From an uncultured Rhodospirillales bacterium (GTDB lineage Bacteria; Pseudomonadota; Alphaproteobacteria; ATCC43930; CGMCC-115725), in the NCBI GenBank assembly GCA_903828515.1, contig CAIKMD010000007.1:1334706-1398705 (forward strand): a stretch of 64,000 bases of DNA, in the 5' to 3' direction. Position numbers and translations under genes: made by a program. The notes under the pieces were generated by a model. That model was given only the letters and a program-made list of their open reading frames with translations, was not told the origin of the DNA and made no database searches. Below are positions 1 to 64,000 of the stretch, piece after piece. Numbering within the stretch: the first letter of the stretch is position 1; every line of letters begins with the position of its first letter.

Positions 1-1093
1 CGCCATGCGGCACGGTCGGGTAGTTGATCGGCTGCACATAGATATTGTGCCGCGCCAGCAGATCGTCGGAGGCCTCTTTGCACAGGCGCGCATCGCCGAC
101 GAGGACGGGGACGACGTGGCTCGGTGACGGCATGACGGGGAGATTGGCTTCCTTGAGCCGACGCTTCAGCAGTGCCGCACGCTCCTGGTGGCGTGCGCGT
201 AGTTCGGATGCGCCGCGAACGTGACGGATGCTGGCAACCGCGCCGGCGCAGATCGCCGGCGGCAGCGAGGTGGTGAAGATGAAGCCGGGCGCGTGGCTGC
301 GCAGGAAGTCGACCATTGCGGTCGAGCCCGCGACATAGCCGCCGATCAGGCCGAAGGCCTTGGCGAGCGTGCCTTGAATGATGTCGACGCGATGGGCGAC
401 GCCGTCGCGCTCGGCAATGCCGCCACCGTTCGGACCGTAAAGCCCGACCGCATGCACCTCGTCGAGATAGGTCATGGCACCGAAACGCTGCGCCACGTCG
501 CAGAGTTCCCCGATCGGTGCGATATCGCCGTCCATCGAATAGACCGATTCAAACACGACGAGCTTCGGGCGCGCCGGGTCGGCTTCGCTCATCAGCCGCG
601 CGAGATCTTTCGCGTCATTGTGTTTGAAGATGCGTTTCTCGGTGCGGGCGTGGCGAATGCCTTCGATCATCGAGGCGTGATTGAGCGCATCGGAGAAGAT
701 GATGCAGCCGGGTAACTGACTGGCCAGCGTCGCGAGCGCCGCGTCGTTGGCGACATAGCCCGAGGTGAAGACGAGCGCCGCCGGTTTGTTGTGCAGCGAG
801 GCCAGTTCTTCCTCGAGCATGACGTGATAATGCGTGGTGCCCGAGATATTGCGCGTGCCGCCGGCGCCGGCGCCGGCCTTGTCGATCGCCTCGTGCATCG
901 CCGCGAGCACGGCGGGATGCTGGCCCATGCCGATATAGTCGTTGGAGCACCAGACGGTGATCGGCTTGCCGCTTTGATGATCGTGCGCGTGCGGAAACGC
1001 ACCGGCCTTGCGCTCGAGGTCGGCGAAGACGCGATAGCGTCCCTCGGCCCTCAGCGCGTCGAGGCGTGTCTTGAAAAACCCTTCATAATCCAT
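1..1093 (-). CDS. hemA: 5-aminolevulinate synthase (partial, C-terminus beyond window)
   Basis: This is a PLP enzyme that condenses glycine and succinyl-CoA to 5-aminolevulinate, the first step of haem synthesis by the C4 route used by alphaproteobacteria. The protein starts [15 protein letters not shown] and about 364 residues are visible before the window edge. Visible family features are the N-terminal [13 protein letters not shown] segment, [12 protein letters not shown], and the PLP-lysine segment TLAKAFG with K245. The length so far and K position fit alpha-oxoamine synthases of the ALAS type rather than KBL or BioF. The gene lies 88 bp downstream of a class III aminotransferase on the same strand. 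Only the C-terminal tail is missing, because of the window boundary and not a mutation. Confidence 0.95.
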
Positions 1094-1181
1094 CGCTTAA
1101 CCGCTCCGCCGGGTCGGCATTCCCAATTATACGACCAAACGCCAAGCCCGCCAGTCCCGCAATGGGACGCTTTGCCGCGCC

Positions 1182-2555
1182 TTAGAGGAGCTTCAGCCGG
1201 ATGGCCGCATCGTCCAGTGCCCGGCCGAATCGCTGCCAGATCTCGTCGATATCGGCTTCAGTCGCGATGAGGGGCGGGCAGAAGGCGATCGTATCGCCGG
1301 CCATGGCCCGGACGATGAGGCCGTTCTCCTGCGCCGCCGCGGCGACGGTGGCCGAAACGCTTTGGGCCGGATCGAACGGCGCCTTGGTGGCTTTGTCGCT
1401 GACCAGTTCGAGCGCCCCGAGGAGCCCGACACCCCTTGCTTCGCCAACCAGCGGATGCGCGGCGAAGTGCTGTAGCCCTTTTTGGAAGTGGGGTGCGAGG
1501 CGACGGACATGACCGAGGATATCGCGCTCCTCGTAAATTTTCAGTGCTTCCAGCGCGACCGCGCAGCAGGTCGGATGGCCCGAATAGGTAAAGCCATGCG
1601 CGAAGACGCCGAGCTTGTCGCTCTGGATGAGAAGCGCCTGATAGATGTCTTCGGAAATGATCGTTGCCGAGATCGGCAGATAGGCCGACGACACCGCCTT
1701 GGCGAGGGTCAGGATGTCGGGCTTCATCGCATAAGTCTCGGACCCGAACATGTTGCCGGTGCGTGCGAAGCCGCAAATCACTTCGTCCGCGATCAACAGC
1801 ACGTCGTGTTTTTTCAGCACCGCCTGGATTTTCCCGAAATAGGTTTCGGGCGGCACGATCACGCCGCCGGCACCCATCACCGGCTCGGCGATGAACGCCG
1901 CGACCGTATCCGGACCTTCGCGTTCGATGAGCGCATCGAGATTGCTCGCGAGCCGTGTGGCGAAATCCGCCTCGCTCTCGCCTGGCTCGGCATAGCGATA
2001 ATGATGCGGGCACTCGGCATGAAGGAAACCGGGAAGGGGCAGATCGAAATCGCGATGATTAGGGGCTAGGCCGGTGAGGCTCGCCGTGGCGACGGTCACG
2101 CCGTGGTATCCCTTGATGCGACCGATGATTTTCTTTTTCGCCGGACGGCCGAGCGCGTTGTTGTAGTACCAGACCAGCTTCACCGCCGTGTCGTTGGCCT
2201 CGGAGCCCGAATTGTTGAAGAACGCCTTCGACATCTTCACCGGCATCATCGCGACGAGACGCTCGGCGAGTTCGGCCACCGGCTCATGCGATTTATTGGT
2301 GAAGGAATGGTAGAAGGGCAGGCGCCGCATCTGTCGCGTCGCGGCATCGACCAGCCGTTCTTCGCTGAAACCCAGCGACGCGCACCACAGACCCGACATC
2401 GCCTCGATGTATTCCTTGCCGTTCTCGTCCTTGATCCGGATCCCGTGTCCCTCGGTGATGACCAAGGGGCCTTGTTTCTGGTGCTGGCGAAGATTGGTAT
2501 TCGGGTGAAGGTGGTAAGCGACGTCGCGGCTCGCGGTCGAATTGCCTCGGTCCAT
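1182..2555 (-). CDS. class III (omega-amino acid type) PLP aminotransferase
   Basis: A 457-residue fold-type I aminotransferase of the class III family (beta-alanine/putrescine/omega-amino acid:pyruvate group). It reads MDRGNSTASRDVAYHLHP, then GHGIRIKDENGKEYIEAMSG, NNSGSEANDTAVKL (PLP phosphate site), IADEVICGFARTG and the PLP lysine K286 in LTLAKAVSS. The open frame extends further upstream, but that part overlaps the permease gene and lacks family similarity, so the MDRGNS start at 2555 is preferred. The gene sits 17 bp downstream of two peptide-type permeases and probably shares their transcript, suggesting that the amine or amino acid imported there is transaminated. The exact substrate cannot be told from sequence. 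Confidence 0.92.
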   Translation of the reverse strand: MDRGNSTASRDVAYHLHPNTNLRQHQKQGPLVITEGHGIRIKDENGKEYIEAMSGLWCASLGFSEERLVDAATRQMRRLPFYHSFTNKSHEPVAELAERLVAMMPVKMSKAFFNNSGSEANDTAVKLVWYYNNALGRPAKKKIIGRIKGYHGVTVATASLTGLAPNHRDFDLPLPGFLHAECPHHYRYAEPGESEADFATRLASNLDALIEREGPDTVAAFIAEPVMGAGGVIVPPETYFGKIQAVLKKHDVLLIADEVICGFARTGNMFGSETYAMKPDILTLAKAVSSAYLPISATIISEDIYQALLIQSDKLGVFAHGFTYSGHPTCCAVALEALKIYEERDILGHVRRLAPHFQKGLQHFAAHPLVGEARGVGLLGALELVSDKATKAPFDPAQSVSATVAAAAQENGLIVRAMAGDTIAFCPPLIATEADIDEIWQRFGRALDDAAIRLKLL

Positions 2556-2572
2556 GGTCCTTGCCTTTGGTT

Positions 2573-3460
2573 TCAGGTCCGGCGCGTATTGCCGCGCGGG
2601 TCGAGCGCGTCCTGGAGGCCGTCGCCCAGGAAATTGCACGCGATCACGGTAATGAAGATGAGCAATCCGGGATAAAGCGCAAGCTGCGGCGCGAGCTGGA
2701 TGGTTTCCTGTGCGCCGGTCAGCATGTTGCCCCAACTGGCGATCGGCGGCGCCACGCCGACGCCGAGGAAACTCAACACCGACTCAAGCAGAATGATCTC
2801 GCCCACCGCCAGGGTCGTGGCGACGATGATCGGTGAGGCGAGATTGGGCAGGATATGCACCAGCATGATGCGCGGACCACTGGCGCCAAGCGCATGCGCC
2901 GCGCGGATGAAATCGCGCGCTTTCAGCGACAAGGTCGCGCCGCGCACGATCCGCGCGACGGTGGTCCAGCCGACGAAGGCGACCAGAATGATAATGCGGT
3001 AAAGACTGATCGCCTCGGAATCGATGAGCGACGCCGGCAGGCCCAGTTTTTTCAGATCGAGCGCCGCGAGCACGACGAGCAGCGGCAGGAGCGGCAGCGC
3101 GATCATGCCGTCGGTTAGGCGCATCAGGGCGGCGTCGAGCCGGCCGCCGCGATAACCGGCGATGAGGCCGATCGCGGTGCCGAATCCGGCCGCCGCGCAG
3201 GCGGCGACAATGCCGACCAGCAGGGAGACGCGTCCGCCGGTCAGCAGGCGATAGAGCAGATCACGGCCGATCTCGTCGGTGCCGAGCGGATGGACGAGCG
3301 AGGGCAATTCCAGGCGGTGATAAAGATCGACGGCGTCGGGGTCGAGGCGGAAGAGCGCGGTCACGACGGGCGCGGCAAACGACGCCAGCGCCAGCAGCAA
3401 TAATACGCCGCCGCCCCAAATGACGCGTCGTTCCGTCAAGGCCGTGCGCCAGCCTCTCAT
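2573..3460 (-). CDS. peptide/nickel-type ABC transporter permease (DppC-like)
   Basis: A 295-residue inner-membrane permease of the binding-protein-dependent peptide/nickel class. The start MRGWRTALTERRVIWGG leads into a first hydrophobic segment, then the OppC-type DPHRLG-like stretch (HPLGTDEIGRDLLYRLL), several membrane spans, and the EAA loop near RAAHALGASGPRIMLVHILPN. The C-terminus PGLLIFITVIACNFLGDGLQDALDPR is typical of DppC. The start overlaps the stop of the upstream permease by four bases (ATGA), so the two are translationally coupled. No ABC ATPase follows; an aminotransferase gene comes next. The transported solute is unknown. Confidence 0.93.
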   Translation of the reverse strand: MRGWRTALTERRVIWGGGVLLLLALASFAAPVVTALFRLDPDAVDLYHRLELPSLVHPLGTDEIGRDLLYRLLTGGRVSLLVGIVAACAAAGFGTAIGLIAGYRGGRLDAALMRLTDGMIALPLLPLLVVLAALDLKKLGLPASLIDSEAISLYRIIILVAFVGWTTVARIVRGATLSLKARDFIRAAHALGASGPRIMLVHILPNLASPIIVATTLAVGEIILLESVLSFLGVGVAPPIASWGNMLTGAQETIQLAPQLALYPGLLIFITVIACNFLGDGLQDALDPRGNTRRT

Positions 3461-4410
3461 CGCAGGCTGATCCGTGGGTCGATCGCGGCGTAAGCAATAT
3501 CGGCCGCGAGATTGGCGAGGAGAACCATCAACGTCGCCAGCATCAGGCCCGCGAGGGCAAGGTTGAAGTCGTTGCCCTGGATCGCGTCGAAGATGAGCTT
3601 GCCCATGCCGGGATAGGCGAACATCGTTTCGGTGATCAGCGCGCCGGAGAACAACGACCCGAAGCTCAACGCGAGAACGGTCACCACCGGGATGAGCGCG
3701 TTGCGCAGCGCATGATAGGCCAGGACTCGCGTTTCGCCGGCGCCTTTGGCGCGTGCGGTGCGGATGTAATCCTGGCGCAGCGTCTCGATCATCGAAGCGC
3801 GCACATAACGCAGATGCGCGCCCATGGAAGCCAGTGTCAGCGTCGCGACTGGCAGGATCAGGTGCTGCAAGCGGTCGATCACGCCGCCGTCGCCGATCGT
3901 GGCGATGCCGCCCGCCGGAAGCAGGCCGAGCGCGGCGGCGAAGACGAGGATCAGCATCAGGGCCAGCCAGAAGGACGGTACCGAGATGCCGGCAAAGCAC
4001 AGCAGGTTGATCACGTTGTCGAACCGCGAACCGGGCCGGCGCGCCGCGGCGATGCCGAGCGGCAAGGCCAGCCCATAGGCGCAAAAAAGACTGAGTCCCA
4101 TGAGTAGCGCGGTATTGCCGAGCCGCGGCAACAGAGTTTCGAGGGCCGGCTTGACGTAAAGTCGCGAATATCCGAAATCGCCGCTCAATGCGGCGCGACC
4201 CCACGCGAGATAGCGCTCGATCAGCGGCCGATCGAGGCCGTAAAGCGCTTTGAGGCGCGCGGCGTCGGCGCTGGTGAGATGCGGGTTGGACGAAATCATC
4301 AGATCGATCGGATCGCCGGGCATTAGCCCGATCAGCGTGTAGACGATGAACGACATCACGGCCAAAACGCAGGCCGCTTGCAGAAGTCGTGCAAGGATGA
4401 AGCGGGTCAT
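3457..4410 (-). CDS. peptide/nickel-type ABC transporter permease (DppB-like)
   Basis: A 317-residue membrane permease beginning MTRFILARLLQAACVLAVMSF, the classical DppB N-terminus. It carries the family stretch LIGLMPGDPIDLM, the long periplasmic region with LYGLDRPLIERYLAWG, and the EAA loop RTARAKGAGETRVLAYHALRNALIPV. It ends AYAAIDPRISLR. It pairs with the DppC-like permease downstream through a 4-bp ATGA overlap, and with the binding protein upstream through another 4-bp overlap, so the three genes form a tight operon. An in-frame upstream extension exists but would run into the binding-protein gene, so the start at 4410 is preferred. Confidence 0.93.
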   Translation of the reverse strand: MTRFILARLLQAACVLAVMSFIVYTLIGLMPGDPIDLMISSNPHLTSADAARLKALYGLDRPLIERYLAWGRAALSGDFGYSRLYVKPALETLLPRLGNTALLMGLSLFCAYGLALPLGIAAARRPGSRFDNVINLLCFAGISVPSFWLALMLILVFAAALGLLPAGGIATIGDGGVIDRLQHLILPVATLTLASMGAHLRYVRASMIETLRQDYIRTARAKGAGETRVLAYHALRNALIPVVTVLALSFGSLFSGALITETMFAYPGMGKLIFDAIQGNDFNLALAGLMLATLMVLLANLAADIAYAAIDPRISLR

Positions 4411-6086
4411 CGTGAAACGTGAGCCTCGGCCCGTCGCCAGTTCTCGATCCAGAGGGTCGACGGATCGGCGTGGCCCGTCGGCGTCACGCCTTCGAGCCAT
4501 TTCGGCAGGACGAAAGCCTCGGCGCGGAAATAGAGCGGCAGTGCCGGCAGGTCTTCGGCATAGAGCATCTGCAACTGACGCCACAGCTCGAAGCGTTTGG
4601 TCTGGTCGAGTTCGACTTCGACGGCGTCGACCAGGCGATCAGACTCCGGACTGCGATAGCCATCGTAATTCCCGCCGCTCCAATTATTTTCAGCGGACGG
4701 GATCTGATCGGAGTGGATCTCGTTGCGCGGCACGTTCTCGGGCGACGACACCCAGGCGAACATTGCCATCGTGAAGGCCCGATGGTTCACCACGCCACCG
4801 AGCAGCACCCGCGCCGGCATATTTTTGAGACGGACGACGATGCCCAATTTGCGCCATTGGCTTTGCAGCACCTGCTCGATCATCTCGCGGGTGCGGTTGC
4901 CGGCGGTGGTATTGAGCTCGAGGGTCAGCGCGCTGCCGGCCGCGTTGTGACGGACGCCATCGCTGCCGACGATCCATCCGGCCGCTTCCAGGAGCGTGCG
5001 CGCCTGGGCCGGATCGAAAGCGTAATGCTTGGCCGCGGGCGAATAGGCGCGGTCGAGCGGCGGGACGAAACTGTCGGCGACCGGATCGCGTCCGGCGAAG
5101 ATCTGATCCGAGATCGCCTGGCGGTCGATGCCGTAAAGGAGTGCTTGCCGTACCCGTTTGTCCGCGAGAATCGGATTGTCGAGATTGAGATCGATATGCT
5201 CGAAGACCAGGCCGGGCTTGTAGAGGACGTTGAAATCGCGGCCGTGGCGCTTGTCGAAGCCGAGGGCCACATCGAGCGAGAAGCCTAACTCGCCCGCGAC
5301 CATGTCGAGCCCGCCGGCCAGCAGATTGGCTTCGAGCGCGGCGGTATTCTCGACCGTCCACACCACGATCCGGCGGAAATAAGGCGTCTTGCCCCACCAA
5401 TAGGGATTGCGCTCGAAGACGACATGCGAGCCCTGCACATCCTCGATGATGCGATAGGGGCCCATGTAGAGGCCGGGATTGGTCGGGTCGATATCGTATC
5501 GCGTATGAAAACGGTACTGGGCCGGATCGGCGAAGGCTGCGCGCTCGAGATGCGCCGGCAAAATCGCGAAATCGTTGGCGGCGGCATAGTCGAAGGTCAG
5601 GCGGTCGACCGTCAGCGTGAAGGTCTTGGCGTCCTTGATCTCGAGCTTGAGGATACGGCGATAGGTCTCGGCGTTGGCGACGCCGGATTGCGGATTCTTG
5701 CCGATCTCATAGCTGAAGGCGACGTCCTCGGTCGTTACGGGAACGCCGTCACCCCAGCGAGCCTCGGGCTGCAGCGTGTAGGTGATTTTCACGCCGGTTT
5801 TGCCGTCGCCGAGATCGGCCTTTTCGGCGAGGCCGTTCTCGAAGCTCGGCAGCGTGACGCAGAGCATGCAGATGAGATTCCAATCCGCGTCGAACGTCGT
5901 AAGCGGGCGGCGGACCAGTCCGAGGACATAGTTCTTCGCTACCATCTGATCGATCAGCGGGTTGAGGGTCGAGGGAAATTGGGTGATGCCGATCGACAAT
6001 TCGTCGGGCGCGTGAGGGGGCTGGGCGCGTACCGCACCGGCCGACAAAATCAGGAGTCCGAAAAGGAACGTGATCGCCCGCATCAT
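4407..6086 (-). CDS. ABC transporter substrate-binding protein, family 5 (peptide type)
   Basis: A 559-residue periplasmic binding protein of the SBP_bac_5 family. It opens with a Sec signal peptide (MMRAITFLFGLLILSAGAVRA, cleavage near residue 22). The mature part carries the family's PSTLNPLIDQ start, the RWGDGVPVTTEDVAFSYE signature, and DKRVRQALLYGIDRQAIS. It probably delivers a peptide- or amine-like solute to the two downstream permeases, with which it shares 4-bp coupling. No ATPase gene belongs to this operon in the window, so either a distant ATPase pair serves it or it is encoded elsewhere. The substrate is not predictable. Confidence 0.93.
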   Translation of the reverse strand: MMRAITFLFGLLILSAGAVRAQPPHAPDELSIGITQFPSTLNPLIDQMVAKNYVLGLVRRPLTTFDADWNLICMLCVTLPSFENGLAEKADLGDGKTGVKITYTLQPEARWGDGVPVTTEDVAFSYEIGKNPQSGVANAETYRRILKLEIKDAKTFTLTVDRLTFDYAAANDFAILPAHLERAAFADPAQYRFHTRYDIDPTNPGLYMGPYRIIEDVQGSHVVFERNPYWWGKTPYFRRIVVWTVENTAALEANLLAGGLDMVAGELGFSLDVALGFDKRHGRDFNVLYKPGLVFEHIDLNLDNPILADKRVRQALLYGIDRQAISDQIFAGRDPVADSFVPPLDRAYSPAAKHYAFDPAQARTLLEAAGWIVGSDGVRHNAAGSALTLELNTTAGNRTREMIEQVLQSQWRKLGIVVRLKNMPARVLLGGVVNHRAFTMAMFAWVSSPENVPRNEIHSDQIPSAENNWSGGNYDGYRSPESDRLVDAVEVELDQTKRFELWRQLQMLYAEDLPALPLYFRAEAFVLPKWLEGVTPTGHADPSTLWIENWRRAEAHVSR

Positions 6087-6116
6087 TCGATACGGACGAT
6101 AGCACAGGCGAAGCGC

Positions 6117-6527
6117 TTAGGCTGCGGATACGCTCGTCGAGGCAACCGGTAGGAGGCTCAAGGAACTTTCGATGGCTGAAATCAGGTCTTTGGCGAAAAA
6201 TGGTTTCGACAACATTTTCGCGCCTTCGGCGACGGCGTCGATCTCGGCGAGATTATAGGCGCCGCTCATATAGATGATTTTCAGGTCGGGACGGCGGGAT
6301 TGCGCCATCCGTCCGATCGACAGGCCGTGCGGTGTTCCGGCCGGCAAGTTGATATCCGACAGCAGCAGGTCAAGCCGGTCGGTGCTTTCGATCACCTGCA
6401 TCCCGGTATCGAAATCACGGGCGACGGCAACCGTATAACCCGCACGCTGCAGAATCTGGGCGGCGAGCCGTCGAAAGGCTTCGTCGTCTTCGATTACGAG
6501 AATGCGAATATCGGAACGGCCATTCAT
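6117..6527 (-). CDS. single-domain response regulator (CheY-like receiver)
   Basis: A 136-residue stand-alone receiver domain. The acidic pocket is E13-D14-D15, the phospho-acceptor is D58 in LLLSDINLP, the switch residue is S88 and the conserved lysine is K108 in SKPF, so all residues needed for phosphorylation are present. There is no output domain; the tail after residue 125 is short and low in complexity. No histidine kinase is adjacent, so its partner is unknown. It may act by protein-protein contact in a phosphorelay. Confidence 0.92.
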   Translation of the reverse strand: MNGRSDIRILVIEDDEAFRRLAAQILQRAGYTVAVARDFDTGMQVIESTDRLDLLLSDINLPAGTPHGLSIGRMAQSRRPDLKIIYMSGAYNLAEIDAVAEGAKMLSKPFFAKDLISAIESSLSLLPVASTSVSAA

Positions 6528-6633
6528 TCAGACACCGCGACTGAAAATAAGGGGCGGGGCGACAATCGGAGATTGCGCCGAAGATGGTTATCGTCCGGTT
6601 AATGCAAAGTGAGCCGACAGGCTCGGCCGGCGT

Positions 6634-6810
6634 TCAGGCCGCGCGTTGCCGTTCGATCAAGCGAGCAACCGTGATCGGCGGAAGGTGGTCAAGCGTCGCG
6701 CCATAAAGCGCGTCGAACTCTTCGGCTTCGCGTTTGATGCGAATCAGTTCGTGCTCGGCGAGGAACACGAATTTCGAACGCCGAGAAGGCAAAGCGGCAA
6801 GGTTGGGCAT
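6634..6810 (-). CDS. small hypothetical protein, 58 residues
   Basis: A short open frame reading MPNLAALPSRRSKFVFLAEH and ending LIERQRAA. An AAAGGGA ribosome-binding sequence lies about 7 bases upstream of the ATG. The product is charged and predicted helical, with no membrane segment and no recognisable family. It sits between the receiver gene and a flavin monooxygenase on the same strand. Codon choice and the ribosome site support it as a real gene; the function is unknown. Confidence 0.55.
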   Translation of the reverse strand: MPNLAALPSRRSKFVFLAEHELIRIKREAEEFDALYGATLDHLPPITVARLIERQRAA

Positions 6811-6897
6811 GGGTCGTCCCTTTGGTCTCCGGTGTGTGGTTACCGGACGTTAGGGCGTTAAGTATTACGAATTCCTTACCAGCGTTCGCGGTGTGGC

Positions 6898-7953
6898 TCA
6901 AGCGGCGAAAAGCCGCGGCACTACTTTCTCGGTGAACAGGCGGGCCGAATGTTCGGCGTCGGCGAACGAGACGTCGTTGAAGTTGAGTTGAAGCGATGCG
7001 ACCTCGAACTCGCCGAAACGAGTCCGGCAGTGCTCGATCGTCTTGATCACGTCGTCGGGCGTACCGATCCACGCCGAGCCGGTCTCGACCTGGCTCTCGA
7101 CTGTCTCGCGTTTCAGCGTCTCGGCGATCTTGTCGTAGCCGGGATAATCGGTGGAGGAGGTGCCGGCCCAATCGGACACCGCGTCGCTGATCGATTCGAG
7201 ATATCGGGTGAGCGGATCGCGCGCGATGCGCCAGGCGGTCTCGCGATCTTCGTGGCAGCAGAGATGAAAAGCGAGCATGACACGGCCGTTTCCGGGATGA
7301 CCGGCGTCGCGCCACGCCTTGCGATAGACGTCGGTCAGTTCTCGCGTCAGGCTGCCGGCAATCGGTATGGCCATCACCGCGTGGCCCAATCGTCCGGCCG
7401 TCGCGAAGCTTTCGGCGGTCGACAGCGCGGCAATCCAAAAAGGCGGCCGCGGTTTTTGCGTCGGGCGCGGCAGAGATGTGGTCGGACCATATTTGTGAAA
7501 ACGTCCGGCGGAGGACACGTTCTCCTCTTCCAGCAGTTGGCGGATCTGCTCCAGGCCCTCGTTGAAGCGATCCCGGCTTTCATTCACCGAAATACCGAAG
7601 CGGGCGAATTCATGCGGCAAAAAGGCGCGGGCGAAGCCGACCTCGACTCGTCCGTGCGAAATCGCATCGAGCATGCCGATCTCGCCGGCGAGTTTCAGCG
7701 GATTGTTGAAGACGGGGAGGATCGCGCCGGTGATGAGCCGCGCCTTGCGCGTGCGTGCCGCGGCGGCGGTCAGAAAGAGCAGGGGGTTCGGCGAATAGCC
7801 GCCATACGGCGTGAAATAATGTTCGACAGTACGAACGTGGCTCCAGCCGCCGGTGTCGCACAGATCGATCAGCCGCAGGCATTCGTCGAAGTATTGCTCG
7901 GCCGATTTTCGATCAGGACCGACATCGGGAAAAAATTGCATCCCGAATTCCAT
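6898..7953 (-). CDS. LLM-class flavin-dependent monooxygenase (luciferase-like)
   Basis: A 351-residue TIM-barrel oxidoreductase of the bacterial luciferase-like (F420/FMN) family. Visible features are MEFGMQFFPDVGPDRKSAEQYFDE, the segment SHVRTVEHYFTPYGGYSPNPL, the LITGAILPVFNNPLKLAGEIGMLDAISHGRVEVGFARAFLP core split over strands 3 and 4, and a late IGTPDDVIKTIEHC motif. These proteins use reduced FMN or F420 and oxygen on diverse small substrates. It is monocistronic and its C-terminus KVVPRLFAA is intact. The substrate cannot be inferred. Confidence 0.92.
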   Translation of the reverse strand: MEFGMQFFPDVGPDRKSAEQYFDECLRLIDLCDTGGWSHVRTVEHYFTPYGGYSPNPLLFLTAAAARTRKARLITGAILPVFNNPLKLAGEIGMLDAISHGRVEVGFARAFLPHEFARFGISVNESRDRFNEGLEQIRQLLEEENVSSAGRFHKYGPTTSLPRPTQKPRPPFWIAALSTAESFATAGRLGHAVMAIPIAGSLTRELTDVYRKAWRDAGHPGNGRVMLAFHLCCHEDRETAWRIARDPLTRYLESISDAVSDWAGTSSTDYPGYDKIAETLKRETVESQVETGSAWIGTPDDVIKTIEHCRTRFGEFEVASLQLNFNDVSFADAEHSARLFTEKVVPRLFAA

Positions 7954-7997
7954 GGTGCTCCTCCCCGTCGCGCCTTTGTGTCACCATTTAACATCGG

Positions 7998-8540
7998 ATG
8001 ACGGTTTTCACCATCGGGCATTCAACGCGGAGCTTGGCGGCACTGATCGACGCTCTGAAAGGGGCGGGAGCAGATGCCGTTGCCGATATCCGGCGATTCC
8101 CGAGCTCGCGTCGTCATCCGCACTTCAATAGCGAGACTTTGGCGCCGGCTCTGTCCCAAGCTGGTATCGCCTATCGCCATTTTCCCGGACTGGGCGACCG
8201 GCGCGCCGGTCGGGACGATGGAAAGCCGTCGCCGCACACATTGTGGCGCGAACCGGGGTTCCGAAATTTCGCCGATTATGCGGAAACCGACGCCTTCCGT
8301 GCCGCTTTTGCGGAATTGAGGGCGATGGCAAAGCAGGGATCCCCCGCGATTCTTTGTGCCGAGGCGGTGTGGTGGCGCTGCCATCGTCGGATCGTCACCG
8401 ATTATCTCATCGCCGACGGCATACCGGTCGTTCACATTTTCGATGAAAACAAACGCGTGCCGGCTGTGCTGACGCCGGGGGCCGTCCAGCAAGGCGACGG
8501 AACGCTCCTCTATGAGGGCCCGCAGGGTCTCTTGCTGTAG
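7998..8540 (+). CDS. DUF488 family protein
   Basis: A 180-residue cytoplasmic protein with the family's markers: IGHSTRSL at the start, the DIRRFPSSRRHPHF segment, and the later SPAILCAEAVWWRCHR cysteine/tryptophan-rich motif. The biochemical role of DUF488 proteins is not settled; they have been noted near stress and nucleic-acid genes. Here it is divergent from the flavin monooxygenase gene (44 bp between the starts) and ends one base from a convergent unknown gene. Complete length. Confidence 0.85.
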   Translation: MTVFTIGHSTRSLAALIDALKGAGADAVADIRRFPSSRRHPHFNSETLAPALSQAGIAYRHFPGLGDRRAGRDDGKPSPHTLWREPGFRNFADYAETDAFRAAFAELRAMAKQGSPAILCAEAVWWRCHRRIVTDYLIADGIPVVHIFDENKRVPAVLTPGAVQQGDGTLLYEGPQGLLL

Positions 8541-8541
8541 C

Positions 8542-9144
8542 TCAGCCGGCTGCCTTGGCGGCGCGCGCCGCGAGCTTTTGGCTTTCGGCGAGGGTGTCGC
8601 GCAGCGCCTGGTCGGCTTGATAGGTCATCTTGATGAAGGCGCGCAGGAACGAATCAGTCCGCGGAAGCTGGAACAGGGTTTCCTCGTCTTCGCCGTCGGC
8701 GCGGCCCGAAATGGTGAGGGTCGCGTCCTGCGGGGTCAGGACCAGTTCGACCAGGGCGACGCCGGGGCCGGTGACATACTCGACCACGCGGTGACGCTTT
8801 GCATCATCGGCATCGGGACGGATCGTCATGCGGTAGGGCGTGCGATTCGACGCGGCTTCGATCAGCGCCCGGGAAAACGGACGCAGAAAAGCCTCGTCGA
8901 AGCCGAGAATGGCAAAGGCCTGCTCGCTCGACGCACCCGAACGGATATCGAGGGTCGTCCATAGCGACGCGCGGCCGCCATAATAGTCGACCGAGGCGAG
9001 GTCGAGATTGATCGAGTCGATCGGCTGCGGCGCGGTCTCGGCGCGGCTGCACAGAAAAGCAAAGCAAGCCGGCTCGCGGCGCAGCGACAGCGTCGTCGCG
9101 GCCTCGAGGTTCCAATCAGTCAATGCGTTCGTCGGCTCGTGCAT
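8542..9144 (-). CDS. hypothetical protein, 200 residues
   Basis: The product begins MHEPTNALTDWNLEAATTLSLRR and has no signal peptide or membrane span. It is a mixed alpha/beta sequence with a helical C-terminal half containing SFLRAFIKMTYQADQALRDTL. I do not recognise the family. It ends one base after the convergent DUF488 gene and starts opposite another unknown gene, across an AT-rich intergenic stretch with a palindrome. Codon usage is like that of neighbours. Confidence 0.7.
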   Translation of the reverse strand: MHEPTNALTDWNLEAATTLSLRREPACFAFLCSRAETAPQPIDSINLDLASVDYYGGRASLWTTLDIRSGASSEQAFAILGFDEAFLRPFSRALIEAASNRTPYRMTIRPDADDAKRHRVVEYVTGPGVALVELVLTPQDATLTISGRADGEDEETLFQLPRTDSFLRAFIKMTYQADQALRDTLAESQKLAARAAKAAG

Positions 9145-9238
9145 GGCAATTCTGTCCTAAAGGGATTCGTTCTCGCCGAGCTATTCAACGCCCGACCCGT
9201 TAAGGGACAAATAAAGACATGAAAACACAAAGTATAGA

Positions 9239-9260
9239 TTTGTCTAAAATTTTAGATAAA
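9239..9260. promoter_or_regulatory. AT-rich 22-bp palindrome, operator-like
   Basis: A perfect 14-bp palindrome TCTAAAATTTTAGA (9243-9256) is flanked by TTT and AAA, making a 22-bp near-perfect inverted repeat with one mismatched pair. It lies in a 243-bp AT-rich gap between two divergent genes of unknown function (starts at 9144 and 9388), where a shared regulator could bind. No regulator gene is adjacent. Confidence 0.45.
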
Positions 9261-9387
9261 AGCGCCTAAACCGCGTAACATCTACAATTCGTCGATAATT
9301 GTGCATTATAATCAAAGTAATTGATGTGCACACATTCAAAGAACAACGCCATGTTAAGGCGTCGTCTCCTATATCTCTCGTCCGCCC

Positions 9388-9960
9388 ATGACGAACCTCC
9401 CCGACATATTGAGCGAAGCGCTGTCCCGCATCGAGCCTCACACCGAGGCGCGGATGGAGACGCTGATCGCTGAATTCAGCCGCGTGCCGCTATCCGGCGA
9501 GGATCGGCTTTCGGCTCTGGCCGGGACTATCGCGACGGTCGCGCATATCCGGTATGTCCGGCATCGCAGTGTCTTTATCGAAGCGTTGCGGGGCTGGGCG
9601 CTCGAAATCACCAATCTTCTCGGGCCGCGCCCGTCGCTGCTCGGTCCGGATGGCATGTCGGGCAATATTCACGCCGCGCAAAGCCTGCTGATGGCGGGTA
9701 TCGACGGACTGCTTCGTTCGATGGTCGCCGCCGGCACCCACGCACAGCATCGATTGGTCGCCGAACTGGCGCTGCTCGTTCGCCTCCTCGGGCGACATGA
9801 CGCGGCGACGATTCATCTGGTGATAACGGCAGTGAAGCGCGCTTTGGCCGACCCCGAATGGCAGTGCGGGGATCGCGTTACCGTTCTCTTGCGCGAGCAG
9901 ACCGAGCAACTGACCCCGACGGCGGCGCTCGAGCGGCTCGCGCCGCGCGGCACGGCCTAG
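9388..9960 (+). CDS. hypothetical protein, 190 residues
   Basis: The protein reads MTNLPDILSEALSRIEPHTE and is almost entirely helical by composition. It has no signal peptide, membrane span or known motif, although a moderately hydrophobic central region (MSGNIHAAQSLLMAGIDGLL) stands out. It overlaps the end of the convergent ABC-F gene by four bases (9957-9960). It shares an AT-rich divergent intergenic region with another unknown gene. Function unknown. Confidence 0.65.
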   Translation: MTNLPDILSEALSRIEPHTEARMETLIAEFSRVPLSGEDRLSALAGTIATVAHIRYVRHRSVFIEALRGWALEITNLLGPRPSLLGPDGMSGNIHAAQSLLMAGIDGLLRSMVAAGTHAQHRLVAELALLVRLLGRHDAATIHLVITAVKRALADPEWQCGDRVTVLLREQTEQLTPTAALERLAPRGTA

Positions 9961-11831
9961 TTATTTTGTTCGACCGCCTGGGCTGCTTCGAGCCAGCGCG
10001 TTTCCGCGACGCTCAGCGCCGCGGTGAGGCCGGCTTGGTCGCGCAATAGCGCCGCGAGTTCGCTGCCGCCCGCCTGATAGGTTGCGGGGTCGGCGATTCG
10101 CTTGTCGAGTACCGCCTTGCGCGCGTTGAGGTCGGCGACTTCGCGCTCGGCCTCTTTGAGCTTGCGCTTCAGCGGTTCGACGTCGCGCCGCTTGCCGCTC
10201 TTCTCTTTCTTCGACTGCCGCCGGCCGCCGTTTTGGCCGCCGCGACGATTGTCGTCCTCGTCGACCGGTGCCCTGCCGAGGACCATCTGTTTGTATTCTT
10301 CGAGATCGCCCTGAAAGGGCTGCACGGTGCCGTCGGCGACCAGCCAGAGACGATCAGCGGTCAGCGACAGTAAATGCCAGTCATGGCTGACCAGGACGAC
10401 GGCGCCCGGGAATTCGTTGATCGCCGAAACCAGGGCCTCGCGCGCTTCGAGATCGAGATGGTTGGTGGGTTCGTCGAGGATCAGCAGGGGCGGTTCGCCG
10501 ACCGTCATCAACGCGAAGGTCAGGCGCGATTTTTCGCCGCCCGAGAGCTTGCCGGCTTCGACGAAGACTTTGTCGACACCGAGGCCGAACCGCGCCAGCC
10601 GCGCGCGGATTGCCTCGGGTTTGGCCGACGGCATGAGGCGCGCCAAGTGGTCGAAGGCGGTGCTCTTGGCGTCGAGTTCCTCGATCTGATGCTGGGCGAA
10701 ATAGCCCGATTTCATCCGCGGGGCGACGCGCATCTCGCCCGACAAGGGCTGGAGCCGTCCGGCCAATAGCCGCGCGAAGGTGGATTTGCCGTTGCCGTTG
10801 GCACCCAGCAACGCGATCCGGTCGTCCGGATCGAGGCGAAGATCGAGGTTGCGCAGGATTGGCTTGCCGGGCTCGTAACCGACATCGACCCGGTCGATCG
10901 TGACCAGCGGCGGCGCGAGTTCGCGCGGCTCGGGGAATTCCAGGCGAACGGGCGGCTCGTTTGCCGCCAGCACGATCGGCTCCATCCGCGCCAGCGCTTT
11001 GACGCGGCTCTGGGCCTGGCTCGCCTTCGACGCCTTGGCCTTGAAGCGGTCGACGAAGGACTGGAGACGCTTGCGTTCCTGGTCCTGATGGGCAGCCGCT
11101 GCCTGGAGGCGAAGCAAGGTCTCGCGTCGGGCACGGCTGAAAAAATCATAACCGCCGGTATAGAGGGTGAGCTTCTTCTCGCCGAGATGAAGAATGTGGT
11201 CGACGACCTCGTCGAGGAATTGCCGGTCGTGGCTGACCAGAAGGAACGTCTTGCGATAGCGGCGCAGGAACTCGCCGAGCCAGATCGATGCTTCGAGGTC
11301 GAGATGGTTGGTCGGTTCGTCGAGCAGCAAGAGATCGGGCGCCGCGAACAGCGCTGCGGCGAGGGCCACGCGCATGCGCCAGCCGCCGGAGAAACTCGAC
11401 ATCGGCTGTTGCTGCGCGTCGTGGTCGAAGCCGAGGCCGGCGAGGATGCCGGCGGCACGCGCCGGTGCCGCATGAGCGTCGATGGCGGCCAGTCGCTCGT
11501 GAATCTCGGCGGCGTGGGGCCCCTGGTCGTCGCTCTCGGATTCCAGCAACAATTGTGTACGTTCTTCGTCGGCCGCCAGCACCATCTCGAGCGGCGTGTC
11601 GGGACCGCCATGTGCTTCCTGCGAGACGAAGCCGATGCGCGTGCCCTTGGGCAACAGAATCTCGCCACCGTCGAGCTGCCGCTCGCCGCGAATGAGGTCG
11701 AGAAGCGTCGATTTGCCGGTTCCGTTGCGGCCGACCAGGCCAATCTTCCAGCCGGCGGCGATCTGCACGGTGGCATCTTCGATAAGCGTACGGCCGGCGA
11801 TACGATAAGTGATATCCGAGAGTGTCAACAT
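9957..11831 (-). CDS. ABC-F family ATPase (Uup/YheS-like)
   Basis: A 624-residue cytosolic protein with two ABC domains and no membrane segment, as in ABC-F ribosome-associated ATPases. The first domain has Walker A GRNGTGKST and signature FSGGWRMR; the second has GANGNGKST and LSGGEKSRL; both carry LLLDEPTNHLDLEA-type Walker B motifs. The linker between them holds the ABC-F interdomain helices (KRLQSFVDRFKAKASKASQA). The C-terminal basic/coiled-coil tail (KKEKSGKRRDVEPLKRKL onward) resembles Uup/YheS. The start at MLTLSDITYRIAGR gives the expected length; further upstream the frame overlaps a divergent gene. Confidence 0.93.
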   Translation of the reverse strand: MLTLSDITYRIAGRTLIEDATVQIAAGWKIGLVGRNGTGKSTLLDLIRGERQLDGGEILLPKGTRIGFVSQEAHGGPDTPLEMVLAADEERTQLLLESESDDQGPHAAEIHERLAAIDAHAAPARAAGILAGLGFDHDAQQQPMSSFSGGWRMRVALAAALFAAPDLLLLDEPTNHLDLEASIWLGEFLRRYRKTFLLVSHDRQFLDEVVDHILHLGEKKLTLYTGGYDFFSRARRETLLRLQAAAAHQDQERKRLQSFVDRFKAKASKASQAQSRVKALARMEPIVLAANEPPVRLEFPEPRELAPPLVTIDRVDVGYEPGKPILRNLDLRLDPDDRIALLGANGNGKSTFARLLAGRLQPLSGEMRVAPRMKSGYFAQHQIEELDAKSTAFDHLARLMPSAKPEAIRARLARFGLGVDKVFVEAGKLSGGEKSRLTFALMTVGEPPLLILDEPTNHLDLEAREALVSAINEFPGAVVLVSHDWHLLSLTADRLWLVADGTVQPFQGDLEEYKQMVLGRAPVDEDDNRRGGQNGGRRQSKKEKSGKRRDVEPLKRKLKEAEREVADLNARKAVLDKRIADPATYQAGGSELAALLRDQAGLTAALSVAETRWLEAAQAVEQNN

Positions 11832-11913
11832 TGCGCGCGTCCTAGCACAGGATCGCCATGCTTGACAGACGGGGCCTCGGGTATCTCCCATGTCACAAAC
11901 GGAGGACATGGCC

Positions 11914-12522
11914 ATGGATGCCGATCTGATCGACAAGATGCTCATTCGCGACCAGGTGCAGAACTGGGTCGTTTGGCGCGACAGCGGGCAATGGGAGAAA
12001 TTTCGCACCGTCTGGCATGACGGCGCGCGGATGCATTCGAGCTGGTATCGCGGGCCAGTGGCCGATTTCATCGCGCACGCGCGGAAATCCTTCGCACGCG
12101 GCGCGATCGGCGCCCATTTCCTCGGCGGCAGTTCGATCGAACTGAACGGCACCCGCGCGATCGCCCAGACCAAGAAGCGAATCGATTCACGTCAGATGGT
12201 CGAGGGCGTCGCCTGTGACGTGGTGTGCCTCGGTCGCTTCTATCAATTCTTCGAAAAACGCGACGGGCGCTGGGCGATCGTGTTGCATCAGGGGATTTAC
12301 GAGAAGGATCGCGCCGATCCGGTCGATCCGACCGCGACACTCACGCTGGATCGCGGTCTGCTCGAACAATTCCCGGAAGGCTATCGCCACATGGCCTATG
12401 TCCAGACCAAGGCCGGCTTCAACGTCTTCCGCGACCTGCCGGGGTTGCACGGGGCAGCGGTCGAGCGGCTCTATGCCGCCGGCGCGAAATTCCTCGCCGG
12501 CGGACCGGCCGAATATGAGTGA
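11914..12522 (+). CDS. NTF2/SnoaL-like protein, copy 1
   Basis: A 202-residue protein of the NTF2-like fold (SnoaL_4 type), reading MDADLIDKMLIRDQVQNW, then WRDSGQWEKFRTVWHDGARM and HFLGGSSIELNG. Such folds act as small dehydratases, isomerases or ring-opening enzymes or as binding domains. ATGs at 11890 and 11908 are also in frame, but GGAGG at 11901-11905 is correctly spaced only for 11914. The next gene is a paralogue about two thirds identical by eye, and an NMT1-type binding protein follows, so the three likely form one operon. The substrate is unknown. Confidence 0.82.
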   Translation: MDADLIDKMLIRDQVQNWVVWRDSGQWEKFRTVWHDGARMHSSWYRGPVADFIAHARKSFARGAIGAHFLGGSSIELNGTRAIAQTKKRIDSRQMVEGVACDVVCLGRFYQFFEKRDGRWAIVLHQGIYEKDRADPVDPTATLTLDRGLLEQFPEGYRHMAYVQTKAGFNVFRDLPGLHGAAVERLYAAGAKFLAGGPAEYE

Positions 12523-12529
12523 GGATGCA

Positions 12530-13138
12530 ATGAGCGACGAACGCGAAGATCGCTTGCGCATCCGCGAGGTGATCGAGAACTGGGTGATCTGGCGCGACAG
12601 CGGCCAATGGGAGAAGTTCAAAACCGTGTGGCACGCGGATGCCCGCATGCACGCAACCTGGTTTCAGGGCAGCGCCGAGCAATTCATCGCCAATGCGCGC
12701 GGCTCGTGGGGCAGGGGCGGCATCAGCATTCATTTTCTGGGCGGCAGTTCGATCGAACTGAACGGCGCGCGCGCGATCGCCCAGACCAAAGTGAAGATCG
12801 ACGCGCGCGGAATGGTCGAGGGCGTGCTGTGCGATGTGGTTTCGACCGGACGGTTTTATGATTTCTTCGAAAAGCGCGACGGGCGCTGGGCGATCGCGCT
12901 GCGTCAGCCGATCTATGAGAAGGACCGTCTCGATCCGATCGACCCGACGTTGACGCCGGCACTTGATCGCGACGTGCTCGGCTCTTTCCCCGAGGGCTAT
13001 CGTCATCTCGCCTACATGCAGTCGAAGGCGGGCTTTACCGTGAAACGCGACATGCCGGGCATGCACGGTCCCGAGTTGGAACGGCTCTACGCGGCCGGCG
13101 CCGCTTTCATCGCTGGTGCGCCGGCACATTATCAATAA
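12530..13138 (+). CDS. NTF2/SnoaL-like protein, copy 2
   Basis: This is a 202-residue paralogue of the preceding gene. It shares WRDSGQWEKF, HFLGGSSIELNG, RAIAQTK and FFEKRDGRWAI with it almost unchanged. An alternative in-frame ATG at 12515 would overlap the preceding stop; the ATG at 12530 has an AGGA just upstream. Tandem duplication is the simple explanation, and conserved blocks between the copies mark probable pocket residues. An NMT1-type periplasmic binding protein starts 14 bp downstream. Related tandem SnoaL-like proteins are found in catabolic clusters, but no specific reaction can be assigned. Confidence 0.82.
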   Translation: MSDEREDRLRIREVIENWVIWRDSGQWEKFKTVWHADARMHATWFQGSAEQFIANARGSWGRGGISIHFLGGSSIELNGARAIAQTKVKIDARGMVEGVLCDVVSTGRFYDFFEKRDGRWAIALRQPIYEKDRLDPIDPTLTPALDRDVLGSFPEGYRHLAYMQSKAGFTVKRDMPGMHGPELERLYAAGAAFIAGAPAHYQ

Positions 13139-13152
13139 GCAGGAGATAGGCT

Positions 13153-14124
13153 TTGTCTGTTTTACGTTCGGCCGCGCAGGTGGCCGCATCCATTGCCGTT
13201 GTGGTGTTCGCCACGTCATCGATCGCCGATGCCGCTGACAAGCTGCGCGTGGCGAAACCCGAGGCGACGTCGTTCTCCTTCGCGTTTCTCGATGTTGGCG
13301 TTCAAACCGGCATCTTTGCCAAGCACGAGGTCGAGATCGAAAGCATCGACGTGGCCGGGGGCAGCAAGGCGAATCAGGCACTCATTGCCGGCAGCATCGA
13401 CATCGAACTCGGTTCGGGTATCGAAATGCTCTTCATCGTGAAGGGGTCGCCGGAGAAGGGTATCGCGGTGCTGGCGGGTCCGCCTTTGTCGATGGGGATC
13501 TCGGTTCGCGATGACAGCGGAATCAAAGACATCGCCAGTCTCAAGGGCAAGGCAATCGGGATTTCGACCGCGGGATCGTTGACCGATTGGCTCGCCGAGG
13601 AATTGTCGCGCCGGCAGGGCTGGGGAACCGACGGTGTGCGCCGCGTCGCCCTAGGGAGTCAGGATGCCTTGAGCGCGGCGCTCATCGCCAAGAATGTCGA
13701 TGCGATCATCGGCGGAACGCCGACCGCCTATCGGTTGCAGGAAGCCGGACAGGCCAAGGTGCTTGCGACCTTTGGGCCGACCGTGCCGGATTTCATCACC
13801 AACATGATTTTCGCCAGCAACGCCGTCATCGCGGCGCATCCCGAGGCAGTACGCCATTTTCTCGCCGGCTGGTTCGAGACGGTCCGCTTTGCGAAGGCCA
13901 ATAAGGAGGAGACGATCCGCCTCACACGGCCGGCGACGCGGTTGTCGCCCGAAATCGCATCGATCATCTATGACGAGCAGATGCCGATGTTCTCGACCGA
14001 TGGCCGCTTCGATCCGAAGGCGGTCGCGGTGGTGAAAAACTCGATCAAAGAGCTTTCCCAGTTCGATTCGTTGCCGCCCGACGACGTTCTTTTTACCGAG
14101 GCGTTCCTGCCGCCGCGCCAATAG
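13153..14124 (+). CDS. NMT1/THI5-type ABC substrate-binding protein
   Basis: A 323-residue periplasmic protein with a Sec signal peptide (hydrophobic stretch to SIADAADKLRV). It starts with TTG, supported by AGGAG at 13141-13145. The fold is the NMT1-like periplasmic binding type: LRVAKPEATSFSFAFLDVG, QTGIFAKHEVEIE, IGISTAGSLTDWLAEELS and a helical tail. It is close to the proteins at 26245 and 31098. No permease or ATPase is adjacent; it follows the two NTF2-like genes. The ligand is unknown. Confidence 0.88.
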   Translation: MSVLRSAAQVAASIAVVVFATSSIADAADKLRVAKPEATSFSFAFLDVGVQTGIFAKHEVEIESIDVAGGSKANQALIAGSIDIELGSGIEMLFIVKGSPEKGIAVLAGPPLSMGISVRDDSGIKDIASLKGKAIGISTAGSLTDWLAEELSRRQGWGTDGVRRVALGSQDALSAALIAKNVDAIIGGTPTAYRLQEAGQAKVLATFGPTVPDFITNMIFASNAVIAAHPEAVRHFLAGWFETVRFAKANKEETIRLTRPATRLSPEIASIIYDEQMPMFSTDGRFDPKAVAVVKNSIKELSQFDSLPPDDVLFTEAFLPPRQ

Positions 14125-14134
14125 GCGCGCGTCG

Positions 14135-15076
14135 CTATTTGAAGAGGCGGTCGAAGATTCCGATCTCGAAATTGACCGGCAGGTCGAGCGTGCGTTTTTC
14201 GCCGGGATAGATCGCCGGGATTGCCGGTACGGGCGAGGCCGCGCGCACCATCGCGAGCGTTGCCGCATCGAGATCCGGAAAGCCGGTACTGGTGTCGATC
14301 CATACGTCGAGGACGGTGCCGTCGCGTGCGATCGTGAAGCCGACCACGCCCTTGCCTTCTTCTTTCTGCTTGAGCGCGTTGTCCGGATATTTGCGGAAAC
14401 GCGCGATCCAGCGTTGCACGCGGATCAGATAGTCGTCGGCGGTTCCCTGCGCCGAACCGTTCCCGACGGCGGCCAAACCAGTGCCCTGGTCGCCACGACC
14501 GCGCCCGCCGACGCCCTCGCGCAGGATCGCCTCCGTGCTGGCGGAAGCGGAGGCGGCGTTGCTGGGGGCCGGGGCTGCCTGAGTCGGCGCGGGCGTCGGC
14601 GGTTGCGGGTTGGGTGGCGTCTCGATCGGCTTGGTTTGCGCCTGCGCGGCTTTTTGCGGCGGCGACGGCTTGCGCGGCGGGACCGGCGTCGCGACGGGTG
14701 TCGGCGTTGTCGGCAAGGCGGGTGGCTGTGCGGCTTGGGCCGGCGGCGTCGGCCGTGACGCGGGCGTGGCGGCGGTTTCGAGCGCCGAACTCGCGGCGCG
14801 TGCTTCGCTGCTGGGTGAAGAGGCAGCGGTGTCGCCGCTGCCGTTGCCGGCAGCGCCGGACTGTCCCTCCAATTGGGCGAGAGTGACCGGAATGGGCGGC
14901 AGCGGAACCACCTGTTCCTTTGCCGGGCGCCACAGCCCGATCAGGAGCAGAAGCAGCAGCGCGTGGAACAGGCCCGACACGAACATGGCCGTGCTGAAAC
15001 GCTTGCGTTCGCGCGCGCGCACGACAGCGTCGTAATTCGGCAGTCCGAAATTGTCCGGCACCGTGGCCTGGGTCAT
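14135..15076 (-). CDS. TonB-family C-terminal domain protein
   Basis: A 313-residue envelope protein. A short cytoplasmic N-terminus is followed by one membrane helix (residues ~30-48, MFVSGLFHALLLLLLIGLW). A long Pro/Ala-rich periplasmic linker (about residues 60-210) leads to a C-terminal TonB-like domain, VQRWIARFRKYPDNALKQKEEG and FTIARDGTVLDVWIDTSTG. This architecture belongs to TonB/TolA-type energy transducers that link the inner membrane to outer-membrane receptors. No ExbB/ExbD or receptor gene is adjacent. It is convergent with the binding-protein gene on its left. Confidence 0.87.
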   Translation of the reverse strand: MTQATVPDNFGLPNYDAVVRARERKRFSTAMFVSGLFHALLLLLLIGLWRPAKEQVVPLPPIPVTLAQLEGQSGAAGNGSGDTAASSPSSEARAASSALETAATPASRPTPPAQAAQPPALPTTPTPVATPVPPRKPSPPQKAAQAQTKPIETPPNPQPPTPAPTQAAPAPSNAASASASTEAILREGVGGRGRGDQGTGLAAVGNGSAQGTADDYLIRVQRWIARFRKYPDNALKQKEEGKGVVGFTIARDGTVLDVWIDTSTGFPDLDAATLAMVRAASPVPAIPAIYPGEKRTLDLPVNFEIGIFDRLFK

Positions 15077-15145
15077 CGTCCCCTTGTGTCCATCGCCGTG
15101 ACGGGAAACACTAGCCGCCGCCCGAAGGTTGCGAAAGAGGAGCCG

Positions 15146-16655
<1,510 letters not shown>

Positions 16656-16691
16656 AACCCAACTCTTTCGATTAAGGAAGGAAGCTAAGCC

Positions 16692-17540
16692 ATGAAACTC
16701 TTACGCTATGGTCCGGTCGGTAAGGAAAAGCCCGGCGTGCTCGACTCGGGTGGCAACATCCGCGACCTGTCGGGCGCGATCGCCGATCTGACGCCCGATC
16801 AGCTTTCGCCCGCCGCGCTCGACAAGCTCCGCAAGCTCGATCCCGGCAAGCTGCCGCGCGTCACCGGCGAGCCGCGCATCGGCGCTTGCGTCGCGGCGGT
16901 CTCGAAGCTCGTCTGCATCGGCCTCAACTACACCGACCACGCCAACGAGACGAACAACCCGATCCCGAAAGAGCCGGTCGTCTTCATGAAGGCGATCAGC
17001 TCGATCGTCGGCCCGAACGACGATGTGGTCCTGCCCAAGGGCGCGACCAAGGGCGACTGGGAGGTCGAGCTCGGCATCGTCATCGGCACCAAGGCGCAAT
17101 ACGTCTCCGAGTCGGACGCCCTCAAACACGTCGCCGGATACTGCATCGTCAACGACGTGTCCGAGCGCGCGTTCCAGATGGAGCGCGGCGGGCAATGGAC
17201 CAAGGGCAAGAGCTGCGACACCTTCGCGCCGATCGGCCCCTGGCTGGTGACCGCGGACGAGGTGCCCGACCCGCAGGTGCTCGACGTGATGTGCGAGGTC
17301 AGCGGCGTGGTCATGCAAAAGGGCACGACCAAAAACATGATCTTCACGGTCGCCCAGATCGTGAGCTACCTCAGCCAGTTCATGACCCTGATGCCGGGCG
17401 ACATCATCCCGACCGGAACGCCGGCCGGCGTCGGCCTGGGCAAGAAGCCGCCGCGCTTTTTGAAGCCGGGTGACACGATGCGCCTGACGGTGACCGGGCT
17501 GGGCGAGCAGCGGCAGAAGGTGCTGGGGTATCCGGCGTAA
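16692..17540 (+). CDS. fumarylacetoacetate hydrolase family protein (2,4-diketo-3-deoxy-fuconate hydrolase-like)
   Basis: A 282-residue FAH-fold C-C bond hydrolase. The N-terminus MKLLRYGPVGKEKPGVLDSGG is characteristic of the branch annotated as 2,4-diketo-3-deoxy-L-fuconate hydrolase. The metal-binding acidic residues lie in GDWEVELGIVIG and VNDVSERAFQ, and the C-terminal GDIIPTGTPAGVGLGKKPP loop is complete. Together with the SDR before it, it could cleave a 2,4-diketo sugar acid to pyruvate and a hydroxy acid. A good AAGGAAGGAAG ribosome site precedes the ATG. Other FAH substrates cannot be excluded. Confidence 0.9.
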   Translation: MKLLRYGPVGKEKPGVLDSGGNIRDLSGAIADLTPDQLSPAALDKLRKLDPGKLPRVTGEPRIGACVAAVSKLVCIGLNYTDHANETNNPIPKEPVVFMKAISSIVGPNDDVVLPKGATKGDWEVELGIVIGTKAQYVSESDALKHVAGYCIVNDVSERAFQMERGGQWTKGKSCDTFAPIGPWLVTADEVPDPQVLDVMCEVSGVVMQKGTTKNMIFTVAQIVSYLSQFMTLMPGDIIPTGTPAGVGLGKKPPRFLKPGDTMRLTVTGLGEQRQKVLGYPA

Positions 17541-17857
17541 GCCCGTACCTCGTCCGTCATTCCGGACGGTTGTCGCGGCGCCGCATCGCCGCGACGCGCC
17601 GATAATTGGAACCGCCCGTCACCCTCGCCCCCCTCCCATTCCCTCCCCCTCGAGGGGGGAGGGGTAGGGTGGGGGTGAGAGCCGGGTGAGATTTGGGAAA
17701 GTTGAGCGCCGAGCCGAAAGGGTGCGTCACCCGATTGCGCCCCGAAAAACCAATTCCCTCAGAAATTGCGGGCCCCTCGCAAAATTGTGGTACGTCCCCG
17801 CGATTCGCGCTATTCTAAACTCGCGTTCATCTGCGCGCAGGGGCAAGCAGGGGCACC
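17541..17857. repeat. gene-free stretch with hairpins and a G/C-rich palindromic repeat
   Basis: No gene is seen in this 317-bp gap. Just after the FAH stop a hairpin GTCGCGGCG (17572-17580) / CGCCGCGAC (17587-17595) could act as a terminator although it lacks a T run. At 17638-17664 a C-rich arm pairs with a G-rich arm around CTCGAG. A very similar element lies at 53384-53414, so this looks like a dispersed intergenic repeat. The rest is the probable promoter and leader of the cold-shock gene. Confidence 0.55.
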
Positions 17858-18475
17858 ATGTACGACAATCGCCGACCGGGTTATTTCCGGAATGATGAGC
17901 CTCAAACGGGCCGTCGTGTCGAAGCAAAAGTAAAATGGTTCAATGCGGCGAAGGGATTCGGCTTCGTCACGTTGTCGGACGGAAGCCCTGATGCCTTCCT
18001 TCCCATGGCGATCCTGCGAAGGGCCGGATACGACGATGTGCGCGAAGGCGCCTCGATCAGTTGCGAAGTCGGCGCCGGCGCCAAAGGCCCACTCGTGGTC
18101 AACGTCTTGAACGTCGATAACAGCACCGCGGTTCCCGGCGGCGGCGGCGGTGGTGCCGGCGGCGCACCGCGCGGCGGCGGTTACGGCGGCGGTGGTGGCC
18201 AGGATCGCGGCGATCGCGGTGGCGACCGGGGCGGTGGTGGCGATCGCCCGCGCCCGACCGGCCCGACGCAAAGCCTCGAAGGCGCGGTCAAATGGTTCGA
18301 GCCCGATAAGGGCTATGGCTTCATCTCGCCCGATGGCGGCGGCAAGGACATCTTCGTTCATGTCACCGCGTTGCGCCGCAGCGGCGTCCAGACCCTCGGG
18401 CCGGGACAGCGCGTGCGCGTCGACGTCGTCGAGGGCCGCAAGGGCCTCGAAGCCGACCGCATCGACATCATCTGA
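17858..18475 (+). CDS. twin cold-shock-domain protein
   Basis: A 205-residue RNA/ssDNA-binding protein with two cold-shock domains joined by a Gly/Arg-rich linker. Domain 1 (about 20-85) contains KWFNAAKGFGFV but its second motif is DAFLPMAIL, lacking the usual FVH. Domain 2 (about 140-205) has VKWFEPDKGYGFI and a canonical DIFVHVTAL. The linker (about 92-137) is rich in GGGGGGAGG, GDRGGDRGG-type repeats. Alphaproteobacteria commonly have such double CSD proteins; they are thought to act as RNA chaperones. The start is supported by the gene's length and by the leader free of other genes. Confidence 0.9.
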   Translation: MYDNRRPGYFRNDEPQTGRRVEAKVKWFNAAKGFGFVTLSDGSPDAFLPMAILRRAGYDDVREGASISCEVGAGAKGPLVVNVLNVDNSTAVPGGGGGGAGGAPRGGGYGGGGGQDRGDRGGDRGGGGDRPRPTGPTQSLEGAVKWFEPDKGYGFISPDGGGKDIFVHVTALRRSGVQTLGPGQRVRVDVVEGRKGLEADRIDII

Positions 18476-18580
18476 ACGTTGCTTTTTTGGATTTTAAGAG
18501 CCCCGCCGGGCGGCGGGACGGTCTATCATTCGGGGAGAACATTTCGGCGCATCGGCACGGGACATAGCAGGTAGGTACTC

Positions 18581-19210
18581 ATGGATTTGCAGGACACGAT
18601 CAGGACCTATCGGCTGTTTTCCGGATCTTACGATGTCGTGTTCGGCCCGGTGTTTCATCCCGGCCGCAAGGACGCGGTCCGCATCGCCAACGCGCAACCC
18701 GGACAGCGCATTCTCGAAGTCGGCGTCGGCACCGGCCTGTCGCTCCCCTATTTCCGCAAGGACTCCGAAGTCACCGGCATCGACGTCTCGGCCGAGATGC
18801 TGAAAAAGGCGCATGACCGCGTCGCCAACAAGAACCTCACCAACGTCAAAGGCATCTATGAGATGGATGCCGAGGCGATGACCTTCCCCGACAACAGCTT
18901 CGATGCCGTGCTCGCGCTCTATGTCGCGTCGGTCGTCCCCAACCCCGCGAAATTCGCCGCCGAGATGCGCCGCGTCTGCCGCCCCGGCGGCACCATCGTG
19001 CTGGTCAATCACTTCGCGTCGGAAACCGGCGTGATGCGCATCGTCGAAAAAATCCTGGCGCCGCTCGCCGGCTTCATCGGCTTCCACGCCGATTTCTCGC
19101 TGACGAATTTTTTAAAGGTGAGCGAACTCACCGTGCGCGAGATCAAGCCGAGCAACCTCTTCGGCTATTGGCGGCTCCTGCGCTGCGTGAACGAGAAGCC
19201 GGCGGGGTAA
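18581..19210 (+). CDS. class I SAM methyltransferase, PmtA-like (phosphatidylethanolamine N-methyltransferase)
   Basis: A 209-residue soluble methyltransferase. Motif I is ILEVGVGTGLSLPYF, preceded by the YDVVFGPVFHPGRKDAV segment seen in the Rhodobacter-type PmtA, which methylates phosphatidylethanolamine to phosphatidylcholine. Later family motifs are GIDVSAEMLKKA, MDAEAMTFPDNSFDAVLALYVASVVPN and RVCRPGGTIVLVNHF. The match to the PmtA branch is my recollection of family sequences; a UbiE-type role is the alternative. It is transcribed alone. Confidence 0.8.
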   Translation: MDLQDTIRTYRLFSGSYDVVFGPVFHPGRKDAVRIANAQPGQRILEVGVGTGLSLPYFRKDSEVTGIDVSAEMLKKAHDRVANKNLTNVKGIYEMDAEAMTFPDNSFDAVLALYVASVVPNPAKFAAEMRRVCRPGGTIVLVNHFASETGVMRIVEKILAPLAGFIGFHADFSLTNFLKVSELTVREIKPSNLFGYWRLLRCVNEKPAG

Positions 19211-19389
19211 GGGACGGGAAGTCCCGAGCCAAAGAATGGTGCCGACTTAAGCTGAATTTTATGCGCTCCGATGCTGGTCTACCATTGTCCTGAATGGTGG
19301 AGCGGCACTAGAAAATTAGCGTAATCGTAAGAGACGGCTCAGGGGAAAAGAAGCCGTCGTCAATCGTTCGTCGCACTTCGGGGGATGCT
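19211..19389. terminator. intergenic region with two short hairpins upstream of the helicase gene
   Basis: No gene seen. Immediately after the PmtA stop there is GGGAC/GTCCC (19211-19225). Further on, GACGGCT (19333-19339) pairs perfectly with AGCCGTC (19352-19358) over a 12-base loop, about 30 bp before the TTG of the large helicase gene. The first may end the pmtA-like transcript; the second could be a terminator or a leader structure. Neither has a clear T run. Confidence 0.35.
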
Positions 19390-22300
19390 TTGCAAAGCGA
19401 AGTCGACCAGATCAAAAGCAGTCTGGAGAAGGCGCGTCGGCTGCTGATTGACCTAACCAGATCGAACCGCCTCATCCATTCAACTCGGTCTGGACAACGA
19501 GCACACTGCTTAGAAATCGTTGATGCTGACGCAGACAACGTCTCGGAATCGCTCATGTGGGCTTCGACCCCACACCGGTTTCTCTTCGCGGGCGAAGAAG
19601 AAACGGATGCCAGGTCAATCAAATCGCTCCGGACCCTTCTTGATCCCGAAAAATTAAATAAGAGGCTTACAAAATTCTATCGCGAGAGCAGGACGTTCGA
19701 GGAAGAGCAGGGCGTCAACATTTTGTTTATGGCGCTTGGCTTTCTAAAATATTTTGAAGACCCACGAGCCCAAGAGGCCTGCTACGCGCCATTAATTCTG
19801 ATCCCGGTTTCCCTTGAGAGACTAAAAACCGGTGCGTATCGAATGCAGAGGCGTGATGAAGATTTAACTGTGAATGTTGCCCTTAGGGAAAAGCTCAAAC
19901 ACATTGCAGGTGTTGAGTTGCCCGATCTACCAAATGGCGACGAGGAATGGAAGCCGTCCGCATATTTCCAGAAGGTAGAGGAAGCGATTTCACGGCAAAC
20001 GACGTGGAATGTCGAGCGCAACGCTATTGGACTTGGGTTTTTTAGCTTTTCGAAATTTCTGATGTGGCGAGATTTAGATTCCTCATCGTGGCCGAAGAAC
20101 AATCTTTTAGACAACGTACTGGTCCAAACCCTTCTCGGGAGCAACGCAAAGTTCACCCCCGAGCCCCCTTTGGTTGGCGATGATGAGCGCATAGACGAAA
20201 AGATTGATCTTACGACTCAAAGCCACGTTCTCGACAGTGACTCAAGCCAGGCGACCGCAATCGCTGAAGTGTTGTCGGGTCGCCATCTTGTGATTCAGGG
20301 ACCGCCGGGAACCGGCAAATCGCAGACTATTGTAAATATTCTCGCCGCAGCGGCAGGGGCTGGAAAGAAAATATTATTCATTGCGGAAAAACTCGCCGCT
20401 TTGGAGGTGGTCAATGATCGCCTCAACAAATGCGGACTTGGCATACTTTGTCTTGAATTGCACAGTCGGAAAGCCAGCAAAAGTACGGTTATGAGTTCGA
20501 TTGGTTCCGCGATGAACAGGGCCGATACATCCACCGAGATCGGCCAAGATATTACCGCGACGATAAAATCTGATGTGCAAAAGCTAAACCGCTGGACCGA
20601 TACGCTTCACACAAAAGTTGGAAAGTCAGGTCATAGCGTATACGGGATCATGGGCGCTTCACAGTTGCGACGTCTCGAAGCCGCAAGATTAGGCGAGGCG
20701 AGGATCGAGCGCGACGACTGGACCTATGATCAAATTCGTGAAGCAATCGATCTTGCTGAACTAACGGCTCGGCGTCTTGGCCCAATTGGTGTGCCGGCGG
20801 ATCATCCGTGGTTTGGGGCGCGCGGGAAAGTACTCGCGCCATTTGATATAACCAGGCTTACCGCCACTTTGGATGTGGCCGTTGCAGCCTGTGAGAGGCT
20901 CGTCGAGGCCGCAAATGTTGGCGCCGCTCTCGTGGGGAGAGAGTCGCCCAAGACCGCCGACCAGGCGAGATCAGCGGCTAGGCTTCTCGAGAAAATTGCG
21001 AGTGTTCCAGAACTGGGGGCGCCTAATCTTAGTCATCCGTCATGGACCACTGAGCTATCCCGGATTGAGAAAATCATCGCCATTTTCATGTTGCTGCGCG
21101 GGGGCCAGAAAGCTGCGCGACAACTCGTAATTGAAGCGGCATGGTCCGAAGATTTAGTGGCGATAAGAAGGCCGATCGCGGCGCACGGCCAGAATATCTT
21201 CCGGATATTCAACGCCGAGTTCAAAGGCGCGATAGCGAAGTTGAAGGGCCTCTGTGTCGGACCAATTCCGAAACAGTATCGGGCTCGGGTCGAATTTCTC
21301 GATCAGATCATAGGAATTCAGCAAGCAGAGCGCGCATTTGCCGCCGATAGAGAGTTCTTCATAGGAGTTCTCGGGTCGCTATGGCGCGTCTTTGACACCG
21401 ACATCGATCGTGTCCAGGCGATCGTAGGTTGGATTAAAGCCCATGCGGAATATGGCGATGTCAGCGAAAGCTTGCGAGTTGCATCCCGCCTGACCGACCG
21501 TCAACATTTGTTAGAATTAAAAAATCGGATCGACACCGAAGTCGATCATCTCGGTGCTACCTTCAAAATAATTGAAGATAAAACAGCACCGGATTTTGCG
21601 GTCAAACTCCAGCACATTGGCTGGATGCAAGCCGATTTAGAAAAAGTTTTGTGCGTTTTGCGAGCCTGGCAGGCGTCCGTTAGCCGCTACAATGATTGGG
21701 TTGCGTTGCGCGATTCCTTTCAAGAATTGGATCGACTCGGTCTCGGCGCACTTGAGCGACTGGTCGTGGAGAAAGGATTGGCGGCCGACGACATGAGTGG
21801 CGCGGCCCGTGGGCTCATTATCGAGGCGTTGTGGAATCGTGCGGCCTTAGAAATACCTGAGATTGCGAAGATTGAAGGTTCGGAGCAGACGGATACCGTT
21901 ACGCGCTTCCGTGATTTGGATAAAAAGCTAATCCAACGCGCTCGCAGTCAAATTCTCGCCGACTATATGAAGCGTCGTCCGTCACTGAGTCATATTGGGG
22001 AAATGGGAATACTGCGCGACGAATTAGGACGCCAACGAGGGCGTAAACCGGTTCGTAAGGTTATGGAATTAGCAGGTCGAGCTGTTCAGCAGCTCAAACC
22101 CATTTTTTTGATGAGCCCATTGAGCGTTGCACAATTTCTACCGGCCGGTGGGGTTGAATTTGATCTCATTGTGATTGACGAGGCCTCGCAGATTTCACCC
22201 GAAGATGCACTGGGCGCAATTGCTCGCGCGAGACAAATTGTGGTTGTTGGAGATGACAAGCAGCTCCCGCCGACGAACTTCTTCAAACTTGCGGTCGCCG

Positions 22301-24033
22301 ATGATGACGAGACCGAAGACGAAGGTGCCAATGTTGTAAATTACGAAAGTATCCTGTCGATGGCGGGTAGCCGTGGTGTGTCTAGTCGGATGCTGCGCTG
22401 GCACTACAGGAGCAAGCACCCGAGTCTTATCGCTCTTTCGAACGCTTCTTGCTATGCAGATAATTTGTTGCTGCCACCGAGCCCTTTGATTTCCGGCGAT
22501 GAACTCGGCTTACGGCTCATTCAAACGCCGCGTAACTCATATGATCGGGGCAATACGGGTAGGAACGACCCCGAAGCTCGTGAAATAGCTAAGGCCGTCG
22601 CGCAACATCTTGAAATGTATCCCGACTTATCCCTTGGAATCGGCTGCTTCAGTGTGGCGCAGCGAAATGCCATTGATGACGCGCTGCACGAGTTCAAATT
22701 GCGCTCTGCTACGGACACGTTTCAGCCGAAGGGTGAACGCTTCTTTGTGAAGAATCTTGAGGCAATTCAGGGCGACGAGCGCGACGTAATTTTTATTTCG
22801 GTTGGCTACGGCACGGATGCGCAGGGTCGCTTTTTTAATAATTTTGGCCCGGTTAGCGCCGAAGGGGGTGAACGGCGGCTGAATGTGTTGATTTCGCGCG
22901 CGAGAATTCGGTGCGTCGTTTTTTCTTCGATAAAGGGAGGCGATATCGAGGAAAGCACTCACCCCGGCCCGCGTATGCTGAGGGATTTTTTACATTTTGC
23001 GGAGTCTGGTCATATAGCGGCCGGAAACACGACCGGCGCGGATTTCGATAGCGAATTTGAAAAGGCTGTTTCAGACGTTCTTCGGAAAAGCTGTTTCAAG
23101 GTGGCGAATCAAGTTGGCGTCGGCGGCTTTAAAATAGATCTCGCCGTTCATTCGCCGAGTCAACAAGGGCGCTTCGTGATCGGCATCGAGTGTGATGGCG
23201 CAACCTATCACAATTCCAGGTCCGCGAGGGATCGCGACCGGCTTCGGCAGGATATTTTGGAGGGGATGGGCTGGAAGCTACATCGAATTTGGTCGACGGA
23301 TTGGTTTCGGCATCCGGAACGCGAGACCGACCGGCTGTTGCGTGTTGTGCAAGAGGCGTGTTCTGATCCGCCGAAACCGATCATCAGCCCCCCTCCGGCC
23401 GAGGAAATAGATCATCGCGAACCCGATGCGGAGGGGGAAACAGGAATATCGCCGGCGCCGGAGCCTTTACAACTCGTTGTGCAACCCTATCGCATCGCCC
23501 AGCTTCCGAAACAAATAACCATTTTTGACGATACAGATATGAATCGCCTCGCACACCTTGCGATCATTGTTGTCGAAGTAGAAGGGCCCGTGTTTATTGA
23601 CCGCATCGCAAAAAGGATCAGAACAGCGTTTGGCCTCAAACGTACAGGGAATCAAATTAAAGGCAGGATTGGTGATGCTCTTAATGCGGCTGAAAGGTTA
23701 GGCCGTGTGATCGAGGTTCATCCAGGTTTTTGGGATCTGGCCGGTCGCGGCAAACCTACTGTACGAAACCACAAGGATAGTGGCGAGCAACCCTTAGCCC
23801 CTGAGGATATTTGTCCGACGGAATATCAAGAGGGAATTGTTGACGTACTGAGCGCGACCGTTAATGCCCACCGCAGTGAGCTTGTCGTTGCTGTAACGCG
23901 ATTGCTTGGCTTTGATCGTACCGGTCCGGGGCTTCGGTCCGCTATCGAGGAACAGATTGATAACTTGGTTCAGGCGACACGCGTGATAGAGGTCGGTCAA
24001 ATGTTATCTGTGGTTCGCTCCGAATTGCAGTGA
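19390..24033 (+). CDS. DUF4011-SF1 helicase-Vsr/MTES_1575-like nuclease-DUF3320 protein (putative phage defence)
   Basis: A 1547-residue multidomain protein. Residues ~5-220 fit DUF4011 (ARRLLIDLTRSNRLIH and later FLKYFEDPRAQEACYAPLIL). The helicase core is of the Upf1-like SF1 class: Walker A GPPGTGKS at 304-311, DEAS at 930-933, then DDKQLPPTNFF, MLRWHYRSKHPSL, AIQGDERDVIFISVGYG and LNVLISRA. A PD-(D/E)xK/Vsr-like nuclease follows, with D1250 in FKIDLAV and E1267-C-D1269 in GIECDGATYHNS. A DUF3320-like region lies at ~1384-1450. Proteins with this order are reported in defence islands (single-gene 'Hhe' type, from memory). It starts with TTG after GGGGGA. Its DNA is visibly richer in A+T than its neighbours, suggesting transfer. 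All catalytic motifs look intact. Confidence 0.88.
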   Translation: MQSEVDQIKSSLEKARRLLIDLTRSNRLIHSTRSGQRAHCLEIVDADADNVSESLMWASTPHRFLFAGEEETDARSIKSLRTLLDPEKLNKRLTKFYRESRTFEEEQGVNILFMALGFLKYFEDPRAQEACYAPLILIPVSLERLKTGAYRMQRRDEDLTVNVALREKLKHIAGVELPDLPNGDEEWKPSAYFQKVEEAISRQTTWNVERNAIGLGFFSFSKFLMWRDLDSSSWPKNNLLDNVLVQTLLGSNAKFTPEPPLVGDDERIDEKIDLTTQSHVLDSDSSQATAIAEVLSGRHLVIQGPPGTGKSQTIVNILAAAAGAGKKILFIAEKLAALEVVNDRLNKCGLGILCLELHSRKASKSTVMSSIGSAMNRADTSTEIGQDITATIKSDVQKLNRWTDTLHTKVGKSGHSVYGIMGASQLRRLEAARLGEARIERDDWTYDQIREAIDLAELTARRLGPIGVPADHPWFGARGKVLAPFDITRLTATLDVAVAACERLVEAANVGAALVGRESPKTADQARSAARLLEKIASVPELGAPNLSHPSWTTELSRIEKIIAIFMLLRGGQKAARQLVIEAAWSEDLVAIRRPIAAHGQNIFRIFNAEFKGAIAKLKGLCVGPIPKQYRARVEFLDQIIGIQQAERAFAADREFFIGVLGSLWRVFDTDIDRVQAIVGWIKAHAEYGDVSESLRVASRLTDRQHLLELKNRIDTEVDHLGATFKIIEDKTAPDFAVKLQHIGWMQADLEKVLCVLRAWQASVSRYNDWVALRDSFQELDRLGLGALERLVVEKGLAADDMSGAARGLIIEALWNRAALEIPEIAKIEGSEQTDTVTRFRDLDKKLIQRARSQILADYMKRRPSLSHIGEMGILRDELGRQRGRKPVRKVMELAGRAVQQLKPIFLMSPLSVAQFLPAGGVEFDLIVIDEASQISPEDALGAIARARQIVVVGDDKQLPPTNFFKLAVADDDETEDEGANVVNYESILSMAGSRGVSSRMLRWHYRSKHPSLIALSNASCYADNLLLPPSPLISGDELGLRLIQTPRNSYDRGNTGRNDPEAREIAKAVAQHLEMYPDLSLGIGCFSVAQRNAIDDALHEFKLRSATDTFQPKGERFFVKNLEAIQGDERDVIFISVGYGTDAQGRFFNNFGPVSAEGGERRLNVLISRARIRCVVFSSIKGGDIEESTHPGPRMLRDFLHFAESGHIAAGNTTGADFDSEFEKAVSDVLRKSCFKVANQVGVGGFKIDLAVHSPSQQGRFVIGIECDGATYHNSRSARDRDRLRQDILEGMGWKLHRIWSTDWFRHPERETDRLLRVVQEACSDPPKPIISPPPAEEIDHREPDAEGETGISPAPEPLQLVVQPYRIAQLPKQITIFDDTDMNRLAHLAIIVVEVEGPVFIDRIAKRIRTAFGLKRTGNQIKGRIGDALNAAERLGRVIEVHPGFWDLAGRGKPTVRNHKDSGEQPLAPEDICPTEYQEGIVDVLSATVNAHRSELVVAVTRLLGFDRTGPGLRSAIEEQIDNLVQATRVIEVGQMLSVVRSELQ

Positions 24034-24112
24034 CAGTGCGTTCAATTGCTACGTTGTACCCAAGCGATTACCGGCATTAGCACCGCAATTCTTTGCGATC
24101 GTGACGTGGAGG

Positions 24113-24496
24113 TCAGAGCCAGGCGGTCAGATCGTCGAGCGGGACGCCGAGCGCGGCCGCGATCTTGACCATGGCGTCGAGGCTGCCGGGTTTCTTGCGG
24201 GTTTCGATCTCGCTGAGATAGCCCTTCGGCACGCCGCTCGCCGCGGCGATCTGCTCGATCGTCTTGCCGCGATGCTTGCGCCAGACACGCGCCGGATGCG
24301 CGCCGTCGAGGAGTTCCTTCACCATCTCGATCGGCAGGTCGTTTTCATGCGCCTTTTCATAGCCCATGGCCTTCTCGCGCGTCTCGGCCTTTCTGACAAC
24401 GGCGCGGTCATGGGCGTCTTCGGCGCGGGCGATCAGCTTCTCGTATTGAGCGCGCGTCAGGGTGACGGTGTCGGTTTTCATCGCTGCCTTGCTCAT
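24113..24496 (-). CDS. XRE-family HTH antitoxin of a type II toxin-antitoxin pair
   Basis: A 127-residue protein. The N-terminal half is charged and helical (MSKAAMKTDTVTLTRAQYEK), presumably the toxin-binding part. The C-terminal half is an HTH_3/XRE DNA-binding domain: VWRKHRGKTIEQIAAASG, then VPKGYLSEIETRKKPGSL and MVKIAAALGVPLDDLTAWL. Its start overlaps the toxin stop by four bases, so translation is coupled. The order toxin then antitoxin is that of HigBA-like pairs. It probably represses the operon through the inverted repeat at 24760-24807. Confidence 0.88.
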   Translation of the reverse strand: MSKAAMKTDTVTLTRAQYEKLIARAEDAHDRAVVRKAETREKAMGYEKAHENDLPIEMVKELLDGAHPARVWRKHRGKTIEQIAAASGVPKGYLSEIETRKKPGSLDAMVKIAAALGVPLDDLTAWL

Positions 24497-24750
24497 CGGT
24501 AGATTTCCTTTCGGTTTCCCACGAACTCGACGACCACGGTTTCGATTCCCCGGTTGACCCGGCAGATCGCGCGCCAATCACCATGCCGAACCCGGACCGC
24601 GCCATTCATTCCCGTCAGATGCTTGGCGGCCGGGTTGGGGGCGAACGGGGCAGCGGCGAATTGCATGATCTTCTTCATCAGCGCCGCTGAGTCCCTCTTC
24701 GGCATCGCGGCGAGGGCCTTGGCGGCGGCTGGGGTGAAGGTCGCTTTCAC
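24493..24750 (-). CDS. RelE/ParE-superfamily toxin
   Basis: An 85-residue protein, MKATFTPAAAKALAAMPKRD with the later RVRHGDWRAICRVNRG and TVVVEFVGNRKEIYR. The small size, the GDWRAI strand and the terminal basic NRKEIYR strand match the RelE/ParE fold, whose members cleave mRNA on the ribosome or poison gyrase. Conserved R and K residues are present, so it is probably active. It is first in a two-gene operon with the HTH antitoxin and begins 9 bp from a perfect 16-bp inverted repeat. Confidence 0.87.
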   Translation of the reverse strand: MKATFTPAAAKALAAMPKRDSAALMKKIMQFAAAPFAPNPAAKHLTGMNGAVRVRHGDWRAICRVNRGIETVVVEFVGNRKEIYR

Positions 24751-24759
24751 GTTCCGATT

Positions 24760-24807
24760 ATCTCCAATAGAGAAATCGTCGTCAAATCAATTTTCTCTAT
24801 TGGAGAT
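24760..24807. promoter_or_regulatory. perfect 16-bp inverted repeat, probable toxin-antitoxin operator
   Basis: The arm ATCTCCAATAGAGAAA (24760-24775) is repeated inverted as TTTCTCTATTGGAGAT (24792-24807), with a 16-base spacer. Each arm also contains an internal CTCNNNNNGAG-like dyad (CTCCAATAGAG), so each could be a half operator bound by one HTH dimer. It lies directly upstream of the toxin start codon at 24750. The location and symmetry fit autoregulation by the antitoxin. Confidence 0.75.
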
Positions 24808-24856
24808 TTAATACAAACCCGTCTCCGCGAGGGTATCCTTGAATCTCGTTGCCACG

Positions 24857-26092
24857 TCACGCCGTTCGATCCGGAAACAATCCCGGCATCCAGCGCGATG
24901 CTAGGGTTGCGGGGAAGGCGAGGCGCAAAGGTGCGCGCGTGCTCTCGGAAGCGAGAACGCCTTGTTCGAGTAATGCGGAAACGACGCGGCGGGCCTGGCG
25001 TTCGCCGGTGCCGACGATGGCGGCGGTGTCGCCGCGCGGAAGTTCGCCGCGATAGAGGATGGCCTCCAGGATCGCGCCGGATTTTTGCGGTAGCTTGTCG
25101 AGCCGGATTTGCTCTTCGGTCCAGAGCAGGATGCGCGTGCGCAACTGGTCCGGCTGCATCAGGTTTTCCATGAAGTTGACCTGATCGAGGCAGACCCTCA
25201 GGAAGAAGTTGGTGAATTCGGCCAGCGCCTCTTCGCTGAGATTGCCCCGGCCGTCGAGGTCGTTGCGGCGCGGCAGGTCGCATTCGGCGAGGTGGCCCAT
25301 ATAGACATCGACGCTACGCGCGAGGCCGCGCGCGATCGACCAGACCGCGCCGGTGTCCAAGGCTTCGAGCAGCGTCGCGTGCGACATCAGTCTGGCCACG
25401 CGTCCGTTGCCGTCGAGGAAGGGATGAATCCACGCAAAGCGATGATGCGCCGCGGCGGCGGCGATGATGGTCTCGCTCTTGCCGAGTTTGCCGTAGGCCT
25501 GTTCGAAGCGTTCGAGGAAGCGCGGCACCGCCGGCGCACTGATGGCGACATGGTGGCCAACCGCGACATCGCGATGGCGTAGTTCGCCGGGGATGATTTT
25601 GACGCGTTCCTTTGTCTGCGGGTCTTCGATCCACAGGAGATCCTCGGGCAGTGCCTCGCAAAATCGCCGGTGAATCTCGCGAATGGCATCCGTCGTGACG
25701 GCGCGGCCTTTGATGCCGCCATTGTCGATCCAGTGCTGAACCGCGATATGAGCCCGGGCTTCGAGTTGAAGGTCGCGCTTCGTGGCGTCACGGCTGTAGT
25801 CGCCCTTGAGCGCGCGCTCGATATCGATCGGATGCGTATCGTGTCCTTCGATCAGGTTGCTGTAGTAGCAGTTCATCGAACGCACGAGGTCGGCGAGCGA
25901 GGTCAGCAGGCTCGGAGGCAGTGAGCTGCGGAAGGCGGCGCTCTTCTGCGCCAGTTCCAGCGCCAGATCGGTGAGCGAGGCGCGGTGGCGCGAGGTTTCG
26001 CCGATCAGCATCGGCTCCATCAGGCCGATGCTTTCGCCCCGATCATGCGCCGCTTTAATGTCCGGTTTGATGTCCGCTTTCTTCGTGGCCAT
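24857..26092 (-). CDS. Fic family protein (putative AMP-transferase)
   Basis: A 411-residue protein with a Fic_N region, a central Fic domain and a C-terminal winged-helix-like region. The active-site motif HPFLDGNGR (H223 to R231) is canonical, so it should transfer AMP or a similar group to hydroxyl side chains. An inhibitory motif of the class II type, S-x-x-x-E-G, is visible at S78 to G83 (SNLIEG), so the protein is likely self-inhibited. The tail (about 330-400; GDTAAIVGTGERQARRVVSALL) resembles a winged helix. There is no separate antitoxin gene beside it. It faces an NMT1-type binding-protein gene across an AT-rich gap. Confidence 0.93.
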   Translation of the reverse strand: MATKKADIKPDIKAAHDRGESIGLMEPMLIGETSRHRASLTDLALELAQKSAAFRSSLPPSLLTSLADLVRSMNCYYSNLIEGHDTHPIDIERALKGDYSRDATKRDLQLEARAHIAVQHWIDNGGIKGRAVTTDAIREIHRRFCEALPEDLLWIEDPQTKERVKIIPGELRHRDVAVGHHVAISAPAVPRFLERFEQAYGKLGKSETIIAAAAAHHRFAWIHPFLDGNGRVARLMSHATLLEALDTGAVWSIARGLARSVDVYMGHLAECDLPRRNDLDGRGNLSEEALAEFTNFFLRVCLDQVNFMENLMQPDQLRTRILLWTEEQIRLDKLPQKSGAILEAILYRGELPRGDTAAIVGTGERQARRVVSALLEQGVLASESTRAPLRLAFPATLASRWMPGLFPDRTA

Positions 26093-26244
26093 AATCCTTT
26101 ATATATCATATAATTATATTAATAAAAAGCGAAGTTCTGTAGGTTAAAATGTCCGCTTCCAAGGCCATGTTAAGGTGGTTGGGCGGCGCGAATTTGGCGC
26201 TAATATCGTGCCCAAGAACAATGAATCGACGACAAGGGGGAACC
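26093..26244. promoter_or_regulatory. divergent AT-rich promoter region with 12-bp palindrome
   Basis: The gap between the Fic gene and the binding-protein gene holds a run of A/T unlike the surrounding DNA. The palindrome ATATAATTATAT (26108-26119) contains TATAAT on both strands, so it can serve as a -10 box for either gene and as an operator. AAGGGGG at 26234-26240 is the ribosome site that selects the ATG at 26245 over the in-frame starts further upstream. Confidence 0.5.
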
Positions 26245-27225
26245 ATGTTTGGCCTGATTCCGACATCAAGAATCGCTCGCTTCTGTCTGCGCCTCGTTCT
26301 CGCCGCTGCCGGCGTCCTTTATGCGACGAGCAGCGGATCGGCGGAAAGCTTGCGCGTCGGAAAGGCGTTTCCCTCGGCTTTCGGGTTCGTTCCGCTCGAT
26401 GTCGGCGCGCGCGAAGGCATCTTCAAGAAATATGATCTCGATATCGAGATCACGAGCTTCGGCGGGGCGCCGATGCTGGTTCAGGCCTTGACCGCTGACG
26501 CCGTCGATATCGGGCTCGATGGCGGATCGGATATTGCGATGATCGCCAAGGGCATGCCGGGAAAAGGCGTTGGCGCTCTCGGCAACGCGCCGCTCGAAAT
26601 CACGATCGTCGCGGCGCCCAATACAACGATGAAGACGGTCGCCGATCTGAAGGGAAGGAAAATATCGGTCTCCCAGATCAGTACCTTGACCGGATGGCTG
26701 GTCAGCGAGCTGTCGCGTCAGCAAGGCTGGGGCGTCGAAGGGATTACCCGCATCGCATCGGGAAACGCGGGTCTGTCGAATCTCGTGTCCGGCGATGTCG
26801 ATGGATTCACCATCGATCTGTCGACCGCCCTGCAGCTTCAGCGGCAAGGGCGGGGGAAGCTCTTTCTGAAGTTCGGCGATTACGTCAAGGATTTCCACGC
26901 TTACGTCATCATCGCGCAAAATTCGCTGATCGCGAAGCGGCCGGCCGCGTTGCGGTCGTTCCTCAAGGCGTGGTACGAGACGATTGCGTTCATGAAAGCC
27001 AATAAAGAGCGCAGCGTCGCCGTCGCGGCGGAGATCCAGCATGTCGATCCCGACATCGCCGCGGGCACCTATGACGTGATGATGAATTCGTTTTCGACCG
27101 ATGGAAAATTCTCGCCCAAGGCATTGGAGGTCATGGCGCGGTCGTTCGTCGATCTCGGCGTCGTCGACAAGCCCCCCAATCCCGCCGACCTCGTGACCGA
27201 AGCGTACCTTTCGCCCGTCAAATAA
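26245..27225 (+). CDS. NMT1/THI5-type ABC substrate-binding protein
   Basis: A 326-residue periplasmic protein. The start MFGLIPTSRIARFCLRLVLAA gives a signal peptide cut near GSAESL. The mature protein begins LRVGKAFPSAFGFVPLDVG and has REGIFKKYDLDIEITSFGG, ISVSQISTLTGWLVSELS and a C-terminal helical lobe. It resembles the proteins at 13153 and 31098. The in-frame ATGs at 26149, 26167 and 26221 lack a good ribosome site. An acetoacetate-decarboxylase-like gene and a cupin gene follow on the same strand, probably in one operon. No permease or ATPase is near. Confidence 0.88.
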   Translation: MFGLIPTSRIARFCLRLVLAAAGVLYATSSGSAESLRVGKAFPSAFGFVPLDVGAREGIFKKYDLDIEITSFGGAPMLVQALTADAVDIGLDGGSDIAMIAKGMPGKGVGALGNAPLEITIVAAPNTTMKTVADLKGRKISVSQISTLTGWLVSELSRQQGWGVEGITRIASGNAGLSNLVSGDVDGFTIDLSTALQLQRQGRGKLFLKFGDYVKDFHAYVIIAQNSLIAKRPAALRSFLKAWYETIAFMKANKERSVAVAAEIQHVDPDIAAGTYDVMMNSFSTDGKFSPKALEVMARSFVDLGVVDKPPNPADLVTEAYLSPVK

Positions 27226-27247
27226 ATTCGCGGGAAGGCAGGACGCG

Positions 27248-28096
27248 ATGAAGACCGATGACCCGAACCTCAAGCCGCAATACCGGATGCCGCGCGTGTT
27301 CGGCGCGCTGCCCGGTCCGCGCAACGTGCCGAAAGACAAACAGCATCTGCCGAACAACCAGACCAATCTGGTCATGTCGGTTACCGTGCTGACCGATGCG
27401 CGGCTCCTGGCCGAATTGCTGCCGCCCGACTGCACGCTCGCCGGCGAGCCGCTGCTCACCGTCACCATGACGGTGATGTCGAATATCGGCTGGCTCGCGG
27501 GGCGCGGCTATTCGATCCTCAATGTCGGCTTCCCGATTGCTCATCAGTCGCGACGCAGCGGCACGGTCAGCGGCAATTTCACGCCGGTGCTGTGGGAGAA
27601 TCATGCCGACCCGATCATGACCGGCCGCGAGGAGCTGGGCTTTGCCAAGATCTATGCCGACATGCCGCCGCCGGTGGTGATCGGCGATACCTATCGCGGG
27701 GCGGCGTTGTGGCAGGGTTTTCGTTTCTTCGACATCGCGGTGAGCGACCTTGTCGAGGCGCCCGCGCAGCCGGCGCCGGCTTCGGGCAGCTTTCACTACA
27801 AGTTCGTTCCGCGCACGGGCGCGCTGGGCGAGGCTGACGTCGCCTATCTCGAATATGCGCCGCCGAACGGGCTCGCGACCGGCTATGGCGGCATGCGGAT
27901 GACGCAGCGGCGGACGGGCAAGGGAAAATTCCAGTTTCATCCCGCCCGTTGGGAAGACGTGCCGTTTCAGTATCCGATCATCAATGCGCTCGCCGATCTT
28001 CCGGTGCGCGAGGCGCGTGGGGCCAGCGTGACGATGCTGGCCGCGAGCGGCACCATCGGCGATCCCAGCGCGGGGACGTTGAGCGAAATCGACTGA
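27248..28096 (+). CDS. acetoacetate decarboxylase-fold protein
   Basis: A 282-residue protein of the ADC-like superfamily. The fold signature YSILNVGFPIAH and the segment NHADPIMTGREELGFAK are visible; K134 in GFAK occupies the position of the Schiff-base lysine of acetoacetate decarboxylase, following E128/E129. Family members include decarboxylases and also aldolase-dehydratases, so the reaction is not certain. It is 22 bp after the binding-protein gene and 22 bp before the cupin gene, and likely cotranscribed with both. Confidence 0.82.
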   Translation: MKTDDPNLKPQYRMPRVFGALPGPRNVPKDKQHLPNNQTNLVMSVTVLTDARLLAELLPPDCTLAGEPLLTVTMTVMSNIGWLAGRGYSILNVGFPIAHQSRRSGTVSGNFTPVLWENHADPIMTGREELGFAKIYADMPPPVVIGDTYRGAALWQGFRFFDIAVSDLVEAPAQPAPASGSFHYKFVPRTGALGEADVAYLEYAPPNGLATGYGGMRMTQRRTGKGKFQFHPARWEDVPFQYPIINALADLPVREARGASVTMLAASGTIGDPSAGTLSEID

Positions 28097-28118
28097 CCGA
28101 TCATCAAAGGAGGAAGCC

Positions 28119-28667
28119 ATGCCGAAAGACTTGCCGCCGATAAGGCGCATCGTCACCGGAATCGATGCCAAGGGCCGTTCGCGGATCGTCGAGGATGGTC
28201 CGCCGCCGGTGATTTCGACGGTCGCGGCGCGGCCCGGATTGCGCAACGCGAATCTCTGGGCCACCAGTGCGGCGCCCGTCGCGCTCGACGAGCCCGACAA
28301 GATCGCCGATCACAAAGGCCTCTATCCGCCGAAACTCGGCACCGTCATCCGCATCATGGACATTCCGCCCGAACCGCAAAACGAGGCCGAGCTACAGGCC
28401 TGGTACAAGGCCACGGGGCAGGGGATGTTCCCCGATCGCGACCGCATCGCCGGCGACAAGTCGAAACATCCCGGCATGCACATCACCGACACGGTCGATT
28501 ATGCGATCATCCTCTTCGGCGAGATGTACGCGGTGATGGAGGACGGCGAGACCCTGATGAAGCCGGGCGACGTCCTGGTTCAGCGCGGGACGAATCATTC
28601 GTGGAGCAATCGCTCCGGCGAGGTCTGTCGCGTCGCGTTCATTCTCGTGGATGGCCGGCGGGATTAG
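28119..28667 (+). CDS. cupin-domain protein
   Basis: A 182-residue protein with one cupin domain in the C-terminal part. The first cupin motif is degenerate (GMHITDTVDYAIILFGEMYAV) and the second is EDGETLMKPGDVLVQRGTNHSWSN followed by EVCRVAFILVDG. Such proteins are metal-dependent oxygenases, isomerases or sensors. It is last in the binding-protein, ADC-like, cupin series. A strong AAAGGAGGAAG ribosome site precedes the ATG. The specific role is unknown. Confidence 0.83.
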   Translation: MPKDLPPIRRIVTGIDAKGRSRIVEDGPPPVISTVAARPGLRNANLWATSAAPVALDEPDKIADHKGLYPPKLGTVIRIMDIPPEPQNEAELQAWYKATGQGMFPDRDRIAGDKSKHPGMHITDTVDYAIILFGEMYAVMEDGETLMKPGDVLVQRGTNHSWSNRSGEVCRVAFILVDGRRD

Positions 28668-28695
28668 AGTGTTCAGATCGAATCAGTACAAGCGG

Positions 28696-28891
28696 AACCA
28701 CACCTCACCCTCCCGCGCGATGCGCGGGCCCCTCCCTCTCCCCGCTTCGCGCGGAGAGGGGCTGATCGAACCAACCCTCTCCGCTCAATGGGTGGAGAGG
28801 GTTTTATTGACGATGCCGACTTGCCCCTCTCCGCGCTTGCGGGGAGAGGGAGGGGCCCATTGCGACAGCAATGGGAGGGTGAGGTGTGGTT
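28696..28891. repeat. compound intergenic palindrome with perfect 19-bp outer arms
   Basis: AACCACACCTCACCCTCCC (28696-28714) returns inverted at 28873-28891 without mismatch. Inside lie further C-rich/G-rich pairs (CCCTCCCTCTCCCC against GGGGAGAGGGAGGGG) and two small stem-loops. Together they make a nearly continuous nested palindrome of about 196 bp. It occupies the convergent gap between the cupin gene and an unknown gene. It resembles the nested intergenic repeats of alphaproteobacterial genomes; no coding capacity is seen. Confidence 0.7.
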
Positions 28892-28916
28892 GTGCTGGTT
28901 CGGTTGTTCCAGCCTC

Positions 28917-29486
28917 TCACCCGCCCTTGATCCATAACGCGCGGTCGATGGTGCGCATGTCGACGGTCCAGTCTTTGGCATAGCGGCGGCACAGCGCGGT
29001 GTATTCGGTCCACCGTCCGTTCGAATATTTCGTGTCGCTTCCGACCGCTTTCATCGCGCGCTTGTCGAAGACCGGAAAGCCGTTGGCGTCGTAAGCGAAG
29101 GCGAAATGCAGGATGACACTGGCGATCGGCCAGGCGACGCCGTCGAGCGCCAGCAGAACGCCGATCCGCAAGCGTTCGCAATCGGCGGTCAGCGCGGCGC
29201 GGGTGATCTGGCGGATGTCGTCCTCGGAGTTGAGATTGCATAATTTTCGCGTCTGGCCGAGGCTCGATTTCCAGTCGACGGTCGCGAAAAGATCGTCCTT
29301 GGTCAGGCACGGGCCCTGGTTGCGCCGCCACACTGCTTCGTACCGCTCGATCAGCGCGCGTTCCGCCGGCAGGATGGCATAGCGGGCGGCGCAGGCGAGC
29401 AATTCGTCGCGTGCGGCAAAGGGCCAGATCATAAAATGCTGCCTCGCTGGAATGTGCTCGATCGAGATCGCATCGCGCCACGCCAT
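28917..29486 (-). CDS. hypothetical protein, 189 residues
   Basis: Reads MAWRDAISIEHIPARQHFMI and is cytoplasmic and helical, with features such as GVLLALDGVAWPIASVILHFAF and a C-terminal RTIDRALWIKGG. I do not recognise a named family. The open frame continues to 29606, but that extension overlaps the divergent membrane-protein gene and is Pro-rich and unlike the rest, so the start at 29486 is preferred with moderate certainty. Function unknown. Confidence 0.6.
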   Translation of the reverse strand: MAWRDAISIEHIPARQHFMIWPFAARDELLACAARYAILPAERALIERYEAVWRRNQGPCLTKDDLFATVDWKSSLGQTRKLCNLNSEDDIRQITRAALTADCERLRIGVLLALDGVAWPIASVILHFAFAYDANGFPVFDKRAMKAVGSDTKYSNGRWTEYTALCRRYAKDWTVDMRTIDRALWIKGG

Positions 29487-29575
29487 GAACCCTAGCACCG
29501 TCGGGCGCGACGATTGCAAACCGTTTTCAAACTCGTTTAGCCTGTGCGGGTATGGTGGGTGACGCGGGGGTAGCG

Positions 29576-30343
29576 ATGAGCACGGTGGTGGAGGCGCGCG
29601 CGACAATTCGGGTCGCCGCCAAGGCCGATTACTTCTTTGTCTGGATGGCGACGGTTTGCCTGGGCGTCGCGTTTCTCGGTTTCGCGCCGACCTATTGGCT
29701 GCCGATGGTGCAAGGCGGGCTCAGGGTCAATCCGGTCGTCCATGTCCATGGCGCGATCTTTTTCGGCTGGGCGCTCTATTTCGTCTATCAGGCCTGGCTC
29801 GCCGCGTCGGGGCGGCTGGCGCGGCATCGCCGGGTCGGCATGATCGGCGTGTCGTTTGCCACCGCGATGACGATCTTCGGCACGCTGGTCACGATCAACT
29901 CGATGAAATCGGCGATCGCTTTGGGCATGGCCGACGAAGGCAAGGCGTTCGCCTTCGTGCCGCTGAGTTCGATCCTGATGTTCGCGGTGCTGGTGGCGTT
30001 TGCGATCGGGAATGTGCGCCGGACGGAATGGCACAAGCGCCTGATGCTGGTCGCGGCGATCTCGATCCTCGATGCGCCGATCGCGCGGTGGTTTCAACTG
30101 GCGCTCGCGCCGCCCGATGCGGTCGGGCCGCCGCCGGTCGCCGCCGATCTGGGGCCCGCTCTGGTGTCCGTCCTGCTGATGCTCGTGGCGATCGTGCATG
30201 ACCGGCGGCGGCTTGGCCGCGTGCATCCTGCCTATTGGTGGGCCGGCGGCTCGTTCGTCGCCCTGAAGCTCGCGCAGATTCCGCTGAGCGCGACGGCGGC
30301 GTGGCGCGCGGTCGCCTCGGGCGTGCTGGCGCTGGCGGGTTGA
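29576..30343 (+). CDS. hypothetical integral membrane protein
   Basis: A 255-residue protein with about seven hydrophobic segments. The first follows a charged N-terminus at FFVWMATVCLGVAFLGFAP. A conserved-looking VHVHGAIFFGWALYFVYQAW segment opens helix 2 and may bind a metal or haem through its histidines. The remaining helices alternate with short loops (HRRVGMIGVSF, EWHKRLMLVAA). I know of similar uncharacterised membrane proteins in proteobacteria but no function. GGGGG at 29566-29570 supports the start. Confidence 0.7.
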   Translation: MSTVVEARATIRVAAKADYFFVWMATVCLGVAFLGFAPTYWLPMVQGGLRVNPVVHVHGAIFFGWALYFVYQAWLAASGRLARHRRVGMIGVSFATAMTIFGTLVTINSMKSAIALGMADEGKAFAFVPLSSILMFAVLVAFAIGNVRRTEWHKRLMLVAAISILDAPIARWFQLALAPPDAVGPPPVAADLGPALVSVLLMLVAIVHDRRRLGRVHPAYWWAGGSFVALKLAQIPLSATAAWRAVASGVLALAG

Positions 30344-30507
30344 GCGGCTTCGCAATCGTCATGGGAATGCGCTATAGTGGTTGCCGGACATGCGACGCGG
30401 CTTTGCGGCTTGCCCCCAACGCGTCAGGAACTCGTCCACACCGTCAGACTTCAATCCCAACGCTCGCCGAACTTTTGCTCCGCGAGCCATCCTGAAAGAG
30501 AATTCTT

Positions 30508-31020
30508 TTGCCGAACGACCGTACGGCCGCCGCTGCCAAATTGACCAGCTACGCCAATATCGAACACGACCAGGCCCGTCAGGCCCGCGCTGCCGCGGAT
30601 GCCCTGTTCAAGCCGAGACTGCAAACCACGCCGTCGCCGTCGCCCGCGCCGCTGGTGATCGATCCCTGGGCGCCGAAATCGGCGACTGCCCCAACGCCGC
30701 CGGCGAGTGCCCCGGCAACCTCGGCGATCGCGGCGGAGGCGCCGCCGCTGCGCGTGCCGCGCGTCCTCACGATCGCCGCGCCGCCCGTGGCGATACCGCA
30801 CGCCGAACCGGTGGCCCGACTCGACGCGACGCCCGAACCGATGCCGCCGCGCGTGGGCAAAATCGCCGATGCCGATCATCGCCGCATCCGCGCGCTGGCG
30901 CTTTATGGCGTGTCGATCGACCGGATCGCCGCCGATTACGGGGTCGCCGCCTCGCTCGTCGCGCCCATCGTCATGCAAAGCGCGCCGGCTGGGCAGGGCT
31001 CGGTGTTCGCCTGGGCCTGA
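30508..31020 (+). CDS. hypothetical Pro/Ala-rich protein with C-terminal helix-turn-helix-like segment
   Basis: A 170-residue protein beginning with TTG, supported by GAAAGAGAA at 30494-30502. Residues ~45-115 are a low-complexity Pro/Ala linker. The C-terminal part (HRRIRALALYGVSIDRIAADYGVA) resembles a short helix-turn-helix of the Hin/resolvase or sigma-4 kind, but the protein is too short to place. Function unknown. Confidence 0.55.
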   Translation: MPNDRTAAAAKLTSYANIEHDQARQARAAADALFKPRLQTTPSPSPAPLVIDPWAPKSATAPTPPASAPATSAIAAEAPPLRVPRVLTIAAPPVAIPHAEPVARLDATPEPMPPRVGKIADADHRRIRALALYGVSIDRIAADYGVAASLVAPIVMQSAPAGQGSVFAWA

Positions 31021-31097
31021 GACCGGTCCCGACTATCGTCCTTTGACGGCCGCGCCCGGCAACCTACAATCCCGGCAAAATAAGTCGGGGAGGATGC

Positions 31098-32069
31098 ATG
31101 CTGATTCGGGCTCTCGCTGTTTCGTCGTCACGCGGTCTCGGCGTCGCCGTCATCGCTCTCGCCTTTCTGTCCGCGTCGGCTTCGGCCGCCGACAAGATTC
31201 GCGTCGGCACGCCTGAATCGACCGGGTTTTCCTTCGGCGTGCCCGATGTCGGCAACGAGACCGGCATCTTCAAGAAATATGGGATCGAGGTCGAGCGCAT
31301 CGATTTCGCCGGCGGCGCGAAGATGCATCAGGCGATGGACGCCGGCGCCCTCGACGTGATCAGCGGCACCGGGTCCGACATGCTGTTCCTCACCAAGGGT
31401 GCGCCCGAGCGCGGCGTCGCCGCTTATGCCAACGATCTGAACGCCATCTCGCTGGTGGTGCGCGCGGACGATCCGGCCCGCAAGATCGAAGACCTCAAGG
31501 GCAAGACCGTGGGGACGAGCACGACCGGCTCGTTCACCAGTTGGATCGCGAAAACCATCGCGGCGCAGCACGGGCTCGGGCCGGACGATCTGAAGATCGC
31601 CTATCTCGGCACGATGAGCGGCATCATCGCCGGCCTGCTGACCAGCAATGTCGACGTCATCACCGGCCCGACCTCGCGCTCGCTGATCCTGCAGAACGAA
31701 GGCAAGGTCCGCATCCTCGTCAATGCCGGCGACGAGATTCAGAATTTCATCGCCAACGTCGTCTATGCCAGCAATTCGATGATGAAGGATCGGCCCGACG
31801 ACCTGCGTAAATTCCTGCGTGCGTGGTTCGAGACGATCCGCTTCATGAAGGACCACAAGGCCGAGACGGTCCGCATCACCCAGAAATCGACCCAGTTGCC
31901 CGACGACATCGCCTCGAAGGGCTATGACCTCGAAATGCCGAGCTTCTTCACCGACGGACATTTCGACCGCAAGAAGCTCGCGGCGGTTCAGCAATCGCTG
32001 GTCGATCTGAAACTGCTCGAGCGCGCCGTCCCCGACGACACGCTGATCACCGAGGCCTTTCTGCAATAA
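31098..32069 (+). CDS. NMT1/THI5-type ABC substrate-binding protein
   Basis: A 323-residue periplasmic protein with signal peptide (MLIRALAVSSSRGLGVAVIA, cut near SASAAD). The mature part begins IRVGTPESTGFSFGVPDVG, with ETGIFKKYGIEVERIDFAGG, VGTSTTGSFTSWIAKTIA and RFMKDHKAETVRI. It is clearly related to the proteins at 13153 and 26245, forming a paralogous trio. It starts a series of small genes (VOC, DUF1993, a second binding protein, ICL/PEPM) on one strand, probably an operon. Ribosome site GGGGAGG is well placed. No transporter membrane component is near. Confidence 0.88.
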   Translation: MLIRALAVSSSRGLGVAVIALAFLSASASAADKIRVGTPESTGFSFGVPDVGNETGIFKKYGIEVERIDFAGGAKMHQAMDAGALDVISGTGSDMLFLTKGAPERGVAAYANDLNAISLVVRADDPARKIEDLKGKTVGTSTTGSFTSWIAKTIAAQHGLGPDDLKIAYLGTMSGIIAGLLTSNVDVITGPTSRSLILQNEGKVRILVNAGDEIQNFIANVVYASNSMMKDRPDDLRKFLRAWFETIRFMKDHKAETVRITQKSTQLPDDIASKGYDLEMPSFFTDGHFDRKKLAAVQQSLVDLKLLERAVPDDTLITEAFLQ

Positions 32070-32096
32070 TCTCACGACTTGAAAAGGAGCCCCATC

Positions 32097-32528
32097 ATGT
32101 CACGCCCGCAAATCCGTCACCTCGCGATGTTCGTCCGCGATCCCGACAAGGTTGCCGCGTTTTATCGCAGCGTGTTCAAGATGGACGTCGCGCATAAGGC
32201 CGAGGCGACGAAGACCGAAGGCAAGGCGTGGTTCCTGACCGACGGCTATATGAGCCTCGCCATCCTGCCGCAGCGCCTCGAGGGCGAAGCCGCCTGCGGG
32301 CTCAATCATTTCGGCTTCGCCGTCGACGACACGGCGGAAATCTCGGAAGAGCTGGTCGCGGCCGGTGTCGAGGAGCCGAAGAAACGCCCCTCGACGCGGC
32401 CTTACGCCGAATATCGCGGCTGCGATCCCGAGGGCAACTGGTTCGACATCTCGCAGCACGGCTTTGACAGTGTCGAGACCGAAGCCGAACGCGCCAAGCG
32501 CAAGGAACTCGCCGGCGTAAAGGCCTGA
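32097..32528 (+). CDS. VOC (glyoxalase/dioxygenase) superfamily protein
   Basis: A 143-residue VOC-fold protein: QIRHLAMFVRDPDKVAAFYRSVF as the first beta-alpha-beta module and LNHFGFAVDDTAEISEELV with YAEYRGCDPEGNWFDIS as the second. Metal-ligand candidates are H in RHLAM and the H/E of the second module. It starts at the ATG after AAAAGGAG (32082-32089), not at an earlier in-frame codon. The substrate is unknown. Confidence 0.87.
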   Translation: MSRPQIRHLAMFVRDPDKVAAFYRSVFKMDVAHKAEATKTEGKAWFLTDGYMSLAILPQRLEGEAACGLNHFGFAVDDTAEISEELVAAGVEEPKKRPSTRPYAEYRGCDPEGNWFDISQHGFDSVETEAERAKRKELAGVKA

Positions 32529-32540
32529 GGGGGAACGAGC

Positions 32541-33059
32541 ATGTCACTCTATAAGGCGTCGGTGCCGACCTACATTCAGATGCTCGGCAGCATCACCACG
32601 TTGCTCGATCGCGGCATCGCCCATGCGGCGGCGAAGAAGCTCGACCAGACCGTGTTTACCAATTTCCGCCTGTTCCCCGACATGCGGCCCTTCACCTTCC
32701 AGATCCATTCGGTGACCGATCACGCCAGCGGCTCGTGTCAGCGTCTCGCCGGGATCGAGGCGGTGCTGCCGCCGCGCGAGGAGACCACGCTCGACCAGTT
32801 GAAGCTGCGCGTGGCCAAGGCGCTCGACGTCGTCAAATCGGCGTCGGCCGAGGCGATCGACAAAAACGCCGACAAGGATGTCACCTTCCCGATGGGCCCG
32901 CGCAAAATCACCATGAAGGGCTGGGACTACATGCTGCATTTCGCGATGCCGAATTTCTATTTCCACCACACGACGGCCTACGACATCCTCCGGCATTGCG
33001 GCGTCGAAATCGGCAAGGGCGATTTCCTCGGCGCCATTCCGGGGTTCCCGAAGGCATAG
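32541..33059 (+). CDS. DUF1993 family protein
   Basis: A 172-residue four-helix-bundle protein of the DinB-like type, matching DUF1993: YKASVPTYIQMLGSITTLLDRG, VFTNFRLFPDMRPFTFQIHS, and FAMPNFYFHHTTAYDILRHCGV near the end. The histidines in helix 2 and in FHHTTAY are placed as in DinB metal sites. Function unknown; here it is in line with VOC and binding-protein genes. Confidence 0.87.
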   Translation: MSLYKASVPTYIQMLGSITTLLDRGIAHAAAKKLDQTVFTNFRLFPDMRPFTFQIHSVTDHASGSCQRLAGIEAVLPPREETTLDQLKLRVAKALDVVKSASAEAIDKNADKDVTFPMGPRKITMKGWDYMLHFAMPNFYFHHTTAYDILRHCGVEIGKGDFLGAIPGFPKA

Positions 33060-33068
33060 GGGCCCGCC

Positions 33069-34184
33069 ATGCGTCGGGGGAACATCGTCGCCGTCATCGC
33101 CGCTGCCGCGATCGGGCTCGCGGCGATGGCGCCGCCGGCCGTGGCGCAATCCAAGTCCAAGGCGTGGACGGATGCCGTCGCGGGCGCCGCGACGGAAGGA
33201 TCGGTCGTCATCAACATTCCGGCCGGCAATGCCCTGCATGACTTCCTCGCGCGGGAATGGACCAAGACATTTCCGCAGATCAAGCTCGAGATCAACGCGA
33301 TCGACGAGGCAACCTGGATCCAGCGCGTCCGCATCGAACGGGATTCGGGAAAATATCTGTGGGACGCATCGATGTCGGGATCGGTGACCGCCTTCGCGAT
33401 GAAGAATAGCGGCTTCGTCGTCGCGATCGTGCCTGAACTCATCCTCGACGACGTCAAGGACCCGAAGCTGTGGGGCGGCTGGGACCGCGTCTTCACCGAT
33501 AACGAGCATCGCTATGTGATGGCGACGCAAAACTTTCTCAAGATGCCGTTCTACAACGCCAAGCTGCTGGCGCCGGAAAAAGTCAAAGCCGAGGGTACCA
33601 AGGTCTTTCTCGATCCCGCGCTCAAGGGAAAATTCGTCTGGAACGATCCGCTGCTGCCGACCTCGGGCGAGACCTTCGCGCTGGTCATGCGCAAGCTGCT
33701 GGGCGATGCGGGGCTGAAAACCTTCGTGACCGAGCAAGCCGTCTTCCTGCCCAACATGATGGACATGGTCGACAAGATGGCACGCGGGCAATACGCGGTG
33801 TCGCTCGGCCCGGTCATGACCGCGATGCTGCAACGCTACAAGGATGCCGGATTGGACCTCGATGTCCGGCCGCTCGGGAACACGCCGGCGGAGGGCGCCT
33901 ATTCCAATTTCGGCGGCTCGAACCTCATCATGATGAAAGACCCGCCGCATCCCAATGGTGGCCGGGTGTTCGTCAACTGGATGCTGTCGAAAGAGGTCGC
34001 GGCGGGCCTCGCCAAGGCGCAGACCCAGGATTCCAATCGCGTCGATCTTGCGTCGATCCTGCCGGCGGCGTTGCAGCCGGTCGCGGGCGTGACCTATGTC
34101 GAGCCGCAGCGCGAATCATCGGTCGACGAGCTGCGCGCGGCGCACGATCTGATCAAGGATATTCGCGGCGCGATGCCGCATTGA
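33069..34184 (+). CDS. ABC transporter substrate-binding protein, iron(III)/thiamine type
   Basis: A 371-residue periplasmic protein with a Sec signal peptide (MRRGNIVAVIAAAAIGLAAM, cut near VAQSKS). The mature part resembles the family of Fe3+/spermidine/thiamine-like binding proteins: EGSVVINIPAGNALHDFL, ERDSGKYLWDASMSG, and FLPNMMDMVDKMARGQYAVSLG. No iron-ligand tyrosine pair is clearly visible, so iron is not assured. It lies between the DUF1993 gene and an ICL/PEPM gene, with no permease nearby. Confidence 0.87.
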   Translation: MRRGNIVAVIAAAAIGLAAMAPPAVAQSKSKAWTDAVAGAATEGSVVINIPAGNALHDFLAREWTKTFPQIKLEINAIDEATWIQRVRIERDSGKYLWDASMSGSVTAFAMKNSGFVVAIVPELILDDVKDPKLWGGWDRVFTDNEHRYVMATQNFLKMPFYNAKLLAPEKVKAEGTKVFLDPALKGKFVWNDPLLPTSGETFALVMRKLLGDAGLKTFVTEQAVFLPNMMDMVDKMARGQYAVSLGPVMTAMLQRYKDAGLDLDVRPLGNTPAEGAYSNFGGSNLIMMKDPPHPNGGRVFVNWMLSKEVAAGLAKAQTQDSNRVDLASILPAALQPVAGVTYVEPQRESSVDELRAAHDLIKDIRGAMPH

Positions 34185-34221
34185 ACGCCCGAAACATCAT
34201 CCAGCAGGGGAAACTCTCGTT

Positions 34222-35181
34222 ATGAATGCTCACGACGCCGTCCGCGCCAAACGCAAAAAATTCCGCGAATTGCTGACCGGCCCGCGCTGTACCGTGATGC
34301 CGGGCGGCTTCTCGGCGCTCTATGCCAAGATGGCCGAGCGCGCGGGGTTCGAGTCCTTTTTCTTCGCCGGTTCGCAGATGTCGGCCTTCCTGTTGGGTGT
34401 GCCGGACAATGGCTTCATCGGGCTGCGCGACGTGGTCGACCATGTGCGCCATGCGGCGGCGATCTGCGATATTCCGATCTTCGTCGATTGCGACACGGGC
34501 TATGGCAACGCGGTCAATGCCGATTACGCGGTGCGCGAGGTGTGCCGCTCGGGCGCCGCCGGCATGCAGCTCGAGGATCAGGAAGCGCCGAAGAAATCCG
34601 CGACCATGGCGGGACGGCGTTGCGTGCCGATGGCCGAACATGTCGGCAAGCTCAAGGCCGCCATCGCCGCGCGCAACGAGATGGACCCGGAGTTCGTCAT
34701 CTGTGCCCGCACCGATATCCTCGGGGCCGAGGGCGGCGATTTCGATCAGGCCCTCGAACGCTCCATCGCCTATGTGAAAGACGGCGGCGCCGATTTCGTC
34801 TGGCTGAATTCGTGCGAGACGCGCGCGCAATTGAAGCGTGCCTGCAAGGAAATCCCCGCGCCGGTCTTCGCCTTGTGGGCCAACACGATCGAGCCCGCGC
34901 CGACGAACCAGGAATATATCGATCTCGGCGCCTGCATGATCATGTATCCGACCATCGCCGCCACCTGGGGGCTCCAGGCCTCGTGGGAGAAGCTCAACGA
35001 CATGCGGGAGCAGGGCGGCGCCTATATCGATGACCGCGCTCAGCGCAAGGCGGGGTCCTATGGCAAGTGGGGCCCGGTCGAACAGGCGATCTTGACCAAC
35101 GCCGCGCGCGTCCGCGAGATCGAGGAAAAATATCTGACCGACGAGGACAAGCGCGACTACGAGAACACCTGGGGGCACTGA
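34222..35181 (+). CDS. isocitrate lyase/PEP mutase superfamily protein
   Basis: A 319-residue TIM-barrel enzyme. It has the Mg-site FVDCDTGYGN and the acidic EDQEAPKK segment. The expected KKCGH catalytic loop of isocitrate and methylisocitrate lyases reads K124-K125-S126-A127-T128, so the general-acid cysteine is replaced by Ser. That puts it among relatives such as oxaloacetate hydrolase, dimethylmalate lyase or PEP mutase/phosphonate hydrolases rather than true lyases of glyoxylate cycling. It closes the gene series begun at 31098. Confidence 0.87.
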   Translation: MNAHDAVRAKRKKFRELLTGPRCTVMPGGFSALYAKMAERAGFESFFFAGSQMSAFLLGVPDNGFIGLRDVVDHVRHAAAICDIPIFVDCDTGYGNAVNADYAVREVCRSGAAGMQLEDQEAPKKSATMAGRRCVPMAEHVGKLKAAIAARNEMDPEFVICARTDILGAEGGDFDQALERSIAYVKDGGADFVWLNSCETRAQLKRACKEIPAPVFALWANTIEPAPTNQEYIDLGACMIMYPTIAATWGLQASWEKLNDMREQGGAYIDDRAQRKAGSYGKWGPVEQAILTNAARVREIEEKYLTDEDKRDYENTWGH

Positions 35182-35375
35182 GGACAGGCAACGAGGCTGA
35201 ACAAATCGATACGGGCACGGTCGGCCAAGGCGATATGAGTGAACATGGCCGAGCCCGCTTGCGGCAGAAGCCGTTATCAGGCTGCCACGAAATCGTGTAC
35301 GCTTTATCGAATATATAGAAAGACCGCGTGACGGCGAACTTCTTGGTCTCGAGAATATTTTTGAGGAATAGAAGC
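35182..35375. other. intergenic region, no gene seen
   Basis: A 194-bp gap between the ICL/PEPM gene and a secreted-protein gene. The second half is A/T-richer (around 35300-35370, with TATCGAATATATAGAAAG) and probably carries the promoter of the next gene. GAGGAA at 35363-35368 is its ribosome site. Confidence 0.35.
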
Positions 35376-36677
35376 ATGCCCCATAGATCTCTCGTCACCA
35401 TCGGATTGCTCGCTTGCCTGATCGCATCGGCTTCCACTGCATGGGCATATGATGCAAGCCTCGCGCCGTGGGGCAACGCGTGCGCGCAGTCGGAAGGAGA
35501 GGCGCCTGGCTGTGGCGGCGGATCGGGGGGCGGGCGCGCACCGGTCCAACGCATGCCAAGCGCCGAGGAGATCGCCCAAGGCAGGGCCTTCATCCTTTGG
35601 CAGGAGGGGTTGGACGCTTTCAACAAAGGCGACTACGAGACCGCGCTGAAGCTTTACCAGCAAGCGCGCGATACATGGCCGCAACTGGCGTATATCCTTA
35701 GTTATATCAACCGAGCCGAAGCCGCGATCAGCGACGTCGCGTCCAGGGCCGACCTTGACCGGGCCGCCGCGGCCTACAGCGCGGGTGACAACGAGATTGC
35801 CCGGCGTTTACGCGACGAACATACGGAGAGCATGGCGAAGCTGAACGGGGTGATCGACGGGCTCAGCTTGATGCCCGCCGTTCAATTTGTGCCGTCGGGT
35901 AATGCCTTGATCGGCGGAATGGGTTGGGAATTTGGATACAATGTTCCGCCGGGCTCCGACCCGGCACTGGTGGCCAAAGCCCAGAAAATCGCCGCGCGCA
36001 TCGCGGAAGCCGAAGGATATCCGTACAACGAAAAGATCGACTTCCAGAAATACAACTTCGTGTTGGGCCTCGCGGCTTCGACGAACTTGTACGACGATTT
36101 GACCAAGCGGGTGGTGTTCGACGAATTCAGGCGCGGTCAATTCACCGCGACCCAGCAAAATGCCTACAACTCGATCAAGGGGCGCCAGTTCGACGTGCTG
36201 GCGTGTCACAGCAACGGCGCGATGATTTGCCTTGCCGCGTTGGAGAACAATGATGTCGGCGCCAAGCACATCGTTTTGTTCGGTCCCCAAATCACGCCGG
36301 AAAGCCTATATATGTGGGACGAACTTGTCCGTCGCGGACACATCGCCAGTATCCAGATTTACATCAACCAGGGCGATCCTGTTCCCGCCGTTGCGATGCT
36401 GGCAAGCGCGCCGGCGATTGCGCTGGCCGCTGCGGTCGCGCCGGTGTTGGGCGCGCCGATCTTCAACGCCGACGTCCTGAGCAAGGCAATCGGGGTGTTC
36501 GCGCCGAGCGCCTCGGTCAAAACATTTGCTTGCAGCAATACGATAGATCCCGGTTGCCACGACATGAAAGTCTACAAAGTGAAAACCGGCGCCTGCCCGG
36601 CTTCGTCGGGCGACCGGGTGCCGGGCACCGCCATTCGCGGGCGCGACGGCGTCATCGAACCGCCGCCGCCGTGCTGA
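35376..36677 (+). CDS. secreted TPR protein with putative alpha/beta-hydrolase domain
   Basis: A 433-residue protein with a signal peptide (MPHRSLVTIGLLACLIASA, cut near AWAYDA) followed by a Gly/Cys-rich stretch (GCGGGSGGG). A TPR-like unit follows at about 70-120 (GLDAFNKGDYETALKLYQQA). The C-terminal half looks like an alpha/beta hydrolase: nucleophile elbow ACHSNGAM with S279, a plausible Asp at D334 in INQGDPVP and a His at H395 in GCHDMKVY. The elbow is C-H-S-N-G rather than G-x-S-x-G. The triad assignment is my inference. Its neighbour also has a signal peptide and TPR-like repeats. Confidence 0.7.
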   Translation: MPHRSLVTIGLLACLIASASTAWAYDASLAPWGNACAQSEGEAPGCGGGSGGGRAPVQRMPSAEEIAQGRAFILWQEGLDAFNKGDYETALKLYQQARDTWPQLAYILSYINRAEAAISDVASRADLDRAAAAYSAGDNEIARRLRDEHTESMAKLNGVIDGLSLMPAVQFVPSGNALIGGMGWEFGYNVPPGSDPALVAKAQKIAARIAEAEGYPYNEKIDFQKYNFVLGLAASTNLYDDLTKRVVFDEFRRGQFTATQQNAYNSIKGRQFDVLACHSNGAMICLAALENNDVGAKHIVLFGPQITPESLYMWDELVRRGHIASIQIYINQGDPVPAVAMLASAPAIALAAAVAPVLGAPIFNADVLSKAIGVFAPSASVKTFACSNTIDPGCHDMKVYKVKTGACPASSGDRVPGTAIRGRDGVIEPPPPC

Positions 36678-36693
36678 GGACGGGATTAGACCC

Positions 36694-37230
36694 ATGAAAA
36701 GCGCGGTCATGATCGGCATTTTTGTCGGAGGCCTTCTATGCCTCGACGTGGCGAGCGGCCGCGCGGACGAACCCTTGCAGGACCTTAGCGGCCCCGCGTT
36801 CAGTTTCTATCAGGACGGTCTTGCCGCCGCCGCCGAAGGAAACTGGCCGATCGCGGAATATTATTTTAACGAGGCGGACGATAGCAGTCCGGACATGCCG
36901 CAGATCTGGTTCAATTGGGCTGTCGCGAAAGCGCATTTGCCGGGAGACGAACTCAGAGCCGCCGCGTTGCTGAAGGCATTTCTGCTCCGGCAACCCAATA
37001 GTCCCCAGCGCGACACGATCAATAAAATCCGCGGGCGGCTCGAGGACGTGGTCCGCGACCACATCCGGGTCATCCTGTCCGGTCTGAATGGCCTGGTTGG
37101 ACAAGAGTCTGAACAGGCTTTTCTTTGTCTTCCGGAGGAAGTGAGATTCATCGCGGAACGACAATTGAGCGCCGGCCTCTATGACGACGCCGCGGCGACT
37201 CTCAAAAAGGCCGATGGCCTCCGACTTTGA
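36694..37230 (+). CDS. secreted TPR-like protein
   Basis: A 178-residue protein with a signal peptide (MKSAVMIGIFVGGLLCLDVAS, cut near GRADEP) and TPR-like helices: FYQDGLAAAAEGNWPIAEYYFNEA and WFNWAVAKAHLPGDELRAAALL. It starts 16 bp after the TPR/hydrolase gene and probably shares its transcript and partner. Its 3' end overlaps the convergent DUF3034 gene by 52 bp (37179-37230). Function unknown. Confidence 0.68.
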   Translation: MKSAVMIGIFVGGLLCLDVASGRADEPLQDLSGPAFSFYQDGLAAAAEGNWPIAEYYFNEADDSSPDMPQIWFNWAVAKAHLPGDELRAAALLKAFLLRQPNSPQRDTINKIRGRLEDVVRDHIRVILSGLNGLVGQESEQAFLCLPEEVRFIAERQLSAGLYDDAAATLKKADGLRL

Positions 37231-38195
37231 ATCGAGAAATAGGGGCCGTTCTGATTCGTGCGCGTCGCCACGTCGCCCATGTAGAGATAGGCCAGCGTGG
37301 CCGAGAGATTTTTATTGAGGAAATAGCTGATGAACACATCGCCGGCGTTGTCCTCACGCGCAAAGCCCAGATTGTTCGGCTTGGTGCGGATTTCGAAGCC
37401 GGCCGCGAGTTGGCGCGTCAGCAGGTACGCGACCGAGCCCTCGAACTGGGTGGTGTAAGCGTTGTTCTTGTCGCCGCCGAAACCGAGGATGCCGAATTGA
37501 TTGGCCTTGGTTTCGCGCAGAGTCGCGTCGACCAAGAGGCTTTGGGCGAGGAAAAGCTTGGTGGCGGCGATATAGAAGTCGGTTCCATGATCGCTTTTGG
37601 CGCCGATGGCCTTGAGCACGGCCGCCCGATCGTTTTTCTTGTATTGGACGCCGGCGGCAATTTGCGGCATCCACGAATCCTGGTCGAAGACCGCGTCGCC
37701 CGCGAGTTTCACTTTCGCGCCGAAGATGTCCTGACGGAAGACGAACCCGTTGCCGAGACCGAGCGCGGCGCCGGTCGAACGCGTGTCGAACCACTGCCGG
37801 TCGTAGGTGAATTCGAGGCGATCGAACAGGCCGACCCCGACGCCCGCGCTGTTCAGGGTGAAATTCGAGAGATAGACGGTGGTGCCATGCGCGCTGGTGC
37901 CGATTGCGTTTTCGGTGCCATAGCCGGTGATCAGCGCCCAACTCGCCAGACCGCCGCCGCCGGCACCTTCGATTTGCGACAGGCCGCCGGTCGCGAGCAA
38001 TTTTCCGCTGTCGAATAAATGAGTCTCCGGCTTCGGCGTCTCGTCCGGAGCGGCAGCCGGCGGTGGCGATGCCACGGGCGGGCTTGGTCCGTCGGCGGCA
38101 AAGCCGGGGACGGAAACCAGCGCGAGGGCGACGGAAAGCATGACGCCCCACGCGATCAGGCCTCTCGACAACCTGCCGGGGTGACGTCTCACCAT
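37179..38195 (-). CDS. DUF3034 family envelope protein
   Basis: A 338-residue protein with a signal peptide (MVRRHPGRLSRGLIAWGVML, cut near GFAADG) and a Pro-rich segment at ~35-60, then a beta-rich body. DUF3034 markers are DSGKLLATGGLSQIEGAGGGGL, the repeated Gly-rich strands (GALGLGNGFVFRQDIFGAKVKLAGD) and a final FFL-type region AYLYMGDVATRTNQNGPYFSI. It is thought to be an outer-membrane beta barrel, but its role is not known. An earlier in-frame start at 38255 is possible. Tail-to-tail overlap with the TPR gene is 52 bp. Confidence 0.82.
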   Translation of the reverse strand: MVRRHPGRLSRGLIAWGVMLSVALALVSVPGFAADGPSPPVASPPPAAAPDETPKPETHLFDSGKLLATGGLSQIEGAGGGGLASWALITGYGTENAIGTSAHGTTVYLSNFTLNSAGVGVGLFDRLEFTYDRQWFDTRSTGAALGLGNGFVFRQDIFGAKVKLAGDAVFDQDSWMPQIAAGVQYKKNDRAAVLKAIGAKSDHGTDFYIAATKLFLAQSLLVDATLRETKANQFGILGFGGDKNNAYTTQFEGSVAYLLTRQLAAGFEIRTKPNNLGFAREDNAGDVFISYFLNKNLSATLAYLYMGDVATRTNQNGPYFSIQSRRPSAFLRVAAASS

Positions 38196-38520
38196 GCCTC
38201 GGCCCTTGGCTGCCGGGGCGAGCCAATCGGTCGACGCGATTTCGTCTTTTGCCATCGCTCGTCGGCCAATGGGGCCGCTCCTCGGGGGCAAGCGTAAGGT
38301 TCGGATGCTTTATAAACAAGGAAAATTGACTAAGCCGCGCGTTGTGGTGAGCCCGTCGGATGATCGAAATCGGCGGCATGGCGCGACCCGTGTCGGCCAT
38401 CGAAGCATCCCAAGTTTTCGTGCGCGCGGCGGCAAGATTGGCACGCGCGGCGCGGCGCATCCTCACAAACGGATAAACACGACCTCTGAGGACCCGCTTT
38501 TGGGCGGGGTGGAGTGTCCC
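38196..38520. other. gene-free gap between divergent genes
   Basis: A 325-bp divergent intergenic region between the DUF3034 gene and a peptide-type binding-protein gene. An open frame of the binding-protein gene extends through it, but its residues are unlike the family and no signal would fit, so it is regarded as leader. The stretch around 38300-38335 (GGATGCTTTATAAACAAGG) is A/T-richer and may hold promoters. No repeat or RNA gene was recognised. Confidence 0.4.
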
Positions 38521-40053
38521 TTGCACAATCGACGATCATTCCTGGCGAATACGGCGGCAACCGCCGGTGCGCTGGGGCTCGCGACGTCGTGGCCGGCGCG
38601 GGCGCTGGCGGCAGACCCCCCGTCGATCGTCGTCGCCTATCCCAGCGACGTGCCGAGCTGGGACCCGATCGCCGCGGGCGCTTCGATCGTCAGCTCGCTC
38701 TATCAATGCGTGTTCGACAAGGTAACCGACATCGATCCCGAGGGCGCCTTCGGGCCGAGCGTCGGCGGTTTCAAGTGGCTCGACGGGGAAGGCAAGGTCC
38801 TCGAGATCACGGTACGCGACGGCGCCACCTTCCATAACGGCGATCCGGTCACTTCGGCGGATATCCGCTTCACCTTCCTCGAACGCTGCCGGGCGGATAC
38901 GACCCTCTTGCTCGGGGCGCAGTGGAACCCGCTGATCGACGACATCGAGACGCCGACGCCCAACCGCGCGATCTTCCGCTTCAAGCTGCCGGTCGTCACC
39001 GCGCCGCAACTCCTGGTGGGGCCAAGCGCCTATATCGTTCCGAAAGCCTATTTCGAAAAGGTCGGACGCGACGCGTTCGCGGAGAACCCGGTGGGGTCCG
39101 GGCCCTACAAGGTGGTCGACTGGGTACGCGATTCGCGCATCGTGCTCGAAGCCTATGACAAGTACTGGGGAGGGGCCGCGCCGATCAAGCGCGTCACGCT
39201 GCAGATCATGAAGAACGTCAGCGCGCGGATCGCCGCGATCCAGGCCGGGCAGGTCGATTTCGTCCATAACCTGCCCGTGCGCGAAGTGACGCGGCTGAGC
39301 GCGACGCCGGGACTGACCGGCAATCTCCACCCGATCAACAACGTCCTGCTCATCCACATGGTCAACAAGGGGATCTATCGCGATCCCAATTTGCGCCTCG
39401 CGATGCATCACGCGATCGACAAGCAGGCCTTGTCGGATGCGTTTTTCGCCGGCCAGGCGAAGCCCCTCTCGATGTGGGAGGCCGAGGGTCTTCCGGCGAA
39501 CGATCCGACGTTCAAATTCCCGTTCAGCCTCGATCAGGCGAAGGCACTGCTGGCGAAATCCGGCTACGGACCCGCCAATCCGGCGAAGATCGTGCTGATC
39601 ACCCTCAACGGCGTGTTCCCCAACGATTACGACATGGCCCGCGCGCTGGTGCAGATGTGGAAAGCGGTGAACATCGAGGCCGAACTGCGGGTGATGGAAC
39701 TGCCTGAATACTCCGACATGTCGCGCAGCGACAAGCTCGACGCGCCCGCACTCTATAGCTGGACCAATTCGACCGGCGACCCGGAGAGCTATTCGGGCAC
39801 GCTGCTCGATCCGTCGAAACGCAATTCGGTTTGGAAGAGCGACGACGTCCTGCCGCGGCTTCAGCCGCTCTATCGCGAGCCCGATTATGCGAAGCGCATG
39901 GCCGGCTATCGCGCGCTCGACCGCTGGGTGGTCGAGCAGGGCTATGCGGTGCCGATCCTGCAGGGCGTCGGTACGCCGGTCTTCACCAAGCGCCTGCGTT
40001 ACGTGCCCTTCCGCAGCGGAAGCATTCTTCCCTATCACTGGACGGTGAGTTGA
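38521..40053 (+). CDS. ABC transporter substrate-binding protein, family 5 (Tat-exported)
   Basis: A 510-residue SBP_bac_5 protein. It starts with TTG, with GGAG at 38511-38514. The N-terminus (LHNRRSFLANTAATAGALGLA) has a twin-arginine motif RRSFL and a short hydrophobic stretch, so it is likely exported folded by Tat. The family signature TVRDGATFHNGDPVTSADI is present, and DPNLRLAMHHAIDKQALSD later. A TauD-like dioxygenase gene begins 3 bp after its stop, suggesting the same operon. No permease or ATPase is near. The substrate is unknown. Confidence 0.9.
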   Translation: MHNRRSFLANTAATAGALGLATSWPARALAADPPSIVVAYPSDVPSWDPIAAGASIVSSLYQCVFDKVTDIDPEGAFGPSVGGFKWLDGEGKVLEITVRDGATFHNGDPVTSADIRFTFLERCRADTTLLLGAQWNPLIDDIETPTPNRAIFRFKLPVVTAPQLLVGPSAYIVPKAYFEKVGRDAFAENPVGSGPYKVVDWVRDSRIVLEAYDKYWGGAAPIKRVTLQIMKNVSARIAAIQAGQVDFVHNLPVREVTRLSATPGLTGNLHPINNVLLIHMVNKGIYRDPNLRLAMHHAIDKQALSDAFFAGQAKPLSMWEAEGLPANDPTFKFPFSLDQAKALLAKSGYGPANPAKIVLITLNGVFPNDYDMARALVQMWKAVNIEAELRVMELPEYSDMSRSDKLDAPALYSWTNSTGDPESYSGTLLDPSKRNSVWKSDDVLPRLQPLYREPDYAKRMAGYRALDRWVVEQGYAVPILQGVGTPVFTKRLRYVPFRSGSILPYHWTVS

Positions 40054-40056
40054 ACG

Positions 40057-40869
40057 ATGACGACTTATGAAAGCATCAAGGTAAAGCCGATGACGCCGAC
40101 CATCGGCGCGGTGATCACCGGGATCGACCTGACTCAGCCGCTCTCCAACCAGCAGGTCGAGGAGCTGCACACGGCGTTTGCCGAGCATTTGGTCATCTTC
40201 TTCCGCGACCAGAAGGTCGATCACGAGAGCCATAAGCGATTCGGCCGCTATTTCGGCGACCTCTATTTCCATTCGGCCTCGACCGGCATCCCCGACCATC
40301 CCGAGATCATCCGGCTTCACGCCGACGGCAATTCGGATCACGTCGCGGGCGACATGTGGCATTCGGATCTCTCCTGTGACCCGAACCCGCCGCTCGGCAG
40401 CGTTCTCTATCTTCACACCCTGCCGCCGCTCGGTGGCGACACGCTGTTCGCCAGCATGTACGCGGCTTACGACGCGCTATCGGACAGCATGAAGGCCTAT
40501 GTCGAGAGCCTGGCCGCGACGCATGACGCCAATCCGATCTACGCCTATAAGGGCGAGAACCGGCGCTACAACGTCAGCATCCATCCCCTGGTCAAGACGC
40601 ATCCCGTCACCAAGAAGAAGCTGCTCTATTTCAACGAGCAGTATGTCTCGAAGATCAACGGCGTGCCGGAACGCGAAAGCAACGCGATCTTCCGCTTCCT
40701 GTCCGATCATTGCGCCGATGCGATGTTCCACACCCGTTTCACCTGGGAGCCGCACTCGATCGCGTTCTGGGACAATCGCTGCGCCCAGCATTACGCGATC
40801 TGGGACTACTATCCGCACGAGCGCTCGGGTTTCCGGGTCACCATCGCGAATAATCTCCATACCGCCTGA
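40057..40869 (+). CDS. TauD/TfdA-family alpha-ketoglutarate-dependent dioxygenase
   Basis: A 270-residue non-haem Fe(II) dioxygenase. The facial triad is visible: H102-x-D104 in MWHSDLSCDP and distal H245 in AQHYAIWDYY, followed by the 2-oxoglutarate Arg in ERSGFRVTI. Members hydroxylate taurine, phenoxy acids, alkyl sulfates and other small substrates with 2-oxoglutarate and oxygen. It follows the peptide-type binding protein gene with only 3 bp between, so it may act on the imported compound. Complete. Confidence 0.93.
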   Translation: MTTYESIKVKPMTPTIGAVITGIDLTQPLSNQQVEELHTAFAEHLVIFFRDQKVDHESHKRFGRYFGDLYFHSASTGIPDHPEIIRLHADGNSDHVAGDMWHSDLSCDPNPPLGSVLYLHTLPPLGGDTLFASMYAAYDALSDSMKAYVESLAATHDANPIYAYKGENRRYNVSIHPLVKTHPVTKKKLLYFNEQYVSKINGVPERESNAIFRFLSDHCADAMFHTRFTWEPHSIAFWDNRCAQHYAIWDYYPHERSGFRVTIANNLHTA

Positions 40870-40933
40870 GCAGGTCAGGGCTTTCCGGATGGCGGTTGCG
40901 CCGGTCGCCGGCCGTGGCGACAATCGTGGCCGC

Positions 40934-41497
40934 ATGACCGAAACCGCGCAACCTCTGCAGCCGCTCTGGCGCCAGCTTACTTGGTGGACGCTGGTGTTTC
41001 CCGTCGTGATGATCGTCGCCATCGCGCGGCACGATTTCTATTGGCTCAACTGGATTCATGTTTTGTCGGGCGCGCTGTGGACCGGCGCGGACCTGTTCAT
41101 GGGGTTCATTATCGGTCCGGTGTTGCGCCGGCTCGATATCGATTCGCGGATTGCGGTAATCTCGTGGCTGGTGCCGCGCACGCTGCTCTATTACCCGATC
41201 CTCGCGGCGACCACCGGAACGGCCGGGTGGTATCTATCCGACTGGCTCGGCTTTCTGTCGACGCCCGGCCCCAATCACGATCTGGTGGTGATGGCGCTGG
41301 TGCTGATCGCCGCGATGACGGCTCTGGGGCTCGGGATTCTTTTGCCCAACAGCCTGCGCGTCTGGTTCGAATTGCGCCGGCCCGCGCCCGATCGCGAATG
41401 GATCGTGCGGATCAACCGGTACAACATCTGGCTGGCGGGAACCCAGGGCGTGATGCAGATCGCCATCATCCTCGTCATGGCGAAGTTCGTCAGCTAA
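40934..41497 (+). CDS. hypothetical integral membrane protein, four helices
   Basis: A 187-residue protein. A short polar start is followed by about four hydrophobic helices: WWTLVFPVVMIVAIA, NWIHVLSGALWTGADLFMGF, LLYYPILAATTGTAGWYL and LVVMALVLIAAMTALGLGI, with a final segment near GVMQIAIILVMAKF. The HVLSGALW pattern in helix 2 resembles the H-x6-W motif of the DUF2269/CopD-like proteins. The start is uncertain (40889 is also in frame). Function unknown. Confidence 0.65.
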   Translation: MTETAQPLQPLWRQLTWWTLVFPVVMIVAIARHDFYWLNWIHVLSGALWTGADLFMGFIIGPVLRRLDIDSRIAVISWLVPRTLLYYPILAATTGTAGWYLSDWLGFLSTPGPNHDLVVMALVLIAAMTALGLGILLPNSLRVWFELRRPAPDREWIVRINRYNIWLAGTQGVMQIAIILVMAKFVS

Positions 41498-41550
41498 AAG
41501 CGCTTGCCGTCCCCACCTCAGAAGAGGGCCGACAAGCGAGAGGACATATC

Positions 41551-42027
41551 ATGGCAAAGAACACGATTTGCGTCTGGTACGATAAGGACGCCGAGGCTGC
41601 CGCGCGCTTCTATGCCGAGACTTTTCCCGACAGCGCGGTCAGAGCCGTCCACCGCGCACCCGGCGACTACCCGTCCGGCAAGGCGGGCGACGTGTTGACG
41701 GTTGAATTCACGGTTGCCGGCGTCGCTTGTCTCGGCCTCAACGGCGGCCCCGTGTTCAAGCATAGCGAAGCCTTCTCGTTCCAGATCGCCACCGACGATC
41801 AGGCCGAGACCGACCGCTACTGGAACGCCATCGTCGGCAATGGCGGCCAGGAGAGTGCGTGCGGCTGGTGCAAGGACAAGTGGGGCGTCTCGTGGCAAAT
41901 CACGCCGCGCGTGCTGACCGAGGCGATTGCCGCCGGCGGCGACGAAGCAAAGCGCGCGTTCGCGGCGATGATGAGCATGAAGAAGATCGACGTCGCCGCG
42001 ATCGAGGCGGCGCGGCTGACGCTCTAG
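41551..42027 (+). CDS. VOC/PhnB-like superfamily protein
   Basis: A 158-residue protein of the PhnB/3-demethylubiquinone-methyltransferase-like VOC family. Motifs are CVWYDKDAEAAARFYAETFPDS, EFTVAGVACLGLNGGPVFKHSEAFSF and CGWCKDKWGVSWQITPRVL. GAGAGGA at 41538-41544 supports the ATG. The convergent PilZ gene overlaps its stop by four bases. Role unknown; such proteins are often small cytosolic enzymes or binding proteins. Confidence 0.87.
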   Translation: MAKNTICVWYDKDAEAAARFYAETFPDSAVRAVHRAPGDYPSGKAGDVLTVEFTVAGVACLGLNGGPVFKHSEAFSFQIATDDQAETDRYWNAIVGNGGQESACGWCKDKWGVSWQITPRVLTEAIAAGGDEAKRAFAAMMSMKKIDVAAIEAARLTL

Positions 42028-42404
42028 ATCGAGAGCGGGATGATTTCGTCGCGATTGAGGACGCCGCGCAATGCCGGCGACGGGTTGATGAACGACAACG
42101 CCAGTTTCTTGGTGTCGACCTCGCGCCGCACGATCTCGGCCGAGAAGCGATAGCGCCCGGCTTCGCCCTCGACGCTCAACAGCCCCGACAGGGTCGCGCC
42201 GACCGCGAGGGTCGGGTAGTGGTCTTCGAGCAGGACGCCGCCGGTCGACCAGTTCACCGCGACCTGATCGATACCCATGAACATCAGCCGCAGGCGCTGG
42301 GAGGTGGAGCGCGGCATGCGGCGCCGTTCGCCCGGCTGGGACGACGGCGCCGTCATTGGCGCTGAGGCCGCGTTGGCGGTGGCTTCAAAGTCGTGCGTGT
42401 CCAA
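42024..42404 (-). CDS. PilZ-like domain protein
   Basis: A 126-residue protein. The N-terminal ~30 residues are low complexity. A RRRMPRSTSQRLRL segment and VNWSTGGVLL follow, the latter matching the (D/N)-x-S-x-x-G motif of c-di-GMP-binding PilZ domains. The Arg-x-x-x-Arg motif is only loosely matched, so binding is plausible but not proven. Convergent with the VOC gene. Confidence 0.7.
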   Translation of the reverse strand: MDTHDFEATANAASAPMTAPSSQPGERRRMPRSTSQRLRLMFMGIDQVAVNWSTGGVLLEDHYPTLAVGATLSGLLSVEGEAGRYRFSAEIVRREVDTKKLALSFINPSPALRGVLNRDEIIPLSI

Positions 42405-42562
42405 GGGGCTCTTCCATCGGTGGGATGCCCCGGATCGTAGGGCCGCGCGGTGAACGGTTCGTTAGCGGATCGCCGCGTTTACCATCTTTGCGGGCGAGGG
42501 GCTCGCTTGGGTTTTTGCCGGAATGCTGCCAATCTGGGATTCGGGCGTTGGGTTTCGCGGGA

Positions 42563-43381
42563 ATGGTTTCGATGGACGGGTTGCAGCCGGCACGGCCGAT
42601 CATCGAGATCCGCGACATCCATATGAGCTTCCACGTCAACGCGCGCACGGTGACGGTCTTCGACGGGTTTTCCTATGCGATCCCGGAACGCAGCTTTCTC
42701 TCGATCATCGGTCCATCGGGCTGTGGGAAATCGACGCTGCTGCGCCTGATCGCGGGGCTCGAACGGCCGACCGGCGGCGACATCGTGTTCGACGGACGTT
42801 CGATCGACGCGCCGCCCAAGGGCATGATCTATGTCTTCCAGCAATACGCCAAATCGATCTTCCCGTGGCGCACCGTCTACCAGAACATCGAGTTCGGCCT
42901 GCGCGCACAAAAGAAAGTGGGCCGCGACGAGGCGCGCGCGAAATGCCTCGATTACGTCAAGCTGGTCGGCCTCGAGGGTTATGAGGACTACTATCCGGCG
43001 CAACTCTCGGGCGGGATGCAGCAGCGCGTGGCGATCGCCCGCGCGCTGATCGGCGAGCCCAAGGTCCTGCTGATGGACGAGCCGTTCAGCGCACTCGACG
43101 CGATGACCCGCGCCATCCTTCAGGAATTGCTGTTGAAGATATGGCAGACGATTCCGATCACCATCCTGTTCGTCACCCACGACGTCGACGAGGCGGTGTT
43201 TCTTTCGGGCAAGATCATCGCGCTGGGCCGCGCCCCGGCCGTCTTGCGCGAGGAGGTGACGGTCGACCTGCCCTATCCGCGCGACCAGATCGGGACGCGA
43301 AGCGATCCCCGCTTCACCGCGATTCAGCAGCGATTGTTCGCAAATATCTTCCTGCAGGAAAAATCGCTGGCCGGGGCGTGA
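42563..43381 (+). CDS. ABC transporter ATP-binding protein, nitrate/sulfonate/taurine type
   Basis: A 272-residue ATPase of the SsuB/TauB class. Walker A is GPSGCGKST, signature LSGGMQQRV, Walker B LLMDEPFSALD, and the H-loop THDVDEAV. It lacks membrane segments. The start at 42563 is one of two in-frame ATGs nearby (the other at 42572). The matching permease (44236-44988) and binding protein (from 45842) lie in separate units with two hydrolase genes between. It is the only dedicated ATPase of this type in the window. Confidence 0.92.
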   Translation: MVSMDGLQPARPIIEIRDIHMSFHVNARTVTVFDGFSYAIPERSFLSIIGPSGCGKSTLLRLIAGLERPTGGDIVFDGRSIDAPPKGMIYVFQQYAKSIFPWRTVYQNIEFGLRAQKKVGRDEARAKCLDYVKLVGLEGYEDYYPAQLSGGMQQRVAIARALIGEPKVLLMDEPFSALDAMTRAILQELLLKIWQTIPITILFVTHDVDEAVFLSGKIIALGRAPAVLREEVTVDLPYPRDQIGTRSDPRFTAIQQRLFANIFLQEKSLAGA

Positions 43382-43385
43382 AGGA

Positions 43386-44228
43386 CTAGTTTTTTTCCTG
43401 CGCGCGAAACGCGTCGATGATTTCCGAGCCGGTGGCGAGCCAGACCTTGTCGTGCCGGGCGATATGGGCGAGCGCGCGGTCGAGATAGCGGATGCGGTGC
43501 GGCGCGCCGGTGAGGAAGGGGTGGAGCGCGATGCCCATGACCCGGCCGCCTTTCTCGCCTTCTTCGTAGAGCACGTCGAACGTATCGACGATCCGCTTTT
43601 CGAAATCGTCGATGCTGATGCTCGGGTTGTTGAAGAGCGGCATGTCGTTCAGTTCGAGCGAATAGGGGATCGAGTAGAGCCCATTGTTCATGCGATAGGG
43701 CAGGTCGTCGTTGACCCAGTCGCAGACATAATCGACGCCGGCGCCGCGCAGCAGGTCGAGCGTGTTCCAGCTTTCGGTGAGGCCGGGCCCGAGCCAGCCG
43801 CGCATCTTTTGTCCGTATGTCGCGATCAGGCGTTTTGTCTCGGCGATGTTCGCGGCCTCGGCCTCTTTGGGCAGCCCGGTCAGCATGACCGAATTGGTCA
43901 CGCCATGGCCCATGAACTCCCAGTTTCGCTTGATCGCCTCTTCCATGATGCGCGGGTAATGGGTGCAGACCTCGCCGTTCAGGGCGACGGTGCCGCGCAT
44001 CCCGTGCCTGTCGAGCACCTCCATCATCCGCCAGATGCCGACGCGGTTGCCGTAATCGCGCCGCGAATGGTTGCGGATGTCGGGCGGCTTCTGGCCCAGT
44101 TCGAGGCGGTAATGCTCGATATTGGGGATCACCCACACCGCGATCTTGGCGCCGTTGGGCCAACGCACCGGCTTGCGGTCGATGATCGCCGAATAGGGAA
44201 AGAGGCTCGCCGGGTCGAAATCGGTCAT
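43386..44228 (-). CDS. polysaccharide deacetylase-family amidohydrolase (PuuE/allantoinase-like)
   Basis: A 280-residue NodB-like fold protein lacking the classic TFDDG stretch. It resembles the PuuE (cofactor-independent allantoinase)-type branch: IAVWVIPNIEHYRLELGQKPP, RDYGNRVGIWRMMEVLD, RGTVALNGEVCTHYP, NWEFMGHGVTNSV and ALHPFLTGAPHRIRYLD. These hydrolyse ring or amide bonds of nitrogen compounds. It starts seven bases from the end of the permease gene on the same strand and ends opposite the ATPase gene. Confidence 0.85.
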   Translation of the reverse strand: MTDFDPASLFPYSAIIDRKPVRWPNGAKIAVWVIPNIEHYRLELGQKPPDIRNHSRRDYGNRVGIWRMMEVLDRHGMRGTVALNGEVCTHYPRIMEEAIKRNWEFMGHGVTNSVMLTGLPKEAEAANIAETKRLIATYGQKMRGWLGPGLTESWNTLDLLRGAGVDYVCDWVNDDLPYRMNNGLYSIPYSLELNDMPLFNNPSISIDDFEKRIVDTFDVLYEEGEKGGRVMGIALHPFLTGAPHRIRYLDRALAHIARHDKVWLATGSEIIDAFRAQEKN

Positions 44229-44235
44229 CGCTTCC

Positions 44236-44988
44236 TCACGGGGTTGTCTCGCGCCAGCGCAGGAAATGATGCTCGATGCGCAGGAAGATGAAATTGATCA
44301 GATAGCCGAGCAGCCCGAGCGTGAAGATGCCGGCGAACATCTCGGGGACATGGAACACGCGCTGGCGGTCGAGGATGAAATAGCCGATGCCGCTATTGCC
44401 GGTGATCATCTCGGCCACCACCACGATGATCAGCGCGATGCCGAGGCTGATGCGCATCCCGGTGAGCACGCTGGGGAGCGCGGCGGGCAGGGTGATCTGC
44501 CACAGGGCCTGGAGGCGCGACAGGCCGAAGGTGCGGCCGGTGTCGGTCAGGACCGGATCGACCCCGCGCACCCCGCCATAGGTGTTGAGCAGGATCGGGA
44601 AGAAACAGCCGAGCGACACGATGAACACTTTCATCGTGTTGTCGATGCCGAGAAAGAGGATCGCGATCGGGATATAGGCCGAGCTCGGGATCGGCCGCAG
44701 CAATTCGGTGATCGGTTCGAGCAGCCGGTAGAGGAACGGCACCGTGCCCATGAGCAGGCCGAGCGGCACCGCGAGGGCCGTCGCGATGAAGAAGCCGGCG
44801 AAGATCCGGGTGACGCTCGGGATGAGCTGCTTCAACAGCGGGCCGCCGGCGATGCTCTGATACCAAGAGACGAAGATGGTCGAGACGCGCGGCAGCTCGA
44901 CGGCGTCGATCCAGCCTTGTGCCGACGCGAACTCCCATACGGCCAGGATGCAGAGGATCAGCACGAAGCCGGGGAGACGGTTTCTCAC
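44236..44988 (-). CDS. ABC transporter permease, nitrate/sulfonate/taurine type (SsuC-like)
   Basis: A 250-residue inner-membrane permease with about six helices. The EAA loop reads TGRTFGLSRLQALWQITLPAALPSVLTG. The N-terminal helix is LPGFVLILCILAVWEFA and a family motif LLRPIPSSAYIPIAILFLG is present. It probably pairs with the ATPase at 42563 and the binding protein at 45842. It is cotranscribed with the deacetylase-like gene (7 bp gap) and preceded by the isochorismatase-like gene on the same strand. Confidence 0.92.
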   Translation of the reverse strand: MRNRLPGFVLILCILAVWEFASAQGWIDAVELPRVSTIFVSWYQSIAGGPLLKQLIPSVTRIFAGFFIATALAVPLGLLMGTVPFLYRLLEPITELLRPIPSSAYIPIAILFLGIDNTMKVFIVSLGCFFPILLNTYGGVRGVDPVLTDTGRTFGLSRLQALWQITLPAALPSVLTGMRISLGIALIIVVVAEMITGNSGIGYFILDRQRVFHVPEMFAGIFTLGLLGYLINFIFLRIEHHFLRWRETTP

Positions 44989-45012
44989 GAAAGTGTCGCC
45001 CCGGCCTCGTCG

Positions 45013-45699
45013 TTACTGAGCCGCCAGCGCGGGCGCTTTCATCAGCGCCGCGATCTCGTCGAGCGAGAGCACCGAGGCGTATTTCGCGTTGAGGTCGAAG
45101 AGATTGGCGCAATGCGCGAAATACGAACGGTCGAAGCAGCAATCGTCGACCACGAAGGTGGTGTAGCCGTTCGAATGCGCGTCGACCGACGTCGCGCGGA
45201 CGCAACCCGACGTCGAGACGCCGCAGACCACGACGGTGTCGACGTGCTGGCGTGCGAGGTACGAGGTCATCGGCGTCTGGAAGAAGCCGCTCGCCTTGGT
45301 CTTCGGCAGGACCCATTCGCCCTCGCGCGGCGCGATCTCGGCCGGGAAGTCGTTATAGCCGGGGCGGGGACCGCCGCCGCTTTTCGATTTGGTCGCGCGG
45401 CCCGTGTATGGCGTCGAGTTGAGGTCGCCATTCGTGTAGATGACCGGCATGTTCTGCGCGCGGAACAGGCCGATGAGCTGCGCGATGCGCGGCATGGTCT
45501 CCCACGACATCGGCCCGCAGGCGGTGTTGAACTCCTTGATCGCCTCGTCGAGCGTGAGGCCCTTGCTGCCGCAAAAACCCATCGTCACGTCGACCACGAT
45601 GAGGGCGGCATGCGCGCCCAGCGTCAGGTCGCCCTTGAATCCCGCCTTGGCCAGAATGCGTTGCTCGGCCTCGGGAATTTGCTCCATCCATTTTTTCAT
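45013..45699 (-). CDS. isochorismatase-family cysteine hydrolase (N-carbamoylsarcosine amidase-like)
   Basis: A 228-residue alpha/beta hydrolase of the cysteine-hydrolase family. The triad is visible as D in LIVVDVTMGF, K in LPKTKASGFFQT and C in STSGCVRAT. The long N-terminus and PMSWETMPRIAQLI region fit the N-carbamoylsarcosine/carbamoyl-amino-acid amidases, which release ammonia and CO2. With the PuuE-like gene it suggests breakdown of a ureide or cyclic amide. First in the minus-strand unit, divergent from the binding protein. Confidence 0.88.
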   Translation of the reverse strand: MKKWMEQIPEAEQRILAKAGFKGDLTLGAHAALIVVDVTMGFCGSKGLTLDEAIKEFNTACGPMSWETMPRIAQLIGLFRAQNMPVIYTNGDLNSTPYTGRATKSKSGGGPRPGYNDFPAEIAPREGEWVLPKTKASGFFQTPMTSYLARQHVDTVVVCGVSTSGCVRATSVDAHSNGYTTFVVDDCCFDRSYFAHCANLFDLNAKYASVLSLDEIAALMKAPALAAQ

Positions 45700-45841
45700 C
45701 GTTGGTCCTTTCTGGCTGCACCGGGTGATGGTGCGGATACTTTATCGCTAGGCAGGCAATTCATTCCTGCGCATATTATCAGAGGGTTTTTGCGATGAAT
45801 ACCCACGCGTTTTCGCGGGGCAAATGGGGATCGTGGTGTCG

Positions 45842-46777
45842 ATGAAACGGGTTTTTCTCGCGTTGGTGGCCGTGGCCGGTGTGCTCGGCGCCGTTACGGC
45901 TCGCGCCGACGATCTCGCGCCGGTCAAGCTCGGCATCAGCAAGCTCGGCGCCACCACCAGCGTATGGGTCGCCCAGCAGAACGGGTTCTTCAAGAAGCAT
46001 GGGCTTGATCTCGAAGTCGTCGAGTTTCCACTGACCGACCAGAGCATTCCGATTCTGCAATCGAAGCGGGTCGACATCGTGCTGCAGATTCCCGGCACCG
46101 CGATGCAGGCGAAAGAGCAGGGCTTTGACATCGTGCTGGTCGGCCAGAACGAAACCGCGGGCACCACGCCGCCCGTGTCGAACGCGATCCTCGTCGCGGG
46201 TAATTCGTCGATTCAAGGTGTCGAGGGTCTGAAGGGCAAGCGCATCGCCACCTCGTCGACCCATAACCAGGGCTTCGCCGCGGTGAAGGCGCGCTTCCAG
46301 AAGGCGGGGCTCTCGACCGACGACATGCAGATCACCACCGCGCCGTTTTCGGCGGCCGGCGACCTGCTGCGCACCGGACAGGCCGATGCCGTGGTGGCGC
46401 TCGATCCCTATACGACCCAGATCATCAAGGCCGGCAACGGCAAGGCGATCTCGTGGTACATGATCGAGACGATTTCGGATCAGCCGGTCGGCTCGTGGTG
46501 GGCGCTGCGCTCGTGGGCGCAGGCGCATCAAAAGGAAGCCGCTGCCTTCAACGCGTCGATCGCCGAGGCGCATGCCTGGCTCAATGCCGATCCCGACCGC
46601 GCGCGCAAGGCGACCGCCGATTACTCGGGCCTCGACCTCGCGCTGGTCAAGGACATGCCGCTGATCAGCTGGAAATCGGTGGTCGATCCGAAGGCGTGGC
46701 AGGCCGTGGCCGACATGATGCACGCCCAGGGCCTGCTGACCAATCACCACGACGTGGCCGAATACCTGCTGAAGTAG
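45842..46777 (+). CDS. ABC substrate-binding protein, nitrate/sulfonate/taurine (SsuA/NMT1) type
   Basis: A 311-residue periplasmic protein starting MKRVFLALVAVAGVLGA with signal cleavage near VTARAD. The mature part has VKLGISKLGATTSVWVAQQ, GFFKKHGLDLEVVEFPL and KRIATSSTHNQGFAAVKA. An in-frame ATG six codons upstream is possible. It stands divergent from the isochorismatase-like gene, and its transporter partners are the ATPase and permease downstream on the map. A complete three-part ABC system is therefore present but split. Confidence 0.9.
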   Translation: MKRVFLALVAVAGVLGAVTARADDLAPVKLGISKLGATTSVWVAQQNGFFKKHGLDLEVVEFPLTDQSIPILQSKRVDIVLQIPGTAMQAKEQGFDIVLVGQNETAGTTPPVSNAILVAGNSSIQGVEGLKGKRIATSSTHNQGFAAVKARFQKAGLSTDDMQITTAPFSAAGDLLRTGQADAVVALDPYTTQIIKAGNGKAISWYMIETISDQPVGSWWALRSWAQAHQKEAAAFNASIAEAHAWLNADPDRARKATADYSGLDLALVKDMPLISWKSVVDPKAWQAVADMMHAQGLLTNHHDVAEYLLK

Positions 46778-46890
46778 ACCGCGCTCTCCCGATTTGACAG
46801 TCCCCGCCGGAGCGGGGACAGTAGACGCCTTCACGCTGCACATGCCGGTCAACGGCAGTGACGAGCCGAGAACGATCAGGGAGGCACGAG

Positions 46891-47907
46891 ATGATTCGCC
46901 GCATGCTGGCTTTGCTGGCCGCTACGACCGCCATCGCCATCGTTTCCGCCAATGCGTTCGCCGACGAGCCGATCGTGCTGCGCTATGGCGATCCTGGCCC
47001 GACCGACGCGGTGATCCATAACGATCTGGTCGCGCCCTGGGCGGACAAGGTGAACAAAGAGAGTGGCGGCACGCTCGATGTGAAGGTCTTCGTCGGCTAT
47101 TCGCTGGTCAACATGGTGAACACGCTCGACCGCGTGAAGGACGGCGTCGCCGACATCGCCTTTTGCATTCTCGGGCCGGTGTCGTCGCAATTCCCTAAAA
47201 CGCTGGTCGCTACCCTGCCGTTCGAAGCCGAGAACGCGCATGAGGCCGGGCAGGCCCTGCAACGGCTCTACGCCAAGGGAGTCATCGCCGACGAATGGAA
47301 GTCGGTGAAGCCGATCGGCTTCGGCGTGTTCGCGAACACGTCCTATCACACCGTGCCGGCGATCAAGACCATGGACGATTTGAAAGGCGTCAAGATCAGC
47401 GTGCAGGGCCGGCTTGCCAGCCAGACCCTCGCCGCGCTCGGCGGCACGCCGATCTCGCTGCCGATCAACGATGTCTACGAAGCGCTTCAGCGCAACACGG
47501 TTCAGGGCACGGCGATCGGCTGGCCGGCCGCCGTCTCGTTCAAACTGACCGATTTCGCGCACAACCATGTCCAGGCGTCGCTTGGCGCGGAAGCCGCGAT
47601 CATGATCATGAACAACGCCAGCTACGCGAAACTGACCGGCAAGGCGAAAACCGCGATCGATGCCAATAGCGGGAATTTCTACACCGACTGGTTCAACAAG
47701 GTGATCGACGATACCGAGCGCGACAATACCGAAATCACCCGGAAGATGGGCAACCAGTCGATCTACAAGCTGCCGCCCGACGAGTTGTCGAAATGGAAAA
47801 AGAAGGTCGAACCGGTGATCGCCGACTGGGTAAAAGCGACGCCCGACGGCGCGCATGTGCTGGAGGCGTTTCGCAAGGAGATCGTCGCGATCCGCGCCGG
47901 GTCGTAA
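46891..47907 (+). CDS. TRAP transporter solute-binding protein (DctP family)
   Basis: A 338-residue periplasmic protein: signal peptide MIRRMLALLAATTAIAIVSA cut near NAFADE, then LRYGDPGPTDAVIHND, ADIAFCILGPVSSQFPKT, and MDDLKGVKISVQGRLASQT with the Arg that contacts carboxylates in DctP proteins. The C-terminus has a long helix from GNFYTDWFNKVIDDTERD. GGGAGG at 46879-46884 supports the ATG. The membrane subunits DctQ and DctM are not in the window, so it is an orphan here. Confidence 0.9.
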   Translation: MIRRMLALLAATTAIAIVSANAFADEPIVLRYGDPGPTDAVIHNDLVAPWADKVNKESGGTLDVKVFVGYSLVNMVNTLDRVKDGVADIAFCILGPVSSQFPKTLVATLPFEAENAHEAGQALQRLYAKGVIADEWKSVKPIGFGVFANTSYHTVPAIKTMDDLKGVKISVQGRLASQTLAALGGTPISLPINDVYEALQRNTVQGTAIGWPAAVSFKLTDFAHNHVQASLGAEAAIMIMNNASYAKLTGKAKTAIDANSGNFYTDWFNKVIDDTERDNTEITRKMGNQSIYKLPPDELSKWKKKVEPVIADWVKATPDGAHVLEAFRKEIVAIRAGS

Positions 47908-47923
47908 GCAGAAAAGATTATTC

Positions 47924-47992
47924 ACCACGGAGACACGGAGAAGAGGGAGAAGATTTTGTTTTCTTCCTCCGTGTTTTCCGTGTCTCCGTGGT
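47924..47992. repeat. 16-bp perfect inverted repeat after the TRAP gene
   Basis: ACCACGGAGACACGGA (47924-47939) pairs with TCCGTGTCTCCGTGGT (47977-47992), with a short central inverted pair near GAGGG/CTTCCTC. It begins about 15 bp after the TRAP gene stop. Such an element is widespread in bacterial intergenic DNA. It may serve as a terminator or mRNA stabiliser; the T run after it is only partial. Confidence 0.6.
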
Positions 47993-48026
47993 CATTCTAT
48001 TTTTGTTGCGCGAAGAGCGAAGTCGT

Positions 48027-48102
48027 CCTTCGACAAGCTCAGGGTGAGGACGACCTTCATAATGCCATCGGCAATTTTTCCTCAGCCTGAGCCTGTCGAA
48101 GG
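48027..48102. repeat. 23-bp inverted repeat, copy 1 of a dispersed family
   Basis: The arm starting CCTTCGACAAGCTC (48027-48049) pairs imperfectly with the arm ending GCCTGTCGAAGG (48080-48102). The same element recurs at 50131-50205 with minor changes. It lies between convergent genes (the TRAP gene on the left, the oxidase gene on the right). Confidence 0.65.
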
Positions 48103-48135
48103 CCGTAGGATGCCGATGCAGCATGTCTCGCCCGA

Positions 48136-49578
48136 TTAGGGCAGAAGAACCTTACCCGGATTCATGATCCCGTCGGGATCGAACGCGTTCTTGATCCGGT
48201 GCATCAGTTCGAGTTCGATCGCCGGTTTGTAGCGCGCGAGGTCGTCGCGCTTCAAACGCCCGATGCCGTGCTCGGCGCTGATCGAGCCGTTCATGCCCAT
48301 CGCGATGTCGTGGACGAGGCGCGCGAATTCTTCCCAGCGTTTGACGAACACGCCCGCATCCGCGCCGACCGGCGAGTGGACGTTGTAGTGGATGTTGCCG
48401 TCGCCGACATGGCCGAACGCGTTGGGCCTTATGCCGGGCAGCCGGTCGGATACCGCTTTGTTGGCCGCCAAGATGAATTCGGCGACGCGGCTCACCGGCA
48501 CCGAGATATCGTGTTTGATGCTGCCGCCTTCGTATTTCTGCGCCTCGACGAGGCCTTCGCGGATGCGCCAGAAGCCGCGCGCCTGTTGCTGGCTCGCGGC
48601 GATGGTGCCGTCTTTCACCAGCCCCGCCTCCATCGCCTCGCCGAGGAATTGTTCGAGGGTTTCCTTGATGCCGCTCTGCGCCTCGCTCGACGACATTTCC
48701 AAGAGCACATACCAGGGAAATTTCTCGGCCAGCGGATCGGTCACGCCGGGGATGTGATGCGTCGCCATGTCGACGCCGAAGCGCGAGATCAGTTCGAACG
48801 CGGTCAACTGGTCGCCTGACGCCATGCGCGCGCGCGAAAACAATTCCATCACGTCCTCGACGCGGGAAAGCGCGAGGAAGGCGGTTTCGATTTCTTTCGG
48901 CTTGGGGAAGAGGCGCAGCGTCGCCGCGGTGACGATGCCGAGCGTGCCTTCGGCGCCGATGAACAACTGTTTGAGGTCGTAGCCGGTGTTGTCCTTCCTG
49001 AGCGCGCGCAACCCTTGCCACACGCGCCCGTCGGGCAGCACGACTTCGAGCCCGAGCACCAGAGCGCGCGTGTTGCCATAGCGCAGCACCGCGATCCCGC
49101 CCGCGTTGGTCGAGATGTTGCCGCCAATCTGGCAGGTGCCTTCGGCGCCGAGACTGAGCGGAAACAGCCGGTCGACAGCGTCGGCAGCCTTTTGTACATC
49201 GGCGAGAATGACGCCGGCCTCGACGGTGATCGAATAATCGATCGGATCGACGTTGCGGACGCGGTTCATGCGTGCGGTGCTGAGGACGATCCCTTTGCCG
49301 TCTTCCCACGGCACCGCGCCGCCGGCCAAGCCGGTATTGCCGCCCTGCGGGAAGATCGGGGTTTTCGTTTGCGCGCAGATCGTGACGATCGCGGCGACTT
49401 CCTCGGTCGAAGCGGGGCGCAGCACGGCCTTGGCCGCGCCGCGATAAAGACCGCGTTCTTCGAGGAGATAGCGCTCCATGTCGGCGGGCGCGTCGATGAA
49501 ACCCTTGTCGCCCACAGCGTCTTTGAGGCGCTGCAGCGCGATGGAGCTAATGCTTGCCTGAAGTTTCTTCTCGCTCAT
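48136..49578 (-). CDS. FAD-linked oxidase / D-2-hydroxy acid dehydrogenase-like
   Basis: A 480-residue flavoprotein of the GlcD/D-lactate dehydrogenase type. FAD-binding is indicated by PIFPQGGNTGLAGGAVP, VEAGVILADVQKA and LPLSLGAEGTCQIGGNISTN, followed by the C-terminal FAD-oxidase domain with NAFGHVGDGNIHYNVHSP (metal-site HVGDGNIH) and the terminal SAEHGIGRLKRDDL. It oxidises a D-2-hydroxy acid such as glycolate, lactate or 2-hydroxyglutarate. The start MSEKKLQASISS is chosen; upstream frame residues overlap a repeat. Confidence 0.9.
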   Translation of the reverse strand: MSEKKLQASISSIALQRLKDAVGDKGFIDAPADMERYLLEERGLYRGAAKAVLRPASTEEVAAIVTICAQTKTPIFPQGGNTGLAGGAVPWEDGKGIVLSTARMNRVRNVDPIDYSITVEAGVILADVQKAADAVDRLFPLSLGAEGTCQIGGNISTNAGGIAVLRYGNTRALVLGLEVVLPDGRVWQGLRALRKDNTGYDLKQLFIGAEGTLGIVTAATLRLFPKPKEIETAFLALSRVEDVMELFSRARMASGDQLTAFELISRFGVDMATHHIPGVTDPLAEKFPWYVLLEMSSSEAQSGIKETLEQFLGEAMEAGLVKDGTIAASQQQARGFWRIREGLVEAQKYEGGSIKHDISVPVSRVAEFILAANKAVSDRLPGIRPNAFGHVGDGNIHYNVHSPVGADAGVFVKRWEEFARLVHDIAMGMNGSISAEHGIGRLKRDDLARYKPAIELELMHRIKNAFDPDGIMNPGKVLLP

Positions 49579-49604
49579 CGGGAACCGTGTTGGTGATGTT
49601 ACAA

Positions 49605-49691
49605 CGTCATGCCCGGCCTCGTGCCAGACATCCACGTCTTGCGGTTTCAGCGGACAAGTCGTGGATGGCCGGGACGAGCCCGGCCATGACG
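49605..49691. repeat. 87-bp palindromic repeat, copy 1 of a dispersed family
   Basis: Begins CGTCATGCCCGGCC and ends GGCCATGACG, with internal CATCCACG and CGTGGATG arms. A second copy is at 56825-56908 in the gap before RNase E. Similar elements are common in alphaproteobacterial genomes. It has no coding role and may be a mobile or REP-like element. Confidence 0.72.
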
Positions 49692-49726
49692 ATGTGCTTA
49701 GTCCCAGTTGGGGACGCCGACAAGCG

Positions 49727-50014
49727 TCACCCTGTTGCGGTGGGGGTGTCCGGTTTCAGGTGCGCGACGGTACGGACCACGGGCACTGCCGGCTCTGCGG
49801 GGGTCGAGCGGATTTCCTTGTGAACGCGCCGCGCGTTTTGCCACAACTCGAAGGCGAACCAGTGCGCTTCGTTGGCCAGGAAATCGCGCGCATTGGTCAT
49901 CGCGGCGATCTTGTTTTCGGCGACGAGGTCGGTGGTGCGCAGAAGCTGTTTGGTTTTGTCGTAAACGTAAAGCCGGAAGTAATCCACGCCGTTCACCAAC
50001 CCGTTCGCCACCAA
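49727..50014 (-). CDS. small hypothetical protein, up to 95 residues
   Basis: Reads MVANGLVNGVDYFRLYVYDK with an aromatic YFRLYV strand, helical FLANEAHWFAFELWQNARRV, and a Pro/Thr-rich tail. It recalls short alphaproteobacterial proteins that end ELWQ...R with an H-x-F-D-type start, whose role is unknown. The start is TTG in this reading and uncertain; the real start may be at a later GTG/TTG. It is supported by base composition and length only. Confidence 0.5.
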   Translation of the reverse strand: MVANGLVNGVDYFRLYVYDKTKQLLRTTDLVAENKIAAMTNARDFLANEAHWFAFELWQNARRVHKEIRSTPAEPAVPVVRTVAHLKPDTPTATG

Positions 50015-50130
50015 TGGTGACGTTTGTATTGGCGCTACACGGCTTTTTTATGGCGGGTGAAGGCAACACGTTAAGATTGGCAGGACTTAGCGCGCGTTGC
50101 TTCGACAAGTGCTGCATCGACAGGGTGCGG

Positions 50131-50205
50131 CCTTCGACAGGCTCAGGCTGAGGAAAATGGGTGAGGGCATTAAGAAAAACTTCCTCACCCTGAGCCTGTC
50201 GAAGG
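50131..50205. repeat. 23-bp inverted repeat, copy 2 of a dispersed family
   Basis: Arms CCTTCGACAGGCTCAGGCTG (50131 on) and the arm ending CCTGTCGAAGG at 50205 pair over a 29-base loop. It is the same family as 48027-48102. It lies in the gap between the small hypothetical gene and the Sua5-type gene. Confidence 0.65.
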
Positions 50206-50232
50206 GCGCACGACGCGTCTCCCACAGGCTAA

Positions 50233-51174
50233 CTATCGCGTCGCGGCGCGGCGCAACCGATCGTTGATCGCGCGGCCGAGGCCGGTTTCCGGAATCGGCA
50301 TCACCGCGATGGCGGAGAATTCCGGACGGTCGAGGGCGCGCAGCATCGCGAAGAGATGGGCGGCGGCTTCGTCGAGATTGCCGCTGTCGCTCAAGGACAG
50401 ACTCTTCGCAGCACCCGACGGCGCATTCGGACCGAAGGCGAGCAGGGCTTCCCCGGCGTTGACACTTGTCGCATTGAGCCGAAGCGGGGTGGTCGGCGCG
50501 TAGTGGCTCGCGAGCATCCCCGGCGAACTCGGCGTGTCGCTGTCGGCGGCCTGTTCGATCGGGCCGAGCAGCGCCTCGATGGCTTCCAGCGCGACGCCGC
50601 CGGGACGCAGCAGCATCGGCTTTTGCCCGCTCAAATCGAGCACCGTCGATTCGATGCCGACGCGGCAGGCGCCGCCGTCGAGGATCGCGTCGATCCGCCC
50701 ATCGAGTTCGGCGGCGACGTCGTTCGCGGTGGTCGGGCTGACTTTACCGGAGCGGTTTGCACTGGGCGCGGCAATCGGCCGGCCGCTGGCGCGCAGCAAC
50801 GCCTGGGCCACCGGATGGGCGGGGACGCGGAGCGCCAGCGTGTCGAGTCCGGCGCTCGCCAGCAGCGAGATCGGGCAACGCGGCGCGCGGCGCAGCACGA
50901 GACTTAAAGGTCCCGGCCAGAAACGCTGCATCATCAGCGCGGCGCGGCCGTCGATTTCGGCGAGTCGTTCGGCCTCGTCGGCGCGTAACAGGTGGACGAT
51001 CAAGGGGTTGAAGCTCGGCCTGCTCTTGGCGCTGAAGATCGCCGCGACGGTTTCGTCGTTGGTGGCGTCGCCGCCCAGCCCGTAGACTGTCTCGGTCGGG
51101 AAGGCGACCAGCCGGCCCGCGCGGATGAGCGCGGCGGCGCGATCGATCTCGGCGGACGAGAGGCGGGTTGTCAC
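50233..51174 (-). CDS. L-threonylcarbamoyladenylate synthase (Sua5/YrdC/TsaC)
   Basis: A 313-residue two-domain Sua5-type enzyme. It forms threonylcarbamoyl-AMP from threonine, bicarbonate and ATP, the first step of the t6A37 modification of ANN-decoding tRNAs. The YrdC domain has GRLVAFPTETVYGLGGDA, FNPLIVHL, WPGPLSLVL and PIAAPSANRSGKVSPT. The C-terminal Sua5 domain has PGMLASHYAPTTPLRL and IAVMPIPETGLGRAINDRL. A GTG at 51174 reads VTTRLSSAEIDRAAA and gives the expected size; the ORF could begin further upstream. Confidence 0.92.
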   Translation of the reverse strand: MTTRLSSAEIDRAAALIRAGRLVAFPTETVYGLGGDATNDETVAAIFSAKSRPSFNPLIVHLLRADEAERLAEIDGRAALMMQRFWPGPLSLVLRRAPRCPISLLASAGLDTLALRVPAHPVAQALLRASGRPIAAPSANRSGKVSPTTANDVAAELDGRIDAILDGGACRVGIESTVLDLSGQKPMLLRPGGVALEAIEALLGPIEQAADSDTPSSPGMLASHYAPTTPLRLNATSVNAGEALLAFGPNAPSGAAKSLSLSDSGNLDEAAAHLFAMLRALDRPEFSAIAVMPIPETGLGRAINDRLRRAATR

Positions 51175-51246
51175 GGAAATCTGGCATCCCTGTTGCAAAG
51201 CTAGTGGCGGCACGGACTATCGTCCGGCAACCGCGCGGAGGCAAAT

Positions 51247-51894
51247 ATGGCCGGCATCGTCATCACCATCGCGCAGCAAAAAGGCGGCGCCGGCAAGACC
51301 ACGCTGGCGGTTCATCTCGCTCTGGCCTGGGCCGCGTCGGGCCTGCGCGTCGCGGTGGTCGATATCGATCCGCAGGCGAGCCTGTCGACCTGGTTCAAAC
51401 TGCGCAACGAAAAGCTCGGGCCGGGCGCCACGGCGATCGCCGCCACCGGCGTGTCGGGCTGGCGCGTCGCCGGCGAGGTCGAACGTCAGGCGCGCGCCTA
51501 TGACATCGTGTTGATCGACAGCCCACCGCACGCGGAAACCGAAGCGCGCGTCGCGGTGCGCGCGGGGCGTCTCGTCGTCGTGCCGGTTCAGCCGTCGCCG
51601 ATGGATTTCTGGGCGACCAAGCCGACGCTCGAACTGGCGCGGGCCGAGAAAGTGCCGGCGCTGCTCGTGCTCAACCGCGTGCCGGCGCGCGCGAATTTGA
51701 CCGGCGCGATGCTCGAGGCGTTTCAGTCGCTCGACGTGCCGCTCGCCCAGGCGCAAATCGGTAACCGCGTCGCGCTCGCCGCCGCGCTCAACGAGGGCCA
51801 GGGCATTCTCGAATACGAACCGAGCAGTACCGCGGCTGACGAGATCAAAGCGCTCGCCGCCGAGATTCTCGCCGTCATCGCCCGCGGGCGATGA
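51247..51894 (+). CDS. ParA-family ATPase, orphan
   Basis: A 215-residue cytoplasmic ATPase with the deviant Walker A KGGAGKTT near residue 12, the VVDIDPQASLSTWF switch and IDSPPHAETEARVAVRAG. It lacks a ParB neighbour. ParA relatives position plasmids, chromosomes or protein clusters; the shorter ones without ParB can act as cell-division or carboxysome-type positioning ATPases. It is divergent from the Sua5 gene and overlaps the convergent CysQ gene by 20 bp. Confidence 0.88.
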   Translation: MAGIVITIAQQKGGAGKTTLAVHLALAWAASGLRVAVVDIDPQASLSTWFKLRNEKLGPGATAIAATGVSGWRVAGEVERQARAYDIVLIDSPPHAETEARVAVRAGRLVVVPVQPSPMDFWATKPTLELARAEKVPALLVLNRVPARANLTGAMLEAFQSLDVPLAQAQIGNRVALAAALNEGQGILEYEPSSTAADEIKALAAEILAVIARGR

Positions 51895-52642
51895 AATCCG
51901 AATTGAGGTGGGTGGCCTTGGCGTAGGCCAGCGGCGCGCCGTCCGGCGTCGTCACACTGCCGCCCGCGGCTTCCAAGATCGCCTGACCGGCCGCGGTGTC
52001 CCATTCGCTGGTCGGGCCGAAACGCGGATAGAGATCGGCCCTGCCTTCGGCGAGGAAACAGAACTTCACCGCGCTGCCGGAAACCAATGATGTCGGCCGA
52101 TCGAGCGCGGCGAGATAGGCGGTGAGCTTGGCGTTGTCGCCATGCGAGCGGCTATGCGTCACCACCGGGCCGATGGCGGGGACGGGCCGCGCGCTGATCG
52201 GCGTTGGCGCGTCATCGGCGATCTTGCGCGTCGCGGTGCCGATGCCGGCGCCGGCATAGGTGATGTTCTTCGTCGGGACATGGATGACGCCGAGGATCGG
52301 GCGCGTGCCTTCGACGAGACCGATGCTGGTGCAGAACTCGCCGTTGCGCGCGACGAATTCGCGCGTGCCGTCGACCGGATCGATCATCCAGAAACGCGGC
52401 GGCGGCGCGACGGCGCCCGAGGCCGAGACCATTTCCTCGGCGATCGCGGGAATGCCGGGCGCGGCCTTGGCGAGGATCGCGAGGATGATCGCTTCGGCGC
52501 GCTCGTCCGCCTCCGTGACCGGCGAGGAATCGCTTTTCTGGCGCACGTCGAACGGCGTTGCATAGATGTCGAGAATCGCTTTCGACGCCTCGCGCGCGGC
52601 AAGCGTCGCGGCTTCGATCAAGTCGCGCAGTTCGCTGTTCAT
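51875..52642 (-). CDS. cysQ: 3'(2'),5'-bisphosphate nucleotidase CysQ-like
   Basis: A 255-residue Mg-dependent phosphatase of the IMPase/CysQ family. It reads MNSELRDLIEAATLAAREASKA, SDSSPVTEADERAEAII, FWMIDPVDGTREFVARNGEF and WDTAAGQAILEAAGGSV, the metal-site and WDxAA motifs of inositol-phosphatase-like enzymes. The DPVDGTREF form with FVARNGEF is typical of CysQ, which hydrolyses PAP to AMP in sulfate assimilation. Its 3' end overlaps the ParA gene tail to tail. Confidence 0.9.
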   Translation of the reverse strand: MNSELRDLIEAATLAAREASKAILDIYATPFDVRQKSDSSPVTEADERAEAIILAILAKAAPGIPAIAEEMVSASGAVAPPPRFWMIDPVDGTREFVARNGEFCTSIGLVEGTRPILGVIHVPTKNITYAGAGIGTATRKIADDAPTPISARPVPAIGPVVTHSRSHGDNAKLTAYLAALDRPTSLVSGSAVKFCFLAEGRADLYPRFGPTSEWDTAAGQAILEAAGGSVTTPDGAPLAYAKATHLNSDFIARGR

Positions 52643-52675
52643 TTGGCTAGGATAGCGCAAGGAGGGCACAAAGCC

Positions 52676-53383
52676 ATGTGCGGGCGTTATGCGCTGAAAG
52701 CGACCGAAGACGAGTTACGGCGGCTCTTTGGCTTTACCGAAAAGCCGAACCTCGCGCCGCGCTACAACATCGCGCCGACGCAGGATGCGCCGGTGATCCG
52801 CCAGCGCCGCGAACCGAAGGGCGAGCGCACGCTGGGGAACCTGCGCTGGGGCCTCGTCGCGCCCTGGGCGAAGGACGTGAAATCGGGACCGCCCTTGGTC
52901 AACGCGCGCGCCGAAACGCTGTTGGAGAAACCGACCTTCGCCGGCGCGTTTCGCCGCCGCCGCTGTCTCGTGCCGACCGACGGATATTTCCAGTGGCGCG
53001 AGGGCGACGCGGCTAAACAGCCTTATCTGGTGACCCGCCGCGACTTCGCACCGTTCGCGTTGGCGGGTATCTGGGAACGCTGGGGCCAACGCGACGATCC
53101 GGCCGCCGCGATCGACAGCTTCTCGATCATCACCAGCGACGCTAACGAGTTCCTGCGGCCGTTTCATCACCGCATGCCGGTCGTGCTCGCGCCCGAGACC
53201 TATGCGCGCTGGCTCGATCCCGACGCGGAAGCGGAAAGTTTGGTTGATCTGTTTGCGCCGTCACCGAACGACTGGCTGCAAATCGCGCCGATCCCGCGCG
53301 AAGCGAACTCCGCTCGCGCTGACGGCCCGGAACTGTTGGTGCCGCAGGGGTCGCAGGAGATGTGGACGGGGGCCAGCGTTTAA
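52676..53383 (+). CDS. SOS response-associated peptidase (YedK/HMCES)
   Basis: A 235-residue SRAP-domain protein. Cys2 in MCGRYALKATEDELR is the residue that forms a thiazolidine link to abasic sites in single-stranded DNA. Other conserved parts are PRYNIAPTQDAPV, LRWGLVAPWAKD, LVNARAETL with the catalytic Asn, CLVPTDGYFQW and FHHRMPVVL. It protects abasic lesions during replication. It is divergent from CysQ and its stop is followed at once by a palindrome. Confidence 0.94.
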   Translation: MCGRYALKATEDELRRLFGFTEKPNLAPRYNIAPTQDAPVIRQRREPKGERTLGNLRWGLVAPWAKDVKSGPPLVNARAETLLEKPTFAGAFRRRRCLVPTDGYFQWREGDAAKQPYLVTRRDFAPFALAGIWERWGQRDDPAAAIDSFSIITSDANEFLRPFHHRMPVVLAPETYARWLDPDAEAESLVDLFAPSPNDWLQIAPIPREANSARADGPELLVPQGSQEMWTGASV

Positions 53384-53414
53384 ATTCCCTCCCCCTCAAG
53401 GGGGGGGAGGGAAT
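53384..53414. terminator. G/C-rich palindrome between convergent genes
   Basis: ATTCCCTCCCCC (53384-53395) pairs perfectly with GGGGGAGGGAAT (53403-53414) with a 7-base loop, right after the YedK stop and 21 bp from the end of the convergent DsbA gene. It may work as a bidirectional terminator. The same C-rich/G-rich element occurs at 17638-17664. Confidence 0.55.
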
Positions 53415-53434
53415 GATGAGTGGCGTCGGTCGCA

Positions 53435-54193
53435 CTATCCGCCCTTGCGCGCGGTCGCGATGTCCTTGCGCAGCGTGTCGAGGTCGATGGCGCCGGGGAT
53501 CATCGTGTTGCCGATGACCAGGGCGGGGGTGCCGTCGATGTTGAGGGTTTCGGCGAGCGCGTAATTCGCGTTGATGAGGGTGTCGATCTCGGCCGAGCCC
53601 ATGTCGGTCTTGATCTTGTCGAGGTTGAGGCCGACCGAAGCGGCGACCTTGAGGACGATGTCGTCGGTGATGTCGCCCTTGGTCGCCATCATCGCGCGGT
53701 GGAAGTCGGCGTATTTGTTTTGTTTGCGCGCGGCGAACGCGACGCGGGTCGCGTAGGTCGAGGGTTCGCCGAGGACCGGAAATTCCTTGTAGACGATGCG
53801 GAGTTTCGGATCCTCTTTCAGCAGCGCATCGAGCGATGGCTCGATCTGCTTGCAATAGGGACAGCGGTAATCGAAGAACTCGACGAGGGTGACGTCGCCC
53901 TTCGGGTTGCCCTGGACGAGATCGTCCTTGTTCTCCAGCAACTCCTTGCGCTTCACGGCGATCATTTGCTGCGCCTGCGCGGCGGCCTGCATATCGCTCT
54001 TTTGCTGTCCCGCTTTCAGGCTTTCGAGCACCACTTCGGGATGATTGACCAGATAGTCGTGGATCGCCTGATCGACCGCGTTCTTTTGCGCCGGGGTCAG
54101 CGCGTCGTCGGCGCGGGCGGGAACCGCCAGGGCGAGCATGGCGAACAAAAGCACGGCGCCGATGGCGAAGCGGCGAAGCGGTGGGAAAGTCAT
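53435..54193 (-). CDS. DsbA-family thiol:disulfide oxidoreductase
   Basis: A 252-residue periplasmic thioredoxin-fold protein with signal peptide (MTFPPLRRFAIGAVLLFAML, cut near VPARAD). An N-terminal helical region (NHPEVVLESLKAGQQKSD) precedes the catalytic CPYC (C111 to C114) in FFDYRCPYCKQIE; cis-Pro is in IDGTPALVIGN. This is the DsbA/DsbG-like subtype of Com1/Alr type found in alphaproteobacteria, with the N-terminal helical extension. It lies 14 bp downstream of an M48 protease gene, likely the same operon. Confidence 0.92.
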   Translation of the reverse strand: MTFPPLRRFAIGAVLLFAMLALAVPARADDALTPAQKNAVDQAIHDYLVNHPEVVLESLKAGQQKSDMQAAAQAQQMIAVKRKELLENKDDLVQGNPKGDVTLVEFFDYRCPYCKQIEPSLDALLKEDPKLRIVYKEFPVLGEPSTYATRVAFAARKQNKYADFHRAMMATKGDITDDIVLKVAASVGLNLDKIKTDMGSAEIDTLINANYALAETLNIDGTPALVIGNTMIPGAIDLDTLRKDIATARKGG

Positions 54194-54207
54194 CGTTCGG
54201 ATCACGT

Positions 54208-55596
54208 CTATTGATTCGTCTGGATGGCGAACTGGCGCTTGGCTTCGGCCTGAAGGTCCGCTGCCTGCTGACGCTGCGCGCCCGGCTTCAACAGTTTTTG
54301 CGCGCGATCGGCCTCAAGCCCAGCCTGTTTGTAGTCGCCGGTCGCCATGTTCTGTTCGGCGAGCGCCAGCGCGGCCATGCCCATGTCGCCGCTGCGGCCA
54401 TAGGCGATGGCGAGAAAGCGCCAGGCCTGGGCGTTATCGGATTCGACGCGCAGCGCGGCGTTCAGCTCGGTGGTCGCCTTCGGCACCATTTTCGGGTCGT
54501 TGGTTTCGAGCTGGACCTGCGCCAGCTCGATGTTGAACAGCGGTTCGTTGGGGCGCATCTGGACGGCGCGTTCGTAAGGCGCGACGGCCTCGGCGATGCG
54601 GCCGTTCTCGAACAGCATCTGGCCTTTCAGCTCCTGGTAGTAGGGATTGTCGGGATGCGCGGCGATCAGCCCGTCGATCAGCGGCAGCGCGTTCTTGAGA
54701 TCGGGAATGCGGTAATAGGCGATGGCCCGGGCGTACTGCGCCGGCTCGGACTTGTCGTCGGGTTTGTACTGGCCGAGGACCTGCGCCGGGTTGCCGAGGA
54801 AGGCGGCGAGCTTGGCCTTCATCAAATCGTTCGCGGCGATCCACTCGGGTGGGTCTTTCGCATCGGAGAAGGACGACTGCTCGACGTGTTTTTGCACGTT
54901 GGCGATCCGGTCCTCGGTGAGCGGATGGTTCTGCATATAAGGGTCTTGGCGCTGCGCGTTGAGGAACATCTCCTGCTCGAGAATCTGGAAGAATTGCAGG
55001 AGGCCGCGCGACGATTGGTGGCTCATGTCGAGGTAGCGCAAAGCCGCCTGGTCGGCGGCGGCCTCGACGACGACCGAGTGCTGCAGATAGGCGCGCAGGC
55101 CCACCGCTTGCCCGGCGAGGATGCCGCCCGCGCCGCCATTGCCCTTGCCGGCGATCACCGCGCCGGCGCCCAGCACCATGCCGATGATGCTTTCGATCAT
55201 CGCGTTTTTCATGATCTGGGTGTTCCGCGCCAGATCGCCGTGCGCCATGTGGCCGGTTTCGTGGGCCATGATGCCGATAATTTGATTGGGCGAGGTTTCC
55301 CGCATCAACGTGCCGGTATTCATGAAGATATTCTGGCCGCCGGCGACGAAGGCGTTGAGCGACGGGTCGTTGACGATATAGATACGGACCGCCGCGGGAT
55401 CGAGCCCGGCCACCTTCCAGATGGGCAGCATGAAATTACGCAGCGTGTTTTCGGTCTCCGCGTCGCGTAACATGGAAAGCGGGCCGTCCTGCGCCGCGGC
55501 GCGTTGCGGCATGGCGACGACGGCCGCGAGGACCGCGCAGGCGACGCGAAACCCGACGCGCAGCGAAAGAGAATTGCACCACATGGCGACTACCAT
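54208..55596 (-). CDS. M48-family metalloprotease with TPR repeats (BepA-like)
   Basis: A 462-residue periplasmic protein, signal peptide cut near QRAAAQD. The zinc motif is H112-E-T-G-H116 in GIMAHETGHMAHGD, with the third ligand near VVEAAADQAALRYL. The C-terminal half contains TPR units (NPYYQELKGQMLFENGRIAEAVAPYERAVQ and beyond). This combination matches BepA/YfgC-type proteases that act on outer-membrane protein assembly. The start may instead be at 55584. Upstream of the DsbA-like gene on the same strand. Confidence 0.9.
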   Translation of the reverse strand: MVVAMWCNSLSLRVGFRVACAVLAAVVAMPQRAAAQDGPLSMLRDAETENTLRNFMLPIWKVAGLDPAAVRIYIVNDPSLNAFVAGGQNIFMNTGTLMRETSPNQIIGIMAHETGHMAHGDLARNTQIMKNAMIESIIGMVLGAGAVIAGKGNGGAGGILAGQAVGLRAYLQHSVVVEAAADQAALRYLDMSHQSSRGLLQFFQILEQEMFLNAQRQDPYMQNHPLTEDRIANVQKHVEQSSFSDAKDPPEWIAANDLMKAKLAAFLGNPAQVLGQYKPDDKSEPAQYARAIAYYRIPDLKNALPLIDGLIAAHPDNPYYQELKGQMLFENGRIAEAVAPYERAVQMRPNEPLFNIELAQVQLETNDPKMVPKATTELNAALRVESDNAQAWRFLAIAYGRSGDMGMAALALAEQNMATGDYKQAGLEADRAQKLLKPGAQRQQAADLQAEAKRQFAIQTNQ

Positions 55597-55644
55597 GGGA
55601 CCTGCCTCGGCGCTCCGTCAACTCGCGCGGGGGCTCAACCTGAC

Positions 55645-56799
55645 ATGGCGTTGAAACTGTCGCGCCGGGGCAGCATCCCCCCCTTCATCGCCATGGACGT
55701 GCTGCGCGATGCGAATCGTCACGCGGCGGGCGGCAACGACGTGATCCATCTCGAGGTCGGCCAGCCGTCGACGCCGGCGCCGCGCGGCGTGATCGCGGTG
55801 GCCGAGCGCGCCTTGCGGCAACAGGTGCTTGGCTATACCGACGCCAACGGCCTCGTCGAATTGCGCGATGCGATCGCGCGCGACTATCGCCGCGCGTATG
55901 GCGTCGATCTCGATCCGGCGCGGATCGTGATCACCACCGGCTCGTCGGCGGGCTTCATCCTGGCGTTTCTCGCCGCGTTCGATGCGGGCGACCGGGTGGC
56001 GCTCGCGGCGCCGGCCTATCCCGCCTATCGCAACATCCTCGTCTCGCTGGGGCTCGAGCCGGTCGAATTGCCGGCGGGTCCGGCCGAGCATTATCAGGCG
56101 ACGCTCGATCTCGTCCGCGCGGCGGGCGCCCCGATCGACGGGCTGATCGTCGCCAGCCCGGCCAATCCGACCGGCAGCATGCTCGCGCCCGACGAACTGG
56201 CGGCGCTCGCGCGTTATTGCGAGACGGCCGGCATCCGTCTCATCTCGGACGAGATCTATCACGGCATCGTGTACGGGATGAAGGAAGCCACCGCCGTCGC
56301 CACCAGCGCCGAGGCGATCGTGGTCAACAGTTTCTCGAAATACTATTCGATGACCGGCTGGCGCATCGGCTGGATGGTGGTGCCGGATTCGATGATCCGC
56401 ATGGTCGAGTGTCTGGCGCAGAATCTCTATATCTCGCCGCCGAGCCTCTCGCAGTACGCGGCGCTCGCCGCGTTCGATTGCCGCGACGAACTCGATACCA
56501 ATGTCGCGCGCTATGCCGAGAACCGCGCGTTGCTGTTGTCGGAATTGCCCAAGGCCGGCATCGACCGCTTCGCGCCCGCCGACGGCGCGTTTTATCTCTA
56601 CGCCGATATCGCGCATCTCACCAACGACAGCGAGGAATTCTGTCGCCGCCTGCTGCGCGAGACGGGCGTCGCCTGTACGCCGGGTGTGGATTTCGATCGC
56701 GCGCGCGGCCACACGACGGTGCGAATCAGTTTCGCGGGCATGACCGACGAGATCGCCGAAGCCGCGCGCCGCATTCGGGCGTGGACGCCGGTGCGCTAA
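55645..56799 (+). CDS. class I/II aminotransferase (aspartate aminotransferase-like)
   Basis: A 384-residue fold-type I PLP enzyme. It starts MALKLSRRGSIPPFIAMDVL, with HLEVGQPSTPAPRGVIAVAER, NPTGSM, LISDEIYHGIVYG and the PLP lysine K232 in NSFSKYYSMTGWRIGW; the substrate Arg is in TVRISFAGM. It belongs to the Ib-type group of alanine/aspartate/aromatic aminotransferases. It is divergent from the M48 gene, with its ATG 48 bp away. The exact substrate pair is not predictable. Confidence 0.92.
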   Translation: MALKLSRRGSIPPFIAMDVLRDANRHAAGGNDVIHLEVGQPSTPAPRGVIAVAERALRQQVLGYTDANGLVELRDAIARDYRRAYGVDLDPARIVITTGSSAGFILAFLAAFDAGDRVALAAPAYPAYRNILVSLGLEPVELPAGPAEHYQATLDLVRAAGAPIDGLIVASPANPTGSMLAPDELAALARYCETAGIRLISDEIYHGIVYGMKEATAVATSAEAIVVNSFSKYYSMTGWRIGWMVVPDSMIRMVECLAQNLYISPPSLSQYAALAAFDCRDELDTNVARYAENRALLLSELPKAGIDRFAPADGAFYLYADIAHLTNDSEEFCRRLLRETGVACTPGVDFDRARGHTTVRISFAGMTDEIAEAARRIRAWTPVR

Positions 56800-56824
56800 G
56801 ACTTCGCCGCACAATTAATATCAG

Positions 56825-56908
56825 CGTCATGCCCGGCCTTGTGCCGGGCATCCACGTCTTTGGTGAGGAAGAGAGTCGTGGATGGCCGGGACGAGCCCGG
56901 CCATGACG
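56825..56908. repeat. 84-bp palindromic repeat, copy 2 of a dispersed family
   Basis: The same CGTCATGCCCGGCC ... GGCCATGACG element as at 49605-49691. It lies in the convergent gap between the aminotransferase gene and the RNase E gene. The two outer blocks are near identical to copy 1, with differences in the loop. Confidence 0.72.
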
Positions 56909-56940
56909 ACAATGAGAGTGCGGCTGGAGCGTGGTCTTAC

Positions 56941-59829
56941 CTACCGACGCCACCAGCCGCGGCGGGGATTGGCCGGCGGGCTGGTCACTTCCACGGCGGG
57001 CGGCACATTATAAGCGATCGGCGCGCGTTCGGGTTCGCTCTCGACCGCTGCGGCCATTGGAGCGGGAGCCGGCGTCGGCGCGGGCGGTGCTTCGGCAACA
57101 TGTGCCACCGGTGTCGCCTCGACGATGGCGGGTTCCGGCTCGCGATGCGGTGCCTCGATCGGTGCGGGCGCGGGCGGGGCGATCATCGCGCCTTCGCTAT
57201 CGCCGTCGGCGACGTAAGCGGGTTGTTCCGCGCCGGGTTCCGACCAGGTTTCGCCTGGCCCATCTTCACCCTGCGGATTGCCTTCGCCCTGCGGTAGGTT
57301 CTCGCCATTCGGGCCGCGCCGCCGGCGTCGTCCGCCGCGCCGTCCGCGCCGCCGCCGCCGTGGCTCGCCGTCGGGGCCCAGCGCGCCCGGCTGCGTATCC
57401 TCGGTCTGGCCTTCGCCCAGCGGGGCTTCTTCGCCTGAATCGTCGTCGGTCGGCGCGCCGAAACCTTCTTCGGCCTCGCCGGCAATGCCGCCGTGTTCGG
57501 TGGTCACTGGATGGGATTGGCTGCCGGGCTCGCGGGGCGGACGATCGCTGCCGCCGCGCCGCCGCCGGCGTCGACGTTTGCGCGGGCCATTTTCGCCGCC
57601 TTCGGAGCCTTCTTCGCGCGGCGTGCCGCCCGGTGCTGCCCAGGTCTCGCTCGTCGCGTCTTCGTCTTCGTGGACATCCGATTCCGCGCGCTCGTATTCC
57701 TCGCCGCGCTCTTCGGCCTCGGGCAGATCATCGTCGATGATGGTGCTGTCGTCGTCAGGCTCTTCGATCGGCGCCGGTGCCGGCGCGGGCAGGGCCGCGA
57801 GTTCGGCCGGCGTATAGGCGCGAATGCGATCGAGCCGGAACGCCGGCGGGATCAGCGTGTCGTCCTCGGTGATGAGAACGTGGAAATTGTAACGCGATTC
57901 GGTGTGGGTGAGGGCCGCGCGTTTCTGGTTGAGAATGTAGAGCGCGACCGAGCGCGGCACCGCGACCGAAACTTCGGCAGTGCGCCGGCGCATGCCTTCT
58001 TCCTCGACCGCGCGCAGAACGTGAAGCGCGGTCGATTCCGTCGAACGGATATGGCCGGTACCGCCGCAATGCGGGCAGGGCTGAGTCGAAGCTTCGAGCA
58101 GCGACGGCCGCAGGCGCTGGCGCGACAGTTCGAGCAGACCGAACGGGCTGATGCGACCGAGCTGAATCCGCGCGCGGTCGTTGCGCATCGCATCTTTCAG
58201 GCGGCGTTCGACGCCGCCATTGTTGCGATGCTCTTCCATGTCGATGAAGTCGATGACGATGAGGCCGGCGAGATCGCGCAGGCGCAATTGTCGCGCGACT
58301 TCCTCGGCCGCCTCGCAATTGGTCTTGAACGCGGTTTCCTCGATGTTGCGCTCGCGCGTCGAGCGGCCCGAGTTCACGTCGATGGCGACCAGCGCCTCGG
58401 TCGGGTTGATGACGATGTAGCCGCCGGAGCGAAGCTGGACGACCGGCGAATGAATCGCGTCGAGCTGGCCTTCGACCTGGAAGCGATGGAGCAGCGGCAC
58501 CGTCGGGTCGTTATAGAATTTGACCCGCTTGGTGTGGGTCGGCATCAGCATCTGCATGAACGAGCGGGCGGTGTCGTAGCCCTCGCGGCCGTCGACCAGT
58601 ACCTCGTCGATGTCGCGCGCATAGAGATCGCGGATCGACCGCTTGATCAGATTGCCCTCTTCATAGATGAGGGCCGGTGCGGTGGATTTGAGCGTGAGTT
58701 CTCGTATCTCGTCCCACAATCGCATGAGATATTCGAAATCGCGCTTGATCTCGACCTTGGAGCGTTCGCTGCCCGCGGTGCGGACGATGACGCCCATCCC
58801 CTCCGGCACTTCGAGGTCGCTCATCAGGTCTTTCAGGCGGCGGCGATCCATCATCGACGTGATCTTGCGCGAGACGCCGCCGCCACGCGGCGTGTTCGGC
58901 ATCAGCACGCAATAGCGACCGGCCAGCGAGATGTAAGTCGTCAGCGCCGCGCCCTTGTTGCCGCGCTCTTCCTTGGTGACCTGCACCAGCATGATCTGCC
59001 GGCGCTTGATGACTTCTTGAATCTTGTAGTGGCGATGGGGGCGGGCGCGCGGCCGCGCGGTCTCTTCCATCTCGTCGCCGCCGACGGTCTCGATCGAATG
59101 GGCGACGATCGGGGTCTCGCCCGCGGGCTCGGCCTCGGATGCCGCGTCGGCGCCGGGATGCGCCTCGCTGTCATGCGGCTCGCCATCGTGCGTCTCGTTG
59201 TCGTGGGTGTCGCCTTCGTCGCCGTGCGTCTCGGCCTCGGTGCTCGGCGCGTCGTGGTCGGCGTGTTCCGCTTCGACCGGGGATTCGGATTCCGCCTGAA
59301 CCGGAGTGGCGTCGGTTTCGACGTGAACCGCGGCGGGTTCTTCGTCGGCGCCGTGATCCTCGACCAGGCCGTCGCTCTCATGCGCGTCGGGCTGATCGTC
59401 GGGGGCCTCACGCAGGGTTTCGACCGGCGACTCATCGGCCATATGGTCGGGGCCGTGATCGTCGTGCGGGTGATCGCTGACGCTGCCGCCCTTGGCGCGG
59501 GCCTCGGCGTTGCGCTCTTCGCGTTCGTTGGCGGCTTCTTCGGCGGCACGATCAGCGTCGAGCGCCGCCTGCCGGTCAGCGACCGGGATGCGATAATAAT
59601 CCGGATGGATTTCGCCGAAGGCGAGGAACCCATGACGGTTGCCGCCGTATTCGACGAAGGCCGCCTGGAGCGAAGGCTCTACCCGCGTGACTTTCGCGAG
59701 GTAGATGTTGCCCTTGATGTTCTTTTTAGTGGATGTCTCGAAGTCGAATTCTTCGAGCCGGTTGCCGTTCAAAACGACGACCCGGGTCTCTTCCGGGTGG
59801 GCCGCATCGATAAGCATGCGCTTGGTCAT
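56941..59829 (-). CDS. rne: ribonuclease E
   Basis: A 962-residue endoribonuclease of RNase E/G type. The N-terminal S1 domain (MTKRMLIDAAHPEETRVVVL) is interrupted by a large insert. The catalytic acidic residues are D484 (AIDVNSGR) and D527 (VIDFIDMEEH), spaced 43 apart as in E. coli. The Zn-link is C585-P-H-C588 (CPHCGGTGH). The C-terminal third is a disordered basic/acidic scaffold with KRRRRRRRGG and GRRGGRRRRRG blocks and Pro/Ala runs. The enzyme processes rRNA and tRNA and organises the degradosome. The insert (about 117-270) is rich in D, E and H. Confidence 0.97.
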   Translation of the reverse strand: MTKRMLIDAAHPEETRVVVLNGNRLEEFDFETSTKKNIKGNIYLAKVTRVEPSLQAAFVEYGGNRHGFLAFGEIHPDYYRIPVADRQAALDADRAAEEAANEREERNAEARAKGGSVSDHPHDDHGPDHMADESPVETLREAPDDQPDAHESDGLVEDHGADEEPAAVHVETDATPVQAESESPVEAEHADHDAPSTEAETHGDEGDTHDNETHDGEPHDSEAHPGADAASEAEPAGETPIVAHSIETVGGDEMEETARPRARPHRHYKIQEVIKRRQIMLVQVTKEERGNKGAALTTYISLAGRYCVLMPNTPRGGGVSRKITSMMDRRRLKDLMSDLEVPEGMGVIVRTAGSERSKVEIKRDFEYLMRLWDEIRELTLKSTAPALIYEEGNLIKRSIRDLYARDIDEVLVDGREGYDTARSFMQMLMPTHTKRVKFYNDPTVPLLHRFQVEGQLDAIHSPVVQLRSGGYIVINPTEALVAIDVNSGRSTRERNIEETAFKTNCEAAEEVARQLRLRDLAGLIVIDFIDMEEHRNNGGVERRLKDAMRNDRARIQLGRISPFGLLELSRQRLRPSLLEASTQPCPHCGGTGHIRSTESTALHVLRAVEEEGMRRRTAEVSVAVPRSVALYILNQKRAALTHTESRYNFHVLITEDDTLIPPAFRLDRIRAYTPAELAALPAPAPAPIEEPDDDSTIIDDDLPEAEERGEEYERAESDVHEDEDATSETWAAPGGTPREEGSEGGENGPRKRRRRRRRGGSDRPPREPGSQSHPVTTEHGGIAGEAEEGFGAPTDDDSGEEAPLGEGQTEDTQPGALGPDGEPRRRRRGRRGGRRRRRGPNGENLPQGEGNPQGEDGPGETWSEPGAEQPAYVADGDSEGAMIAPPAPAPIEAPHREPEPAIVEATPVAHVAEAPPAPTPAPAPMAAAVESEPERAPIAYNVPPAVEVTSPPANPRRGWWRR

Positions 59830-60310
59830 GCACGTGAACTCCGAGGAACGCGTCTCTGCCCCTGCGATAAGGGGGCGGCGCTGTCCTGAGCAAGGCGAAG
59901 CCGGCTGCGCGGTCGGTCGATCCGTCGAATGGCGCGAGAGCGGGGAAAATTTGCATTAGTCCCAAGGGGAGCTCTTCGGTGCCGCAGCGTCCAGACCGGG
60001 ACGGTCGGGATCGGCTTCGGGGTTAAATCCAATCCGCGCTACGCGATCCGCCCCACAAGGGACGACTCGGTGCGCGGCTAATCGCAAGGTTAAGGATACA
60101 AGTCAGCGAGCTTATCCACAACCGCAACCTTGAGAAGATTGCCGCCGGGAGCGTTAACGACGAATTAACCGCGACCGGGCTTGGAAACCTGCCTTGAATG
60201 AGCCCTAATGCGGGCGCACTTTAGGGGACGGCAGGGGATGGCGCGGCGCGGCCCCGCCGACTCGGGGCGCCGTCCGCGAGGGATCGGACCCGGGTGCCGA
60301 GGCGAGTTAG
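59830..60310. other. leader region between divergent rne and PBP1A genes
   Basis: A 481-bp gap containing no open frame with family similarity. It should hold the promoter and 5' UTR of rne, which in other bacteria is a feedback site for RNase E. A perfect 9-bp DnaA box TTATCCACA is at 60112-60120. A 24-bp G/C-rich stretch near 60240-60270 could form a stem. An amidase gene is usual next to PBP1A in related genomes and is absent here. Confidence 0.5.
60112..60120 (+). promoter_or_regulatory. single DnaA-box match
   Basis: TTATCCACA is a perfect match to the strong E. coli consensus DnaA box. It is alone; no cluster or AT-rich unwinding element is seen, so it is not an origin. It might allow DnaA control of rne or of the PBP1A gene, or be a chance match. 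Confidence 0.35.
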
Positions 60311-62773
60311 ATGAGATTACTGAAGGTTCTGTTTTTCCTGGTGTTTTTGGCTGGGCTCGGGGGCGCGGCGCTGGCCGGCCTGGCGGTCTGGTATTTCGGC
60401 CGCGATCTCCCGGACTATCAGCAGCTCGCCAATTACCAGCCGGCGATCGTCACCCGCGTCCATGCCGGCGATGGCCGCCTGATGGCCGAATACGCCACCG
60501 AGAAGCGCATCTTCGTGCCCGTGAAGTCGATGCCGCCTTTGGTGATCCACGCCTTTCTCGCCGCCGAGGACAAGAATTTCTATACCCATCCCGGCGTCGA
60601 TCCGCTCTCGATGCTGCGCGCGGGCGTCAGCGACGTCATGCATATGGGCAGCGGCCGGCGGCCGGTCGGCGCCTCGACCATCACCCAGCAGGTCGCCAAG
60701 AACTTCCTCCTGAACAACCAGGTCTCGCTCGAGCGCAAGGTGCGCGAGGCGCTGATCGCGATCCGGATGGAGCAGGTCCTCAGCAAGGACCGCATCCTCG
60801 AACTCTATCTGAACGAGATCTATCTCGGCGGCGGCGCTTACGGGGTTGCCGCGGCGGCGCTCAACTACTTCAACAAGTCGCTCGACGAATTGACGCCCGA
60901 GGAAGCGGCGCTGCTCGGCGGCCTGCCGAAGGCGCCGAACAATTACAATCCGGCGCGCTATCCCGACGCGGCGAAAGAGCGGCGCGATTACGTCCTCGAC
61001 CGCATGATCGATGCCGGCTTCCTGACCGCCGAGCAGGGCCGCACCGCGGCGGCCAAGCCGATCGTGATGCATCATCGCGACGATACCGAGATCGTGAAGT
61101 CGGACTACTTCACCGAGGAAGTCCGCCGCGAGCTGTTGACCCGCTATGGCGAGAAAGGTCTCTACGCCTCGGGCCTGAGCGTTCGCACCAGTCTCGATTC
61201 AAAGTTGCAGGGCGTCGCGACCACGGTGCTGCGCAACGCGCTCCTCGCCTATGACCGCCGCCATGGCTGGCGCGGGCCGGTCACCCATATGGATGTCGTG
61301 GGGCCGTGGCAGGCCCGGCTGAAAACCATTCCGGTCCCGGCGGGCGCCGACGAAGTGAACTGGAAACTGGCGGCGGTGCTCGAGACGTCGCCCGCCGGCG
61401 CCGAGATCGGCTTCGTCGACGGAACTCAGGCGCAGATCCCGTTCGACGAGATCAAATGGGCGCGCAAGGAACTGACCGACGCGCATGTCGGCCCCACGCC
61501 GGCAAAGACCACCGACGTGCTGGCCGTCGGCGACGTCGTTCTGGTCGAATCCTTGTCGACCACCGTGATCCGCGGCGCCAAGGGCGTGTCGATGTATGCG
61601 CTCCGGCAGATCCCCGAGGTGTCGGGCGCGTTCGTGGCGCTCGATCCGCATACCGGCCGCGTCCTCGCGATGCAGGGCGGCTTCAGCTATCAGATGAGTC
61701 AGTTCGACCGCGCGACCCAGGCGAAGCGCCAGACCGGCTCGGCGATCAAGCCATTCATTTATCTGGCCGCGCTCGATCACGGCTTTACGCCATCGACCAT
61801 CGTGCTCGACGGACCGTTCGTCGTCGATATCGGACCGGGCCTGCCGAAATGGAATCCGTCCAATTACGAGCGGAAATTCTACGGGCCGGTGCCGCTGCGC
61901 GTCGGCATCGAGGAATCGTTGAACCTGGTGACGGCGCGGGTCGGCACCGCGGTCGGGCTTCCGGTCATCGCCGATTACACCCAACGCTTCGGCATCTACG
62001 ATCACATGCCGCTCGAATATTCCTACATCATCGGCGCCGGCGAGACGACGCCGCTGCGCCTCGCCACCGCTTACGCGATGCTGGTGAACGGCGGCAAGAA
62101 AATCACCCCGAGCTTCATCGACCGCGTTCAGGACCGCGACGGCGTCACCATCTTCCGCGCCGACAGCCGCACCTGTAAGGACTGCAACAACGTCGACTGG
62201 AAAGGCCAGCCGCCGCCCGAATTGCCCGACACGCGCGCGCAGGTCGTCGACCCCGGCAGCGCCTATCAGATCGTCTCGATGCTCGAAGGCGTGATCCAGC
62301 GCGGCACCGGCCGTTCCATCCTGTCGGTCGGCAAGCCGCTCGCCGGCAAGACCGGCACGACCAACGATAGCGACGACACCTGGTTCATGGGCTTCTCGCC
62401 CGATCTCGTCGCCGGCGTGTTCGTCGGCTTCGATCAGCCGCACACGTTGGGTGAACGGGAAACCGGAGCCTCCGTCGCGGCGCCGGCGTTCCGCGATTTC
62501 ATGACTGCGGCGCTGAAGGACAAGCCGGCGACCCCGTTCCGCATTCCGCCCGGCCTGCGGATGGTGCGGGTCAATCCGACGACCGGACAGCTCGCGCGGG
62601 CCGGCGACAAGAACGTCATCTTCGAGGCGTTCAAGCCCGGCACCGAACCGACATCGACGACCTCGTCGCCCGGCGTGGTGATGAGCGGCATGGCGGGCGG
62701 CACCGACCTGTCCTTGCCCGATTCAAACGGCGCGCAAACCGCGCCGGCCGGCGGTAGCGGCGGATTGTATTAG
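60311..62773 (+). CDS. mrcA: penicillin-binding protein 1A (class A)
   Basis: An 820-residue class A PBP. After one membrane anchor (MRLLKVLFFLVFLAGLGGAA) comes the GT51 glycosyltransferase domain with E86 in AAEDKNFYTHPG, GASTITQQVAKN and RKVREALIAI. The transpeptidase domain has S477-A-I-K480 (SxxK), an SLN-like motif ESLNLVT and KTGTTND. It polymerises and cross-links peptidoglycan. A mid domain (OB-like) follows residue 290. The C-terminal tail is Pro/Ser/Thr-rich. The order rne, PBP1A, prfB matches alphaproteobacterial synteny except for a missing amidase. Confidence 0.97.
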   Translation: MRLLKVLFFLVFLAGLGGAALAGLAVWYFGRDLPDYQQLANYQPAIVTRVHAGDGRLMAEYATEKRIFVPVKSMPPLVIHAFLAAEDKNFYTHPGVDPLSMLRAGVSDVMHMGSGRRPVGASTITQQVAKNFLLNNQVSLERKVREALIAIRMEQVLSKDRILELYLNEIYLGGGAYGVAAAALNYFNKSLDELTPEEAALLGGLPKAPNNYNPARYPDAAKERRDYVLDRMIDAGFLTAEQGRTAAAKPIVMHHRDDTEIVKSDYFTEEVRRELLTRYGEKGLYASGLSVRTSLDSKLQGVATTVLRNALLAYDRRHGWRGPVTHMDVVGPWQARLKTIPVPAGADEVNWKLAAVLETSPAGAEIGFVDGTQAQIPFDEIKWARKELTDAHVGPTPAKTTDVLAVGDVVLVESLSTTVIRGAKGVSMYALRQIPEVSGAFVALDPHTGRVLAMQGGFSYQMSQFDRATQAKRQTGSAIKPFIYLAALDHGFTPSTIVLDGPFVVDIGPGLPKWNPSNYERKFYGPVPLRVGIEESLNLVTARVGTAVGLPVIADYTQRFGIYDHMPLEYSYIIGAGETTPLRLATAYAMLVNGGKKITPSFIDRVQDRDGVTIFRADSRTCKDCNNVDWKGQPPPELPDTRAQVVDPGSAYQIVSMLEGVIQRGTGRSILSVGKPLAGKTGTTNDSDDTWFMGFSPDLVAGVFVGFDQPHTLGERETGASVAAPAFRDFMTAALKDKPATPFRIPPGLRMVRVNPTTGQLARAGDKNVIFEAFKPGTEPTSTTSSPGVVMSGMAGGTDLSLPDSNGAQTAPAGGSGGLY

Positions 62774-62880
62774 GGACAGACTCCCTTGCCGGCCGGACCG
62801 CCCCGTGACATTCGCGCGCGCGCGGCCTAATTTCCCAACGTTGATCGTTTCCGTATCCGGCCCGATAAAAAGGTTTTTTC

Positions 62881-64000
62881 ATGCGCGCTGAAATCGAGGC
62901 GGTTGTTGGCGAGATAAGGCGCTCGCTGACCCTCCTCAGGAGGCATCTTTGACTGGGATAAGGCAACCCGCCGCCTCGCGGAACTGAACGCGCTCATCGA
63001 GGACCCCAAGCTCTGGGAGGATTCGGCCCGCGCGCAGGGCCTGATGCGCGAGCGCACCCGGCTCGACAAGGGCGTCAACGGCTACCTCAAGATCGAACGC
63101 GAAGTCGATGACACTTTGGCTTTGGCCGAGATGGCCGAGGCCGAGGGCGATCAGGCGATGCTCGACGAGGCGCAGCGAAACCTCGACCGCATGCAGGCCG
63201 AGGTGAAGGAGCGCGAACTCGAAAGCCTGCTCTCGGGCGAGGCGGACGGCAACGACACCTTCCTCGAAGTCCATGCCGGATCGGGCGGCACCGAGGCGCA
63301 GGACTGGGCCGAGATGCTGCTGCGCATGTATATCCGCTGGGCCGAGCGGCGCGGCTATAAGGTCGAATGGCTCGAAGAGAGCGCGGGCGAGGGCGCCGGG
63401 ATCAAATCGGCGACCATCCGCATCCTCGGCGAGAACGCCTATGGCTGGCTCAAGACCGAAAGCGGCGTCCATCGCCTGGTGCGGATTTCGCCTTTTGACT
63501 CTGCCGCGCGACGCCACACGAGCTTCTCGTCGGTCTGGGTCTATCCGGTGATCGACGACAAGATCGAGATCGCGATCGAGGACAAATATCTCCGCGTCGA
63601 CACCTATCGTTCGTCGGGTTCGGGCGGCCAGCACGTCAACAAGACCGACAGCGCCGTGCGCATGACCTATCAGCCGCCGGGCGCCGAGCCGGTCGTCGCG
63701 GCGGTGCAGAGCGAACGCTCGCAGCATCAGAACCGCGCCAAGGCGATGGAGATGCTGAAAGCGCGTCTCTATGAAATCGAACTGCGCCGCCAGGAGGCGG
63801 TGGTCGACGCGATGAACGCGACCAAGACCGATATCGGCTGGGGCCACCAGATCCGGTCCTACGTCCTGCAGCCATATCAGATGGTGAAGGATCTGCGCAC
63901 CGGCGTGGAGACGAGCCAGACCGACAAGGTGCTCGACGGCGACATCAACGCGTTTCTCGAAGCGTCGCTCGCCGAACGCATCAAGGGCGCGGACGCGACG
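62881..64000 (+). CDS. prfB: peptide chain release factor 2 (programmed +1 frameshift; C-terminus cut by window)
   Basis: RF2 recognises UGA and UAA. The zero frame from ATG 62881 ([20 protein letters not shown]) stops at TGA 62950-62952 after 23 residues. The site is AGGAGG (62938-62943) CAT CTT TGA C, the classic prfB slippage signal: ribosomes move +1 and continue from GAC at 62951 as [13 protein letters not shown] to the window end. The reading is therefore 62881-62949 joined to 62951 onward. The second part carries the SPF recognition motif ([15 protein letters not shown]) and the GGQ catalytic motif ([13 protein letters not shown]). The final residues lie outside the window. Confidence 0.97.
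62938..62953 (+). promoter_or_regulatory. prfB +1 programmed frameshift site
   Basis: The internal Shine-Dalgarno-like AGGAGG, a three-base spacer CAT, and the slippery CTT before TGA C are present. Low RF2 allows the shift to frame +1, giving autoregulation; abundant RF2 terminates at the TGA. This is the same arrangement as E. coli prfB. Confidence 0.95.

Follow-up and report, generated by a model that had tools for sequence, protein, structure and literature searches.

We find that the 1547-residue protein encoded on the 64,000-nucleotide stretch of DNA analyzed here (hereafter, the window) is, judged by its sequence, a divergent member of PDC-S37, an already catalogued candidate family, and that its gene is foreign and was recently acquired by this genome. 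A defense role for the protein is likely. The reading that we favor, with somewhat more belief than doubt, is that the gene came by horizontal transfer and encodes a PDC-S37 family protein that is self-contained and directed against mobile elements, combining a DNA-acting motor with a nuclease. The catalytic sites and the C-terminal tail of this divergent, intact single-gene candidate are now assigned; the assigned sites make the choice of knock-out mutants simple, and a phage test would decide the standing of PDC-S37 relative to Hhe. Apart from these assignments, the gene is an ordinary accessory defense candidate, and the finding is largely of a known type.

The reading frame is present and open throughout its 1547 codons from a TTG start, with an SD-like GGGGGA, read from the sequence, immediately 5' of this codon at position 19390. 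Consistent with the preliminary description of a DUF4011 region, SF1 helicase, Vsr-like nuclease, and DUF3320-like region in a single chain, Pfam profiles for DUF4011, AAA_11 (the first helicase half, E 2.5e-19), AAA_12, MTES_1575, and DUF3320 all match above their curated cut-offs (Table 1), and these matches are not due to chance because the E-values exclude it. By its motifs, the motor is a split SF1 (Upf1-like) helicase: Walker A, motif II (DEAx), and motifs III, V, and VI are all intact, and the closest solved chains are those of SMUBP-2, UPF1, and SEN1. The nuclease likewise has the fold, the acidic residues, and the histidine of Vsr-fold (EDxHD-like) enzymes.

We measured conservation in an alignment of 36 homologs and, for the nuclease, also among 12 closer members. 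P305-Q312, D930/E931/A932, G954/D955, Q1127/G1128, N1165/V1166/R1170, and D1250 are found in all 36 rows and G304, S933, C1268, and D1269 in 34-35 of them (D1269 in 35), and all 12 closer members share D1250, E1267, D1269, and H1274. The catalytic positions named previously (Walker A 304-311, DEAS 930-933, D1250, E1267, and D1269) are all where they had been placed, intact, and invariant or nearly so among homologs, and the query deviates from near-invariant columns rarely and never at a catalytic residue. Mean column identity is 0.26-0.47 in the helicase insert vs 0.5-0.8 in the core. A pseudogene reading of the locus is ruled out by the intact frame and motifs.

Table 1. Features of the helicase-nuclease gene, the segment that carries it, and adjoining genes (window positions)
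Feature	Position	Strand	Basis or remark
Whole gene, DUF4011/SF1 (Upf1-like) helicase/Vsr-type nuclease/tandem winged-helix (PADLOC PDC-S37)	19390..24033	+	ORF, profile match
DUF4011 (PF13195), residues 19-169	19444..19896	+	Pfam E 1.3e-32
GPPGTGKS, Walker A of the first RecA-like half, residues 304-311	20299..20322	+	Pfam, alignment
Large insert splitting the helicase core halves, ~residues 400-880	20587..22029	+	Low column identity
DEAS (helicase motif II), residues 930-933, with motif III GD..QLPP after it	22177..22188	+	Near-invariant, 36 homologs
Second RecA-like half, AAA_12, residues 996-1180, motifs QGDERD and NVLISRAR	22375..22929	+	Pfam 1e-8, conservation
Vsr-type nuclease MTES_1575, residues 1223-1318; E1224, D1250, E1267, D1269, H1274	23056..23343	+	Pfam 2.6e-35
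First winged helix (predicted), residues 1383-1449, overlapping DUF3320 (1379-1424, Pfam 5e-12)	23536..23736	+	Pfam, structure prediction
Second winged helix (predicted), residues 1476-1541	23815..24012	+	Predicted HHHEE, mostly pLDDT 75-93
Accessory 28.9-kb segment, helicase-nuclease gene leftmost	19213..48145		Four relatives lack it at the corresponding site
HTH_3 antitoxin-like protein	24113-24577	-	Pfam; genomic context
ParE-like toxin	24493-24750	-	26.2 bits vs cut-off 23; genomic context
Fic protein	24857-26092	-	Pfam; genomic context

Structure prediction was applied to residues 1195-1547, using an alignment that included viral-contig homologs (mean pLDDT 75.5). The model consists of the nuclease, a poorly ordered linker, and two winged-helix copies. 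The modeled nuclease aligns with I-Bth0305I (Z 10.9, rmsd 2.7, 96 aligned), NGO0050 (Z 10.1), and Vsr (Z 9.8 for 1cw0, and 9.0). Both tail repeats are predicted to adopt a helix-helix-helix-strand-strand arrangement, and the second matches solved winged-helix domains at Z ~8, a level not decisive by itself. The prediction and its fold matches support assignment of the formerly unassigned tail past residue ~1450, where a second DUF3320-like repeat had been suspected, as a second winged helix in tandem with the first, and a related MTES_1575 protein has been described from sequence as carrying two C-terminal wHTH domains at the same place, overlapping DUF3320 (PMC3710099). The tandem winged helices as modeled probably bind DNA. 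For DUF4011, modeled within residues 1-288 (pLDDT 78), comparison with solved structures gave nothing confident (the best Z was 2.7), which does not show that its fold is new. Three viral-contig relatives (L158:4331-5128, L159:5134-5988, and L160:1817-2629) seem, by eye, to carry a GreA/GreB C-terminal-like domain at their ends; because it takes the place of the window protein's two winged helices, the tail may have been exchanged between branches.

Assignment to PDC-S37 follows from a whole-length match to the PADLOC model (PADLOC-DB 2.0.0, PDLC05009, a single-gene phage defense candidate), with residues 6-1540 aligned to model positions 4-1545 of 1550 (1546 bits, E 0). The PADLOC Hhe model matches the same protein at 661 bits in three pieces, and the NCBI models for Hhe (NF042953) and ProA (NF058533) score it at 973.6 and 1221.7 bits, below their respective equivalog cut-offs of 2000 and 1500, ruling out its filing as either. 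A Klebsiella plasmid Hhe (2743.8 bits) exceeds the Hhe cut-off, and a long homolog (L089, 1923.7 bits) that of ProA. In a quick likelihood tree, the query falls in a supported 17-row PDC-S37-type group, apart from the Hhe-type and long ProA-type rows, and has a long end branch (1.27). The protein is thus like PDC-S37 in length (1547 residues vs 1550 positions), in DUF4011-helicase-MTES_1575-DUF3320 order, and in grouping with the short PDC-S37-type proteins, but it is at best 37% identical to the nearest member found, and it is chromosomal and stands at one end of a segment whose genes are mainly metabolic. It has DUF4011, the Upf1-like helicase, and the MTES_1575 nuclease in common with Hhe (Gao_Hhe in DefenseFinder), whereas the Hhe example is 1893 aa long, has no DUF3320 hit at E 0.01, and sits on a separate branch. 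Residues 8-1510 align to positions 356-1903 of the ProA model, including its C-terminal region, but the model's first 355 positions have no counterpart, DUF4011 starting at residue 19. Both Hhe and ProA are titled anti-phage in their NCBI family names, and Hhe was reportedly found to be anti-phage by Gao and co-workers in 2020.

Beyond these families, the giant HEPN-transglutaminase-SF1 helicase-Vsr-wHTH proteins of the MTES_1575 type (PMC3710099) share the SF1 helicase, the Vsr-type nuclease, and two C-terminal wHTH domains with the window protein, in which, unlike in those proteins, neither HEPN (no hit up to E 1) nor transglutaminase was detected. The helicase of Hhe, a system also referred to as "Gao Hhe" (PMC13249269), has been placed in SF1_Upf1 (PMC10925250), and E. 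coli ECOR17 regained no susceptibility to the tested T4 mutants when hhe was deleted (PMC9391042). PDC-S37-type candidates were nominated computationally by "guilt-by-embedding" (PMC10855318); a literature search by the names ProA and PDC-S37 returned nothing relevant, and we found no published phage challenge of any PDC-S37 member. The link to single-gene defense made in the preliminary description accordingly stands in kind, through the full-length PDC-S37 match and the anti-phage names of the sister families, but to call the gene a "strong" candidate was an overstatement, as PDC-S37 is itself a computational candidate, 20 homolog loci show no excess of defense neighbors over a control, and the surrounding segment is devoted mostly to transport and metabolism.

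The foreign origin of the gene is evident from both composition and position. Earlier remarked on as A+T-richer than its flanks, it has 52.2% GC and a GC3 of 0.53, against 61-64% GC and a GC3 of ~0.84 in its neighbors, and its composition is also unlike that of the remainder of the 28.9-kb segment. The protein encoded by the methyltransferase gene on its left is 87% identical in the same-genus genome G001, where an FAD-linked oxidase gene follows the methyltransferase stop by ~30 bp; in the window, the same oxidase gene stands 28.9 kb to the right of the methyltransferase gene. In G009, G010, and G018, at most ~1.8 kb lies between the segment-flanking genes; in G010 and G018, this interval is taken up by an acyl-CoA dehydrogenase gene (identified by eye from its sequence). 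Because the flanking genes stand near-adjacent in these four relatives, the segment is accessory here. No word of at least 10 bases that could mark attachment-site repeats is common to the three junction stretches, and no mobility gene was recognized among the scanned segment proteins.

The distribution of the gene is sporadic and accessory. Matches of any kind are confined to a minority of the genomes in our genus and family sample, and the sole other sampled genome of the genus lacks the gene, ruling out a genus-core gene on that one genome; neither of the findings that had been set down as counting against the preliminary description was made, with profile hits present and the gene accessory. 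The PDC-S37 model at E 1e-100 matches 26 of 289 class genomes (~9%), some of these hits being longer ProA-like or Hhe-like relatives. Matches also occur in 457 plasmid records, all below 60% identity, in one "bacteriophage" record, and in viral contigs, which hold dozens of relatives, and searching genome contigs with this one protein turned up a single distant archaeal locus. Four homologs (L085, L091, L061, and L095) are broken by one stop codon, reflecting decay or split genes, as in L085 (1318 + 284 aa) and L091 (917 + 841 aa).

Individual homologs do keep company with defense genes. An Azospirillum homolog has AAA/OLD-like, RecD-like, and PDC-M09-like neighbors, a Paraburkholderia homolog (L046) adjoins DUF4297 with a DUF87 protein, and a Salinibacter homolog (L053) adjoins a type I-E CRISPR-Cas locus; some further homolog loci have no defense context. 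On a viral-listed contig (L127:816-13650; IMGVR_UViG_3300024320_000845), a PDC-S37 homolog of 1565 aa lies 25 bp behind the BREX operon pglX-pglZ-brxL. Collagen-like and lysozyme-like genes can also be seen by eye on this contig. To place such cases in proportion, we compared 117 nearest neighbors at 20 chromosomal homolog loci in class genomes with 117 control genes elsewhere in largely the same genomes, a small comparison that tallies families rather than loci and relies on a crude gene caller. At this sample size there was no excess of PADLOC matches beside homologs, with Gabija, PDC-S11, and PDC-M11B found beside homologs and restriction-modification and Septu-like families among the control genes, so strong guilt by association is not supported for chromosomal members. 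A conserved BREX partnership is also rejected: L127 is a single case, and no BREX family appears in the neighbor tally, which took in the closest sampled chromosomal homologs (G141, G142, G165, and G196).

Speaking for defense, then, are the family match, the Upf1-like and Vsr-fold parts, the two winged helices, the foreign composition, the empty site in relatives, the viral and plasmid homologs, and the BREX, DUF4297, and CRISPR-Cas neighbors; speaking against it are the lack of neighbor excess, the metabolic segment, the ECOR17 hhe deletion result, and the fact that DUF4011 genes can be core, as is one that flanks cDHS1 throughout the P. aeruginosa isolates (PMC10250203). We infer DNA as the substrate, the trigger, the order of the steps, and defense as the selected role. 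The 1547-residue protein would engage phage DNA, whether invading or replicating, at sites of unusual structure such as ends, ssDNA, or replication intermediates, whereupon the ATP-driven Upf1-like SF1 motor would move along or remodel the DNA and the Vsr-fold nuclease in the same chain would cut it. Self would be told from non-self by DNA structure or by phage-triggered release of autoinhibition, and not by methylation, because no modification enzyme accompanies the gene. The proposed targeting of DNA structure follows an argument made in 2013 for related giant proteins, which lack modification genes and were proposed to recognize invading DNA directly through their C-terminal wHTH domains (PMC3710099). 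A bolder version, which is possible but which we rather doubt, is that one gene encodes a DNA restriction machine independent of modification, with the tandem winged helices setting the target as well as self/phage discrimination and DUF4011 forming a new regulatory or DNA-binding fold.

The same parts might also serve abortive defense, with infection or DNA damage relieving the autoinhibition of a nuclease, which would then degrade the DNA of phage and host without distinction. Hachiman and Hna, both reported to act abortively, pair a motor with a nuclease in the same way, and the large insert and tandem winged helices would leave room for autoinhibition; the helicases of Hachiman and Hna, however, are SF2 enzymes of other groups (PMC10925250), and the sequence offers nothing to separate abortive degradation from selective cleavage. 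We regard this mode as unlikely. That the protein instead maintains the genome, processing repair intermediates or replication forks and moving between genomes by happenstance, would suit the known presence of Upf1-like helicases and Vsr-fold nucleases in nucleic-acid maintenance, the core DUF4011 gene of P. aeruginosa, and the unremarkable neighbor test, but the gene is missing from the sister species and from most of the family and class, its homologs travel in plasmids and viral contigs, and its GC3 is foreign, making this role quite improbable. We give very little credence to a weapon between elements that excludes plasmids or competing prophages instead of lytic phage: homologs are indeed carried on plasmids and in viral contigs, and the L127 homolog closes a BREX operon in a contig with phage-like genes, but by sequence such a protein would look the same as phage defense, and the copy in the window lies on a chromosome, in a segment whose scanned proteins include none recognized as the product of a mobility gene. 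Compared with these, an acquired PDC-S37 protein acting against mobile elements is the reading we retain.

As for the genes around it, the toxin-antitoxin pair and Fic protein reported to adjoin the helicase-nuclease gene are confirmed, and known defense-type context in the window is limited to them; the remaining segment genes are mainly solute-binding (transport) and catabolic or metabolic. The adjacent protein at 18581-19210 matches Methyltransf_11/UbiE-type models, and examination of genes beside the helicase-nuclease gene revealed no DNA methyltransferase. A dispersed palindromic repeat occupies window positions 28671-28902, with dozens of copies in the source and same-genus genomes and few in the family's other genera. 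A relative of the Fic protein (69%) in G003 contig 355 (L172:519-6335) lies beside genes that resemble, by eye, those for the tail of a prophage or gene transfer agent. Another, 77% identical, in G011 contig 54 (L171:1339-6494) stands between a tyrosine-recombinase-like gene and a helicase-nuclease gene whose product joins the C-terminal part of a helicase to a Vsr-like nuclease and a tail resembling GreA, giving a second instance of Fic/helicase-nuclease adjacency.
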